A stretch of 64,000 bases of DNA, taken from positions 1-64,000 of the forward strand of contig JAKUCV010002538.1 of assembly GCA_028386065.3 (NCBI GenBank). The letters run 5' to 3'. Below the pieces are notes generated by a model. The model worked only from the letters and a program-made list of their open reading frames with translations. It did no database searches and was not told where the DNA came from. Source of the stretch: Turnera subulata. Lineage: Eukaryota > Streptophyta > Magnoliopsida > Malpighiales > Passifloraceae. Positions 1 through 64,000 of the stretch are shown piece by piece. The first letter of the stretch is position 1; each line of letters begins with the position of its first letter. The position numbers and the translations under genes are program-made.

Positions 1-1974
1 AACAAGCATGCAACTCAAACAAACCAATCCAACGAGCTCATGCATACAAACATAAAAAGACATATAAAGTCACCTCAACGACGATTGTCCTGTGGAGCCT
101 TTCCCAAAACAGATCCTCCAGCTCCCGAGGTATTACCCGTGCCTGAATACCGGCACACACAACAAATTACAAACACAAACAATAAAGACGTGCATGCATA
201 TAACTATTATGCTCAACTGAGTTTAAAACCCGTCCCTAGTTAGCCAATACGAAATTCCCGGGTCTAAACCCGACTTAATGTTCTCTCACCAAAACTCCAA
301 GTATCGGGACCTAAGGTTCACCGGGCTTAAGCCCAACTAAGTCCAAGAGTAGTTCCCGGGCCTATGGCCCACTCATTATGTCGTTTATGAATTCCCGGCC
401 TAAAGTCCAATCTAAGTCCAATTACAATTTCCGGGCCTAAGGCCCACTTCCTTAAGTCCTTATTAAACCAATTTTAAGTTTGGGCTCAAAGCCCGTTACT
501 TAAGTCCAAGGTCAATCCGATGTCTAAACATTCCCGGCCTAAGGTTCTACCCGTGTCGGTAATTACCGGCCTCATACCACTCACCCTCTCGGTTTCCACT
601 AAACTCAATTTAAGTACATAACCCAATTCCGAATATAGTACATGCCATGAATGAATACAAATTACATATTAAGGTATACCGTTAAGTGCCAGAAATAACA
701 CCCGAGTCTTCGTCGGAAAAATTCCCGAGCCTTCGCCGGATTCCGGTGAACCTCGCCGGAGAACACTCAAAGCTGCCACATCAACCCAACAACCAGAACC
801 AATTCGGATTCAACACAAAGCTACCACAAATCCACATATACGAATTAAAATGAAGAACACAGAATGGATCCTTACCCGGAACCAAACGAATCTGTCGGAA
901 CCGTATCTACCCGGAAAAACACCAACACACCCGAGCAAGCACCTTCACTGCCACACTTCACTCACACACACAAGCACCCTACCGGAACCACAACCCCTGC
1001 AGAACACAGCTCCGGCCAGACCCCACCAACAGCAACCTCGGCCCAACACAAATCGCTGCAGACGAGCCCGCATCCCACACCGACATAGACCCGCCGAGAC
1101 AAAGAACCAACAACAACACGACCACCACAAGACCACACAGACCCGCCACCACAACGACGGTTCACCCGCCGTCACCGGCAACACAAAAACCCCAAGTCAG
1201 CAACCAAACACCCAAAGAAAAACAAAAGGGGCAGAAGGAGAGAAAAGGAAGGAATCGGTGGCTTACCAATGGCGACCGTTCCAAGGCCGAGCCCCCGTCG
1301 CACGAGCAGCCCTGGGTTCTCCGCCACAACCGACGCCTAGAACCTGCTCTCTCTCACGACGTAGCGGCGGCGGCGGCAAGAGGGTGAAGATGGTGCGGCC
1401 GCGCGTGTTTGTGGTGAAGAGAAAACGGAAGAGAGAAGAGGACGGGAGAGGAAGCTGAGGGGAAGAGAAAGAGGAAGCACGAAGGAAGAAGGAAGGGAGA
1501 AGAAAAGTGGAGGCGAGAGAGAGAAAAGGGAGAAGGAGAAGGAGAAGGGTAGGGGTGCGGCGCCGGGTTGGAGAAGAAGAGAAATAAGAGGAAAAGAAAG
1601 AAGAAGAAAAGAATAAAGAAAAGAAGGAAGGGAGTGGCCTGCTAGGGTTGGCCGCCCTAGTGGACGACCCGTCGTCCGCTAGGCGCGGTCAACCCCCCCG
1701 GTCAACGCGCTTTTATTTTTTTTTATTTTTTTTTTCTCACATCCAAAACGACGTAGTTTCGAGAGAAGCCACATTCACCTTCGCGTTTCACCCTGATCTC
1801 GAATCCGTTTCCAACGGGACCCGAACCATGAACAATACCAACTTGAAATTGACATTACCAAGGCATAGTAATCAATTTCCTCGACTAAAACTCGAAAATA
1901 CCTCAAGGGTAAAATTGGAATAAAATTTTCGAAAATTCTGAAAAAATCAAATTACGAAAATTCGGGGCGTTACA
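1..1974 (-). mobile_element. Long LTR remnant, minus strand, cut by window edge
   Basis: Read on the minus strand, this begins at 1974 with TGTAACGCCCCGAATTTTCG, a start typical of long LTRs of plant Ty3/gypsy (Tekay/Del-like) elements. Its architecture matches the other long LTRs in the window: a short AT-rich start, then a long one-sided pyrimidine tract (purine-rich on + at about 1440-1640), then a GC-rich block (about 850-1440), then a part with short palindromic GGGCC..GGCCC motifs (about 290-560, e.g. GGGCCTAAGGCCC). Open frames here (for example 850-1458 +) are low-complexity His/Pro/Thr- or Arg-rich and I do not regard them as genes. The far LTR end lies outside the window, so completeness cannot be judged. 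Family assignment is inferred from the start motif and layout, not from coding sequence. Confidence 0.6.
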
Positions 1975-2104
1975 ATAAAAATCTAGTCCAACTAGGTTTA
2001 GGTTTTGGGGGAGGTGCTGACTTTACCTAGTATAAATAGAAACAAATAAAATAATTATAGGAGGTCCTTAAATTCTAGCAAAATTACCAAATAAAACTCA
2101 ATCC

Positions 2105-4390
2105 TTCCAAATGCGCATTCGGGATAAAGGAGGCAAAGTTTTAGGCTACATGGTAAGCAAGGGAGGGATACAAGTAAACCCATAGAAGCTCCGTGCAATA
2201 ATGGAGATGCCTTCCCCTTACACCATGAAGGAAGTTCAAAGATTGACGGGGAGAATAGCTGCCTTAAAGAGATTCATCTCAAAGTCAGCGAAGAAGTGCC
2301 TTCCTTTTTTTAAAGTCTTACGCAAAGTTCCTAATTTTGAATGGACCGATGAATGTGAGAAAGTTTTCATCCAACTCAAGCAATACCTCACATCCCCACC
2401 ACTTCTTAGCAGCTTGCAGGTTGGAGAAACTCTGTACCTATACTTGGGAGTGTCAGACGATGCGATAAGCTCAGAATTGATAAGAGAATAATTAGGGAAA
2501 CAAGGCCCAGTATACTACATGAGCCAGGTGCTACAAGGAGCGGAGCTTCGTTAACCTAACATTGAAAAAACTGTGTACGCAGTATTGGTGTCTGCGAGGA
2601 AGATGAAGCCTTACTTTCAGGCTCATTCAATAGAAGTACTAACAGATCAACCTTTGAGGAAAGTCCTCCATCGATCAGAAGCTGCAAGAAGATTGATTAC
2701 TTGAAGTATTAAATTAAGCGAGTATGGAATAATCTACAAACCGCAAACTGCAATCAAAGCCCAGGCCTTGGCAGACTTTGTGGCCGGATGTACTTTCACC
2801 AAGAACGAACCTGAGAGAGAACCCTAAGAAATTTGGAAGCTCATTAAGCGAGTATGGAATAATCCACAAACCGCGAACTGCAATCAAAGCCCATGCCTTG
2901 GCAGACTTTGTGGCGAATGTACTTTCACCAAGAATGAACCTGAGAGAGAACCCCAAGAAGTTTGGAAGCTCTTTGTAGATGGAGCCTCAAACTAATAGGG
3001 AGCTGGAGCTGGAATAGTCCTCTAAAGTCCCTATGGAAATCAAATTCAATATGCACTATGATTCATGTTCCCGACGACTAATAATCAAGCGGAGTATGAC
3101 GCACTAATTACAGGATTAAAGTTAGCCATTGAAGTATGGGCAACAACTGTGCATGTATATTTGGATTCACAATTAATAATAGCACAAACTAATGGAGCCT
3201 AAAATGCAAAAGAACCAATAATGGGTTGTTACCAAACAAAGGTAGCATATATGATGAAAAAGAGATCCAAAATGGAGGCAGTATCACTGTCAGTCACATC
3301 TCTCGAGAAAAAAATTCCTAAGCGGATGCAGTTTCAAGAATGCTTCTTCAGAATGCTTTGGATTTGCCTGCGGATGTTTTGATTGAAGAAATGAAAATAC
3401 CAAGTATTGATAAAAAGAGAGGAATTTATGGACATTGAGAAAGAAACCTCTTGGTTGACCCCGATTAAATAATACTTGGAAAAAGACACTCTCCTAAATA
3501 GTCAAACCAAGGCTGTTAAGTTTTTAAAACAAGTAGTTGCCTATCTTTGGGACGGAAAATACCCATATAAGAAAGGATTCTCGCAGCCCTTCTTCGATGC
3601 CTTATGGAGAAGGAAGCTCATACCGTCTTAGATGAGGTTCATCAAGGAACCTGCAAAATTCTTGTAGGAGCCAAGGCATTAGCAAGGAAAATCATGAGGA
3701 ACGGCTATTATTGGTTGTCAATCATGAGAAGTTCGGAATAGATGGCAAAGAGATGCGTTCCTTGCCAAATTCACGGGAATATACCAAGGATGTCACCGTA
3801 TGAACAACAGAGCATAGATTCTCCTTAGTCGTTTGCCCTATAGGGAGTGGATATTTTTGGACCTTTTCCCCAGACTTCGAGAAAAGAAAATTTTTCTTCG
3901 TGGCCATTGACTACTTCACCAAATAGGTAGAAGCTAAAGCTTTAGCAGAGTTTTTAGCTGCAAAAGTTATCTCATTTGTAAAGAAAAATACCCTATTCAG
4001 ATTCTGGGTTCCACGAATAATCATATCGGATAGTGGGACTTAATTTGATAGTGCTCGTTTTCGTGGTTTCTGTAAAAAAACTTGGAATAGAACAAAGATT
4101 CCACACTGCAAGTCATCCATAGACCAATGAGCAAACCGAAGTTACTAACAGAATGCTACTGAATAGGATTGAAAGAAAACTAGGAGAAGCAAAGGGTTTA
4201 TGGCTAGAGGAATTGGACAACATTTTATAGACGTATCGAGTCATGGAAAGAGGAACGACCAAAGAATCTCCCTACCGCATGGTGCATGGGACACATGTTG
4301 TGACTTTTATAGAAACCCAGTTAACTTCTCCCAAAAGTTTTAGGCTTCGACGAAAAAATTAATGAAGACGCAATACTCCTAAGTTTTCAA
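2105..4390 (+). pseudogene. Decayed Ty3/gypsy (Tat/Athila-type) pol: RT end, RNase H, integrase
   Basis: Conceptual translation shows the end of a reverse transcriptase and its connection (2201-2491, with LTGRIAALKRFISKSAKKCL, characteristic of Tat/Ogre/Athila pol), then RNase H (about 2500-3400), then the integrase H2C2 region (about 3600-3790, HQGTC...CVPC) and the DDE core (about 3840-4260, beginning GVDIFGPFPQ and FFVAIDYFTK). There is no intact frame: many in-frame stops and several frameshifts are scattered through it, and no gag or protease is visible upstream. An internal 130-bp tandem duplication lies in the RNase H part (separate entry). The integrase C-terminal end fades at about 4390, next to a LINE fragment. 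This is an old, dead copy. Lineage comes from family motifs; the breaks are seen directly. Confidence 0.85.
2713..2972 (+). repeat. 130-bp tandem duplication inside decayed pol
   Basis: The segment beginning ATTAAGCGAGTATGGAATAA occurs at 2713 and again at 2843, giving two adjacent units of about 130 bp (2713-2842 and 2843-2972) with a few substitutions between them. Both encode the same piece of the RNase H region (…AIKAxALADFVA…). The unit length is not a multiple of 3, so the duplication shifts the frame. It arose after the element lost function or itself broke the frame. Confidence 0.85.
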
Positions 4391-4439
4391 AACTCTTGTC
4401 TCTTGGGTTTTTTTTTTTTGCATGGCCACACCATCGCCC

Positions 4440-7400
4440 CCAGGTGGGGGCTTGAAACTACTGTCAATACCTCAAGATGGTCCAATGGATACGGAGATGG
4501 CTTCGGTAGAACCTATCTCGCAGCAACCAATGGTACCGGCCAAGTTTTTTTCGTGATGCAGTGAGTAATGGTGCGTAGTCTAACTGGTTGGACATCGACA
4601 CTGACATTGAAGTGATGAAGGAGGATATCTCGTCTGAGATGATAGAGAGGGGGCCAGTGGTCCATTTGTCTCAACGTTATCAGGAGAAAATCAATAAAAG
4701 CTAGGAGGATACTATGATTGTCAAACTTAGGGGGAAGTCTATGGGGTATAAACTACTATGCAACCGGCTCCCGTATTTTTGGGGCCTGCATGGCAGCTTC
4801 CGTGTTATTGATCTGGACAATAACTTTTTCCTGGTGAATTTAGCGGACAAGTACGACTATCTCCATGTTTTGACTAATGGCCCATGGGTGATTATGGTCC
4901 ATTACCTGACTGTCGAACCCTGGCAGCCTAACTTTGATCCTGTGTCCCATAAGATCACTTCAGTTGTGGCATGGTTTCGTATCCTAGGATTGTCCTGTGA
5001 GTTATATCTGCAGGAAATTTTGCAAAGAGGTTTGCAATACGATTGATAGAATGGTGAGGGTGGATTATTCTACGCAGAAACTAGAGCAGGGAAAGTTTAT
5101 GAAGGTGGCAGTGGAGCTTGATTTGTCCAATTCTTTAGAGACTAAAGCCTGTGTGGATGGTTTCTGGTACCATACCAAGTATGAAAGTTTACCTTAAGTC
5201 TGTTTTGGTTTTGGGCACGCTAGCATAACCTTTCTGTTTGCCCTATTAATAAGGTTGCATCTCCGCTTGTGCAGTCGATGTTGTTGGCTCTTAAGGACCT
5301 CAACAAGTGTCATGTAGTACCATCTTGGTACCTGCTTTGTCGGTTGAGGTGGCTAATTCAAAGTATAGTCAGTGGATGCTTGTTCCCTCGAGAACGTGCT
5401 CTGCTCCTCGTAAAGCTCCTGCCGGGGCCCATCATGAGCCTAGTGATAGTGGGCAGAAAGCGAATTCTGGGTCTTAGTTTGATGTTTTAGAAGTTTAGAT
5501 TACGATACCACAGGTTACTGAAGGGTCAAAATTGGCAGGTACGAAACTTAATGAGGGGTTTCCGGTAGTTTTTTAAGAGTAAAGGTTCAGTTGCTAGGGA
5601 TGGTGTGTCGAAGGGCTCTGGTTCGCTTACTGGGAAAGGTAAATCCAAGGCCCTTTCGAAGTTTGGTGTGTTTGGGTTCTCTGATGCTAAGGTGTGCAAG
5701 GAACGAGAGTCTGGGTCCGTAAAGCAGTCCTGTGGTGCCCAAGGTTACATAATGAGTGGTGACTCATTCGTGAAGACTGCTATGGTCTCCCGAAGTTATA
5801 GAAGAATAGTAAGAAGGATGGGAATGTTAACCCACAAGACCCTAAGTGGAATGTTTTTGTGTTACCTAATGTTACTCTTCCCCCGTCCTTTCAGGTACCA
5901 TCGTCCTCGACTGCATCGCAACCTCTAGTTTCTATTTCTCTTCGTGCCAATTTGGCTCCTAGTGATGGCTCAAGTGTGTCTGCTTCAACTAATTTAGATG
6001 TTTCCTTTAATGTGAGAGGAAAAGGGCATAGTGATGCCCAGGATCCTATCGTGGGGATGGAGGGGCGCCTCTCTCTTCTCTTTAGTTAGCTGGTCTTTCC
6101 GCTGATGCTAGTGGTAATGAGGTTGTGTCCGATTCCGTTTTAGGGTTACACTAGTGAGTTACTTTTGACTTTCTCTTATGTCTCTTCATTATTATATTTA
6201 TGGATTTTAAACCTAAAATTTTAGCATGGAATTGCAGGGGGCTGGTGATGAAAATTTTTGTAGAGCTTTTTGGGAGCTAGTGTTTTCCCATAGTTCATAT
6301 ATTATGGTCTTGGTTGAGCCAAAGGTTTTATTCTCAATGGCTGAGGATATGCTTCGCCATTGTGGTTATGATGCATTTGCGGTTTGAGAAAAGAATGGGA
6401 AGTTGGGTGGTATACGGGTCTGTTGGCGCCAAGAGGATGTGGAAGTTTCTGTTGTGCGTTCTCCTGCTCAGTTTGTCCACGTGCGAGTTGTGTTTGGTAC
6501 GGCTCTATGGTTTCTTGCTGCTGTGTACGCGAGTCTGATACCTTCAGTGAGGTAGTTTTTTTGGCGAGACTTGGCGTATAGCGGATTCTATGTCAGACCC
6601 TTGGTTAATGGTGGACGACTTTTATGCTTATGTTGATCAATAGGAAAAGTTGGCTGACGCCCGAGCATGTTTTGCTATATGTTTTCAATTTTCTTCTTGG
6701 ATTAATGAGTGTAATCTTATTGATATGGGGTTTAAGAGCCTGAAGTTTACTTGGGAGAAAAAAGTGGGTGTCCTTCGTATTCCTGTGTTTGAAAGGCTTG
6801 ATTAGAGTCTAAGTAATCAGAAGTGGTGTGTAAGGTTACCTAAAGTTGAAGTTTGGAACCTTCCACGTACCAAGTCTGATCATTCTCCTTTATTGATTCA
6901 TCTGGATGCTTTTAGCTCCTGGCTGCTTCCGAAACCTTTACATTTTCAAGCCGATTCACGCTTCGTGGATGTGGTGGCGGCTGGGTGGCGTGGTGATTTG
7001 CTGTAGCCCGAGGCAACCATGCGCTTACAAGTGGCTTTGTCTAAATGGAAGCGTGCGGTCTTTGGAGATATCAATAGGCATAAGAAGCTCCTGTTAGCCC
7101 GGATTACTGTCATTTAACGGCTGAAGGCTACTAGACGGGCTGAGCGTTTCTTATTTTGTTTGGAGGAGAAGCTCTCTTGCACATGAGGAAATGCTATGGT
7201 TTTAGAAGTCTTATAGTAAGTGGATATAGTCAGGTGATCATAATACTTCATTCTTTCATACAACTACGGTGATTAGACGAAGGAGAAACAAAATTGAAAG
7301 CCTTAGGATCAATGGTGAGTGGCTGTTCGATCAAGGGGTTTTGCAAAGACATGTTGTTACTTTCTTTTCAGCGTTGTTTAGTCGCGAATAGGATGTGTAT

Positions 7401-7445
7401 GTTCCTTTGACTAGCAAAGTCTTATTTCCTATTGAGCCGGTTTTT
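4440..7445 (+). pseudogene. Decayed L1-type LINE: ORF1 (DUF4283), endonuclease, start of RT
   Basis: Three parts of a plant L1-like non-LTR retrotransposon are recognisable in order. ORF1 at about 4480-6130 holds a DUF4283-type domain (4714-5046, with YFWGLHGSFRVIDLDNNFFL and NGPWVIM…LTVEPWQPNF). The ORF2 endonuclease opens near 6200 with an AWNCRG motif and runs to about 7100. The start of the reverse-transcriptase region (FHTTTVIRRRRNKI-like) lies at about 7250-7430. There are many stops and frameshifts. Unusually for a LINE it keeps the 5' part but loses the RT core and 3' end, ending around 7445. Such elements normally truncate at the 5' end, so a later deletion or insertion probably removed the rest. 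It lies between Tat-type fragments on the same strand and may have landed inside such an element. Confidence 0.8.
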
Positions 7446-8271
7446 TTTACATAGTTTTATTTACCTTGGCATGTGTATTGATTCCTCGGTGTATTTTGAG
7501 GTTTATATCGTATCCCGGTAACAGAAGGGCAATTTGGTCTTTTCATATGTTATAATTAAACTAACTGGTTATTTTGGGATACGGGCGTTTCATAAGTCGC
7601 ATGAGAAAAAAGAGAGAGAAAGACGACCAAGACTAACTAGTCCACCAAATAATGGTCGCATATCAATAAGCGTACAAAGAAGGTACCATATTTAAGAGGT
7701 CCTCTTTGCATCGTGTCCCATCCTTAATAAAGTAGGCATCCACTTTCAGAGGTCCTCTTTGTGTCAGATCCCCTCTATATGTCGAAGGTACCTTCATTTA
7801 AAGGACCTCTTCGTATTAGAGGTACCAAAAGATACACATCTTCAGGTCCAAAAAAGAAGACCTACACGAGACAACAACAAAGCAAAAAGTCCCATTATGA
7901 ATAAATAATGGGAGCTTTATACAAATTTAAGAGAGGCCTCTCAAGTCCAAAAGAAAAGTGTAGAAGCTGAAAAGCGCACTACATGAGTTCTAAAAAAGTC
8001 CACCTCTGTCTTACAAGAGGATCACTTACACAAGGGGGCTTTATGAGCTCTCAATTCTAGCAAATTAAAATTCGAGCCAATTCCACATTGGTCTTACAAT
8101 GAGCTTATAGCTAAAAATTCAATAAACTCATAGCTCAAAATTAATACGTTGGAGCTCATGTTTAAATTAGTAAAATAGGGCAAGCTAAGACCTGAGGGCG
8201 ACAAAAAAGCTTACCTTGGAAGTAGTCAACTCAAAAGAAAATTGCTATGCAATGTTCCTCAGAATTAGGGG
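7446..8271 (+). other. Non-coding stretch, probably 3' internal part of a Tat-like element
   Basis: No coding frame is convincing. Between about 7690 and 7830 there are imperfect repeats of the phrase AGAGGTCCTCTTTG with CATCGTGTCCC or GTGTCAGATCCC around it. Near 8268 a purine-rich AATTAGGGGC precedes a TG, as a polypurine tract would before a 3' LTR. Tat-lineage elements often carry repeats between pol and the 3' LTR, which would fit. This is inference. Confidence 0.4.
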
Positions 8272-8860
8272 CTGTGATGAGGAATAGTTTTTAGCCATAA
8301 ATGCTAGTGATAATGCATAAGATAAATCAATTAAGGCCTGAAGGCCCAATTGAGACAAAATTCAAGATCAGGCCTAAGCCTAGTATAAAAGTCCAAAACC
8401 AGGTCCAATTAGCTATTTTGCCACATGGAAAATGTGAGAAACGTTATAAGCGTTACATGGAGCTAAAGGGACATCCAGAGTAAATGCTTCACCCACCAAA
8501 ACCCCTATAAAAAGGATGCAAGATAAGAATTTCAACACACCAAATTCTTCCTGGAGAAAACTCTACTTTCCATAAAGAAATTCTCTCTAAAGAATACAAA
8601 TTCTCCACTCTCAAAACTCTCTCTTTCTATACTCTCTCAAATTAATAGAGAAAAATTCCCTTTGCTAACTTAGGCATCAGAGGTCCTCCCGGGGTCACAA
8701 CCTTGGACTTCTCGGGGTCCTTCTTGTTAGTCCTGCAGGTCCTCCAAGCATCAGGAGTAACTCCTCCAGACATAGAGACTAGGTCCTTCGGACATCAAGA
8801 TTATGCCAAAGAGACAAACAATCAAGCTCAAAGGATTTACATCTACATCCCGGTAAAAAA
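8272..8860 (+). mobile_element. LTR remnant, Tat-like Ty3/gypsy
   Basis: A candidate LTR starts with TGTGATGAGGAATAG just after the purine tract AATTAGGGGC. It contains a TATA-like box (CCTATAAAAAGG, about 8505-8516), a pyrimidine-rich leader, and CTTAGGCATCAGAGG (about 8669), a phrase common in the R/U5 part of Tat/Ogre-type LTRs. The 3' end is not sharply defined. No second copy is seen in the window, so it may be the 3' LTR of the decayed pol upstream or a solo LTR. Confidence 0.5.
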
Positions 8861-9600
8861 TATGTTTTTTATAATGACTTTCCAAGCTAAAAAGCTTAGT
8901 GGAAATAAAGGAATTCCATTAACAGTAAAAGAGGAATTGAAGCCCATTGCCCTGTATCTCTCCGACTCTCCCTCAAACTGACAACAAACATGCAGCTAAA
9001 TATTAAAAGTTATTGGTTTAGGAATGAAGGTAAAGAAATAGAGAGAAGGGCTAGGTAAGATAAAGAAAAGAACAAAAAAAGTAAATTAAAGATTGGGACA
9101 GCCTCCAAGAAAACACCAAAAGAAGCCGCAACTAATAGGTGCCACACTTGGCATTTGGAATTTAAAATGGCCAATTTATTTCCAGAAAAAAATTAGATTT
9201 TACCAAAATAGTATCAGGTTAAAATTAAGTGTATAAATTAAAATTTAGTAAAAGAAAAATTATAACGCAAAACTCAAACATGAAATTAGTTAGCATTCAA
9301 AACTTAAAGATTCAGAAATTGATTATCAATCATGAATTAATCTACACTTATGCAGGTAGGCCAACAAAAACAACAAGGTTTTCAATTTTTTTTATAAGAA
9401 ATAGACAGCACCGTGTAAAATAAAATCTACAAAGAAAAAGATTTTTTTTTTTAAAAGAATGTACAAAAAGAATATTTAGAAAAATAGGAAAGAAATAATT
9501 AAACAGGCCAAGTTTCACCTCCTCCCAAATCGGCGGCGTAGACAGAAGAGTAGCGTCAATCCAAAGCGGCCCTCGGCGTCTCTTCCACGCCATTCGCCGG
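8861..9600. other. AT-rich intergenic stretch upstream of RAE1
   Basis: AT-rich sequence without a supportable gene. Short frames (9229-9423 +, 9348-9593 -) are low-complexity and lack recognisable domains. The last part (about 9510-9610) becomes GC-richer as the RAE1 promoter is approached. Confidence 0.6.
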
Positions 9601-9627
9601 CTACTCTCACGCCAAAAAAAAAAACAC

Positions 9628-9639
9628 TATATATAAATA
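9628..9639 (+). promoter_or_regulatory. TATA box of the RAE1 gene
   Basis: TATATATAAATA lies about 200 bp upstream of the RAE1 ATG and is followed by a C/T-rich initiator-like stretch (CTCTCGCTGCTTC). Transcription probably starts near 9660-9675. A 5'-UTR intron is plausible: donor CCAG|GTATTA at 9688 and acceptor TTCCAG ending at 9800 would leave a short leader before the ATG at 9837. The intron is inferred from splice-site consensus only. Confidence 0.55.
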
Positions 9640-9836
9640 CACCACACTCCAACTCTCGCTGCTTCAACAGTTACTCTCTCTTTCCAGGTATTAACTTCGT
9701 TCGTTTTCGCTGCATATTCTCTCCGTTACTTCTTCTCTCTCTGTAATATCAACCTTTTTGTTAACGGTGCTTGTTTTGGCCTTTTCGCTCTCTGTTCCAG
9801 CTCCGGATTAGGTTTTCTCTTTGCTTGTTTTCTTCT

Positions 9837-12800
9837 ATGGCTACGTTTGGAGCTGCGGCTACTGCCACTGAAAACCCTAACAAATCCGTCGAGGTAACCG
9901 CTCTTCTCTTCTCCCCTTCCCTTTCTTCGACGTAATCCTCATTGTTGATTTTGCTGTTTGTTTTTGAGAAAGCTGAGTTGTTAGTATACGTCTGTTTAGT
10001 TTTCTGCTTTAGGTTTTCCAGTTGTTGCTTCTTTTTTTTTTTTTTTTTCTGATGGAGAAAACGATTGTGTATCTTGAGAGACGTCTTTTGTGTGTGTGGT
10101 TGGTCTTTGATTAGGTTGCTCAACCTCCGAGTGACTCTGTCTCGAGCCTCAGTTTTAGTCCCAAGGCCAATTTCTTGATCGCCACTTCTTGGGACAACCA
10201 GGTTTGTTCATTGAGTTTCCGTTGCATCTCCTAATTATATTAGGTTTTTGTGAGCTCTGCGGAGTAATGTGATTGATTTTGATGTTTCTTTGCCGTGTTG
10301 TGGATGTTGATGTGTGATAGGTACGATGCTGGGAGATCACGCGGAGTGGAGCTTCTGTTGCCAGTGTGCCAAAGGCTTCCATATCACATGACCAGCCGGT
10401 AATGAATAGCTTGTGGGATATACAGGAACCTCAAAATAATGCAATGCTGCTGTCTGGTTTGTTCTTGTGCTATTTTGGCTAATGTTTGTTTGGTTTGCTG
10501 GTTTCTAGGTGTTGTGCTCGGCTTGGAAGGATGATGGGACGACCGTTTTCTCTGGAGGATGTGACAAACAAGTTAAGATGTGGCCTCTAGCCTCCGGTGG
10601 TCAAGCTGCTACTGTTGCAATGCATGAGGCACCTGTTAAAGAAATTGCTTGGATTCCTGCGATGAATCTATTAGTCTCCGGAAGCTGGGACAAGACCTTG
10701 AAGTAATATAATCATGCTTCTTCCTTCATGTCACTAACCTTACGTGTTTACATAATGCTTTAATTTTCATAAGGGAAATGCTTTACTTGCTTGGCTTTTG
10801 AAGGTGTCAGAAAGTTTTGCTATTACAGTTCAGATGCATGCTTCGTCAATTATTTGCACTTTTTATGTTTTTGATGTACATCTGGGTTCAGGATGATGAG
10901 ATACATCTCAATCATTGATTAGTAATGAGCTTCTCATTCACTTCATTTAGGTATTGGGATTTGAGGCAGCCAAATCCAGTGCACTCACAGCCACTTACTG
11001 AGCGCTGCTATGCAATGACTGTCCAGTATCCTCTGATGGTTATTGGCACTGCTGATAGAAATCTCACAGTCTTTAATCTGCAAAATCCTCAGGTAAATTT
11101 TCTTTCTGAAGTTTTTCAACATCTGAGGAGCATTGAGGTACTTAGTATAAACTTACTTCCAACTGCTTTTTTATTTATCACGGTTTAGAATTTGGATGGC
11201 ATTACTGATAATGCAAGTCTTGAGTAGCTAGCTTCTTGCGTAGCTAGCTTTTCTGTGTTCATACCAGGAAATTCTTTAAAGTATTTTCCATATGCTATAG
11301 TTTTACCTCTCTGTCTTAAGAAGAACATTTCTTTCTCCCCAGTAGCCCATATGAATCCTGGCGACTCTTAGTATTTAGTTGGGCTGCAGCCATTGTGTCA
11401 TGGATGCAACATGTGTGCTGTGCATGCTGCCCATTGACCTACTTCCAACAAAGGACAAACTATAGCATGGAGGAAGCAACAGTCTTTTGCTGATGCGTTG
11501 GATGAAGCTGCACAATTGAACTTAGACTCTTGCTAGGGAAGTTTTAAAATTGTGCGGTGCTGGTATCGGGTAGAGCCTTAGCTTTGCTAAAAGTTGTAGG
11601 ATAGTTGGATCCTTATCTGTCTCGAAAAACTTTGAGAGAAATCATTATTAGAATAAAAGTTTTGGGTTTAAATGTTTGCTAAGAAAAGGGGCCAACTGAG
11701 ACTTAGTGCTCTTGTGCTTGTATGAGCTAAAACTGTTGCTTTACTCAAAGTTCAAGCATTTCTTCCTTTTCATTACCTTGTTAGATGGCGCATGTGTATT
11801 CTTCGTTCAACTTCCCTGGGAAAAAAAATTGATTAATGTTTTATAAGAGGATGAGCTGGGTTCTGAAAGTTTCTGGTTTTTGGTTGTAGTCCTCTGACTT
11901 CCCTAACTTATGTTACTCTCTCTTCATTTTCTGCTTGTTATCAGACGGTGTTCAAGACGATTCAGTCTCCTCTGAAATATCAGACTAGGTGTGTTGCTGC
12001 TTTTCCTGATCAGCAGGGCTTCTTGGTATGCACTTTTCTTCATAATTTTTATGTATACTTTTGTGGATGCTTCTGCAGTTTTTATACGTTCCACTTTGTT
12101 TCTGCAATTTTTCTTGAGCTTCTGTGCTTCATCTTGTCCTTTCAATAAGTAAAGCTCCATCAAAGAGCAGTCAATTGTTTGATGTAGTGTTTCACTTATA
12201 ATTCTTGTAATTACAGTGATTATCTGCATAATTAGCGTTTCTTGATAATTAAGAAATCCATGATATAGAACCTGAGTCTGGTAACATCTTCACAGAGGAT
12301 GCTTTGCCATCCAAAAGATATGTGAAAGCTAGAGTATTTGAAGAGATGACTAGGACTTATACATTCTAGGACGAACTAGCACCTTAATGGTATCAGATGT
12401 CTCTTTTGACCAAGTTTCATTTACCAACATTTTCTTTATTCTGTCACTATTACATGATTAACTTGCTTTGCCAGTCTAGAGTTTTTTATCCTCTTCTCAT
12501 ATTGAAGATGTTCTGCAACAGTTGTCCAAAATAATTGATTATCTTGGCCAATTATTTGGATAAGTGAATTTTGTGTTTTAATATATAGGTTGGCTCAATA
12601 GAGGGGAGGGTTGGTGTTCATCATCTGGACGATTCCCTACAGAGTAAAAACTTCACTTTCAAATGCCACAGAGAAGGCAATGATGTATACTCAGTCAACT
12701 CTTTAAACTTTCATCCGGTAAGTTTCTTGTTGCCTTTGATGATTTGGTTTTCATATACTACACGTATTGGGTGATGGATGCTTTAGTGGAAATCTTTTAG

Positions 12801-14294
12801 GCCGTGACAATTGTTACATGGAACTGTAACTCATGACTTCATTTTTCCTTCTGATTAGAAAAGTTGTTGAGTGATTTGATGTTACCAACTTTTGATTGCT
12901 TGGAACATGAAATTTTTAATGGCTTGTAAACTGTCATATGCAGATAACTGCTATCTAGTTTATGTTGGTTCGTATAGTCATTTCACTTCATATATTGTTT
13001 CTCAATCAATAAGCACATATCTCTTTGTTGGAGAATACTCTTGATGATATTTTTTATTGTGGAAGTGTTGTTGTGGCATGTGCACTATCATAATAAGAAA
13101 TATTACGTTAGGCTTGGGCTGATTCAGATACAGTGCCCCATTGATGTCACTTTTTCATCTGGAAAGTCACACACTTTCCTTCTCAGAGATAATGTTGATG
13201 TTGACACTTCTAAATTGTAGTGATTTTGGCAGCCAGGTGATTAAACTATCCATGCCTAGCATTTGTGCAATTGGTGTCCTGCTTTTGAGATCTCCTTGAA
13301 GAACTTTATAGAAATGAATATGTTTGCTGGATGCGCATATGATTTCTGTCATTAGCGCAGCTAGTAGTCTTTCACTTCTTTTTTCTTTGTTTCTAGATCT
13401 GCTTTCATATGGAGTAAGGTGTACTAGATGTCAAATACTACGCTCCTAGTAACACATTGCGATCTTGTTATTTCAGGTACATCACACATTTGCAACAGCT
13501 GGATCTGATGGAGGTTTCAATTTCTGGGACAAGGATAGCAAACAGAGACTCAAGGTTTGTATATATTTAGTATCTACATTACTTTCTTGGTATTGCTAAT
13601 CATAGATTAGTCGTACATTATGATATATCTTGTGCATCTTGACAAAACATTAATGTTAAGCCTTTTTGTTTTTCTTAAATACTTACATAGTTTTTATAAA
13701 CATCTTTTGACTGCATTTTCATTCTTATTTTATTTCAGGCTTGGTCACGGTGCCCCCAGCCTATACCATGCAGCACATTCAACAATGATGGCTCAATATA
13801 TGCATATTCGGTATTGTTTTGTCCCATTTTCTATGTTTCGTTACAATCACTGTTAGTAGCATTCACAGATTCCCTCTATGTGAATTTTCATACAATTACA
13901 GATTCTTAACAAACTCTTAAAATGTTATGGCACAGAATTTGCTTAAATTTTGTAGAGGATACAGTGATCAACTTGAATGGGTGAAGCACCCTAACAGATT
14001 CTCTAGATGGCTCAGCCAAATAAGTGGTTCTATATTTTGTTTTCTATAGGTTTGCTATGACTGGAGTAAGGGTGCTGAAAATCACAACCCAGCAACAGCT
14101 AAGACATACATTTATCTGCACTTGCCACAGGTATGATGTAGTAACTTTACTCTTGAGTTAGCGTCTCCTATTTTACTTAAAAAGAGTTTCGAACAATCAT
14201 GAGTGAGGGATTTGATTGCGTTTTGTAATGATGTTCCTTGGCAATGCAGGAGTCGGAAGTTAAAGGCAAGCCACGAGTTGGTGCAAGAAAGTGA
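9837..14294 (+). CDS. RAE1: RAE1-type mRNA export factor / nucleoporin, WD40 repeats (11 exons)
   Basis: Coding exons: 9837-9893, 10115-10201, 10321-10398, 10509-10702, 10951-11092, 11945-12025, 12589-12717, 13477-13554, 13739-13810, 14050-14130, 14250-14294. All junctions are GT-AG and they sum to 1044 nt, or 347 aa, close to the usual plant RAE1 length. The protein begins MATFGAAATA. Recognisable WD blades end at SWDNQVRCW (about 44-52), GGCDKQVKMW (90-99), SWDKTLKYWD (133-142) and GSDGGFNFWD (265-274). The C-terminus (KGKPRVGARK) matches RAE1/Gle2 proteins. RAE1 is a beta-propeller that docks at the nuclear pore with a NUP98-type partner and takes part in mRNA export and spindle function; this is family knowledge. 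The start is fixed by the first ATG after the TATA box. No frame break or unusual splice site is seen, so it looks functional. The gene is isolated, with repeats on both sides. Confidence 0.96.
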
Positions 14295-14936
14295 AGCTGC
14301 CTTTTCATTTTGTCATTGTATCTTCAGAATCATCTGATTTCTCCATGTAGGAAAATTACTAGTAATTGCTGGAGACTTCAAGCTTTTACTGATGATGGAC
14401 TCAACTGTGTGATGAATGTGGGGTTTGGACCTGGTGGTGTCATGGGTACAGAAGTTTGGCTTGGCTTCTAGTGTTCTTTATATAGGTCAATATATGCGTC
14501 CTAGTTCTGGTTTCTATGATGTTACACATGATTTTGGGATAGCTCTTCGCTGGCAGTAGTATGTAGAAGCGGTTTTGTAAAAAATTTTCTCATCCTTTTG
14601 AGTGAAGGAATTTGTCATAACTTTCCCAAAAGGAAATTAGCATTTTGTTAGTTCAAAACAGAAAGAAAAGGTAGTCATTGATTTGTTTGAGACGGTAGAA
14701 TGAATTCACTCTCTTGGTCCCGTTAGGACAGCAGACAGTACAAGTAGACGAGTCGCATTCTTGTACCATAGGGGATCTGGGCGACTGATGCGGCGAGATT
14801 TATTTATGCAGTTGTGTCCTTTGCTATATAAATAATTCAGCTGCCGGATGATTGTATGAGAAACGATGAGAAATATTTAGTTTATGGGTGCAAGCCACGG
14901 TTTGAAGTTTTTATTTTTATTTTTTTCTTGTGATAC
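14295..14936 (+). other. 3' UTR and downstream flank of RAE1
   Basis: No coding content. The RAE1 3' UTR should occupy the first few hundred bases. T-rich and GT-rich stretches around 14480-14600 and 14820-14930 could direct polyadenylation, but I cannot fix the cleavage site. Confidence 0.5.
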
Positions 14937-14950
14937 GTAACTTGAAGTTC

Positions 14951-15039
14951 GTACTCCCTTGGGGAACATCCGATGCAGAGAAGATTAGTATGGGCCCTGT
15001 GCAGGATGACAATACGCACAAATCAAAAAAAAAAAAAAA
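14951..15039 (+). pseudogene. U6 snRNA retropseudogene with poly(A) tail
   Basis: The stretch 14951-15024 reads like U6 snRNA: CTCCCTTGGGGAACATCCGAT, then GCAGAGAAGATTAGTATGG, then CCCTGTGCAGGATGAC and ACGCACAAATC. The ACAGAGA-like box, here GCAGAGA, is at 14975-14981. Relative to U6 it lacks about 15 nt after CATCCGAT and carries point changes. It ends in a run of about 15 A (15025-15039) instead of the normal 3' end. No upstream sequence element or TATA of a plant U6 promoter is seen at normal spacing. An 11-bp direct repeat, GTAACTTGAAG, flanks it (14937-14947 and 15041-15051), the signature of LINE-mediated retrotransposition. It is not expected to be expressed. My U6 comparison is from memory of the conserved RNA. 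Confidence 0.85.
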
Positions 15040-15051
15040 GGTAACTTGAAG

Positions 15052-16137
15052 GAAGTTCGTCTGGTAAATGTGCTGCCCTTTGCCGAGCCCATTACCTTAC
15101 GGAAGACGAAAGGCGGGACATGAATCAATAGAACGGTCCGGCTAATAAATCAATATATTAGTTCCGCGGTTGTTAGTCCCACTCTTGCTCTTGAAGCCCT
15201 GAGCTGAGGGGCTATTATGGCATCTGCTTGGTACTCGGCTAAAAAGTTTGAAGAAAAAATGACCATGCTTTGTGATTCGTTCGATCCAGTCAAAGATACA
15301 GAAGAGGGAAAGATCAGTTTGTTTATTGACAAAGAACTTTTTTTTGGTAAAATATTGACAAAGAACTTAAATAGTCCTGTCAGGACAAGGATTTTCTTTG
15401 GTGTTGCCTCTCATGTCAAGGATTAATTGTATGACAACCCAGAGAGTAGCAGGGTGGGCCGGCTGGTTATGATGTAAAGTTTCGAGGCTCGCATGTAGGA
15501 TTACAGTCAACTTTTCAGTGCATTACAGATTCTTCATATTGCTTGAGTAAATGCCAAGTAAAGAACACATTATATAAATTACAGTAATGATATGAAGGCA
15601 TGTCTCCCATCTTAGAAAAATGAGAATGTCAACTTTTTTATTATTTTGGACTTGTTTATGATTACCGTAGCATGCGCGATCTTTCCTTTTTCTCTCACGT
15701 CGCAGATTGGGTAGCTTTTTATGCTTGTACCCTTCTAAAACTTCAACTCTTCTCGTGGAAAATTGGAATGATTTCCCACAAGTTCAAGTTATAATCAAAT
15801 TTAGATTTCATCTTTTGGAGATTTGGATGTTGGAGTAGTGTTAAGTTTTGTTCCCAAAGCTTGTAACCAAAAAGTTCTACTTGATTCAGCTTATTGATGT
15901 AACTTGAAATATTTTGTCTCATGGGTGTTTACTCACCGCTGGTTTGATTTTTGTAGCAAGAAAAGTATTTCCTATTTAGTACTCCATACTTGGTCTATGA
16001 TATAAGATAGCTCTACTCAGCTACCTGTAGGCAATACATGACCTTTTTTTCCTTTTGGAATTTTGAATCTTCAAGTGGTCGTCAACTGCAAAAGATTGTT
16101 TTAGCTCCATAGCTGTGATCCTTCACTGCTACCATAA
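15052..16137. other. Intergenic stretch, no recognised gene
   Basis: A 69-codon frame at 15217-15426 (+) has mixed composition but no recognisable domain, and I do not call it a gene. The remainder is AT-rich with T-runs. I see no clear repeat boundaries. Confidence 0.5.
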
Positions 16138-16822
16138 TCTATACCTATACTATCTGTAAAAACATGAGCTCCACAATTTGAAAAACTAAAATACTCTTAT
16201 TTAATATTATATTAATAATAACAAATAATTAGTGTCTATTATAATAATTATCTTATAGCATAAGAGTGAGCAAACTAATAGAATTACCTTCTTTATTAAA
16301 TATATAATTTGGAATATCAAGAATATCAACAAATTAAAAGTCTTCTATAACAACTCTCGTATACTATAAAAGTAAAAAAATTAATGTAATTATTTTTTAT
16401 TAAATATATAATTTAATATGATAAATTATATAATTTAGAATATTATGAACATCAACAAATATCATTAAAGAAAATTCAATTTAAGGATTGCTATACAAAA
16501 AAATATTCTAAAGAGTTCGTATTCCTTTAGATTATACGTAATCGAAAAACAAGTACCGAAAAAAACATAATTACAAAAAAGAACTTAAACACTTAGCAAA
16601 AATTAAAATCAAGAATAACGATTATGAAGAAAAATAATCGTGAGAACTCATAAGAGATGTGCTCGAAGTTTATTTAAACTATCTAATAAATTCAAATTAA
16701 TATATAAATAGTTAAAAGCATCTAATAAATTAAATAGAATAATTATCTTCGTATTGACTTTAAAAAATCTAAAAAACATATTATATTATATATTATCGTA
16801 CTACGTGCTGTAGAAAAACTAG
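16138..16822 (+). mobile_element. Short non-autonomous Helitron-like element
   Basis: It starts with TCTATACCTATACTATCTG and ends with ACTAG (CTAG at 16819-16822), lying between A and T, as Helitrons do (5' TC, 3' CTRR, A|T target). A weak stem (CTAC…GTAG) precedes the end by a few bases. The body is AT-rich and has no ORF. Much of it is repeated at 44,865-45,523 and 47,065-47,110 in the same order, which shows it is a family. That second copy is interrupted by other insertions, and this copy preserves the uninterrupted site. No Rep/helicase is present, so it would rely on proteins supplied elsewhere. Confidence 0.6.
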
Positions 16823-18647
16823 TCAATCTAAACACATAAGATGAGAGGATTATTATTTTTTTTTGTAAATATCCTTTTTTTTCTATTATGAATTTCGCTA
16901 CCAATAGTTTTTATTTACTAAGGTTAGTCAAAATGGTATTGTCATAGGGCCACCAGTAGCGGGATTGTTGTACATTTTCTACTTTCCTCCAAAATTTTTT
17001 AATAAAAAAATATTACCACGTCCAATTTTTTAATTTCAATTTCAATTTTTCTGTTTTTTTTTGTGAGTTTGTGTCTACTGGATTTCGTAAGTGTTGGTAT
17101 CATCAATTTTTTTTTCATCCCCCAAATGGTAATCACTTGATGGTTTTCGCTAATTCAACAAAGTTGAAAGGATCGTTAAAACTTCGACAAAAAAAAAAAA
17201 GAGGATCGTTAAAAAGGAAATTTTAGGAGGATCTGCATCTCATCGTTTTTGTAACCTAACACTCATGTGGGCTGGATCCACCCCTGTTAAGAGCATAAAA
17301 ACTTTGAAGGTTATTATATTCTAAAATTCATAGAAATAGGATCACTCATAAGTTTTCTCAAGGCAAAACAAACAATGTGGTGGATGGGAACAATAATTGG
17401 CTTAGTTAGTTGTGGTTTGATTAACACTCCTGTCAGATTGAGAATTTGAATTCACCAAGATGGGTAATTTATAAATACTATTATTTGCCTCCTGAATTGG
17501 AAGAAGTTCCCCTCAATCTAATTTTTTTTTTTCAAAAAAAAAATGTGGAATGATGCTCATTATGCATACATGTATAGAAATTACAATCCTCGTGTGAACA
17601 TAAATAACCCCAAAGTAATTGATGATCAATAACTCATCTTTTTGCCATCAACCACAAAAGTTATCCGACCTACTACACGTACACGAGATTAAAAGAAAAA
17701 AAAAAAGTCATTGCAATATGTGGAGCTACATATAATACTAGTAGAGTGACATATGATGATACCTGGCTATAATGTGAAATGATTGGTATATATATATATA
17801 TCAAGCAGCCTATTACTCTCATCTTGCACAGTATACAGATGATTATGACGACATTATATTTACTATACTACACTTGATACAATTATAAAATGAAAAGCAC
17901 GGACACAGCACATTTGTGGTCTGGGTCCTTGACCACTTTTCAGTATGCAAAAAATTGGAAATTGGCCTACAAATGCACCCGTAAATTGGTGCAGAGAATA
18001 GACGTCGCCTGGGTTTGCAGGCAATCACTGTCCTAGCTTCATGTTATTTATTTTACACTTGTTCCAATTGATCAATTGAACCCTACAGATGTCTTTATGA
18101 TTTAATTATGCTAATACCATTTCCTTCAAGTGACCCCTAGTCCCCTATGCATTCCTTTGTATTATGCCCATGTCATGAGGCTTTGCTCCCTATTGAATTA
18201 GTTGAACATTCTTTTTTTTTTTTCTTTTTTTGGTTTATGAAAAAAATATATGAGAAGGGAATCATTCTATACTTTCTCAGGATATTATTGCAAACGTAAG
18301 GCTTGATAGACACTACACTAGAGTGGTGGTTTTTAAAATTTCTGCTCTAACCCAGGGTTGGTATACGACTAGGATTCGGGTTAGGGAAAAATGAAACAAC
18401 TTATTTTAGGCGACCAATTTAAAGAATATCAACGAGTTCACAATAATTTAATAATTTGGATAGACTACGCATGATAGAAATAGTCGTAAAGGTTGATATT
18501 CCTAACCTCCAGACTTATATTCTAAATCTTAAACTCAAAATATCTTTGATTAAACTAAACCATCCCTAGTCAATTGGTCTATGTCTCCGGGGCTGTTATT
18601 GAACCAATCTTCATTATAGAATTGTAGAAAAGTGGAGGAGGTTATAT

Positions 18648-18684
<37 letters not shown>

Positions 18685-20117
18685 GTTTTTCTTAGAACGA
18701 GCTAGAGGTTCAGATTTTTTTAATGAAAAGTGGACGATGCCCTATGGTGGTGGTTCATAACAGGCATGAATTTTGCAGAAAAGCCCACCCGGCTGGCTAA
18801 CTGACTATATATGCCTCACTCGACTCGATTAGCATAAAAAAAACTGACTATATATGCCTAGTTAGTTTACTATGAATTTCATCTCAGAAGAAATTTATAA
18901 TTTACTATCAATAATGCCATAAATTAAGGAGGGTACCAGATAGCCAGATGAGAAGCTGAATGCCAAGCGAACAAACTGCATGCTACACACCTTTTTGATA
19001 ATTGATAACTTTCTGTAACAAACATTGGCTTGAATTTTGATGTAATCATTTTGTTTAGTGCAGCACTTGCAGGCAGAGGTAATACTTATCTTCCTGATCT
19101 GTATCGCTCCCCAAAAGACCATTAATTACACAAAAGCATATAAGTGTATATGATGAGCAATTCCTCCTCAATTTATGCAAAAATCATACATCACCTCCTG
19201 AAAGTTCACAATGGGCATGATGTAAAGTTATCAATCTGAGGGGTTCAGAATCAAGACAAAGACTACATTGAATCTGACAAGTGGGCTGCTGCAGGCTTTT
19301 TTGGCAATTAATCTTGAACCCAGGTATGTGCACACACAGTTGATGTCAACATCTGATTCTGCACACTTCAAATTGAGTGCAATGCAACAAAAACAAAAAT
19401 AATTACGGGTCAAATATAGCAGCTAGCTAGTGCTACGTACTACTAGCCTACAATCCCAAGAAGAAGAGAGCAGAGAGAAAAAGGAAAGGGCATGAGGCTT
19501 GAAAATTACTAGTACATGATACATTGGTTTCTGTCTTCACCTGACCACAAGGCAGCAGATGGATAGGTTTCCTATGTTTAGTAACTCTGTGATGTGAGCC
19601 ACGTACCCTTGTCTTCTAAGTTCTTCGAAGTCTAACTACTGGGATAAAAACAAAACAGAAACACCACCCTTTTATATAGCCCCAATATTACACCAATTAT
19701 ATACCGAAACTTCTGTATAAAGAAAGGTATGGTACTCCATTTGCTTCTTTGATGATGGAACTGGAAACCTAAGATATGCTCATCGGTTTACTCATAAAGA
19801 GGCCTGTATTAGTTTTACAAGGACTCTTTCTTGATTGATAGTGTATCAAAATGTCGATTGAAGTTTGTAGTGGACAGAAAGAGTATAATATTAAATAGTA
19901 GATGTGACTTGTAGATTAAAAGATCCAATGTTACAATATTAATTAGTAGATATTAATTATCATAACATTTACATTTTTTTATTATACTATATATATGAAA
20001 GCAAGTAAAACCTCATGAAGACCTATAGAACAGATTCATCATCCATGTGAAAAAGCTTTAACCCAAACACACAAAAGAAATAATAAAAAGACTAGCCCCT
20101 AAATGCAAATGGGACCT
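16823..20117. other. AT-rich intergenic stretch between Helitron and ERF gene
   Basis: No gene is supportable in about 3.3 kb. It contains several A/T homopolymers, a TA-dinucleotide run at about 18,645-18,679 and a shorter one near 17,790. The final part should include the promoter of the ERF gene at 20,245, but no convincing TATA box is seen close to its ATG. Small frames on the minus strand (17,843-18,028; 18,895-19,122; 19,231-19,413) lack domains. Confidence 0.55.
18645..18679. repeat. TA dinucleotide microsatellite
   Basis: A near-perfect run of TA repeats interrupted at its left end by TATTATAT. Likely length-variable. No associated gene. Confidence 0.85.
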
Positions 20118-20147
20118 CCCCCCCCCCCCCCCCCCCCCCCCCCCNCC
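20118..20147. repeat. Poly-C run containing an unresolved base (N)
   Basis: Twenty-seven C residues are followed by N at 20,145 and CC. The run lies about 100 bp upstream of the ERF start codon, in its promoter or 5' UTR. The ambiguous base suggests the true length of the homopolymer is uncertain in the assembly. Confidence 0.9.
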
Positions 20148-20244
20148 TGCATCTCAAGCTCCTCCCACTCTTTTCCTCTCGCAACTTTCCACAAACACTT
20201 AACAGACTTCTAAACCCATTCGAAACGTTTCTTTCTCTGTACCA

Positions 20245-21046
20245 ATGGCTAGACCCCAGCAACGATACCGTGGCGTCCGACAAAGGCATTGGGGCTCCTG
20301 GGTATCTGAAATCCGCCATCCCCTATTGTAATTCCCTCTTCTTGAAACGTCTTTTTAGCTATTCTTGAGCAGTACAAAAGAAAACGTTTCGCCTTATTCT
20401 CTCTACAACTTTTGTTAATTACTAGTTTCTTCTTCTTTTAGGACATTCTCTTAACTACGTATTCAATTCCTGTTATAAATAGAAGTCTCTATATATGTGG
20501 GTTTAACTTAACATGTCAATTGAAACATTGTTAAACTAGAAATTAATCAACGTTTTTTTTGGATACCACTGCAGGAAGACAAGGATATGGCTGGGCACAT
20601 TCGAAACGGCAGAGGATGCAGCAAGAGCATATGATGAGGCAGCAAGGCTAATGTGTGGACCAAAAGCACGAACAAATTTCCCTTTCGATCCCAATGAGTC
20701 GCAATCATCTTCTTCAAAGCTACTCTCAGCTACCTTGGCAGCTAAGCTACATAAATGTCACATGGCTTCTCTTCAAGCCGCCAAGAAAAATGTGACAAAA
20801 CAGCCAAATATTGAAACACAATGCATCACATTTCAGGCGGCTAGTCATCATGGGGTCCATGGCAATGCCGGAAAGAGTACCGGTACCCAGGGGGGAAACT
20901 GGGTTAATGTTGAGCAAAATCAAGTGGGGAGTGGTGATCAGCAGCAGCAGTACTATAGGGCACTTGAGGATCACCATATTGAGCAAATGATAGAAGAGTT
21001 GCTTGACTACGGGTCCATGGAGTTGTGTTCTGTCAATTCAACCTAG
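20245..21046 (+). CDS. AP2/ERF transcription factor, SHINE/WIN1 clade (2 exons)
   Basis: Exons 20245-20327 and 20575-21046 (intron 20328-20574, GT-AG) give 184 aa. The AP2 DNA-binding domain spans about residues 7-65: [20 protein letters not shown], then after the intron [20 protein letters not shown] and RTNFPF. The intron splits the AP2 domain at the Leu before KTRIW, the position typical of SHN/WIN genes. Further support is the middle part ([12 protein letters not shown]) and the C-terminal [10 protein letters not shown] motif, both resembling SHN proteins. This clade activates cutin and wax genes in epidermis and acts in the nucleus by binding GCC-like elements; that is family knowledge. 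The start is the only ATG giving the short N-terminus usual for the clade. The frame is intact and the gene looks functional. It could alternatively be a close group-V ERF outside SHN1-3, so I give no symbol. Confidence 0.92.
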
Positions 21047-24000
21047 GGGTTTAATTTAAATTATAATAAACAATATAATGTAGTGGTTATAATTTAATTA
21101 CTGCTTCATATTTGACTAAGCCCAACTCAAGATCCTTCCCAATACACGTTCAACTTTTTGTTTAATATAATGCTGGTTAAATATAGTATATATATAGATC
21201 AGTGAAATCATCAAGCAACGGCAAGTAGTGGTTCTGGAATTGCATAAAGTAGTGTGAATGAATGTCAATAAAGAATGAGAACGAAGGTGCAAAACGTATG
21301 TAATGCACAAAACTCTCTGATGAAAACAGATAAAGAAAAGGGGAAAAGATATGTTGGTGATGTGGTTTGGCATCATTTGAAAGAATATTGATTCCTTTTC
21401 TTCTCTCCCTTTCATGGTTTCATGAGGGGAAAAGAATCCAAATCCCAAAGGTTCCAAAAGTGATAAATTAGAAGTCTCAAGGCTCCTCCTTTTGAGATTT
21501 TCCTTTGCTTTTTTCAACTTTAAATGGTTATATACATATTGGAAATTTAAAGGTGAACTTTCACTAGGACTATATATAGTTTATTACGTGGTGCATTATA
21601 TAGTTGCTACATCCTGGGTTGGAACTACGTGCTACTGGCTCATTGTTCTTATAAATATTGCTTTCAACGACTCATCATGCCCATATATTCTGAGATGATA
21701 ATGAAGATCTTCTGCATAATATAGCACTCCACAATTTAGGCCTGGTGAGCTGGTTAGTGATAATTAAGAGGCTTAGCTTGTTCTTTCTTTTCTTTTTTTT
21801 TCTTTTCCACAATCTACATATATATACTTGCTTTTGTGTAAGTTGATCTGCAGAGACTTGACAGATATCCTATTCTTCCATGGCTTAGATCCTTTAATTT
21901 CTCTAAAAGCATCACTTTTTGACCAAGCACAAGCATTATCACTTGCTCAAAGCCTGAAACAAGTGAATAAAACAAATAAATCCATAAAATATACACCCAT
22001 CAGATAAGACAAGAAACATAGCAAATTTGAGACTTTTCAGGATTCTGTATATATTTATGCATACATGTACATTTTGGTTTAGCAATATCTTCAAGAGTGC
22101 TGCTGAATGCAAATCCAGTATATCTAAATTCAATCCTTATGGTGCTGCAAAATTGCAAATCCAGAAGTTTTTAGTGATCGTTCATCAAGTACAGCTTTTT
22201 TATTTTAGGAATGAATATCTGCACTGACTAGCTACCATCCCCATCAGGAAAATAAATACACTTTGTCTCTAACTTTCAAAAGTCTATGATTCGTAAGAAT
22301 TTTTGTAGTGCATGCAATGAGAATTTATGGATTTCTTCTTCTTTTCTTTTTGTGCTTTTTGGAGAAAGGAAAGTATCAATACATTTTTTTTTTTTCTGGT
22401 CTGGGGGGTGTATCAATTCAGGATTGTAAACTTCTAGCTGTTGCAAATACATTACCATGGGCCTACATGTGAGACTTAACTGGAGCCGTTAATTAGCAAT
22501 TACTATCTCTGGGCTTGGGTAACAAAAAAGATTGCTTATCTTTTCTACGTTGAAAATGAATCATACCCATTCTGCATATGGGGTAATTATAGAGTACTAC
22601 AACTAATTAATCCAGGTGATTTATAATTATAGACAAGTATAAAATTATTTGTGCTCTCTCATCACTCAATAACTTTTACCAAAAGGGATGTGTAAACGCA
22701 TAAATTAAAAGCTATTGCATATTATTGCTCAGAGAAAACAGAAGAAATTTTCATCCTTTTCTTTTTCATAACTATTTTGCATATAATTAATAGATTTTTA
22801 TGCATCTTTAAAAACCCCATAACTTGTCTTGCTCTTACTGTCTTAATCTGTTCACCGACTGAACCTCTATCTAAATTGTGTCCACCCATGGGGATCATGG
22901 ACATGCCATATGACTTGCATGTGGTGTATCCTGTGGCTAACACATGATAAATCATGTGGACGCCATGCATTGGCTCCTCCATATAGTTAAAACATGCACA
23001 TTTGTTTTTTTGTCATTGAATTGAAGATCTTTCAAGTATATATAATATACCCCTCTTTTAGAAATGGTGAAATATGTCTTTTCTCTCCCTTTTTTTTCTT
23101 GTTTGAAACTAATTTTGACAGATGAAGTCTTTTAGAAACCTTGAGATATGTATTTTACCATATCTCTCAATTAACACTTCTCAGTTTCTGCCTCTCAAAA
23201 AGGAAAAACGTTTTGCATATGTACAAAGGTACAGTAACCTTTATCATGTTCATTTTCTTGTTATTTTAACTTCTCCATGAAGGGTTTTGTACACCATCCT
23301 AATTATGTGAATTTGCCCATATATATGGTTCTATTATCTCAAATTAAATAAATAACGATTCCAACCAAAAGCTTAAGTTGGTGGGTAAAATTAAAGAATA
23401 ATTTTGTATCTAATATTTATTAACTAACTTTTACTTTTTAACTGAAACAGTAACACTGCCTGAAAACAATAGGTAGTAGAATGACTGCATGCTAGGCTAG
23501 CTACAGGTTTTTTCCTCACAGTCTCGCTTACTTTTGTTTATGCTCGTACTTAATGTGTTAATTTGCTTAAACCTTTCAACTAATGGCGGGGTCCATTATT
23601 CTTCTAATCTAACCCCACGCTTCATGATTAATAATCATCTACATGGGAATTTATTTAATTTGTTGCCTTACGTACACTGGCATCATCAAAACATGTATAT
23701 TTTCATCCTTAATTTCTATACTCAATTGTTGAATCCGTGGTTGATTTCATCCTTGGGTTCTTTACAACTAAAGAAATTTATTTTTTTTGGTGGAAAAAAG
23801 TTTAGGTTAAGGGGAGACTCCCCCGATCCAGGGCAAATTATCGAATTCAGCGACTCCACGAGCGCTAACAGCCGTATTTACAGATTACCCAAAAAAATTT
23901 TACTTTTTTGAGTTCTCTAGTATTAATATGATAATTAATCACTCAACCAATAGACGACGTACGGGTCTCCAGAATTGATGGTTTTCTTGTTCCCTAATTT

Positions 24001-24084
24001 GACAGAGACAGCCACTACTTACTCATCCAAGTATCCATGGAATCAAATTAATTAAACTTTCGCATGAAAATACAATGACAAATT
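21047..24084. other. Intergenic stretch downstream of the ERF gene
   Basis: About 3 kb of AT-rich sequence. The first few hundred bases should contain the ERF 3' UTR. Frames of 60-133 codons (largest 21,116-21,517 minus; 23,534-23,911 plus) have AT-driven Phe/Ile/Tyr/His composition and no domain. A short GC-richer island at about 23,810-23,885, inside AT-rich flanks, is unexplained and may be a small repeat fragment. Confidence 0.5.
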
Positions 24085-24999
24085 CAGTGGCGGATTCAGA
24101 AATAATTTTCAGTGTAGGCAAAAAAAAATAATCATTCAAAGTACAAAACACATAAAAATTGTACTATAAAATATTAAATTCACATTGTTAATCCTTCAAT
24201 CAACTAAGAAAAGAAAGAAAGCAGTAAAATATATATTATTGTTAAAATATAAGTTTTTGAACTGAACTATAGATTAAATATGCATAAGTATAGATATTAG
24301 TTATATTTAATAATATTTAGCTTAAATAATTAGTCTTAATTATTTACAAGCCCACCTGACCAAAATACCTGAGTCCACCTTTTTTGTCCCCGAAAAGAAA
24401 AAAAAAATGGTAGACTAGTGCAAACTAAAAGGATAAGTTAAATCATTGTCCAAGATGAGTTATGATAGGAGTAAATTCTTATCAGGTATCAAAGAAAGAT
24501 TGATTAGTATTAGGAAGAGACTAAAATTATACAAAACCATAGCACATTTATCGACAACAACTAGACATTTGAAACTTAAAATTGAGTATTTCGCAAATAA
24601 ATTTACATACTGGGATTTAGAAAGCCAAATTAACCAGAACTAAACTAAAACTAATAAACTAAAGAGAATGATAAATTTAAATCTACAAAGTCGGAAAGAT
24701 TGAAACTTGGGATAGAGCGAAAAAAACTTTTAAAAAAATGAAGATAGAATTGTCAAGCGAGAAGAGCCACCAAATAAGACATACTAGATTTATAGGTTTC
24801 GTAGCCGACTTATTTGTTTCAAATAGACTATTAAATTTTGGGCTATAATATAGGAGGATAAATTGTTTTGAAAGAATTTTAGTGTAGGCAAAATATGTCA
24901 ATTGGATTTATTGGCTAGAAACAATACAGGTAAATTAATTGTTTTTGGATACCAGTGTAGTCACCTGCCTACGGTGACTACACTGTGTTTCCGCCCCTG
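24085..24999. mobile_element. Candidate non-autonomous hAT-like DNA transposon
   Basis: The left end CAGTGGCGGATTCAG and the inverted right end (CAGGGGCGGAAACAC when read from the right) form imperfect terminal inverted repeats of the CAGNGGCGGA type seen in plant hAT elements. Just inside the right end is a perfect 12-bp hairpin, AGTGTAGTCACC/GGTGACTACACT (24,954-24,965 and 24,973-24,984). The phrase TTTTAGTGTAGGCAAAA near 24,880 repeats the subterminal TTTTCAGTGTAGGCAAAA of the left end. The interior is AT-rich without a transposase. I could not find a convincing 8-bp target-site duplication, which weakens the call. Confidence 0.45.
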
Positions 25000-26930
25000 A
25001 ATTAACAATATAAGTAAAATAATACTGCATAAACTGAAAATATTTTTATTTTTCTAAACAATACTACTAGAAAATAACTAGACAAAAAAGGTAGTCAACA
25101 ATTGAATCATAGCACATAGAATATTGTGTCCAAATAATGGAGGAAAGACAATCATGCATGTGGCTTCTTGTCTGCCTGATAAGCCCCTTATTAATGGTGT
25201 GGTGTCTACTTCAATTTCATCTTAAAATTTGGATCGCTTTTTAAAATTGGATTCAGATACCTGATATTGAGCGACTAATGCAAAGACTAAAGACTCTTTA
25301 ATAATTTAGGGTTAATTAATCTCCATATCCCATTTAATTTTTGGATCATATTTTCTTTTACATTTCGTATTCTTTTTTTTAAAAAAATTGAATGAATCTT
25401 TGATAGTTAGATTATAATCACATATAGAGACAAGCAAATGGTTTCCATGCCTAGGCACCATATTTGGCATTCTTTTTCTTCTTCTTCTCCATCCCTCTTC
25501 ACATGCAAAACCATGTTTTCCAAAATAATGTGCTCTATATTGGCATGTGCATGTTGGAATTGCACATGATTTTAGCTAATAAAGATAAGCCCTTTTGCAA
25601 ATTTGTAGGTTACACAGACAAGGATATGTGGTACCCATTTCTCCCTTATTTCTGGCTCTTTCACATAGAGATAACCTCCACCATGTCTTCTTTTGCAACA
25701 TTGGACATGTTTATTGGCAAACTGCATGCACTTTGGTATATATGTATAGGAGAATTTCTCCTCTTTCTCCTGGTCTGGTCCAGTCAATTGATGTATTCTT
25801 TTTGTCTGCCTCCAATTCTTCATATGGGCAACTTATATGATTATTTTAGTAGTGCCTTCAGGTGAAGCATGCACATGGTTTTCTGGCCTTTTAAGCCTTT
25901 AGCTCCCTTTAATTAATTTGTTTCTATTCTTGGTTGAAAGGCTCCATTTTATTACATTGACCAGCTAGGAGACAAGAAGAAGGCCACGCTTCCTTGTTTT
26001 CCTTGTTGATCTATTATTAGTCTTTCCATTTTTGTTGATTTAAATTCATTGACTTCATGTGCCTTTGCCTTTATATGTCCAAGGAAAAAATATATTATTT
26101 ACTGTATGATAAAATTGAGATTAATCTTCGTCACTGCTTATATATATATATATACATTGTTCTTGGACTCTTCGTTAATCATATTGGTGGCTAAACAGGA
26201 AAGCAAAACATTTGACCCAGCCCAATTTTCTTTTTTTTAATTTCTTGGGCCGGCTCGTAAAATTTGAAGGACCCAAAATAATTGGACACTTCAAATCTAT
26301 TTCTTCTCATTAAGACAAAAAAAAAAAAAATCTATTTCTGGAGAACTCCCATAAATAAACAATTAATATGGGGGATTGGAATACAATCAAGGATTGGGAA
26401 ATTCAAAGAGCAATCACTATGTGATAATACTCCATAGAGTTAACCAGACAACAAAATTCGTATATTACCAGCTTCTAGTAAAAGGGAGCCCATGGTATTC
26501 TATGTGCTAATTATAGATTTAGAGTCGAGCAAAGATGGGTTGAATTCATGGATGGGTTGCAAAGATTACAGATAAAAAAATTAGAGAAACAATGACGCTT
26601 AGCTGAAACCAAAGAAAAACAGTACTACCATATGTTTGACTCCGAAAATTGTAAAATCAAATAACTTGTTTCATTTTAGACCTCGCATTGGCAATTCTGG
26701 ATGATTCTGTTTCTGTGTCATGTATATATCATTTTCAAGATAAACTTCCAAACATTTTTGAGTTCCATTATTCTCTACACGCAATGGCAATCACGAACCG
26801 TGGTAATTTTGGGCCCTTTGGATTGATTGTCAACTGCTTGATGGCCGTTCAAGTTTTCTTTAGATTCTGGGTGTGATGCATGCAGCGCATTAACTAGGCT
26901 AGTGCGATTTGGAGGATTCTATTCTGTAGA
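25000..26930. other. Intergenic stretch, no recognised gene
   Basis: AT-rich sequence with T- and A-runs and a short TA run near 26,140. Overlapping frames at 25,464-25,865 (+) and 25,572-25,823 (-) are the longest but show no domain and no consistent coding signal. Confidence 0.5.
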
Positions 26931-26939
26931 ATATATAAA

Positions 26940-28970
26940 ATTACTCAAACACATAAATCTTTATTATTTGATTGCAAACTCTCACAAATAATAAATTAGG
27001 CGACACCGCGGTGTCCTTCACGGTAGCCACACTCACAACTCTTGATTTGCTACATATAATAATAATAATAAACCCTAACATACTTTTTTATAAAGACTCT
27101 GACTTAAAGGACAAGACATGACTCTTAAACCAAATTGGACTTAGACTCTTAAAACCTAATTACATAAAACCTTTTAAACCCAATTAAATTATGCTTAGAT
27201 TAATACACAACAATGTCTTCTTTAAACTAAGCTTATAAGTAAAAAAATGACTCTACCCAATGCCATCAATTGCAAGTACCTCCAATGCCATTGTTGTTGC
27301 AGTGACTAACTCGAACTTTGCTTCGAACAGTAATATTTTCCTTGAGTCGAACCAAACCTTTAACTTCACTTCTTTTCCATGTTGCATGCCATTCTTGAAG
27401 TGACTGTTCTATATTCCATCTTGCTTGCCAAAGAATTCTTGTATTGTTTTTCATCCTTTGTTATTTCCAAGAACACTTGTAACAAAGTTGCTTATATCCT
27501 TGGTTGAGAAAAATTGATCAACACCAATAAAATCAATTTTCTCACCATAGATAAAATTAATTTCTTCAACTTCCTTCCTTCCAATCTCTTTTGACCTTCT
27601 CTCCTCTTCTTTTCTTGTTCAACTTTTGTCAATCTGTCTCCCTTGAATAAAGAATCATCTGCAAAAACCTTCTCTTTCACTAGTTCAGCTACATGTTCGC
27701 CTTCATTTTCTCCCTGGCAAGAAAAATTATTTTCTTGAACCACCAACTCTTCCTTTGCCTCCCTCTGAGAAAATAATTCTTCCATCTTAATTTTCGCAAC
27801 CTGTAACACTCACCATGAAACTTGGAATCTTGACTATAATCCGGTAGTGACAAATTTTCGACCTCAATTCATCCGAGTCTTAGCTTCATTAGCGAATCTG
27901 TCTTCCATATCGCAACTAGTCAATGTCTCTGAATCACAAGAACTATCAACTCCACTCTCCACAAACTTAGCATCTACTTGACTGTCATTGCCTTTGTTGT
28001 CACACCGTTGTTGTTCACTTGCCATTGTCGTCACACCGTTGTCGTCACAATCAATTTAACTTTTAACACATCAATCGCTAAACTCTTGAGATCTTGGAAT
28101 TCTTCAATAGCTTTCACCTTGCAATCAAAACTAGACGGTGGTAGGCTTCGAAGAATTTTCTTTACAACCTGAAAATATGTAATCTTCTCACTATTAGCTC
28201 TTAAAGTGTTGACTAATTTCTGTATCTGACAGAAATAATCATCAATTGTTTCATCCTCTCCCATGTGGAGAAGCTCAAACTCTTTTCTCAACTCTTGAGA
28301 ACTAACTTTTTTCGCATCCTCTGAGCCACCATAAGTTTTCAGCAAAGCATCCCAATATTCTTTCGCCATTTGAGCATGTCTATATTTTTGAGAAACTTGA
28401 ACTTCTACTTGTAGTTTGAGATAGTGCAGTGCTTCATCATTCTTCTCCACTTCTTCTTGTGTATGATTCTGAATCCCATTCTGAATAACATCCCATACTT
28501 TAACGTGTTTGAGGAAAGTCCTCATCTGCCTCCACCATATCTCAAAATAAGCTTTATCATTAAATTTAAAAACAAGACACTCCTCATATTGTGTACCCAT
28601 CACACAAATAAACTGTAAAAGTTAACCTTTTATGTCCTGCTGGCCGAAGCATGCACCAAAATTTACAAAACCAAGCAAAAAATAATCTACCGATTTTGTT
28701 GCAGGTAAAACAATTTTTCACTTTATTTAAAAATTTGATGCAAACCAAGTAAAGAGCTTTTCGTCCAACAGAAATAATAACTCACCACTGCAATTTGGTT
28801 CTTGATACTTTGCCACCTAGCGCGCTGGTATCACTCCACGCGCAAAGAAAAAAACAATTTGATGGTAACAATTGTTTTTTCTTTCAGCCACAGTGCACAC
28901 CAAAATAATCAACCTTACCCTACTTTTTCTTGCCGTGTGAACAAAATTCTTCAATTCTCTCTTCTCAAGA
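26940..28970 (-). mobile_element. Gag-only LTR retrotransposon copy, minus strand (3' part complete)
   Basis: Read on the minus strand: untranslated leader (about 28,970-28,604), gag-like gene (28,603-28,031 and its frameshifted tail), a Lys/Glu-rich region (27,809-27,492), a purine stretch (AAAGAAGACAT), then an LTR beginning TGTTGTGTATTAATC at 27,212. The LTR holds an A/T-rich poly(A)-signal region and runs to about 26,940. No protease, integrase or reverse transcriptase lies between gag and LTR, so it is non-autonomous, resembling gag-only (TR-GAG-type) elements. A second copy of the same family lies inverted at 32,830-33,790. No upstream LTR is seen: the copy ends where the LINE begins at about 28,975. 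Confidence 0.7.
28031..28603 (-). pseudogene. Copia-type gag (UBN2/DUF4219-like) of a gag-only element
   Basis: The 190-codon frame begins MMGTQYEECLVFKFNDKAYF and contains YFEIWWRQMRTFLK, EYWDALLKTYGG and a LRSLPPSSFDCKVKAIEE motif, the arrangement found in Ty1/copia gag (UBN2) polyproteins that assemble the virus-like particle. It stops at 28,031. In another frame a Ser/Asp-rich extension continues past the stop to about 27,890, so the gene probably once reached further and is frameshifted. No CCHC zinc knuckle is seen after it, and no pol follows. Expression or function in trans is not shown by the sequence. Confidence 0.75.
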
Positions 28971-28974
28971 GGTG

Positions 28975-31900
28975 AAGGAAAGGTTGGATAGGGCTGTTGC
29001 TACGACATAATGGATAGAACTTTTTCAGGACTACCAAGTCATACATGATATTCCTGTGGGATCGGATCATTGTGCCCTTATTCTGCACCTGCAGAAAGTT
29101 GTGAAGCCGTATAAGGTTCCCTTCAGATTGGATTTACGGTGGTTGGACTGTGCTGGCAGCAAGGATGTGGTGATAAAAGCGTGGAATACTTTCTTTCGGG
29201 GCTCAAGGATGTTCAGGTTATTGAGGAGTTTGTCTAAATGTAGGGATGATTTGAGGGCTTGGAGTAGAAGCTTGTTTCGTAACTCCAGTCATGAAATCAA
29301 GGAATGTTTAGTAGAGTTGGCCAATTTGCAGCAATTACAGAATTCAAGGGAGAATGCAGAAAGGAGAAGATGAGTAGAAGATAGACTTGAGATCCTGTGG
29401 GATGATGAAGAAAAATACTGGATGCAACGGTCAAGAATTAATTGGTTGAAAGCTGGGGATCGTAATTCTAGGTTTTTCCACGCAACTACAATCCAGAGGC
29501 GGCAGAGGAATCTTATTGTTGGATTGAAAGATGAAAATGGGGATTGGGTGGATGATCAAATAAGGCTAAAATCCTTGGTGCAATCGCATTTTATGCGCCT
29601 ATACTCTGCCCAGGACACTGTTCTCATTCTCCACATAATGGATTGCATAGAGCCGGTAGTCACTGATCACATGAATCAGATGCTAACAAGGGAGGTGAGT
29701 TATGAGGAGATTTGTCAATCAGCCTTTGAATTAGGTTCCATTAAAGCGCCGGGACCAGATGGCTTTCATGGAGCCTTTTATCATAAGCATTGGGATTTGG
29801 TGAAGAAGAGAGTGGTGGCGGCTGTTCAAAGCTTTTTCAGTTCTGGTTTGCTACTAAGGGGACTAAACCAAACATACATCACCTTAATCCCTAAAACTGC
29901 CTCCCCGCAAGAGCCAAATCAATTGCGATCGATTGGTTTGTGCAATTTCTCGTATAAGATTATATCGAAAATTATTGCTAATCGGTTGAAACCTTTTATG
30001 AGTTCCTTGGTAACCCAATTCCAGTCGGCCTTTATCCCTAATCGACAGATCCAAGATAATATTTTGGTGGCACATGAAGCCTTTCAGGCCCTCAGAACAA
30101 GAGCAAATCGAAAGCAAGGGTATATGGCCATCAAACTAGATATGGCCAAAGCATATGATAGAGTGGATTGGGGATTTTTAGAAGCTGTACTCTTGAGGAT
30201 GGGCTTTCATCAAACCTGGATTGGATGGGTTATGCAATGTGTCTCAACCACATCCTTCTCGATTTTATTTAATGGGGAAAGGCTACCAAGATTCAATCCG
30301 ACAAGGGGTATTAGGCAAGGGGATCCTTTATCTCCTTACCTTTTCATTTTGATCTCTAATGTGCTGTCTCTCATGTTGATCAAAGGGGAGGCTAATGGGT
30401 TGTTTGCTGGTTTCAGAATCACTAGGAGGTGTCCTCCGGTGTCGCATCTATTGTTTGCAGATGATGCGTTGCTGTTTTGTAGGGCTACAATGGAGGATGC
30501 GAAGGTAATCAAGGATATATTACAGATTTACTGTAGCACTTCTGGCCAACTGGTCAATAATCAGAAATCGGGGATTTTCTTTGCTAAGGGTATGGAGGGG
30601 CAGACTAGAGCAGAGATTATGGATGTGCTTGGAATGCCAGCCTACTCGGACCGTGAGAAGTATTTAGGGCTGCTGAGTATACTAGGAAGATCAAAATCTG
30701 AAGCACTTTCCTATATTAGACAGAAGGTGAGGGCTAAGTTGGCTGGATGGAAGAAGCAGTGTTTAACTAAGGCAAGAAGGGAAGTGCTTATTAAATCTGT
30801 AGCTGCAGCTATCCCTACATATTGTATGCAGTGCTTTAAACTTCCTGCTAATCTGTGTGTCAAGATATGTTGAGATGTTAGAGGTTTCTGGTGGGGACAA
30901 CAAGAAGAAGGGAGGAAGTTAAGTTGGATCAAATAGGAGCTATTAGTTCAGCCAAAATCTAAAGGTGGTTTGGGGTTCAGGGATCCTGTTCTGTTTAATA
31001 AGGCATTGCTTGCGAAAACTGCTTGGAGGATTCACAAGAATCCAGAGGCTCTATGGGTGCAGATATTAAAGGGTGTCTATTTCTCCAAAACGGGATTCCT
31101 GGAGGCAAAGAAGGGGTGTAGACCTTCATGGGCATGGTCTAGTATTTTGGAGGGAAGGGATTTGCTTATGGAGGGTCTCAGGTGGAAGATTGGTAATGGT
31201 GCAGGGGTTGATATATGGAGTGATCGTTGGGTTCCTTGTGCACCGGGGTTCAGAATCACTACTCCGCGGGATCAAAATGCCAATATCACACGAGTTGCTG
31301 AACTTATTAATCCTTTAACCAGGTTATGGAATGTTTCACTTATTTCTTCCATCTTTAATGATTTTGATCGTTGCAATATTTTAAAAATTCCTATTCCTAG
31401 GTTCTTTAAATTTGATGAACTAACCTGACACTATACTAAAAATGGTGATTACAGCGTAAAGTCGGTTTACAACTTGATAGCTAGTAATAGGAACACTTTG
31501 TCCCTTTCATTACCTTCAACCTCTGCTCAAGGCTCTATGACTAATCATTCTTGGAATTTTGTTTGGAGTGTTAAGGCTTGTCCCCGAGTACAACATTTTC
31601 TTTGGAGATCATGTCATAATTCACTCTCAACTAGGGTCAATTTAGTCAGGCGACATATGCAAGTTTCTCCTCTTTGTCCTAGGTGTGAAGGCGAGGACGA
31701 ATCGCTGGAGCATATTATGTTTCGCTGCAGGTTTGCCCAGTTGTCGTGGTTTGTGTCAAAATTTGGGTACAAACCTGATATAAATGGGACAGTGACTTTT
31801 CAACAATGGTGGAGAAACATCTTCTCACATTTTGGCAGCATGCAGGATGGTAGGATTGTTTCTCACATTGCATACCTATGTTGGTTGATATGGAAAGCAA

Positions 31901-32634
31901 GAAACTCTTTTGTGTTTGAGCAGGTGTCTGGGGACCATTGTAGATTAGCATTTCAAGCTAACTTGATGTGTGAAGAATACATGTCACAACAAAGCAGTGC
32001 TTTTAGTTATGCCGTGTCCTTCCACCATTCATCTTCCTCTGTATGGAAGGCTCCTCCTCAGGGCTGGGTTAAGCTGAATTATGATGCAGCTTTCAATCAA
32101 TCTACTGGGAAAGCATGTGGGGGTGTTGTGGTTAGGAATGCAGAAGGGAAAGTCATTGATGGGATAGTCACGAAGATGTTTTGCTCATCAGCTTTGGCAG
32201 CAGAAGCAGAGGTAATGCGGTCAGCGGTTCTATTAGCCTCTCATAGGTCGTGGCAGCATGTGATAATTGAAAGTGATTGCTTGGAAGCTATCACTCAAGC
32301 CACTATGGAGAAGGAGAAAAGATCATGGTCAATTGAAGCAATCTTATATGATATAGACTTTTATAAATCTTTCTTTTTGGAATGTAAATTTAGCCATGTA
32401 AAGAGAAGAGCCAATCGGGCTGCCCATTTCCTTGCTGTGGCGTTTTCGCGAGGAAATATTCCACCAGATTGGTTAGCCTCTTTGCCAACCTCCTTTCTGC
32501 ACATTTTGTATGCTGATTGCAGTACTCTGAATGCTGGGTAATTGTGTCTTTTTTGGCCTGGCTTCAGACATAGGTGTATGTATAGTTGCTCTATTATATA
32601 TTAAGGCAATGTTGACTTTTGTTGATAAAAAAAA
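28975..32634 (+). pseudogene. L1-type LINE, 5'-truncated, ORF2: endonuclease end, RT, zinc-binding region, RNase H
   Basis: One reading frame runs through the whole copy: the end of an APE-type endonuclease (GSDHCAL, about 29,056), reverse transcriptase (29,422-30,873; LKAGDRNSRFFH, APGPDGFHGAFY, KAYDRVDWGFLE, GIRQGDPLSPYLF and the catalytic FADD at about 30,460), a zf-RVT zinc-binding domain (about 31,550-31,750; C-x2-C followed by EHIMFRC), and RNase H (about 32,070-32,480; D…E…D pattern in NYDAAF, AEAEVMR, IESDCLEA). Stop codons at about 29,009, 29,371, 30,871, 30,937 and 31,426 break it, but I see no frameshift. It ends with TTGATAAAAAAAAA (about 32,620-32,634), the expected LINE 3' tail. 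ORF1 and most of the endonuclease are missing: ordinary 5' truncation. Relatively young compared with the LINE at 4.4-7.4 kb. Confidence 0.9.
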
Positions 32635-32829
32635 ATGTTTTTCTTTTCTCCAGCAACAACACATGTGATTAATGATCTCTTTCCTTGCCTTGCCTTGCCT
32701 TTGTTTTTTCTTTTTTCTCGACCGAAACAATTTTTTTTCCATGAACACGATTCAACTCTTGCGCAGCTTCAATTTATTCTCCACCCAAAACAATGCACCC
32801 CCCTTTTTTTTTTCTTTCACTGTCCAACC

Positions 32830-33790
32830 TGGGAAGAATTGAGGTGGAAGAGTTGTCATTGCCTGATTTTAGTCAAGTTTCTAAGTTTCGTGGTGAATAC
32901 TACAGGTTGTCCATAATCAAGGTGGAAAAATTATTTTCTCAGGAGGAGGAGAAGGAAGAGTTAATGGTTAAAGAAAATAATTTTTCTTTCTAGGGAGACA
33001 ATGAAGGCAAACAGATAGAAGCTAAACAAGTGGAGGAGAAGAAAGATGTGATAATTATTGAAAATTCTTTGTTCTTTCAAGGAGTTAAGTTGACAGAGGT
33101 TGAACAAGAAGAGGAAAGAAAGCCAAAACTGGTTAAAAGGAAGGAAGTTGAAGAAATTGGTTTCATCTACGGTGAGAAAATTGATTTTATTGGTATTGAT
33201 CAATTTTTCTCAACCAAGGGAGTAAGCAACTTTGTTGAGAGTCTTCTTGGATGCAACAAGAAATGAGAGACAGTCCAAGATGTCATTAACAAACAAGATG
33301 AAGCCTAGAAGATGCAATTGAAGAATATCATGCAATTTGAAAAGGATGTGGAGCTGAAGATTTGGTTTGATTCAAGGAAGATGTTACTGTTCGAAGCAAA
33401 GTTCGAGTTAGTCACAGCAACAACAATGGCGCTGACGACACTTGCAATTGATGGAATTGGGTAGAGCCATGTTTGTACTTTTAAGCTTAGTTTAAGGGAG
33501 ACATTGTTGGATATTAAACTAAGCTTAGTTTTATTGGGTTTAGGAGTATTTACTTTATTGGGTTTTAAGAGTCTAAGTCCGGTTCGGTTTAGGAGTTATA
33601 TCTTGTCCTTTAAGTCAGAGTCTTTATAAATAGGTATGTTAGGTTTTTATTATCAGCGTAGCAAAGTAATAGTGTGAGAAAAACACCGAAGGTGTGTGGC
33701 TACCATAAGGGGGCACCGTGGTGTCATCTAGTTTACTGTGAAGGCTTTCAAGATCAATAAAAAGTTTGTATTGCCGGTGAATTTTCTATA
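32830..33790 (+). mobile_element. Second copy of the gag-only LTR element, plus strand, 5'-truncated
   Basis: From about 32,830 the sequence matches the minus-strand copy at about 27,890 downward: TAGTCAAG, CTACAGGTTG, then the Lys/Glu-rich reading frame (32,900-33,266), the phrase AAGCAAAGTTCGAGTTAGTC, the purine stretch TTTAAGGGAGACAT, and an LTR beginning TGTTGGATATTAAAC at 33,505. The LTR contains TATAAATAGG (about 33,625) and AATAAAAAG (about 33,757), giving an outline of U3, R and poly(A) region. Its 3' limit near 33,790 is approximate. The gag-coding half is missing. The sequence between the LINE tail and 32,830 is T-rich and unassigned. Confidence 0.7.
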
Positions 33791-34143
33791 TTTTAAATAT
33801 TCCTGCTTTGAATTGAAGTTTACTTAATAAGCAATGTAAAGAAATAACCAGACCTTACAAAATTTTGAACATGATGAGATGTATGTATGTGTCTTGATGA
33901 GCCTGAATAGAAAACTATGGTGGCAAGACTTTTAAACCAACAATCGGACAAAATAATGGGATAAGGAATTTGTCTAACAAAGAGACGATGGATAGATATG
34001 ATGTGAATGAAGAATCTTATCACTTTGTATTGTGATATAAAAGGGGGAGAGATCTTTTTTTCCGGATTTTTCCTATTCTCTTCATTCAGGGTATCTACCA
34101 TTGGATCTAGGGATTCAATCTCGACCCTTAGATCAACACCACG
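33791..34143 (+). mobile_element. LTR fragment split by the long-LTR element (left half)
   Basis: This stretch ends …ATCAACACCACG, and the sequence after the long-LTR element resumes CCACGTCCAGACC. CCACG is therefore the target-site duplication, and 33,791-34,143 and 42,793 onward were once contiguous. The right half carries features of a Tat-like LTR and leader. A TATA-like TGATATAAAAGGGGG at about 34,030-34,044 fits a promoter here. The left boundary is not fixed. Confidence 0.5.
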
Positions 34144-36859
34144 TGTAACAGCCCGGGTAAAAATTTTGATTTTTACTGGGACTGTAAAAGTCTTTTTACT
34201 GTGATTTACTGTTGAATTAATCTTGGGTAATTAATTCAAGGTAAATCGGGCATCGTTTTGTTGAAACCGAGAGTTTTTCCGCGCTCGTGATTTTTTCGTG
34301 GATTTTTTGGGCCTAAGTTGGTATTTTTCGGGTTTCGGAATTTCTCGGAAAATCACACCGGAAAAAAACTAAGGGGGTATCAGTTATTTTCTGGTCCGGA
34401 CCGGACTCGCTCCAGAAAATTGCATTATTGAAGCTCACATGTCAACAGTAAAAAAACAGTTTAAAAGTAGGAAAACCGGTGAAGAGGAAGGGAGAGGGGA
34501 AGGAAAAAAAAAAGAGAGAAAAGAAAGAAGAGGAAAAAAAAGAGAGAAGAAAAAAAAGAAAAAAAAGGAAACTGGAAAAGAAAAACCGAGAGGAGAAGAA
34601 GAAAAATAAGGAGAAAAAAACAAAGAGAGAATCGGAAAGAAAAAAATGGAAGAGAGGAAAATAGGAAAAAGAGAAAAAAAAAAGAAAAAGGGGAGAGGAG
34701 AAGGGTCACCGCCGGCCACCATCATCAACAACCCCCCCATCTCCTTGTCGCCGTCGTTGCAGGACGAGGAGTGGTCGTCGCCGTCCTCCTCATGCGTGTC
34801 TGCAAGGCCACGGAACCACCATCTCCAGCCGTGCCACCGCCCTTGGACGAGGAGACCCGACTTGGATCCGTTCTCTTCCGCTCGCGTCGCACCGCCGCAC
34901 CACCAGCAGCCGCCTTGCCCGCAAAGCGCGCCCCCAGCGTCGTTGCTCCCGTGCCTCACGCCGCCTTCGCCTCGCCAAGCACCACCATCGCGCCGCCGAC
35001 TGCAAGCCGAGGTGAGCAGCAGATCCGTTTGTAAGGTTTCGACCCGGATGGACTTCCATGGGTCGGGTTGACCCGGGGTTGAGTGGTTGGGCCGCGGGCT
35101 GTGTCGTGGGCTGGCGCGTTGTGGGCTGAGTCTGAGGGTTGGTTTGGGCTGCTACCTAAGCCTGGGCTTGAGCTTATGTAGCTGGCCAGGCTTAACCTTG
35201 GGCCAGTCCAAATTAAAAAAAAAGAAAAAAAATTTGGAAAAAGAGAAAAAATATAATTCAGGAAATAATAATTCATGGGAAGGAAATAATGGGTAAATTT
35301 TGAATAATTATTGTAAATGCTATTGGAAAAGGAAGTATATAGGTATGTTTATTAATACAAATTTATTTTTAGGAAGTAATTTCGTATGACTAGTTTTTTT
35401 GGAAATATAGTTTTCTTAATATAATAATATTTGGTAATTATAATATGGAAAATAGTTTTATTAAAAATATAATATTTTGGGAAAATATATATACTTACAT
35501 ATGTTATCTTTCTCAGAAAATTATGGTAATTATTATTTTGGGAAAAGTATAATTAATTTATGAAAATGTTTTGAAAGAGTTTTAATTAAAATATAGTATC
35601 GAAATTATATTCGGATATACGTACGATATAATATTTTCGGTAAAAGATGATCATAAATGATATGAACCGGGATGGGGTATTTCGCAGTTTTGGCATCATA
35701 GTATACTGATTATGTGCATTTATGTGAATATATGGTTTTGTCGTATAGGTTCGGATATCGGGCAGTTTCCCGAGGAGCCGGAGTCGGACCGGTCATTGTT
35801 TCCGGAGTTGAGTAATCGGCCAAGATGAGGATGGATTTCCTTCAATATGTGCCTGTATTACTCGGTTATTGAGTTTGATGTTGCATTTGCTGTGGTTTGC
35901 TGTGGTTGGTTCGGGATGTTTATCCCATGGTCTTGATTGTGGTCGGGATGTTTATCCCATGTTGGTTTTTAGATGTTTATCCTTGCGTCTTTTTGGTTTA
36001 AAGTATAATGGAATTAATAATAAATTGTGATAAGGATGTCGATCCTTGATTTTGGATAGGGATGTCTATCCCGGTATTATGGTTAGGGATGTTGATCCCT
36101 GTGATTTGATTTTGATGACGATAATATAATTGTCACGTGGTAAGTAGTGGTACGACTCGATGGTTTAAGACTGTTTCATGGTGGCCTTGACCTAGGTTAC
36201 CTGTGATAAGCATGTCTATGTTTGGGATGTCTATCCCGTGATTTTTTTTTGGGATGTCTATCCCTGGGTTCGTATTTTTGGGATGTCGATCCCTGGGTTC
36301 TCTGGATTTGGTCTGGCACCCGGAATATGTTGATAACCAGGTCTGACCTCTAGCATATCCGTGACGGGGCCTGGAAAGATAAAATTGGAAATTGGATTTA
36401 TTTTGATTTATTCTTTTGGTTTGTTTTATTTTGGCTGTTTAGCCTGTGTTTGACTTGAGTAATTATAGTTGCATATTGATTGTCTTTCCTTCGTCGGTGA
36501 GCACTTCGGACTCACCCCTCACCTGTGGGCTTTCATCCCGTAGGATGAATTATTTGTTGTACAGGTTTAGTGCATTCCATAAAGGCTGCGGCATTATCCC
36601 TTGGACAGGGCTCGGATCCATAGTTTGCATCAGTGTCGCATACAGTGTCTTGTGAGTTATTAAGTCTTCCGCTGTGCATTATTTTGTTTTTGTTGGGCCA
36701 TTGGGCCGATTATGTTATTACTGACGTTATTATTTTTGGGCTGCTGAGCCCGAGTTACTGTTGTATACACTGTATGCTGGGCTTGTTTTGGTTGGATCGT
36801 CACAGTTTCGGCACGTGTTTTGTTTACTGTGTACGGTAAATATGGGTCGGAGCGTTTCA
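34144..36859 (+). repeat. 5' long terminal repeat (2.7 kb)
   Basis: TG…CA ends. Internal organisation in order: about 330 bp start region; purine-only-like tract about 34,480-34,700; GC-rich block about 34,700-35,010; candidate splice donor AG|GTGAGC at 35,012; AT-rich block about 35,210-35,690; candidate acceptor GTATAG ending 35,748; array of GGGAT-GTnnA-TCCC palindromes about 35,910-36,300; GGGCCATTGGGCC and GGGCTGCTGAGCCC palindromes about 36,695-36,750. Open frames within the purine tract and GC block are compositional. Confidence 0.9.
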
Positions 36860-36862
36860 TTT

Positions 36863-36873
36863 TGGTAGCGGAG
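36863..36873 (+). other. Primer-binding site of the long-LTR element
   Basis: TGGTAGCGGAG starts three bases after the LTR end CA, where a tRNA primer-binding site is expected; TGG pairs with the CCA end. It differs from the common initiator-Met site (TGGTATCAGAGC) at two positions. The same variant occurs in the Sirevirus at 52,892. Confidence 0.65.
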
Positions 36874-37013
36874 AGGGCGTTAGGTCTTGTTGGGCAGTCC
36901 TTGTGTGTTTGTTGTCCTTGTTCGCATAGTTCGCTCCATTTGTTTATTATTTTATTTCATTTAGGTTAGTGCATTATGGATCCAGTCAAGGGATGCCAGC
37001 TGTCGCAGAACAT

Positions 37014-37814
37014 TCACATATGAGGTAAATGAAGCCATAAATAAGCGAAAATACAAATATTATTAATAATACTAATAATTTCATTACAAAGATAAACATT
37101 ACATTGATATTTTATAAAAATAAAAATACATTTATCGCCTTGGAACGACGTTGACCTGAAGCTGTTGGGGTCGTTGTTGATGTTGACTTGGATGCTGTCA
37201 CTCCACGAGAACCACATGCCGCCTGTGTTGTTCTGACCAGGAAGCTCGAACCGGTTTGCTTGGGGGAACCGGAGTGGGATGAGACCGTGATCATCTTCAG
37301 GTTGCCACTGAGTCTCCGTGAGAAGAACCATGTTTGGCTTGTATTGGATCTTCAGGTCCCTCAAGGTATGCGAGAACTCCTGGGAACGCCTAGCGACTCC
37401 TCTGCAGTTCCACACCAGTAGTCGGGCCTTGGGCCAAGTTACGGGCAGAAGAGTGACTCTGGGCATGCTTTGGGCCGTCATCGAGAGCTGATAGTAGGTG
37501 CCGTGCTCCAAGGTATGGCAAGTGGACTCTAGGTTGAACTCCTGAAGTCTTTCGGAGATGAAGAACATGATGGAGTTTGCCGAGCCGTAGTAGGAGGTCC
37601 TCAGAGTGCCATGGTCCTCCAGGAAGAGCGTCTCTTCCATGGGAGTGATGAAGAATCTGGATGAGTAGAGTTCGTCGACGAAGACCAGACGCGGCATCCT
37701 GCCGAGCTCGTTCAGAAGTTCTTCTGGACGCTCGTTGACTATGCTGTAGGTAAGTCGGTTCCTTCTTCCTAGATTGGCACCTTCGATGAAGAAGACGGAT
37801 GAGGGAGCAGGCAT
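37014..37814 (-). CDS. Antisense ORF: unknown N-terminal region plus LINE-endonuclease-like part
   Basis: A 266-codon frame starting MPAPSSVFFIEGANLGRRNR. Residues 1-125 match no family I recognise. Residues about 128-217 resemble the first part of an L1-type endonuclease: LLVWNCRGVARR, then KPNMVLLTETQ (the Asn and Glu of the metal site), then NRFELPG…GGMWFSW. The later catalytic part (Asp/Asn and the SDH end) is absent, so nuclease activity is unlikely. It lies antisense inside the long-LTR element, with TATAAAAG about 110 bp upstream on its own strand. The frame is intact. A homologue lies antisense in the Sirevirus at 58,389-59,072, about 70% identical over about 215 residues without gaps; the last 50 residues here are not shared and look AT-rich and accidental. 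Function unknown; a host- or element-selected role is inferred from conservation. Confidence 0.7.
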   Translation of the reverse strand: MPAPSSVFFIEGANLGRRNRLTYSIVNERPEELLNELGRMPRLVFVDELYSSRFFITPMEETLFLEDHGTLRTSYYGSANSIMFFISERLQEFNLESTCHTLEHGTYYQLSMTAQSMPRVTLLPVTWPKARLLVWNCRGVARRSQEFSHTLRDLKIQYKPNMVLLTETQWQPEDDHGLIPLRFPQANRFELPGQNNTGGMWFSWSDSIQVNINNDPNSFRSTSFQGDKCIFIFIKYQCNVYLCNEIISIINNICIFAYLWLHLPHM

Positions 37815-37922
37815 GTTGTCTCGACGTGTAGTGTTTTGTTTTTCAGAGTTTTGTGATTTTGTTTGCTTGAGCGGTTTTGTTGCTTTAAAATGCTTTTGAT
37901 GATTTACACCTCACCGCTCCGT

Positions 37923-37930
37923 CTTTTATA
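37923..37930 (-). promoter_or_regulatory. TATA-like box upstream of the antisense ORF
   Basis: Read on the minus strand this is TATAAAAG, about 110 bp before the ATG at 37,814. No ATG lies between on the minus strand in a strong context. The Sirevirus homologue has TATAAATA at a similar distance, which raises confidence that the antisense ORF has its own promoter. Confidence 0.55.
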
Positions 37931-38648
37931 CTCTTATGGGGAGCGTGATAACTGTTTTCGATCTTCAAGATTTTGCTTTTTGAAATTTGCCGTTGCTTCA
38001 TTTATTGCTTTGTTACTTTATACGTTTTTCGGACTACCATGCCAGAGTTTTTCAGCCTTTTCCCATCCCATGATTTTTTTCGCTCTGGCTACTTTATCTT
38101 TTCTTCTTATGGTTTTATTATATTTTCCTGCATCTTTTATCGCATGTATTCGTGACCGTTGAGGCTAGACGGATGGGGCCATACCTCGAGTAGAGTGCAT
38201 GTGCGATAAGGTCACACCTGTTCGGACATCGTGGAGGGATACGAGACTTGACATACGTTTTTGGCTCATGCGGAATTTGTGAACAAGTGGGTACATTTCT
38301 TTCAAGGGACACAGGACGTGCTCGTGATCATCGCCTCACGAGTTAACGGACGTCACCGTTAGCTGCGTACGTTACGTTTCTCGGGATCGAGGATGGTTAC
38401 GATCGATTTAGAGCGCCGAGCATGAAACATGTTTTGTTTTAATTCCATTTTGTTTTGATTTTGTTAAACGAGTTTTATTTTTGATTTCTTTATGTTTGAT
38501 TTTATATTTTTATTGTTAAGTTTTATTTTGCCTTGAGATGTTTTAATTTTCCGTTTAACATAAGTTTTCGTAACATAAGAATTTTTGATTTAAAAAGGAA
38601 ACTTATTTTATTTAATTCATAAGATTTTACAACAGGAGAAGAAGTACT

Positions 38649-38990
38649 CTAAGGAGTTACTTGCTTCTCTAGGTCTTTTACAAGCTTTTGGACGTTTTTC
38701 ATGTGAGGGAAGAGCTCCACGCACGCCAGTTCGATCTGCAACACCGCCGAGCTGATCTTCTTGAGTGAGACGTTCAGCTGCGTCAGTGTCTGCTGCGGAG
38801 TGCTGCTCTCAGCTATCGCCTTGCCCTTCTTATCCTCAGCTTTCTTGGGAGCACGTTTCTTTCGCCGTCTGCTGGAGACGACCATGTGTTCCTTCAGGCC
38901 GATGATGTTGGTTTTGAACCGCTTCTTCGGAGGTTCTTCATCGGAGCTTGTCAGGAAAGCAGTGCCGCCGATGTAGCTGTTGTTCTAGGA
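38649..38990 (-). CDS. Second antisense ORF, basic/coiled-coil protein, 5' end uncertain
   Basis: The frame from the ATG at 38,885 gives 78 aa starting MVVSSRRRKKRAPKKAEDKK, a strongly basic nuclear-localisation-like stretch. It is followed by an amphipathic helical part (LTQLNVSLKKISSAVLQIEL) ending LEKQVTP. The same frame stays open upstream to about 38,985 with DEEPPKKRFKTNIIGLKEH, so the real start may be further 5' and beyond an in-frame stop. Another minus-strand frame at 38,951-39,163 overlaps it and may be a frameshifted 5' part. No family recognised. Like the first antisense ORF it lies opposite to the element's direction. Whether both belong to one transcript cannot be told. Confidence 0.4.
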
Positions 38991-39180
38991 GTCTGATGTA
39001 GTTCTTGATCGCAGTGGATAGTCCATGACTGTGTGTGAGTATGCCAGTCATGAGGTTTGGTTCTTATAGAGGACGAGATGTCGCTTATGGGTATAAGCGG
39101 TATCTCGGGTTGAGGTTGGACACCTGGCAGAGTGTGCCAGAAGCTTATCGTGGTAGGACCCACGGATAAGACGGAATTTC

Positions 39181-39210
39181 GGGGACGAAATTTTTTTGAG
39201 GAGGGTAGAC
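39181..39210 (+). other. Polypurine tract before the 3' LTR
   Basis: GGGGACGAAATTTTTTTGAG followed by GAGGGTAGAC lies immediately before TGTAACAGCC. The GGGGACGAAATTT phrase before the 3' LTR is common in Ty3/gypsy chromovirus-type elements and fixes the + orientation. Confidence 0.8.
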
Positions 39211-41939
39211 TGTAACAGCCCCGGTAAAAATTTTGATTTTTACCGGGACTGTAAAAGTCTTTTTACCGTGATTTACTATTGAATTAATTTTGGGTAATTA
39301 ATTCAAGGTAAATCGGGCATCATTTTTTCGAAACTGAGTGTTTTCCCGCGCTCGTGATTTTTCCGTGGATTTTTCGGGCCTAAGTTGGTATTTTTCGGGT
39401 TTTGGAATTTCTCGGAAAATCACACCGGAAAAAAACTAAGGGGGTATCAGCTATTTCCTGGTCCGGACCAGACTCGCTCCAGATAATTGCATTATTGAAG
39501 CTCACATGTCAACAGTAAAAAAACAGTTTAAAAGTAGGAAAACCGGTGAAGAGGAAGGGAGAGGGGAAGAAAAAAAGAAGAGAGAAAAGAAAGAAGAGGA
39601 AAAAAAAGAGAGAAGAAAAAAAAAAGAGAAAAAAAAGAAAACTGGAAAAGAAAAACCGAGAGGAGAACAAGAAAAATAAGGAAAAAAAAAAGAGACAATC
39701 TGAAAGAAAAAAATGGAAGAGAGGAAAATAGGAAAAAGTGAAAAAAAAAAAAGAAAAAGGGGAAAGGAGAAGGGTCACCGCCGGCCACCATCACCAACAA
39801 CCCCCCCATCTCCTTGTCGCCGTCGCTGCAGGACGAGGAGTGGTCGTCGTTGTCCTCCTCATGCGCGTCTGCAAGGCCACGGAACCACCATCTCCAGCCG
39901 TGCCACCGCCCTTGGACGAGGAGACCCGACTTGGATCCGTTCCCTTCCGCTCGCGTCGCACCGCCGCACCACCAGCAGCCGCCTTGCCCGCGAAGCGCGC
40001 CTCCACCGTCGCTGCTCCCGTGCTCACGCCGCCTTCGCCTCGCCACGCACCACCATCGCGCCGCCGTCTGCAAGCGGAGGTGAGCTGCAAATCCGTTTGT
40101 AAGGTTTCGACCCGGATGGACTTCCATGGGTCGGGTTGACCCGGGGTTGAGTGGTTGGGCCGCGGGCTGTGTCGTGGGCTGGCGCGTTGTGGGCTGAGTC
40201 TGAGGGTTGGTTTGGCCTGCTACCTAAGCCTGGGCTTGAGCTTATGTAGCAGGCCAGGCTTAACCTTGGGCCAGTCCAAATTAAAAAAAAAAGAAAGAAA
40301 AAGAAATAAAATTTGGAAAAAAAGAGAAAATATAATTCAGGAAATAATAATTTCTGGGAAGGAAATAATGGGTAAATTTTGAATAATTATTGTAAATGCT
40401 ATTGGAAAAGGAAGTATTTAGGTATATTTATTAATACGAATTTATTTTTAGGAAGTAATTTCGTATGACTAGTCTTTCTGGAAATATAGTTTTCTTAATA
40501 TAATAATATTTGGTAATTAAAATATGGAAAATAGTTTTATTAAAAATATAATATTTTGGGAAAATATATATACATACATATGTTATCTTTCTCAGTAAAT
40601 TATGGTAATTATTATTTTAGGAAAAGTATAATTAATCTATGAAAATGTTTTGAAAGAGTTTTAATTAAAATATAGTAACGAAATTATATTTGGATATACG
40701 TACGATATAATATTTTCGGTAAAAGATGATCATAAAGGATATGAACCGGGATGGGGTATTTCGCAGTTTTGGCATCATAGTATACCGATTATGTGCATTC
40801 ATGTGAATATATGGTTTTGTTGTATAGGTTTGGATATCGGGCAGTTTCCCGAGGAGCCGGAGTCGGACCGGTCATTGTTTCCGGAGTTGAGTAATCGGCC
40901 AAGATGAGGATGGATTTCCTTCAATATGTGCCTGTATTACTCGGTTATTGAGTTTGATGTTGCATTTGCTGTGGTTTGCTGTGGTTGGTTCGGGATGTTT
41001 ATCCCATGGTCTTGATTGTGGTCGGGATGTTTATCCCATATTGGTTTTTGGATGTTTATCCTTGCGTTTTTTTGGTATAAAGTATAATGGAATTAATAAT
41101 AAATTGTGATAAGGACGTCGATCCTTGATTTTGGATAGGGATGTCTATCCCGGTATTATGGTTAGGGATGTTGATCCCTGTGATTTGATTTTGATGACGA
41201 TAATATAATTGTCACGTGGTAAGTAGTGGTACGATTCGATGGTTTAAGACTGTTTCGTGGTGGCCTTGACCTAGGTTACCTGTGATAAGCATGTCTATGT
41301 TTGGGATGTCTATCCCGTGATTTTTTTTTTGGGATGTCTATCCCTGGGTTCGTATTTTTGGGATGTCGATCCCTGGGTTCTCTGGATTTGGTCTGGCACC
41401 CGGAATATGTTGATAACCAGGTCTAACCTCTAGCTTATCCGTGACGGGGCCTGGAAAGATAAAATTGGAAATTGGATTTTTTTTGATTTAGTCTTGTGGT
41501 TTGTTTTATTTTGGCTGTTTAGCCTGTGTTTGACTTGAGTAATTATAGTTGCATATTGATTGTCTTTCCTTCGTCGGTGAGCACTTCGGACTCACCCCTC
41601 ACCTGCGGGCTTTCATCCCGTAGGATGAGTTATTTGTGGTACAGGTTTAGTGCATTCCAGACAGGCTACGGCGTTATCCCTTGGACAGGGCTCGGATCCA
41701 TAGTTTGCATCAGTGTTGCATACAGTGTCTTGTGAGTTATTAAGTCTTCCGCTGTGCATTATTTTCTTATTGTTGGGCCATTGGGCCGATTATGTTATTA
41801 CTGACGTTATTATTTTTGGGCTGTTGAGCCCGAGTTACTGTTGTATACACTATATGCTGGGCTTGTTTTGGTTGGGTCGTCACAGTTCCGGCACGTGTTT
41901 TGTTTACTGTGTACGGTAAATACGGGTCGAAGCGTTTCA
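39211..41939 (+). repeat. 3' long terminal repeat
   Basis: Full-length partner of 34,144-36,859 with the same internal blocks: purine tract 39,550-39,760, GC block to 40,079, donor AG|GTGAGC at 40,080, acceptor GTATAG ending 40,827, palindrome array about 40,990-41,380. It ends GAAGCGTTTCA. It is followed not by target DNA but by a copy of the internal leader. Confidence 0.9.
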
Positions 41940-42792
41940 TTTTGGTAGCGGAGCGGGCGTTAGGTCTTGTTGGGCAGTCCTTGTGTGTTTGTTGTCCTTT
42001 TTCGCATAGTTCGCTCCATTTGTTTATTATTTTATATCATTTAGGTTAGTGCATTATGGATCCAGTCAAGGGACGCCAGTTGATGGTTTAAGACTCGATG
42101 GTTTAAGACTGTTTCGTGGTGGCCTTGACCTAGGTTACCTGTGATAAGCATGTCTATGTTTGGGATGTCTATCCCGTGATTTTTTTTTGGGATGTCTATC
42201 CCTGGGTTCGTATTTTTGGGATGTCGATCCCTGGGTTCTCTGGATTTGGTCTGGCACCCGGAATATGTTGATAACCAAGTCTGACCTCTAGCTTATCCGT
42301 GACGGGGCCTGGAATGATAAAATTGGAAATTGGATTTTTTTTGATTTAGTCTTTTGGTTTGTTTTATTTTGGCTGTTTAGCCTGTGTTTGACTTGAGTAA
42401 TTATAGTTGCATATTGATTGTCTTTCCTTCGTCGGTGAGCACTTCGGACTCACCCCTCACCTGCAGGCTTTCATCCCGTAGGATGAGTTATTTGTGGTAC
42501 AGGTTTAGTGCATTCCAGACAGGCTGCGGCGTTATCCCTTGGACAGGGCTCGGATCCATAGTTTGCATCAGTGTCGCATACAGTGTCTTGTGAGTTATTA
42601 AGTCTTCCGCTGTGCATTATTTTGTTATCGTTGGGCCATTGGGCCGATTATGTTATTACTTACGTTATTATTTTTGGGCTGTTGAGCCCTTGTTACTGTT
42701 GTATACACTGTATGCTGGGCTTGTTTTGGTTGGGTCGTCACAGTTCCGGCACGTGTTTACTGTGTACGGTAAATACGGGTCGGGGCGTTTCA
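41940..42792 (+). repeat. Extra leader plus partial LTR at the 3' end
   Basis: 41,940 to about 42,082 repeats the leader found after the 5' LTR (36,860 to about 37,003), including TGGTAGCGGAG and GGATCCAGTCAAGGGA. From about 42,083 to 42,792 comes a second copy of the last 0.71 kb of the LTR (matching about 41,230-41,939), joined at ATGGTTTAAGACT. It ends GGGGCGTTTCA and abuts the TSD CCACG, so the structure is LTR-leader-partial LTR inside one insertion. Confidence 0.88.
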
Positions 42793-42797
42793 CCACG

Positions 42798-43735
42798 TCC
42801 AGACCCCCTGAACATTATAAGTAGGACCCCCCATTCACCCTCAAGACATGCAATTTCTCTTTTTCCCCTTCTATACACACATAAGCTTAGGTGCTTGAAA
42901 TAATTCTCTAATTCCAAGCTCGGGAACCCTTTTAAGGGCTGAAATTCTGGAGGAGCTTCATGGAGAGGAGTAGCAAGAAGAAAGTAGCAAGAAGAGAGCA
43001 AGAGAAGGAGAGGAAGGAGGCAGACCAAAGCAAATCGGTGGAAGAAAGCCTCAAACCCGAGTAGAGGATTCCTCTGCAGGCAGTCCTGGAAGAATCACCA
43101 TACCTGGAGCTATAGATGTTGGTTTGATGCATTCTTTGAGTCTTTGGAAAGCTGAGAAGTAGACCTACAACTTTTCTGTTGACACCAGACACCAGTTCGG
43201 CCTAATTCCACGTTGAATTTCCCGTTGAAGTTTTGCCAAAATTCTGCTAAGGAGTGGTAAGCAAGTAGGAGCAAGAGGAGGGCTTCAAGAGGTAACTCGT
43301 TCTAATTTTCTTAATTGATTGCTGCAATGACGTGGTGATGCTGATGATGTGATAATATATGATGCATACTAAGAACTACGTGAGCTTTGAACCCATTACT
43401 AAGGGGTACGTAGGCAGTTTCTAGTGGTGGAAATATGCAAGCTCAATCTTTATTTATTTTCAGTTTTGTCTTTTGATTTTGTTTATTTTTGTTATTTGTG
43501 TTGTTGTGCATCGACATGTATCGATCTTTAATTGCATATGATCTCACCTCAACATGGATGAGTGCCTAACACCTTCCCATCTATGACAAACTCCCAGGTC
43601 CACATCTTTGGTTCGTTAAATCGGTTGCCTAAATGAGTCATTGGTTTCCTGAGGAAGGATTTTCTCTAAATTTTGTCCTGCAATAGAGTTCGGGTGGCGA
43701 CTCCAAAGATGTGGATGATGGCTAAGAAGAAGGTG
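42798..43735 (+). mobile_element. Tat/Ogre-like LTR end and leader with tRNA-Arg-type PBS
   Basis: This is the right half of the element split by the long-LTR insertion. It contains a purine-rich leader (about 42,950-43,030), the phrase CATTACTAAGGGGTACGTAGG (about 43,393), typical of Tat/Ogre LTR 3' regions, and GGGTGGCGACTCC, where TGGCGACTCC (43,695-43,704) matches the primer-binding site used by Ogre/Tat elements. Coding sequence of such an element does not follow. Instead a minus-strand integrase fragment begins at about 43,740. Confidence 0.6.
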
Positions 43736-43739
43736 GTGA

Positions 43740-44720
43740 GTAAGTCTAGCAAATTTTGGGTTGGGTACTCACAGAGTGATACTCGTTGTTGTAAGCAAAC
43801 TCAACCAACGGTAACATCTCTTCCCAAGAACCACTGAAATTGAGCGCGCACACTCTAAGCATGTCCTCCAGTGTCTGAATAGTTCTCTCTGGCTGACCAT
43901 CTATCTAAGGATAAAAAGCCATACTAAAATTCAGCTTAATACCCAAAACTGATTGTAAACTCTTCCAGTAGTGGAATGTGAACCTCGGGTCCTTATTCGA
44001 CACAATGGATAGTGGAAATCCATGTAGTCGGACAACACCCAAAACATACAACCTTGCCAGCTTATCCATCGTATTCGATTGCTGAATATGAAGGAAATGA
44101 GGTGACTTGGTAAACCTGTCGACAATGACCCAGATGGCGTCATACCGACTCTGGGTTCTTGGTAACCCGATCACAAAATACATAGTGATGTGCTCCCACT
44201 TCCACTACGAAATAGCTAAAGATCTCATCTTGTCAGTAGGAGCCTGATGCTCGGCTTTCACTTTTGACAAGTCATGCAACAAGCCACAAATTCCGCTACA
44301 TCCTTCTTCATTCTTGGCCACCAATAGTGACTCTCCAGGTTCAAATACATCTTTGTACTTCCCTAGTGCATGGCATATGGCACGTTGTGCGCTTCATCCA
44401 TGATCCACCTCCTTAGGTCATCCACATCTGGAGCAAAAAGATGATCACCAGTCATCAAAGCACCATCCTCCCGGATATAGAAACTAGAACTCTCTCCACT
44501 GAGAGCCTTATCCCGCAACTCTGCTAGATGAGGATCACCAAACTGTAACTCCATAATCTTGTCCCGCAAGGTCGGTCGGATGCTCAAACTGGCCAGCAAA
44601 GCCCCGATATCATCAACCTCCAACTGGGCGTACAGAGACCTCAACTCCAAGAAAGAAGAAAAGTCAAAAGAGATTGAAACTTCATAGTAGAAGTAACTCT
44701 CTTCCGGCTCAAACCATCTG
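43740..44720 (-). pseudogene. Ty3/gypsy integrase and upstream zinc-binding fragment
   Basis: On the minus strand: 44,650-44,363 encodes the linker upstream of integrase (ALLASLSIRPTLRDKIMELQ…DHLFAPDVDDLRRWIMDEAH). 44,183-43,905 encodes the integrase core (YFVIGLPRTQSRYDAIWVIV, DRFTKSPHFL, and NKDPRFTFHYWKSLQ, with SNKDPRFT in place of the usual SDRDPRFT). Between them the Cys-rich part and the H2C2 motif are frameshifted. The style is that of chromovirus (Tekay/Del-like) pol. Both ends are truncated: at the left within integrase, at the right by Helitron-like sequence. The Asp-to-Asn change in the second catalytic position is seen directly. It is not functional. Confidence 0.85.
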
Positions 44721-44797
44721 CAACCACATTAACTGAAAAAAAGATAAATTTAAATTTTAAATAAAAATATATTATTCAAAAATAAAGAGGTACATAG

Positions 44798-44826
44798 CCC
44801 GTGTGTGATGCACGGGTAGTATATTA
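44798..44826 (+). other. Helitron-type 3' terminus (hairpin plus TTAG)
   Basis: CCCGTG TGTGA TG CACGGG forms a stem-loop at 44,798-44,816, followed ten bases later by TTAG and a T. Plant Helitrons end with a GC-rich hairpin of the CCCGTGC…GCACGGG type about 10 nt before CTRR. TTAG instead of CTAG would be a point change. Its 5' end is not identified. Confidence 0.5.
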
Positions 44827-44864
44827 GTTATTATTAGAAGAATTAAAAAAATACTATCAAATTA

Positions 44865-45523
44865 TCTATACTATCTTTTAAAAGCATGACCTCCACCAAT
44901 TGAAAGACTAAAATATCCTTATTTAATATTATATTAATAATAACAAATAATGAGTGATACGCCACACACTAATGAATGACATGTAGTCTATTATAAAAAT
45001 CCTCTTATAGTATACCAGTGAGCAAATTAGTTAAATTACCTTCTTTATTAAATATATAATTTAGAATATCATGAACATCGACAAATATCGTTAAAGAAAA
45101 TTCAATTTAAGGATTGCTATACAAAAAGTTATTCTAAAGAGTTCCTATCCCTTTAGATTATACGAATAACAGTAATAAAAAAACAAATACAGAAAAAATA
45201 TAATTACAAAAAAGAACTTTAAACACTTAGCAAAAATTAAAGGGTATCGAGTTACCAATTCGTCAATTTCCCCTCCCAGTTATCACATTTTGTTCAATTT
45301 GGGTACTGAATTATCTCATTTTTGTTCAATTTGCACAAACTGAGAACTCATGAGGGATTTGCTCGAAGTTATCACAATTATTCTTCTTCAAGAACAACGA
45401 TTATGAAGAAGAATAATCGTGAGAACTCATGAGGGATGTGTTCGAAGTTTATTGAAACTATCTAATAAATTTAAATTAATATATAAATGATGAAAGCATC
45501 TAATAAATTGAATAGAATAATTA
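44865..45523 (+). mobile_element. Helitron-like element, left part (second copy)
   Basis: Begins TCTATACTATCTTTTAAAAG after an A, a Helitron 5' end, and follows the 16,138-16,822 copy through the same order of sequence. Relative to that copy it has an extra block of about 160 bp at about 45,241-45,400 and is then split at 45,523 by a Mutator-like element. It resumes after 47,064 (TCTTCGTATTGACTTTAAA) and loses similarity near 47,110, continuing as AT-rich DNA to 47,967. Confidence 0.6.
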
Positions 45524-47064
45524 GGTTAAAAGACGCAGTGTGTCCTTTCACTTTTCCGATTTCAATATTTGCGTCCCTCTTCTATTTATTTCAAACAATA
45601 TATCCCGGAACCTCTTAAAAATATAGCAATGTTGTCCAAAATACCTCCAATTGTCGGTCGTCCAATCACAGCCTGCCACGTGTCTCGGGGAACTGGGCCC
45701 GACGTCCAGGTGGAAAATGATTTAATACCCCTCCTTGTTTTCCAAAAAATCGAGATTTTCTAGAAATGGTAGAAAGGAAAAAAAAATATAAAAGCTCCAA
45801 AGCTCCCAACCCCAACCCCAACCGGAACCCCTAAATCCCAATTCTTGAAGCCATGGGTGTCGCGGGGGCAAGGAGGAGGAGGTAGTGGCAGCGCGTCCTC
45901 GTCATGTCTGGCTTGCTCGATGATGCTGAGCCTTTAGAGGCGCGAATCGGGGCTGGCAATGGATCTCACAAGAGGGCTGGTTGGACGCGGTTGGATGAGA
46001 GGAAGAGTCCGGTGCGTCCTGTGGTGGTTGGCTTGGCCGGTGACGTCGGTGGAGGTACGGACAGGCGAGGCTCGGATATGAAGACTTTGAGGCCGTCTTC
46101 GATCGATGATGCTGAGCCTTTAGAGGCGCGAATCGGGGCGGTGATGGAGCTCACAAGAGGGCTGGTTAGACGCGATTGGGATAAAGGAAGAGCCCGGCGC
46201 GTCCTGTGGTGGTTGGCATGGCCGACGACGTCGGTGAAGGTGCGAACAGGTGTGGCTCGGATATGAAGACTTTGAGGCCGTCTTCGAGGTTCGTGCCATT
46301 TTCCTTGGCTGCTGCCGGTACACTTCTGGAGCTGACGTGTGTCGTCATCTTAGCCGCGGCCATTAGGATGGGGAGGGAGATCAGATCGAGGTGGCAGAGG
46401 AGAAGAGAACTGGAGGTCGAGGAGTTGCCCTCTACTCCTCTTGGATTGGATTGAAATGGGTGGAAGAATACGGGGGTTTTGATTCTTTTTGATGATTTTA
46501 ATCGTTGTTGCTCATGTTCCAGTGCTCCAATCGGGTAGCGATGGTGGTGGCTTCGTCATGTTCGACTCGGTCGATGCATGCTGTGATGGAGTCGAGCTCA
46601 ACCGGTCGGCGACGTGGGAGGAGGAAGGCAACGGTGTTGTTGGTTTCACCGTTTATTTGGCCGTCGGTAATTGTGTGCTTGGCCCGCGATGAAGAGGAAG
46701 ATAGGCACGCCGTCGTTTAGTGTTTTTTTTTTCTTTTTTGCGTATATATGGGAATAATGGTGAAAGGAGTAGCTGATTATTTTTAAAAAATTGTTTTTAT
46801 ATTTTTTTTCTTTTCTACTATTTTTTAAAAATTCCGATTTTTTGGAAAATAAGGAGGGAGATTAAAACATTTTCCACCTAGACGCTGGGCCCGGTCCCCC
46901 GAGATACATGGCGGGCTGTGATTGGATGACCAACAATTGGAGGTATTTTGGACGACATTGCTTATATTTCTAACAGGTTCGGGGATATAATGTTTGAAAT
47001 AAAAAGAAGAGGGACACAAACACTGAAATTGGAAAAGTGAAAGGACACACTGCGTCTTTTAACC
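45524..47064. mobile_element. Mutator-like element (Pack-MULE candidate), 1541 bp
   Basis: Long terminal inverted repeats of about 265-270 bp (45,524-45,790 and 46,798-47,064) begin GGTTAAAAGACGCAGTGTGT at both ends and stay about 85-90% similar by eye. The flanking 10-bp direct repeats AGAATAATTA (45,514-45,523) and AAAATAATTA (47,065-47,074) differ at one position. The uninterrupted Helitron copy near 16,740 reads …AGAATAATTATCTTCG, proving the empty site. Long TIRs and a 9-10 bp duplication are Mutator-superfamily features. No transposase is present. The GC-rich interior (about 45,810-46,720) contrasts sharply with the AT-rich surroundings and looks like captured DNA, so the element would need transposase in trans. 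Confidence 0.88.
45904..46720 (+). other. GC-rich captured sequence inside the Mutator-like element
   Basis: About 0.8-0.9 kb of GC-rich sequence with open frames on both strands, none recognised. It contains an imperfect tandem duplication with a period of about 186 bp (45,918 and 46,104, both starting CGATGATGCTGAGCCTTTAG). On the plus strand a 120-codon frame starts at 45,904 (MSGLLDDAEPLEARIGAGNG). On the minus strand the repeat encodes EDGLKVFISEP followed by a Pro/Thr-rich stretch. Which strand was the original gene, if any, is unknown. Composition and setting suggest a gene fragment copied from elsewhere in the genome. Confidence 0.5.
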
Positions 47065-47074
47065 AAAATAATTA

Positions 47075-47967
47075 TCTTCGTATTGACTTTAAACACTCTA
47101 AAAAATATATTATGGTATCTTATATATCAGAATAAATAAGATATATATGTAAAAAAATAAAATTAATTGAGAACTAACATAAAATTTTAAAAACTATATC
47201 ATGCTACATAAAAAATTAAAAATAATTAATATAAACTCGATGGAAAAGAGGTAAAGGCACCAAATGAATGGTGCAAATATAAGTATGCTAAGAATAATAT
47301 TATACAAATAATATCAAAATTTTAATGTCGACATAAAAGAATAAGAAATGAGAAAACAAAAATTAATTTGTTATCATGGAATAATATTTTACAATTATAA
47401 AAATTTTATACTATGTTCAGTATTACAGCTAAATAAAAATATATATGAAAAATAAAAAATAATATAAATTATTATAGAATCATGTATTTTAAAAAATAAA
47501 TAAAAATTAATTCTATGAGTTTTGTATAAAAAAATAAAGAAGAAATAAAAATTAATATAAATTCTGTATAGAATCATGCATTATAGAAAATGAATAGAAA
47601 TAAATTTATATGAGTTATGTAGAAAAAATTACTGAATTTTAATAATCCAAATGATTGAAATAAAACATATTATAAAAAATGACTATAGATAAACCTTTAA
47701 TTTATATAAAAGAAAAATTAAAGATGGTAATTGTATAAAAAATCTATCCATATATAATGTTGAGTAATATTATTTTTCATATTAATCAGTAAACAGTATG
47801 ATATATATTATATGTATCATGAAGATTTTAACCAAAATAATAAAAATATCTGAATTATTATGTAAAATTACAAAAGATGAATAAATAATTTATAAATATA
47901 AAAAATCACTATTATTTTTTGCTTACAATTTTTAATATGTTAATTTAATTTATTATTCCTTTCCATT
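47075..47967. other. Very AT-rich stretch, end of the Helitron copy and unassigned DNA
   Basis: The first about 35 bp continue the Helitron-like sequence. The remainder is extremely AT-rich (repeated TATAAATATAAAAAT-like words) with no gene and no clear terminus. It ends where an LTR starts at 47,968. Confidence 0.5.
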
Positions 47968-49660
47968 GTAACGACCCGGGTAAAATTTTCGTAGTTTTTA
48001 CCAAGCTGTTTTGATTTTACGTTGGTAATAAAATTTTATCGTTGTTAATCGAGAATTCTATCACTCTTAAATTTTTCTTTCGAGTTTTTACTGGGAATAA
48101 CTGAGCTTCGCAATAATCACCGAGGATATGCGATGATTGGAGTGCCCTTCGTTTAATCGAGCTTCGAAATTTAACTCCGAGGGTTACTCGGGTTTTTCGA
48201 GCATTCTTTACAACTTACCTAGCCTCGGTTTTCAATTCCGATACTTGGACGATGATCGGGGATATATCTTGGATTTTCCGAGCCTAAGTTGTGTTTCCGA
48301 CACCAGGACGGAATTTCAGATAGATAGAAATGCCCCTGTGATGATAATGGATTAAAATTCGGACGTGAGGGTATTTCGGTCTATTCTGGATCAATAATTT
48401 TGCCGACACCGAGCCTCGTTTTTCTCTCTCCGGGCCACCTCTTTCTTGTCTTTTCTTCTTTTTCCATTTTCTTTTTCTTCTTTTCCCATCTATTTTTTCT
48501 TTTCTCCACATTTTTCTTCTTTTCATTTCTTTCTTCCCGATTTTTTCTTCCTCCTCCTTCTTCCTCACTTTTCTTTTTCCTTTCTCCTTCACTCTTCTCC
48601 TTCCAGACTTTGTTTTCCTCTTCTCGGTTACTCCTCCTCTTCTGTACCTTGTCTTCTTCCTCCCCCATTCTCTCTATTTCTTTTTCCACCGAGCCATCTT
48701 CCACACAGCCCCATTTCTTCTTCCTCTGCCTTTCACCGACGCCACCATCTCTCCCTCCTCCTCCTCTAGTTGTCACTGCCGCCCTGTTCCTCCTTTCTCC
48801 TCATCCTCCTCGTGCCCCCAGGTCTTCGTTGCGCCCACCTCCGCCTCAATCGTTGCAACGAGAGCGAGGTCAACGATGCCGTTGCAGAGGACCGCCACCA
48901 GCCGATCTGGGCACGACACCACTGAGAAGAAGGAGCAGAGCTTACCACCGGCAGAGCAAGAAGTCGAGACCCAGGAGGAGCAGAGCTTACCACCGACTGA
49001 ACTGCCTCCGATCCATCACCGGCGTTGCTGATCGAGTGGATGTGTGGGTAAGATCGACGACGACCCACTCTTCTTCCCTCCATAACCTCTTTCCTTTACT
49101 CGTTCTCTGCGGATTGGTTTGATTGATTTTGCTTTAGTTTGCGTCTTTGTTTGTGTTGTTTGAATCGGGAGTGGCTTGGGCGCGTGATGTCTCTGTTGGT
49201 GCTGCTTTGGACGTGGGTGTTGGTGTTTTGGTTGGTGGATGTGGCCGTGTGGTGGAACACCGGTCAGCGGTGTGTGGCCGTGGGGATGATGTTGGTGTTA
49301 GTGTTGGGTTCGGTGGTGGTTCTGTGCGGTGGACTGGAAGCTTGGATGGGCGACGGACTTTAACAGAGGACGTAGGATGGATTGATGGCTGCTGTGAACT
49401 GCGCTGCCGGAATCAGGCGGATTTCCAGTGTCCCAGGAATTTTCCGGCGAACCCGGGGACGGACCTTTGGGTAAAACCCGAGCCTTGGACCATCCATATG
49501 CATCATTTAACGGACCTCAAACTATAATAACGGAGTCGGACATTAAAAGGATGCTAATTAAAATTGACTAACTTAATTAAATTAACTTATGATTTTTATT
49601 TTATGCCTTATTTATTTTAATATGCTTTATTTAATTCATGCTTTTATTTATTTATTTTCT
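47968..49660 (+). mobile_element. Long LTR (outermost of the nest), interrupted at 49,660
   Basis: Starts TGTAACGACCCGGGTAAAAT and shows the long-LTR layout with the opposite strand bias: a pyrimidine-rich tract on + (about 48,410-48,780), a GC-rich block (about 48,780-49,040) ending in a splice-donor-like GTGTGG|GTAAGATC, and a G/T-rich part to 49,370. It is cut at 49,660 by the solo LTR, whose target-site duplication TTTCT lies at 49,656-49,660 and 63,989-63,993, so its continuation should begin at the very end of the window. Frames such as 48,400-49,122 are Ser/Phe/Pro low-complexity. It is related in design to, but distinct from, the 34,144 family. Confidence 0.7.
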
Positions 49661-51494
49661 TGTAACAGCCCGGGTAAAAATTTGGTATTTTTGCTGGGAC
49701 TGTAAAAGTTTTTTTACAGTGATTTACCTTTGAATTTAATCTTGGGTAATTAATTCAAGGTAAATCGAGTGTGTTTTTTCGTAACCGAGTCTTTTCCCGC
49801 GCTCGTAATTTTTCCTTGGATTTTACGGACCAAAGTTGGTGTTTTTCGGGTCCCGGAATCTTCGGAAAATCACACCGGAAAATAACCAAGAGGGTATCAG
49901 TTATTTTCTGGTCCGGACCGGACTCGCTCCATAATGCAGACAAGCTGCATTATTGAACGTTCACAGGTTGTACAGTATTTTCATCTTTATAAATCAGAAG
50001 CAGGAGAGGAGAAGGGGAGGAAGAGAAGAAGGGAAGAAGGAGAAAAAAAAAAAAAAGAGAGGGAGAGAAAAAGAAAAGAAAAGAGGGGGGAAAAAAGAAA
50101 GAAAAAGAAAAAAATAAATAGAAAAAAACAGAAAATAGAAAAAAATGAGAGAGAAAAAAAAGAAACCAATGAGAAAATAGAGAAAAGAAAAGAAAATGAA
50201 AGAAAAAGAAAAGAAAAAAAAAGAAAAAAAAGAGGGAAAAAAAGGAAGAAGATGAACAGTGCCGTCACCTCCGGGTTCCGCCGGTTACTGTTCACCTCGA
50301 ACAGCTCCGGTCCGCCGTGCACGACACCGACCCTAGCAACACGCTCGCCCTGCTGTCGCGAGCTCAGCCCCGCTGCCCCCGTCGCCTTCCGCCACTCGAC
50401 GCGCCGTCAGTGGCCGTTGACCCGCGGCGAAACCCGTGGATCTTGCTCCCAGCGCCGCTGACGACGACACCGTCAGCCTTCTGCCTCCTTTCCGCCACCT
50501 ATGGAGTTGCCTCGATGTCGCCGACTCCGCGCTAGCCTTCCCTCGCGTTGTCGCGCCGCCGACCACCGCTGCTAGGTAAGAACCCGATTCATCTGGGCGG
50601 GTCGCGCCTGGGTCGCGCCTTCCCTGGCTTCTGGGTTGCCGGGTTGGGTTTGTTTTTTTTTTAAAATAAATAAATATCTATATATATATATATATCTGTA
50701 TATATATAATTATTCTGGTATTTAATTTTCAAAAAAAAATAATATATATTCACTTTGAGAAAATTATGATCAATTTAATTCTGGTATTTTGAGAAAATAT
50801 AAATATATGTACTTTGATAAATAATTAAGTTATGTTTTAGAAAAACTATTATTATTTGGAAAAAATATATATACCATGAAAATAATTTCTGGAAATTTTA
50901 TATAATTATATTTACTGGAAATATGGTTTTCTAATATAATAATAATTGGTAATTATATTTTGGCAAGAAATATATTTTATGGAAATAATTTCAGGAAAAA
51001 TACACACATATGATATAATTTCTAGGAAAATTATATTGTTATTATTTTGGAAGACAAAGTATAAAAACTCTATAAAAAAATATTTAAAGGAGAGTTTTAA
51101 TTAAAGTATGGTACCGAAATTATATTCGGATATACGTACGGTATAATATTTTCGGTAAAAGAAGATAATAAAGGATATGAACCGGGATGGGTTTATTTCG
51201 CAGTTTTGGCATCATAGTATACCGATTATGTGCATTTATGTGAGCATGTTATTTTGTTGTATAGGTTTGATATCGGGCAGTTTTCCGAGGAGCCGGCTTG
51301 GGACCGGTCATTGTCTTCGGAGTTGAGTAATCGGCTAAGGTGAGGATGGATTTCCTTCAATATGTGCCTGTATTACTCGGTTGTTGTGTATGATGATTGT
51401 TGCACTGTTGAGTGTTGCATTTGCTGTGGTATGATTCGGGATGTTTATCCCAGTGTCTTGATTGTTTTTGGGATATTTATCCCCGTGTTGAGTT

Positions 51495-52889
51495 TTTTGA
51501 ATATAATGCTTTGCTAATATCTCTTTCTGTTATTCAGGTTTAGATAATGACAAATTAACCTTGTCTTTGATCATAGTTATGAAGCAAAAAGAAATTAATC
51601 AAGGGCAAAGATTTCATGTGATCAAGAATACAAGAATTGAAGTAACAAGGTCAAGCAAGAAGAGCAAGAAAAGTTAGAAACACAATTTTGTACAAGGTTA
51701 AACCTTCAATTTCTTTAAATTATTGGCTCAAACAAAATCATTTTTACTCATACATCATATTGCCTTGTTTTCAATCATAAAAATGTTTTCTAAGCTTTGA
51801 ACATCGATGTTTAATATCCCAACATCGATGTTCTCATGACCGTTGTACTTAAAACATTATTTTGAAGTATCCTAACATCGATGTTCAATACCATAACATC
51901 GATGTCCATTTGAATCCGGTTTCAAGATTGTCTTGGGAGTGTCCAAAACATCGATGTCCAACCACGAACATCGATGTTATTTTGTCTTGGGTCATGAGTG
52001 TCGAAATAACGACATCGATGTCCAACCATTAACATCGATGTTATTTTGTCTCGGGTCATGGGCATTGAAATAACAACATCGATGTTCACTTTGGAAACAT
52101 CGATGTTCTAGTGACCGTTAGCCCAATAATTCACCAGGACATCGATGTCCTATTTCCCAACATCGATGTCCTTGTGACCGTTGGACCAAAAAAATGCATA
52201 TTCAAAGATCAGAACATCGATGCCCTAGTTTTGAACATCGATGTTCAGCCGTCATGAGCAGACACACTTTTCATCCTCTCATGTTACTTTGTTTAAAGAT
52301 GTTTTCGATTGATTTCCCAACGGTCATACATATTTTTAACCTTATAAATAGAGCATTTAGGTCTCCGTTTACGCTGGATCAACTCTCTACAATTTCAAGC
52401 ATTCATTGTTATACATACATATCATTTTTTATGAGCCAATATCCTTGAGAATTGAGAGTTGCCTTATAGAGTTTACTTTGTATACTCATACCTACTCTTG
52501 AAGAGAGTTTTTGTTTTGAGTGACTCAATTGTAATCATACACCTTGAGGGAGGATTGTTCCCTTGTAGAAGATTCATAGGAAGAGGATTTTCTTTCTGTG
52601 TAAAAAGACTTGAAGTGAGGTATCTTCAAGCAGAAAATTAGAGGTTCGTGTGATTCGAACTCTAGGTTCGTAAACGGTTTGTTAAGCACCCGGAAGCTTA
52701 ACGTGGATAGTGAAATCTTCAAGAGAGTCTCTTGAAGGACTGGATTAGCCACACAGGTTGTGTGTGTGTGAACCAGTATAAAATCGGTTTGTCTCTCTCT
52801 CTTTTAATTCCGCAATTATTATTTCTTTAATCTTTTGATTTGTTCTTAATCGCTAATTCACCCCCCCTCTTAGCTTGTTTGGGCTTACA
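51495..52889 (+). repeat. 5' LTR of the Sirevirus
   Basis: Ends GGGCTTACA before the PBS. Contains 14 copies of the CATCGATG core (51,799-52,248), mostly as ACATCGATGT with AA/TT flanks, then CCTTATAAATAGAGC (TATA at about 52,342-52,349) about 100 bp after the array. The palindromes lie upstream of the TATA box, i.e. in U3, where enhancer or silencing factors would bind. Confidence 0.92.
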
Positions 52890-52891
52890 AT

Positions 52892-52903
52892 TGGTAGCGG
52901 AGC
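52892..52903 (+). other. Primer-binding site of the Sirevirus
   Basis: TGGTAGCGGAGC follows the LTR end by two bases. It differs from the initiator-Met site TGGTATCAGAGC at two positions and is identical over 11 bases to the PBS of the long-LTR element at 36,863. Confidence 0.7.
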
Positions 52904-52944
52904 AAGGTCTCTTTGTTTAGGATTAATCTCCTTGAGAAAAGATC

Positions 52945-54912
52945 ATGGCTTTTGAGGGGTACAATATCCACAAAGCTTCTTTCTTTGATGGTATGAACTT
53001 TGACTATTGGAAAGTTAGAATGCAAATGTTCCTAGAAGGTCAAGGTTTAGAAATTTGGGAGATAGTTGAAAGTGGTTGGAATAGGCCACCTAAGCCTTTG
53101 TGTGATTGGAGTGATAGTGAGAAGAAGAAAGGTACTCTAGATGCCACAGCTAGAAATTCTCTATTATGTGCCTTAAGTAAAGAAGAGTTTGAAAGAATTA
53201 GGATTTGCAAGAGTGCTCATGAAATTTGGACACTCTTATGTACTACTCATGAGGGAACAAACCAAGTAAAGGAATCCAAGACAAATAGGCTTATGAGAGA
53301 TTATGAGCTTTTTACAATGAATCCTAATGAGTCCATTTATGACATGAGTACTAGATTTTCAACTCTATGCAATAATCTGGTAAGCCTTGGTAAGGTTATT
53401 AGTGATAAAGAGAAGGTCACCAAAGTGTTGAGATCCTTGAGTAGGGAGTGGGAATCTAAAGTCACAGCAATTGAAGAGGCCAAAGATCTTAATGTCCTAT
53501 CCTACAATGAACTGATAGGTTTTTTAATTGCTTATGGAATGAAGTTTGAAGGCAAAGAAGAAAAGAAGAAAGATCTTGCCTTGAAAATTCAAGATTCTTG
53601 TGAAGAGGATGCAAGTGACAGAGATGATGATATGGCTCTAGTCACAAGGAAGTTCATGAAGTTTCTCAAGAAGAAGAGATTGCAAAAAGGGAGGAATATG
53701 AAGAGCACCTCGAAATATGAAGATACAAAGAAAAACCCAATTGTTTGCTATAAATGCAACAAATCCGGTCATATCAAATCGGAATGCCCATACAAAAAGA
53801 AAGCAAATCCTGATTCTTCAAAGAGCTCAGGCAAGAAAATCATGGTGGCATGGGATGAAGATGACACATCATCAAGTGACTCGGATAGTGATGAAGATGC
53901 ACATATATGCTTCATGGCTCTTGAAGATGATGAGGTAAATGATTCTTCTAATGACTTTACATTTGAAGAATTACATGATGCGTTCATTAATTTGCATGAA
54001 GAACTTGAGAAGTCCGTGAAAATGAATCAAACTTATAAAAAGCAACTCATGACTCTTGAAGAAGAAAAGCATGCTCTTAATGTGTCTTACAATGAACTAA
54101 ATGAGAGAATATCTTCTAATGTATGTGCTTATGTTGTATTGGGAAAAGAGAATGAGTCTCTTAAGTCTCAAGTTGATGATTTAGAGAAAACCTTAGAGAA
54201 ATTTACAAAGGGTAGAGATAGTCTTAATCTTCTTTTAGGACAACAAAGAAATCCAACACAAAAGGAAGGATTAGGTGCATCCAATGTGTCATATGAGGTC
54301 AAACCTATTGTGCAAAATGCTAAGACACATGAACATGGTGCTTCTTCTTCTACACATCATACTAGATCACATGATCATAGAGGGTCATATGCTCAAAAAG
54401 CAAGACCATATGCAAGTAGTAGTACATCCCATTATGCTAGATTGTATGCCAATGATAGAAGACCATATCCCTACAATGTTAGGTCAAATGATAATGGTGC
54501 AAGACTACATGTAAACAATATCAGAAATGTGGGATCTCATTCTATTAAACCAAGTGCACATGGTAGAAGATCATATGCTCACATTGCTAGAACTCATACT
54601 AATAATGATACATCACGTGCTCATTATGTTAGATCATTTGCATACAATGCAAAACCTCATGATTACAATTCAAGAGCACAAGCATATAGAGCTAGATCAT
54701 TTCTCAACTATGCTAAGTTGAATACCTATGGTGGTAGGAAACAATCTTATCATAATAGAGCTCATGATCATTCTTATATTCCTTCAATCACATGCTATCA
54801 TTGTAAAAAACATGGTCATGGAATTCGTACTTGCATGTTCAAGAGTATGAATCCACATGTGAAATATGTTTGGGTACCTAAAGGTACTAAAGCTAACATT
54901 CAAGGACCCTAG
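52945..54912 (+). CDS. gag: Sirevirus gag (655 aa)
   Basis: Structural protein forming the retrotransposon particle in the cytoplasm. The frame is intact from ATG 52,945 to TAG 54,912. Residues 1-240 form the copia gag domain ([38 protein letters not shown]). A first CCHC knuckle, [14 protein letters not shown], starts at residue 268. An acidic Asp/Ser tract follows (about 300-320), then a predicted coiled coil (about 345-435, [15 protein letters not shown]). Next is a long His/Tyr/Arg/Asn-rich stretch (about 450-605) with recurring A-R-[SP]-[YFH] units, and then a second knuckle, [14 protein letters not shown], from residue 617. Two knuckles and a long tail are usual in Sirevirus gag. Pol follows in the +1 frame and overlaps the gag end. 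The start is the first ATG after the PBS. Confidence 0.92.
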
Positions 54913-54913
54913 A

Positions 54914-57900
54914 TTAAGTGGGTACCTAAGTTTTTTTTTTGTGTTTTTACAGGATGACAAAGATGAGTGGGTACTTGGTAGTGGATGTTCACGCTATATG
55001 ACGGGTGATGAATCAAAATTTTCGTCTTTGAAAGGTAAAGGTAAAGGTAAAGTAACATTTGGTGATAGCTCTAAGGGGAAAATACGTGGTATCGGTGATA
55101 TTGGTTCTAATCCTACTATTGAGCATGTTCTTCTTGTTGATAACTTAAAATTCAATCTTTTAAGTATAAGTCAACTATGTGATAAGGGATATAGAGTCAC
55201 TTTTGAATCTACTAAGTGCATAGTTACTAGATGTGTTGATGATCACTTACTCTTTATGGGGAAAAGGATTGGAAATCTTTACTCAATCAACCTAAAAGAA
55301 GTTGCTAACAATGATGTTAAGTGTTTTAGTGCAAAAATGGAGACATCTATTTTATGGCATAGGAGGCTTGGACACGCCAATTTGGAATTGATTTCCAAAC
55401 TATCCAAGAAGGACCTTGTTAAGGGTCTACCCATGCTCAAATTTGAAAAAGAAGGAGTATGTAGAGCTTGTCAACTTGGAAAGCAGGTTAGAAGTTCCTT
55501 CAAAATCAAAAATATGGTAACAACTTATAGACCTCTTGAACTCCTGCATCTTGATCTTTTTGGTCCTATGAGGACAACTAGTCTTGGTGGTATGAGTTAT
55601 GTCTTTGTTATTGTTGATGATTACACTAGATTTTCTTGGGTCATATTTCTTGCTAGTAAAGATCATGCTTTATATGAGTTTGGATGCCTTGTTAGACGTT
55701 TACAAAATGAAAAAGGTTATAAGATTTTTAAAATCAGAAGTGATCATGGTGGTGAGTTTGATAATTTTTTGTTTGATCATTATTGTGAACAATGTGGCAT
55801 TGAACACACTTTTTCTACTCCTAGAACACCTCAACAAAATGGGGTTTTTGAGAGAAGAAATCGGATATTGCAAGAAATGGCACGCACTATGTTAAATGAA
55901 AATGGTATACCTCCATACTTTTGGGCCGAAGCGGTTAATACCGCATGTTATGTGCTAAATAGAGTCTTCTTAAGGCCTATCCTCAAGAAAACTCCTTGTG
56001 AACTGTGGCATGGTAGAAAACCAAATATTGATTACTTTAAGGTGTTTGGATCAAAATGCTATATTCTTAATACCAAGGACAATTTCGGTAAGTTTGATGC
56101 TAAATCAGATGAAGGTATATTTCTTGGTTACTCTATTACTAGTAAGGCCTATCGTGTGTATAACAAAAGGACTCTTCTTGTTAAAGAATCCATGCATGTT
56201 ATATTTGATGAAGTTGATTTGAATGGTGATAGAGATGATGATATAATAAATTTCACACATAGACCTTCACCAAGCACGAATGTTGACGCTTCAACTAGCC
56301 ATACTTCATTGGATCATGGTTCTTCACCAACGAATAGAAGTGAACCTAAAAATGATGATATTTCCTTCCCTCAATCTTTTGATGTACAAGAGAAGGAAAA
56401 GGAAACAATCGAAGGACAAGGTATTGTGGAAATCAAGGTACCAAGGGGACATTCTCCTAGTGCAATTCTTGGGGATCCTACAAAAGGGGTAGTTACTAGA
56501 TCATCTTTACATAATTTGAATGGTCATGTTGCATTTTTGTCACAAGTCGAGCCTAAAAATGTTAAAGATGCTATTAATGATGAAAGTTGGGTTATTGCTA
56601 TGCAAGAGGAGTTAAATCAATTTGAGAGAAGTCAAGTTTGGAATCTTGTTCCTAGACCTCATGATCATCCCGTTATTGGCACTAAGTGGGTCTTTAGGAA
56701 TAAGTTAGATGAAAATGGTATTGTTGTGAGGAACAAAGCTAGACTTGTTGCTCAAGGTTATAATCAAGAAGAAGGCATTGATTTTGATGAAACATTTGCT
56801 CCTGTTGCTAGATTAGAATCCATTCGCATGCTTCTTGCATATGCATCATATAAAGTATTTAAATTGTTTCAAATGGATGTCAAGAGTGCTTTCTTAAATG
56901 GCTATATCATGGAGGAAGTGTATGTTGGGCAACCCCCGGGTTTGAAAATCATGAGTTTCCTCATCATGTGTTTAAACTCAAAAAGGCACTTTATGGTTTG
57001 AGACAAGCTCCAAGAGCTTGGTATGAAAGACTAAGTAACTTCCTTGTTTCTAATGGTTTTACAAGAGGAAAGGTTAATACTACCTTGTTTGTCAAAACTC
57101 ATATGCATGAATTACTCATTGTTCAAATATATGTGGATGATATTCTTTTTGGTGCTACTAATGAGTTTTTGTGTAAGGAATTTGAAAAGTCCATGCAAAA
57201 TGAATTTGAGATGAGCTCCATGGGGGAGTTAACTTATTTCCTTGGATTTCAAGTAAAACAACTTGAAGGGGGCATATTCATTAATCAAGCCAAGTATACA
57301 AAGGAGTTACTCAAAAGATTCGGGATGGACAGTGCTAAGATTAGCCCAACACCCATGAGCACTACCACTAAGCTTGCCAAGGATGAGGAAGGTAAAGATG
57401 TTGATATCAAGCTATATAGAGGTATGATCGGAAGTTTGCTTTACCTAACGGCTACTAGACCAGACATCATGTTTAGTGTTTGTCTATGTGCACGATTTCA
57501 AGCTTTTCCAAAAGAGTCTCATTTACGTGCTATTAAACGCATTTTTAAGTATCTTAAAGGGACTCCCAATCTTGGTCTTTGGTATCCCAAAGTGAGCTCA
57601 TTTACTCTCACTAGTTATTCCGATGCGGATTTTGCTGGGAGTACCATAGATAGAAAGAGCAATAGTGGTACATGTCAATTTCTTGGTCAAGCATTAGTCT
57701 CATGGTCGAGTAAAAAGCAAAATTCCGTAGCTACTTCCACTACCGAAGCGGAATATATAGCTGCAGGTTCTTGTTGTGCTCAAGTTTTGTGGATGAAACA
57801 TACTCTTAAAGACTATGGCTTCAAGTTTGAATCAATCCCTATTTATTATGATAGTACTAGTGCCATCAATCTCACCAAGAATCCTATCCAGCATTCACGG

Positions 57901-58041
57901 ACAAAGCATATAGAGATTAGACATCATTTTATTCGTGATCATGTGCAAAAGAATGATATAACACTTGATTTTGTCAAGACCGATGGACAACTTGCAGATA
58001 TGTTCACCAAGCCTTTGAAAGAAGACAATTCGCAAAAATAA
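54914..58041 (+). pseudogene. pol: Sirevirus pol: protease, integrase, RT, RNase H; frameshifted
   Basis: Protease: the motif reads [12 protein letters not shown], where the catalytic Asp is Gly (codon 54,977-54,979), so protease should be inactive. Integrase: [10 protein letters not shown]…CRACQLGKQ zinc site, then LHLDLFGP (first Asp), [10 protein letters not shown] (second Asp) and GVFERRNR (Glu). [45 protein letters not shown]; catalytic YVDD at about 57,133. RNase H: SYSDADFAGS, TEAEYIAAG, YYDSTSAINL, ending ADMFTKPL. A one-base loss near 56,941-56,944 in GGTTTGAAAA shifts the frame between QPPG and [10 protein letters not shown], so RT is split into frames 54,866-57,001 and 56,968-58,041. 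A run of ten T (about 54,931-54,940) just upstream of protease could be where ribosomes change frame from gag to pol; this is inference. Confidence 0.9.
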
Positions 58042-58388
58042 GGCTGGATTTGGGCATGTGCAACCCTCCTTGAAGATCTCATATTATGAAGGCCAATTAA
58101 GCAAAATCATAGGGGGAACAAAGAAGAACTGAAGGCAAATCCAGAATTTTGGCAACATGGTCACAACATCGATGTTGAGTATCACAATATCGATGTTCAG
58201 GTAAGTTCTCTAAACCCAATAAAACTTTCAAATTGGTACATGCTAAGTTGACACAAAAACATAAGAGTTTATTGATTTCATATTTTACAATCACACTTAC
58301 AAACACACACACGCTTACATTTTTTATATTACATTACAATCATACATATATTTTAAAACATACATACCTATTATAATCTATCTAGCTC
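58042..58388 (+). other. Spacer after pol with ACATCGATGT sites
   Basis: Non-coding. Contains a polypurine-like ATAGGGGGAAC at about 58,110, one AACATCGATGTT and one AATATCGATGTT (about 58,165-58,200). The end of the antisense ORF lies just beyond. Confidence 0.6.
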
Positions 58389-59072
58389 TTAACGATTTGG
58401 TACAGCAGTTACAGAGAAGCTATTAGGGTCATTGAAAATATTAACCCTAACACTATCATTCCATGCAAACCACATTCTACCCGAGTTATCCTGGCCAGGG
58501 ATTTCAAACCGATTCACTGATGGAAAACGGAGAGGGATGACCCCGTGGTTTTCGCCAGGTTGCCATAATGTCTCGGTGAGCAGAACCATGTTCGGCTTGT
58601 ACTGGTTCTTCAGGTCTCTCAAGGTTCTTGTAAAATCTTGAGAGCGCCTAGTGACTCCCCTGCAATTCCACAATAGCAGGCGAACCTTTGGCCAAGTCGG
58701 TGGTAAGACAGGGACTCGTGAAGCACTCTGATAAGTCATTGAAATTTGATAGTAGCTGTCCTCATTCAGAGTCTGGCAAGAAGACCTCAGCTATAAATTC
58801 TGAAATCGGTCAGAGATAAAAAATATTGTGGAGTTGGCCGAACCATAAAAAGAAATCCGCAAGGTGTTTTGATGTTCCAGGAAGACTGTCTCTTCCATGG
58901 GTGTGAAAAAAAATCTGGAAGAGTAGAGCTCGTCAATGCAGACCAAACGAGGGATCCTCGCAAGCTCATTTGGAAGTGGCTCTGGTTGCTCATTCATCAG
59001 GTTATAGGCTAAACGATTTCTCCTACCTAGGGATGCTCCCTCAACAAAAAAGACAGTAGAAGGGGAAGGCAT
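58389..59072 (-). pseudogene. Antisense ORF of the Sirevirus, homologue of the 37,014-37,814 ORF
   Basis: On the minus strand a 228-codon frame begins MPSPSTVFFVEGASLGRRNR and shows one in-frame stop near 58,790 but no indel. The N-terminal about 125 residues are of unknown family (PNELARIPRLVCIDELYSSR, FFFTPMEETVFLEHQNT). The second part resembles the start of an L1-type endonuclease: LLLWNCRGVTRRSQ, KPNMVLLTETLW, NRFEIPG…MWFAWND. The catalytic second half is absent. About 150 of 217 aligned residues are identical to the ORF in the long-LTR element. A TATAAATA box lies 82-90 bp upstream on the same strand. Position between pol and the env-like ORF, antisense to both, is not part of the standard Sirevirus plan I know. 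Because of the stop this copy is probably broken. Confidence 0.75.
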
Positions 59073-59153
59073 TCTAGCTTTTGATTTTTTCGCTAACTCT
59101 CTTTCGAAAATTGGTTTATAATTTTCTGTGTCTAATGAGTTCTATCGTATGCC

Positions 59154-59161
59154 TATTTATA
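59154..59161 (-). promoter_or_regulatory. TATA-like box upstream of the Sirevirus antisense ORF
   Basis: Minus-strand TATAAATA, 82-90 bp before the ATG at 59,072, with a C/T/A-mixed leader between. Matches the position of the TATA-like box at 37,923-37,930 in the other element. Confidence 0.6.
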
Positions 59162-60244
59162 GAAACACAACTGCATTGCTTCTTCTCTCAGAAGGTGACC
59201 CCTACCAATTTCTGAAGTGTCCAGAGATTGTTCAGGAGGTGACCCCTACCTATCTTTGAAAAATATTCAGGAGAAGACCCCTCCAAACTGCTTCGATTTT
59301 CAAGAATCTTCTTTTTGAAAAACTTGCCAATTAGTTAAATTATTGCTCAATCAATGTCTACAACCCTACAAATTTTTCCGATTATCAAAGCTTTCCTTTT
59401 TGACAATCGTGGTTTTAATTGAATTATTGATTCCTCACGGGATTTGCTGTCTGGCTCCAAGAACGGATTCTGTTTGACAGAGATACACAAAGTCAAATTG
59501 ATGGGACAAATATCTCAACAACTATGCATATACGACGAAGTTACTTCTATTTAGAAATACAGGAATCCCAGATATTTTTCTCTTGATCAATACAATGAGT
59601 GAATTCCATTGTCATATCTTTCTGTTACAAATTACTGACTTCAGCGTCGGAGTGTCTTCTAAGTTTGCTTTGCAGGTACTCCTAATCAACGCCAAAGGAC
59701 AGGGGGAACTGGATCTACAACAATTGGACCAAACATGTATAAACAATGACAAAATCCATACAACATCGATGTTCTGTATCAGAACATCGATGTTGAGCTG
59801 CAAAAGTATCTTCACCTCTCTAACCCGAGGACCTATAACATCGATGTGGAGGTTTTGAACATCGATGTTTGGCTGCCAAAAGGTTTCCACAACTCTGACC
59901 CGAGGATACATAACTTCGATGTTTCTCGTTTGCACATCGATGTTCGTTCCTTTTACCTTTCCAAAGCTTCGACCCGAGAGCAATCAACATCGATGTTACG
60001 GGCTGGAACATCGATGTTCAGCTGCTGAAATTTAAAAAAAAATAGCCGTTGCGTGACTGTTACTAGCCGTTACTAGCCGTTGTCCCCTACATAAAACACA
60101 ATGCTCTTCATTTCTCATCTCAAATCGCTCTTCTCCAAAGTCTATCTAGCTCTCCTTTAGCATTCTCATCTACACATTCTTCCTACTTTCTTCTCTAATC
60201 TCTTTTTGCTTCCACACTTATTCTTTATCCTTCTTTCTTCAAAC
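59162..60244 (+). other. Spacer with internal palindrome array
   Basis: No ORF. A cluster of seven perfect or near-perfect ACATCGATGT sites lies at about 59,762-60,020, set in pairs within repeated phrases (CTGACCCGAGGA, GCTGCAAAAG). A triplicated phrase, TAGCCGTTAC/TAGCCGTTGT, lies at about 60,043-60,085. The end (60,100-60,240) is C/T-rich, as expected for the leader of the downstream ORF. Confidence 0.65.
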
Positions 60245-61395
60245 ATGGGCAAGACCTCATCACATGGCAAAACACCCGTGAGACAACCAACCAAAAGAGG
60301 AGGTCCGTCTACCTCATCTCCTCAATTTCCTTTGGACGACAAATCAGCTGTTTGGTTTTCTTCCCGAGCTCAACTCACTCACTTTCAATCTTACTTCCAA
60401 AATCGTCCTATTTGCACTCCCCGGTATCTTCCGATCACTTACCTAAAGGAGAAGAACTATACTCGACTTGAACGGCACCTACGTGCAACTGGTTTGTGGG
60501 AATTTGTCACCAACAAAAGCTATCAATATAGTGCCGACTTCACCCGAGCCTTCTACTCAACACTCAACCGAGATGGTGATGTGTTCACTGCTCAGGTGAA
60601 TGGAGTCGATATCTCTTTTACTCTCGAGGAATTTGGGGCAGCAATGGGATTACCATTTGAAGGGGAGGATATTGCCTCTTATGGTGGTCCTAATTGGCTC
60701 ACAACAAATGAAGGCCCTCTACTAACTGAACTCGGTTTCACGGAAGTTGTCCGTCATACCCATTCCAAAAGGCCAACCATTCATTCCATCCACTCGGAGT
60801 ACCGTGTCTGTTTTATCTCATCACCCGGGTAATCAAGCCAAGACCCGGAAATCACACCGTCATGTCCATTGAGGATATGAAGGTACTCCATGCCATTATC
60901 CATCATGCTCCAATTAATTGGGCACGTTTTGTGCTTATGCACATGACGGACTATCCTCCTCAGTCCATCAATCATCCCCTGCCATATCCCTTCTTGTTGT
61001 TGGATATTTTATTGAATGCAGGTATTGACACTCGGAAAGGCCCTCAGGTTTCTCAAGCACCACGAATCAGTCAAACTGAAAGTTCAGCAGCCGCTTCTCA
61101 ACGCCAAGCTCCCGCGATCACGCATGAAACAATTTTGGCTTCCCTTCATGCTCTACAACTCAGTATAGACACCATGGGACACACAATCACAGGCATGGGA
61201 CGATCAATTGATCGTATTGACACCGAAGTTCAACGTCAAGGACATGCTCTCCAATCCTATTTTGATCGGGTGCAATACCAACCTCCACCCTATCATACAC
61301 ATGTGGAAGGGGATCCCATGGATGTGGAAGGTGAAGATGAAGAACGAGATAATGCTGCTAATGATGATGATGACGCTGATGATGATGGAAACTAA
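60245..61395 (+). pseudogene. Env-like / plant-transposon-protein ORF of the Sirevirus, frameshifted
   Basis: Starts at ATG 60,245 (MGKTSSHGKTPVRQPTKRGG) after a C/T-rich leader. The first frame runs to 60,832 and includes RLERHLRATGLWEFVTNKSY, DGDVFTAQVNGVDISFTLEE and FGAAMGLPFEGED, which match the 'putative plant transposon protein' domain found in extra 3' ORFs of Sireviruses and Ogre-type elements. A one-base change in length near 60,800 moves the frame, and it continues to 61,395 with ITRVIKPRPGNHT, HAIIHHAPINWARF and a helical segment (TMGHTITGMGRSIDRIDTEV), ending in an acidic Asp/Glu tail. I see no signal peptide or membrane segment, so 'env-like' refers to position only. Function unknown. 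Confidence 0.8.
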
Positions 61396-61611
61396 CACCC
61401 AAATTTCTCAAGTTTTATCCTATATTCTCTTTCATGTTCTTCAATTTGCATTTCTTTCATGTTCATCAATTGTATTTTCCATTTCTTTTTGCTAATGCCA
61501 AAAGGGGGAAATATTAACAAGTATGTGCACCTAATTAAAATTAAAAAGCACATCATGGCTAAAACATAGGGGGAATTAATGGGCACATACTTCTACTTGT
61601 TTGTCATTATC

Positions 61612-61625
61612 AAAAAGGGGAAAAT
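61612..61625 (+). other. Polypurine tract of the Sirevirus
   Basis: AAAAAGGGGAAAAT lies directly before the 3' LTR (TGTTGAATAT at 61,626). Similar purine motifs lie upstream at about 61,498 (AAAAGGGGGAAAT) and 61,566 (ATAGGGGGAATT), and after pol at about 58,110. Confidence 0.8.
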
Positions 61626-63021
61626 TGTTGAATATAATGCTTTGCTAATATCTCTTTCTCTTATTCAGGTTTTGATAATGACAAATTAACCTTGTCTTTG
61701 ATCATAGTTATGAAGCAAAAAGAAATTAATCAAGGGCAAAGATTTCATGTGATCAAGAATACAAGAATTGAAGTAACAAGGTCAAGCAAGAAGAGCAAGA
61801 AAAGTTAGGAACACAATTTTGTACAAGGTTAAACCTTCAATTTCTCTAAATTATTGGCTCAAACAAAATCATTTTTACTCATACATCATATTGCCTTGTT
61901 TTCAATCATAAAAATGTTTTCTAAGCTTTGAACATCGATGTTCAATATCCCAACATCGATGTTCTCATGACCGTTGTACTTAAAACATTATTTTGAAGTA
62001 TCCTAACATCGATGTTCAATACCATAACATCGATGTCCATTTGAATCCGGTTTCAAGATTGTCTTGGGAGTGTCCAAAACATCGATGTCCAACCACGAAC
62101 ATCGATGTTATTTTGTCTCGGGTCAAGAGTGCCGAAATAACGACATCGATGTCCAACCATTAACATCGATGTTATTTTGTCTCAGGTCATGGGCATTGAA
62201 ATAACAACATCGATGTTCACTTTGGAAACATCGATGTTCTAGTGACCGTTAGCCCAATAATTCACCAGGACATCGATGTCCTATTTCCCAACATCGATGT
62301 CCTTGTGACCGTTGGACCAAAAAAATGCATATTCAAAGATCAGAACATCGATGCCCTAGTTTTGAACATCGATGTTCAGCCGTCATGAGCAGACACACTT
62401 TTCATCCTCTCATGTTACTTTGTTTAAAGATGTTTTGGATTGATTCCCCAACGGTCATACATGTTTTCAACCTTATAAATAGAGCATTTAGGTCTCCGTT
62501 TACGCTGGATCAACTCTCTACAATTTCAAGCATTCATTGTTATACATACATATCATTTTTTATGAGCCAATATCCTTGAGAATTGAGAGTTGCCTTATAG
62601 AGCTTACTTTATATACTCATACCTACTCTTGAAGAGAGTTGTTGTTTTGAGTGACTCAATTGTAATCATACACCTTGAGGGAGGATTGTTCCCTTGTAGA
62701 AGATTCATAGGAAGAGGATTTTCTTTCTGTGTGAAAAGACTTGAAGTGAGGTATCTTCAAGCAGAAAATTAGAGGTTCGTGTGATTCGAACTCTAGGTTC
62801 ATAAACGGTTTGTTAAGCACTCGGAAGCTTAACGTGGATAGTGAAATCTTCAAGAGAGTCTCTTGAAGGACTGGATTAGCCACACAGGTTGTGTGTGTGT
62901 GAACCATTATAAAATCGGTTTGTCTCTCTTTCTTTTAATTCCGCAATTATTATTTCTTTAATCTTTTGATTTGTTCTTAATCACTAATTCACCCCCCCCT
63001 TTTTGCTTGTTTGGGCTTACA
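61626..63021 (+). repeat. 3' LTR of the Sirevirus
   Basis: Starts TGTTGAATAT and ends GGGCTTACA, followed by TSD GAGTT. It contains 14 CATCGATG cores (about 61,930-62,380) at the same positions as the 5' LTR and a TATAAATAG at about 62,474. The only length difference noticed from the 5' LTR is in a C/T run near its end. Confidence 0.93.
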
Positions 63022-64000
63022 GAGTTTTGGATGTTTATCTCGGTGTCTTTGGTTTAAAGAATAATGGATTAAATAATAAATTGTGATAAGGATGTCGATC
63101 CTCGGGTTTGGATGGGATGTCTATCCCGGTATTTTGGTTAGGGATGTTGATCCCTGTGATTTGGTTTTGAATGATGATAATATAATTGTCACGTGATAAG
63201 TAGTGGTACGACTCGATGGTTTAAGACTGTTTTGTGGTGGCCATGATCTGAGTTACTTGTGATAAGCATGTCTATGCTTGGGATGTCTATCCCGTGATTA
63301 TATTTGGGATGTCTATCCCTGGGTTACTATTTTGGGATGTCGATCCCTGGGCTCTCTTGGTTTGGTCTGGCACCCTAAATATGTTGAGAACCAGGTCTGA
63401 CCCCTAGCTTATCCGTGACGTGGCCCGGAAAGATAAAATTGAAAATTGGATTTTGTTTTTTGGTCTTGGACCAGTTTTGCATCGTGTCTTTTGGTTTGGT
63501 ATATTTTGGCGATTTTTGCCTGTTTTCGGCCTTGAGTAATTTTTAGTGTTGCATATTGATTGTCTATCCATGGTTGGTGGGCACTTCGGACTCACCCCTC
63601 ACCTGCGGGCTTTCATCCCGTAGGTTGAGTTATTTGTGGTTCAGGTGTGATGCATTCCAGACAGGCTGTGGCGTTATCCCTTAGACAGGACTCGGATCCA
63701 TAGTATGCATTATGTGTCGTATATAGTGTCTTTGTGAGTTATTAAGTCTTCCGCTGTGCTGTTTATTGCTATTGTTGGGCATTGGGCCGGTTGTGACGTT
63801 ATTGATGATCCCGGGTTCGGGTGATATGTTTCGATGTTGGGCCGAAGGGCCAGATTTCTGATGTTTATATTTTGGGCTGTTGAGCCAGTTTTCTGTTGTT
63901 TACACTGTATGCTGGGCTTGTTTGGTTGGGTCGTTACAGTTCCGGCACGTGTTTACACTGTACGGTAAATACGGGTCGGGGCGCTTCATTTCTGCTCTTA

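Follow-up and report, generated by a model that had tools for sequence, protein, structure and literature searches.

Antisense extra open reading frames (ORFs) of plant LTR retrotransposons have been described before, without clear similarity to database proteins in the sections of PMC7264820 that we draw on. The closest cases are Grande gene23, RIRE2 and Retand ORF4 (Transposase_28), which are likewise antisense internal ORFs conserved across copies and to which no function is assigned in the parts of the accounts consulted (PMC7264820, PMC11963269). The antisense ORF of Grande is described as having a promoter of its own and a product located in the nucleus, and for Retand non-autonomous elements exist, as at the locus analyzed here (PMC7264820, PMC11963269). 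These elements are all gypsy elements and encode other proteins, whereas the gene that we describe from a 64,000-nt stretch of the Turnera subulata genome (hereafter the window) is common to a copia element and a chromovirus-type element, carries an EEP-like half and has been exchanged between elements. We consider it probable that it represents a protein-coding antisense accessory gene, kept by purifying selection and exchanged between element families, that likely helps the element carrying it.

The gene comprises 227 codons and is shared by a long-LTR element and a Sirevirus, with both copies oriented opposite to their own element (Table 1). An earlier note, made from the window alone, had reported homologous antisense ORFs at 37,014-37,814 and 58,389-59,072, with about 150 of 217 residues identical and no gaps. 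Both stretches are real and both are antisense, and the gap-free protein alignment yielded 154 identical residues out of 223 (E 7e-107). As ORFs, the two stretches needed correction, since both window copies are damaged, the Sirevirus copy by a stop and the long-LTR copy by a 1-nt slip. The frame of the Sirevirus copy is closed by the stop at codon 94, which is unique to this copy among the 19 copies of its type. The 266-aa ORF reaching down to 37014 ends in a false tail: the slip leaves the frame of the gene, whose stop is at 37132, and the ending of the 227-codon frame was seen in 41 of 48 long-LTR loci (hand count of printed tails).

The protein of the two window copies is 69% identical although silent sites are saturated. 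Differing sites at codon positions 1, 2 and 3 number 54, 29 and 128 of 223 (pS 0.77, pN 0.17), and a codon model gave an omega of 0.088 at a dS of 2.15 (2dlnL = 142 vs omega = 1). The remaining five frames of the pair showed amino-acid identities of 0.37-0.60 with 4-19 stops per copy. A recount on the letters of the 17 codons compared in the note (37,389-37,442 against 58,647-58,703) returned the same six silent and three replacement differences, a pattern that the note had called the opposite of neutral drift.

Table 1. Positions of the antisense gene, its surroundings and its carrier elements in the window
Feature	Position	Strand	Remarks
Antisense accessory gene, long-LTR copy	37132..37814	-	frame of 227 codons; 1-nt slip close to codon 220
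EEP-like C-half, long-LTR copy	37143..37442	-	first third of Exo_endo_phos, E 0.0048, below Pfam cut-off
Putative TATA box TATAAAAG, long-LTR copy	37923..37930	-	116 nt before ATG
Upstream block common to both elements, long-LTR side	37957..38009	-	76.8% over 56 columns, E 7e-5
Second antisense ORF, basic-rich	38652..39026	-	upstream end approximate, from other copies; window stop just before 38984
5' LTR, non-autonomous chromovirus-type element	34144..36859	+	preceded by CCACG
Chromovirus-like pol tail	39165..39210	+	directly before 3' LTR of long-LTR element
3' LTR side, long-LTR element	39211..42792	+	LTR, leader repeat to 42082, second partial LTR 42089-42792, then CCACG
Antisense accessory gene, Sirevirus copy	58389..59072	-	in-frame stop at codon 94
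EEP-like C-half, Sirevirus copy	58392..58700	-	Exo_endo_phos, E 0.021, below Pfam cut-off
Putative TATA box TATAAATA, Sirevirus copy	59154..59161	-	89 nt before ATG
Upstream block common to both elements, Sirevirus side	59292..59347	-	same alignment as long-LTR side
Sirevirus 5' LTR	51494..52889	+	range aligned to 3' LTR, 98.1%
Sirevirus gag and pol, three ORFs (copia-type gag, integrase, reverse transcriptase)	52945..58041	+	Pfam
Sirevirus 3' LTR	61625..63021	+	aligned to 5' LTR, 98.1%

The Sirevirus is a Ty1/copia element, with the Pfam domains Retrotran_gag_2, rve and RVT_2 in that order (integrase before reverse transcriptase). Its copy of the gene lies on the opposite strand between the end of pol (58041) and the 3' LTR, which is the aORF-3R position. 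The long-LTR element has no pol, so that of this placement the orientation alone can be checked there. Sireviruses are described to carry a conserved AGGGGGAG polypurine tract in several copies ahead of the 3' LTR (PMC2829016). By inspection, G-rich tracts such as AGGGGGAA were seen near 61567 in the window Sirevirus. Two sense ORFs at 60206-61395, located after pol at the position of env-like ORFs, gave no Pfam match. The Sirevirus itself lies between two LTR pieces (49661-51500 and 63025-63991) of a relative of the long-LTR element (77-81% identity) and looks nested. Two further structures were observed in the window: inverted arms of 542 nt (82% complementary) at 27070-33647 around approximately 5.5 kb with a LINE-type reverse transcriptase (ORF 29422-30873, RVT_1), and inverted repeats of 161 and 108 nt (86-90%) at 45518-47070, about 1 kb apart and beside a 153-nt direct repeat.

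The LTRs of the long-LTR element are about 2.7 kb long and share 95.8% identity where they align; CCACG flanks the element at either end. On its 3' side (39211-42792), an LTR, a repeat of the 140-bp leader and a partial LTR are enclosed by a single pair of CCACG target sites, and template switching may have produced this arrangement. The LTR start, TGTAACAGCC, agrees at 9 of 10 positions with TGTAACACCC, the U3 end described as most frequent among Del elements of maize and sorghum (PMC4029996), and ahead of the 3' LTR we found AATTTCGGGGACGAAATTT followed by a G-rich tract. For the pol end, 501 bases behind the SH3 domain were compared in 4 of the 150 scored chromovirus matches of the same genome. 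Three of these four pol ends show, by eye, AATTCG, then GGACGAATTT or GACGAATTT, a G-rich tract and TGTGA at the putative LTR start; the fourth has one base altered in the GACGAA core and TGCGA at its putative LTR start instead. Because of its Del-like LTR start and the chromovirus-like pol tail, the long-LTR element is taken as chromovirus-type (Ty3/gypsy), and more specifically as a non-autonomous derivative of a chromovirus (Del/Tekay) rather than an autonomous member.

No gag or pol was recognized between the LTRs of this element, where the longest sense open stretch measures 101 aa, and seven chosen sense open stretches gave no Pfam gag or pol match at E up to 1. This agrees with the statement in the note that the element lacks sense gag and pol. 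The antisense gene is not its only coding content, as a second antisense ORF was found at about 38652-39026. Compared to a LARD, the long LTR (~2.7 kb) fits, while the inside holds two constrained antisense ORFs instead of being non-coding. We therefore refer to the element as LARD-like and not as a strict LARD.

Of the 48 long-LTR loci, 45 have TATAAA[AT] no more than 150 nt ahead of the ATG. Among the 30 Sirevirus-type loci, 29 have it before the start of the match (27 of them at -88 to -97), the sole exception being L074, in which the match starts at codon 40. The distance of the motif to the gene is thus almost constant. The background at random window positions, taken over -130 to -60, was 9% for TATA[AT]A and 4% for TATA[AT]A[AT][AG]. 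Additionally, the two elements have a block further upstream in common (Table 1). From these motifs we infer that the gene is transcribed from a TATA promoter, against the direction of its own element. A heat-shock element in the Sirevirus promoter was also considered and attributed to chance (2 perfect matches in the window vs 1.47 expected).

The C-half of the window copies covers the Exo_endo_phos profile up to position 84-93 of 225, with a best score of 17.1 bits vs the curated cut-off of 24.5. Eleven of 17 members of the gene family matched this profile (best E 0.0019), each below the cut-off, and 6 gave no match. NCBIfam also returned an EEP family for the C-half (E 0.045 and 0.029); the full-length Sirevirus copy, with its stop typed as X, had no Pfam match at E up to 1. 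Two residue pairs, W135-N136 and T166-E167, are invariant in all 17 chosen members, and we take such W-N and T-E pairs to be the first catalytic motifs of the EEP superfamily. The likely ancestor of the C-half is an EEP-type domain (LINE or AP endonuclease-like), of which it would retain the first third. The later EEP catalytic residues are missing, as the protein ends where its match to the profile ends, and a nuclease function is therefore unlikely; binding, not cutting, would be expected of such a protein.

The N-half had no Pfam match. In a protein database that includes plant proteins, and whose length limits would hide long LINE proteins, the protein had no match at E up to 0.01, or up to 1 with an alignment as query, with 7974 matches for pol as a control. 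Searches of solved structures with the ORF, the N-half, a two-member C-half profile and a 17-member profile returned nothing relevant, and structure prediction from the window copies was of low confidence (mean pLDDT 34.9). No relatives were found in viral-contig, plasmid and one prokaryote-genome scans, collections in which plant elements are not expected. A relation to gene23 or Transposase_28, checked through Pfam only, gave no match.

The genome of the window (518.7 Mb, 7125 contigs) was searched with the long-LTR form of the protein, for which the best 144 of 9590 first-look candidates were scored, and with the C-terminal 133 codons of the Sirevirus form, for which the best 150 of 7129 candidates were scored. 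The matched stretch was stop-free in 114 of these best 150 Sirevirus-form matches (hand count). We distinguish at least five gene types (long-LTR, 1, 2, 2b and 3). An open frame of 205-245 aa was detected by script in 75 of 140 loci, some of which are partial and four gene-free by design, and the start and the last residue (position 227) were at the same place in all 17 chosen representatives. Under the codon model, the long-LTR type compared to six other representatives yielded omega values of 0.051-0.081 at dS 1.68-3.40. Other type pairs yielded 0.09-0.46 over the whole gene, the highest value belonging to the close pair t3/t3b. When long-LTR copies were ranked by non-coding DNA instead (among the 40 best of 3420), the gene was present in 38 of 38 copies, with at least 600 nt in 35.

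It is improbable that copia and gypsy elements picked up a host gene separately and that the constraint reflects its host function. A host copy may lie beyond the best 144 of 9590 and best 150 of 7129 candidates that were scored, but the database that includes plant proteins held no match, and the gene runs antisense to both elements of the window, with the upstream block in common. Further, constraint is seen among copies within the long-LTR family.

This constraint was assessed on the premise that copies decay after insertion, so that with functional parents private changes should be neutral and shared ones constrained. Unique two-allele columns were counted, and an omega-like ratio relates the observed changes to those expected for the same mutation types and cytosine contexts. 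A first sample consisted of 48 long-LTR loci ranked by protein similarity, of which the 42 that keep the frame up to codon 217 were used (6 dropped); 8 of the 42 contain a stop. Silent, replacement and stop changes numbered 41/112/6 when private, 34/26/0 in 2-3 copies and 35/22/0 in at least 4 copies (private vs at least 4 copies, Fisher P = 8.8e-6). The omega-like ratio was 0.99 and 0.89 (two runs) for private changes and 0.15 for those in at least 4 copies. In the five other frames, the shared ratio was 1.99, 3.46, 1.52, 0.29 and 3.95. Sense-strand coding of the same DNA was rejected: two sense frames are unconstrained, and the third, with the shared ratio of 0.29, has 11 stops in each window copy. 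Compared to the window copy, 47 loci of this sample showed 6 indel events across the ORF (654 nt) and 307 across the 256 nt preceding it, a difference that carries the bias of ranking by protein.

A second sample was ranked by non-coding DNA (38080-38620), using the 40 best of 3420 candidates; two of these were the window and L009, and the other 38 were used. Three of the 38 were dropped for having less than 600 nt, and 8 of the remaining 35 for an indel through codon 217, leaving 27 copies; 16 of the 35 had neither an indel nor a stop. Private changes numbered 20/83/6, changes in 2-3 copies 29/15/3 and changes in at least 4 copies 46/28/0 (private vs 75/43/3 in at least 2 copies, P = 2.8e-11), with omega-like ratios of 0.76, 0.19 and 0.15, respectively. 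A signal arising as an artefact of the protein-similarity ranking is ruled out by this sample. We conclude that purifying selection kept the protein while the elements multiplied. The claim of the note that the gene is kept for its protein is thus supported by private changes near neutrality and a ratio of 0.15 for changes in at least 4 copies in both samples. The dN/dS check over many copies that it had suggested came out well below 1 for inherited changes in the long-LTR family, with private ones at 0.76-0.99.

The same data bear on two further explanations. Antisense transcription of LTR elements can work via small RNAs, as described in PMC7264820, and the antisense RNA rather than the protein might be what matters, for example by forming double-stranded RNA that tunes silencing. 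This is very improbable, as the constraint tracks codon positions and one frame only, and an RNA function needs neither. The least probable explanation is a decayed insertion, either of a LINE or of a gene fragment, that is conserved in appearance only. A C-half that looks like a domain truncated about 85 residues in and the damage in both window copies would be in line with such an insertion; however, the protein has stayed 69% identical over saturated silent sites, start and codon 227 keep their place in 17 of 17 chosen representatives, and the contrast of private and shared changes refutes decay as a full account.

The second antisense ORF of the long-LTR element was matched in 43 of 48 loci, in 37 of them gap-free, and 7 of these 37 have a stop. 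In its own frame, silent, replacement and stop changes numbered 21/30/5 when private, 12/16/1 in 2-3 copies and 28/10/0 in at least 4 copies, compared to 5/27/6 and 4/31/3 in at least 4 copies for the other two frames. Other copies extend the ORF upstream to a methionine, where the window copy has a stop. It had no Pfam match and contains basic clusters that, by eye, resemble nuclear localization signals.

For the Sirevirus-type copies, private and shared changes of type 1 did not differ significantly (36/79/3 vs 25/37/4, P = 0.25), and the shared changes include 4 stops. Type 2 (11 loci, stop-free) gave 21/22/0 private and 11/6/0 shared changes, which is the expected direction at small counts. 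Broken lineages of type 1 have multiplied: a 1-nt insertion at codon 84 is present in 6 of 19 copies, and stops at codons 89, 91, 100 and 119 are common to two or three copies. An intact gene is therefore not a constant requirement for each copy. Its product may work in trans, or broken copies may recover the gene through recombination, and the latter would fit five loci in which a type 2 gene lies beside a class A pol flank (see below).

These broken lineages fit better with the main rival to a helping gene, namely that the protein limits the activity of its own element and the family thereby persists without harming the host. Truncated Gag limits Ty1 activity in yeast. A truncated enzyme-like domain suits an interfering protein, and antisense expression would oppose sense transcription. 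However, single copies that gain by loss should drop such a gene quickly, whereas in the long-LTR family constraint persists on the shared changes, and we regard self-limitation as unlikely.

To follow the gene relative to its surroundings, the 30 best-scoring Sirevirus-type loci (L049-L078; 19 of type 1, 11 of type 2) were grouped by their pol-side flanks at 80% identity. This resulted in class A with 14 loci and classes B and C with 7 each, L058 and L071 standing alone; L076 joins class B only at 80% identity. The type 1 gene occurs with class A (9 loci), class B (1, L076) and class C (7), the type 2 gene with class A (5) and class B (6). Between L062 (class A) and L060 (class B), dS is 0.06 in the gene and 3.33 in the adjacent pol, and between L072 and L078 the gene has a dS of 0.07 with pol saturated. 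Such near-identical genes beside pol of saturated divergence indicate that the gene was exchanged between families. In three further pairs, the gene is 96.7-99.4% alike and the pol flanks are 71-73% alike (lengths differ, no codon count). The evidence for exchange includes five cross-class or within-class comparisons. L062 and L049, both of class A, are 94.5% alike in their pol flanks, 69.7% in the first 330 nt of the gene and 96.2% in its remainder, and between type 2 and type 1 dS drops from 1.97 in the N-half to 0.02 in the C-half. From these contrasts in halves and in whole genes we conclude that both have been swapped. That the gene moves between retroelements, as the note had proposed, is borne out by the dS contrast of L062 and L060 and by the occurrence of both main Sirevirus forms with both pol classes, although type 1 with class B is represented by L076 alone. 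Template switching between co-packaged RNAs would account for the exchange. Judged from the dS values of 1.68-3.40, the sharing between copia and gypsy is older than the exchange among Sireviruses.

Six class C loci (L053, L055, L057, L066, L067 and L069) retain a short piece of the start of pol alone beyond the gap region on the gene side. The deletion of pol is evident in L057 and L067, where gag comes next without interruption. Pol-deleted Sireviruses thus carry the gene too. L051, also of class C, has a rearranged flank; its Sirevirus-type gene lies between a long-LTR-type LTR start and an inverted piece of Sirevirus LTR, an arrangement resulting from either rearrangement or nested insertion.

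Gag and pol can be supplied by other elements and were lost from the long-LTR element, while the antisense gene was kept under selection; we would therefore place the benefit of the gene largely with its carrier. Most likely, the product would be a nuclear protein with a regulatory or anti-silencing function through which its own element stays transcribable, a helper role comparable to that of VANC in VANDAL elements or HBZ in HTLV-1, in role and not in sequence. More tentatively, and with somewhat less than even confidence, we propose a selfish antisense gene that travels among copia and gypsy elements, derives partly from an endonuclease fragment and serves as a shared anti-silencing or activation factor. 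It would be kept by elements that outsource their replication proteins, and lineages in which it is broken would regain it by recombination.

Among known systems, the env-like and other eORFs of SIRE elements are likewise extra ORFs between pol and the 3' LTR. The described ones are sense (eORF-3'F in 74%), whereas the gene reported here is antisense (PMC6317226, PMC2829016). The SIRE survey applied a cut-off of 250 codons (PMC6317226), and a gene of 227 codons would therefore be missed; any survey using this cut-off would overlook such genes. The AlkB ORF of Phalaenopsis Ty3/gypsy elements is described as another extra domain fixed in a plant LTR lineage, but AlkB is an active enzyme domain in one lineage, in contrast to a truncated EEP-like half in several families (PMC9289625). 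A pool of accessory ORFs used by different kinds of retroelements is likewise described for bdelloid rotifers, where ORF3 genes (GDSL, DEDDy and others) occur in LTR and Penelope-like elements. Those are animal elements, whereas the present gene is antisense, resides in a plant and has its exchange measured by dS (PMC5408684). Antisense extra genes are thus known in plant LTR elements, whereas one antisense gene common to copia and gypsy, or such an exchange, appears unreported in the titles and abstract beginnings of the literature searched, which mostly excluded subscription papers.

One antisense gene can here be traced across element families within one genome. Its EEP-like half offers a possible origin, and the benefit to the carrier could be examined by comparing lineages that retain the gene to those that lose it. 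The role proposed here is that of VANC, which is encoded by the element and protects elements of its kind against silencing. VANDAL elements are DNA transposons, VANC is unrelated to the present protein as far as compared, and its role has been shown, whereas the one given here is a proposal (PMC5735166). If the protein encoded by the antisense gene also counters silencing, it would represent a counter-defense tool shared by plant LTR elements.
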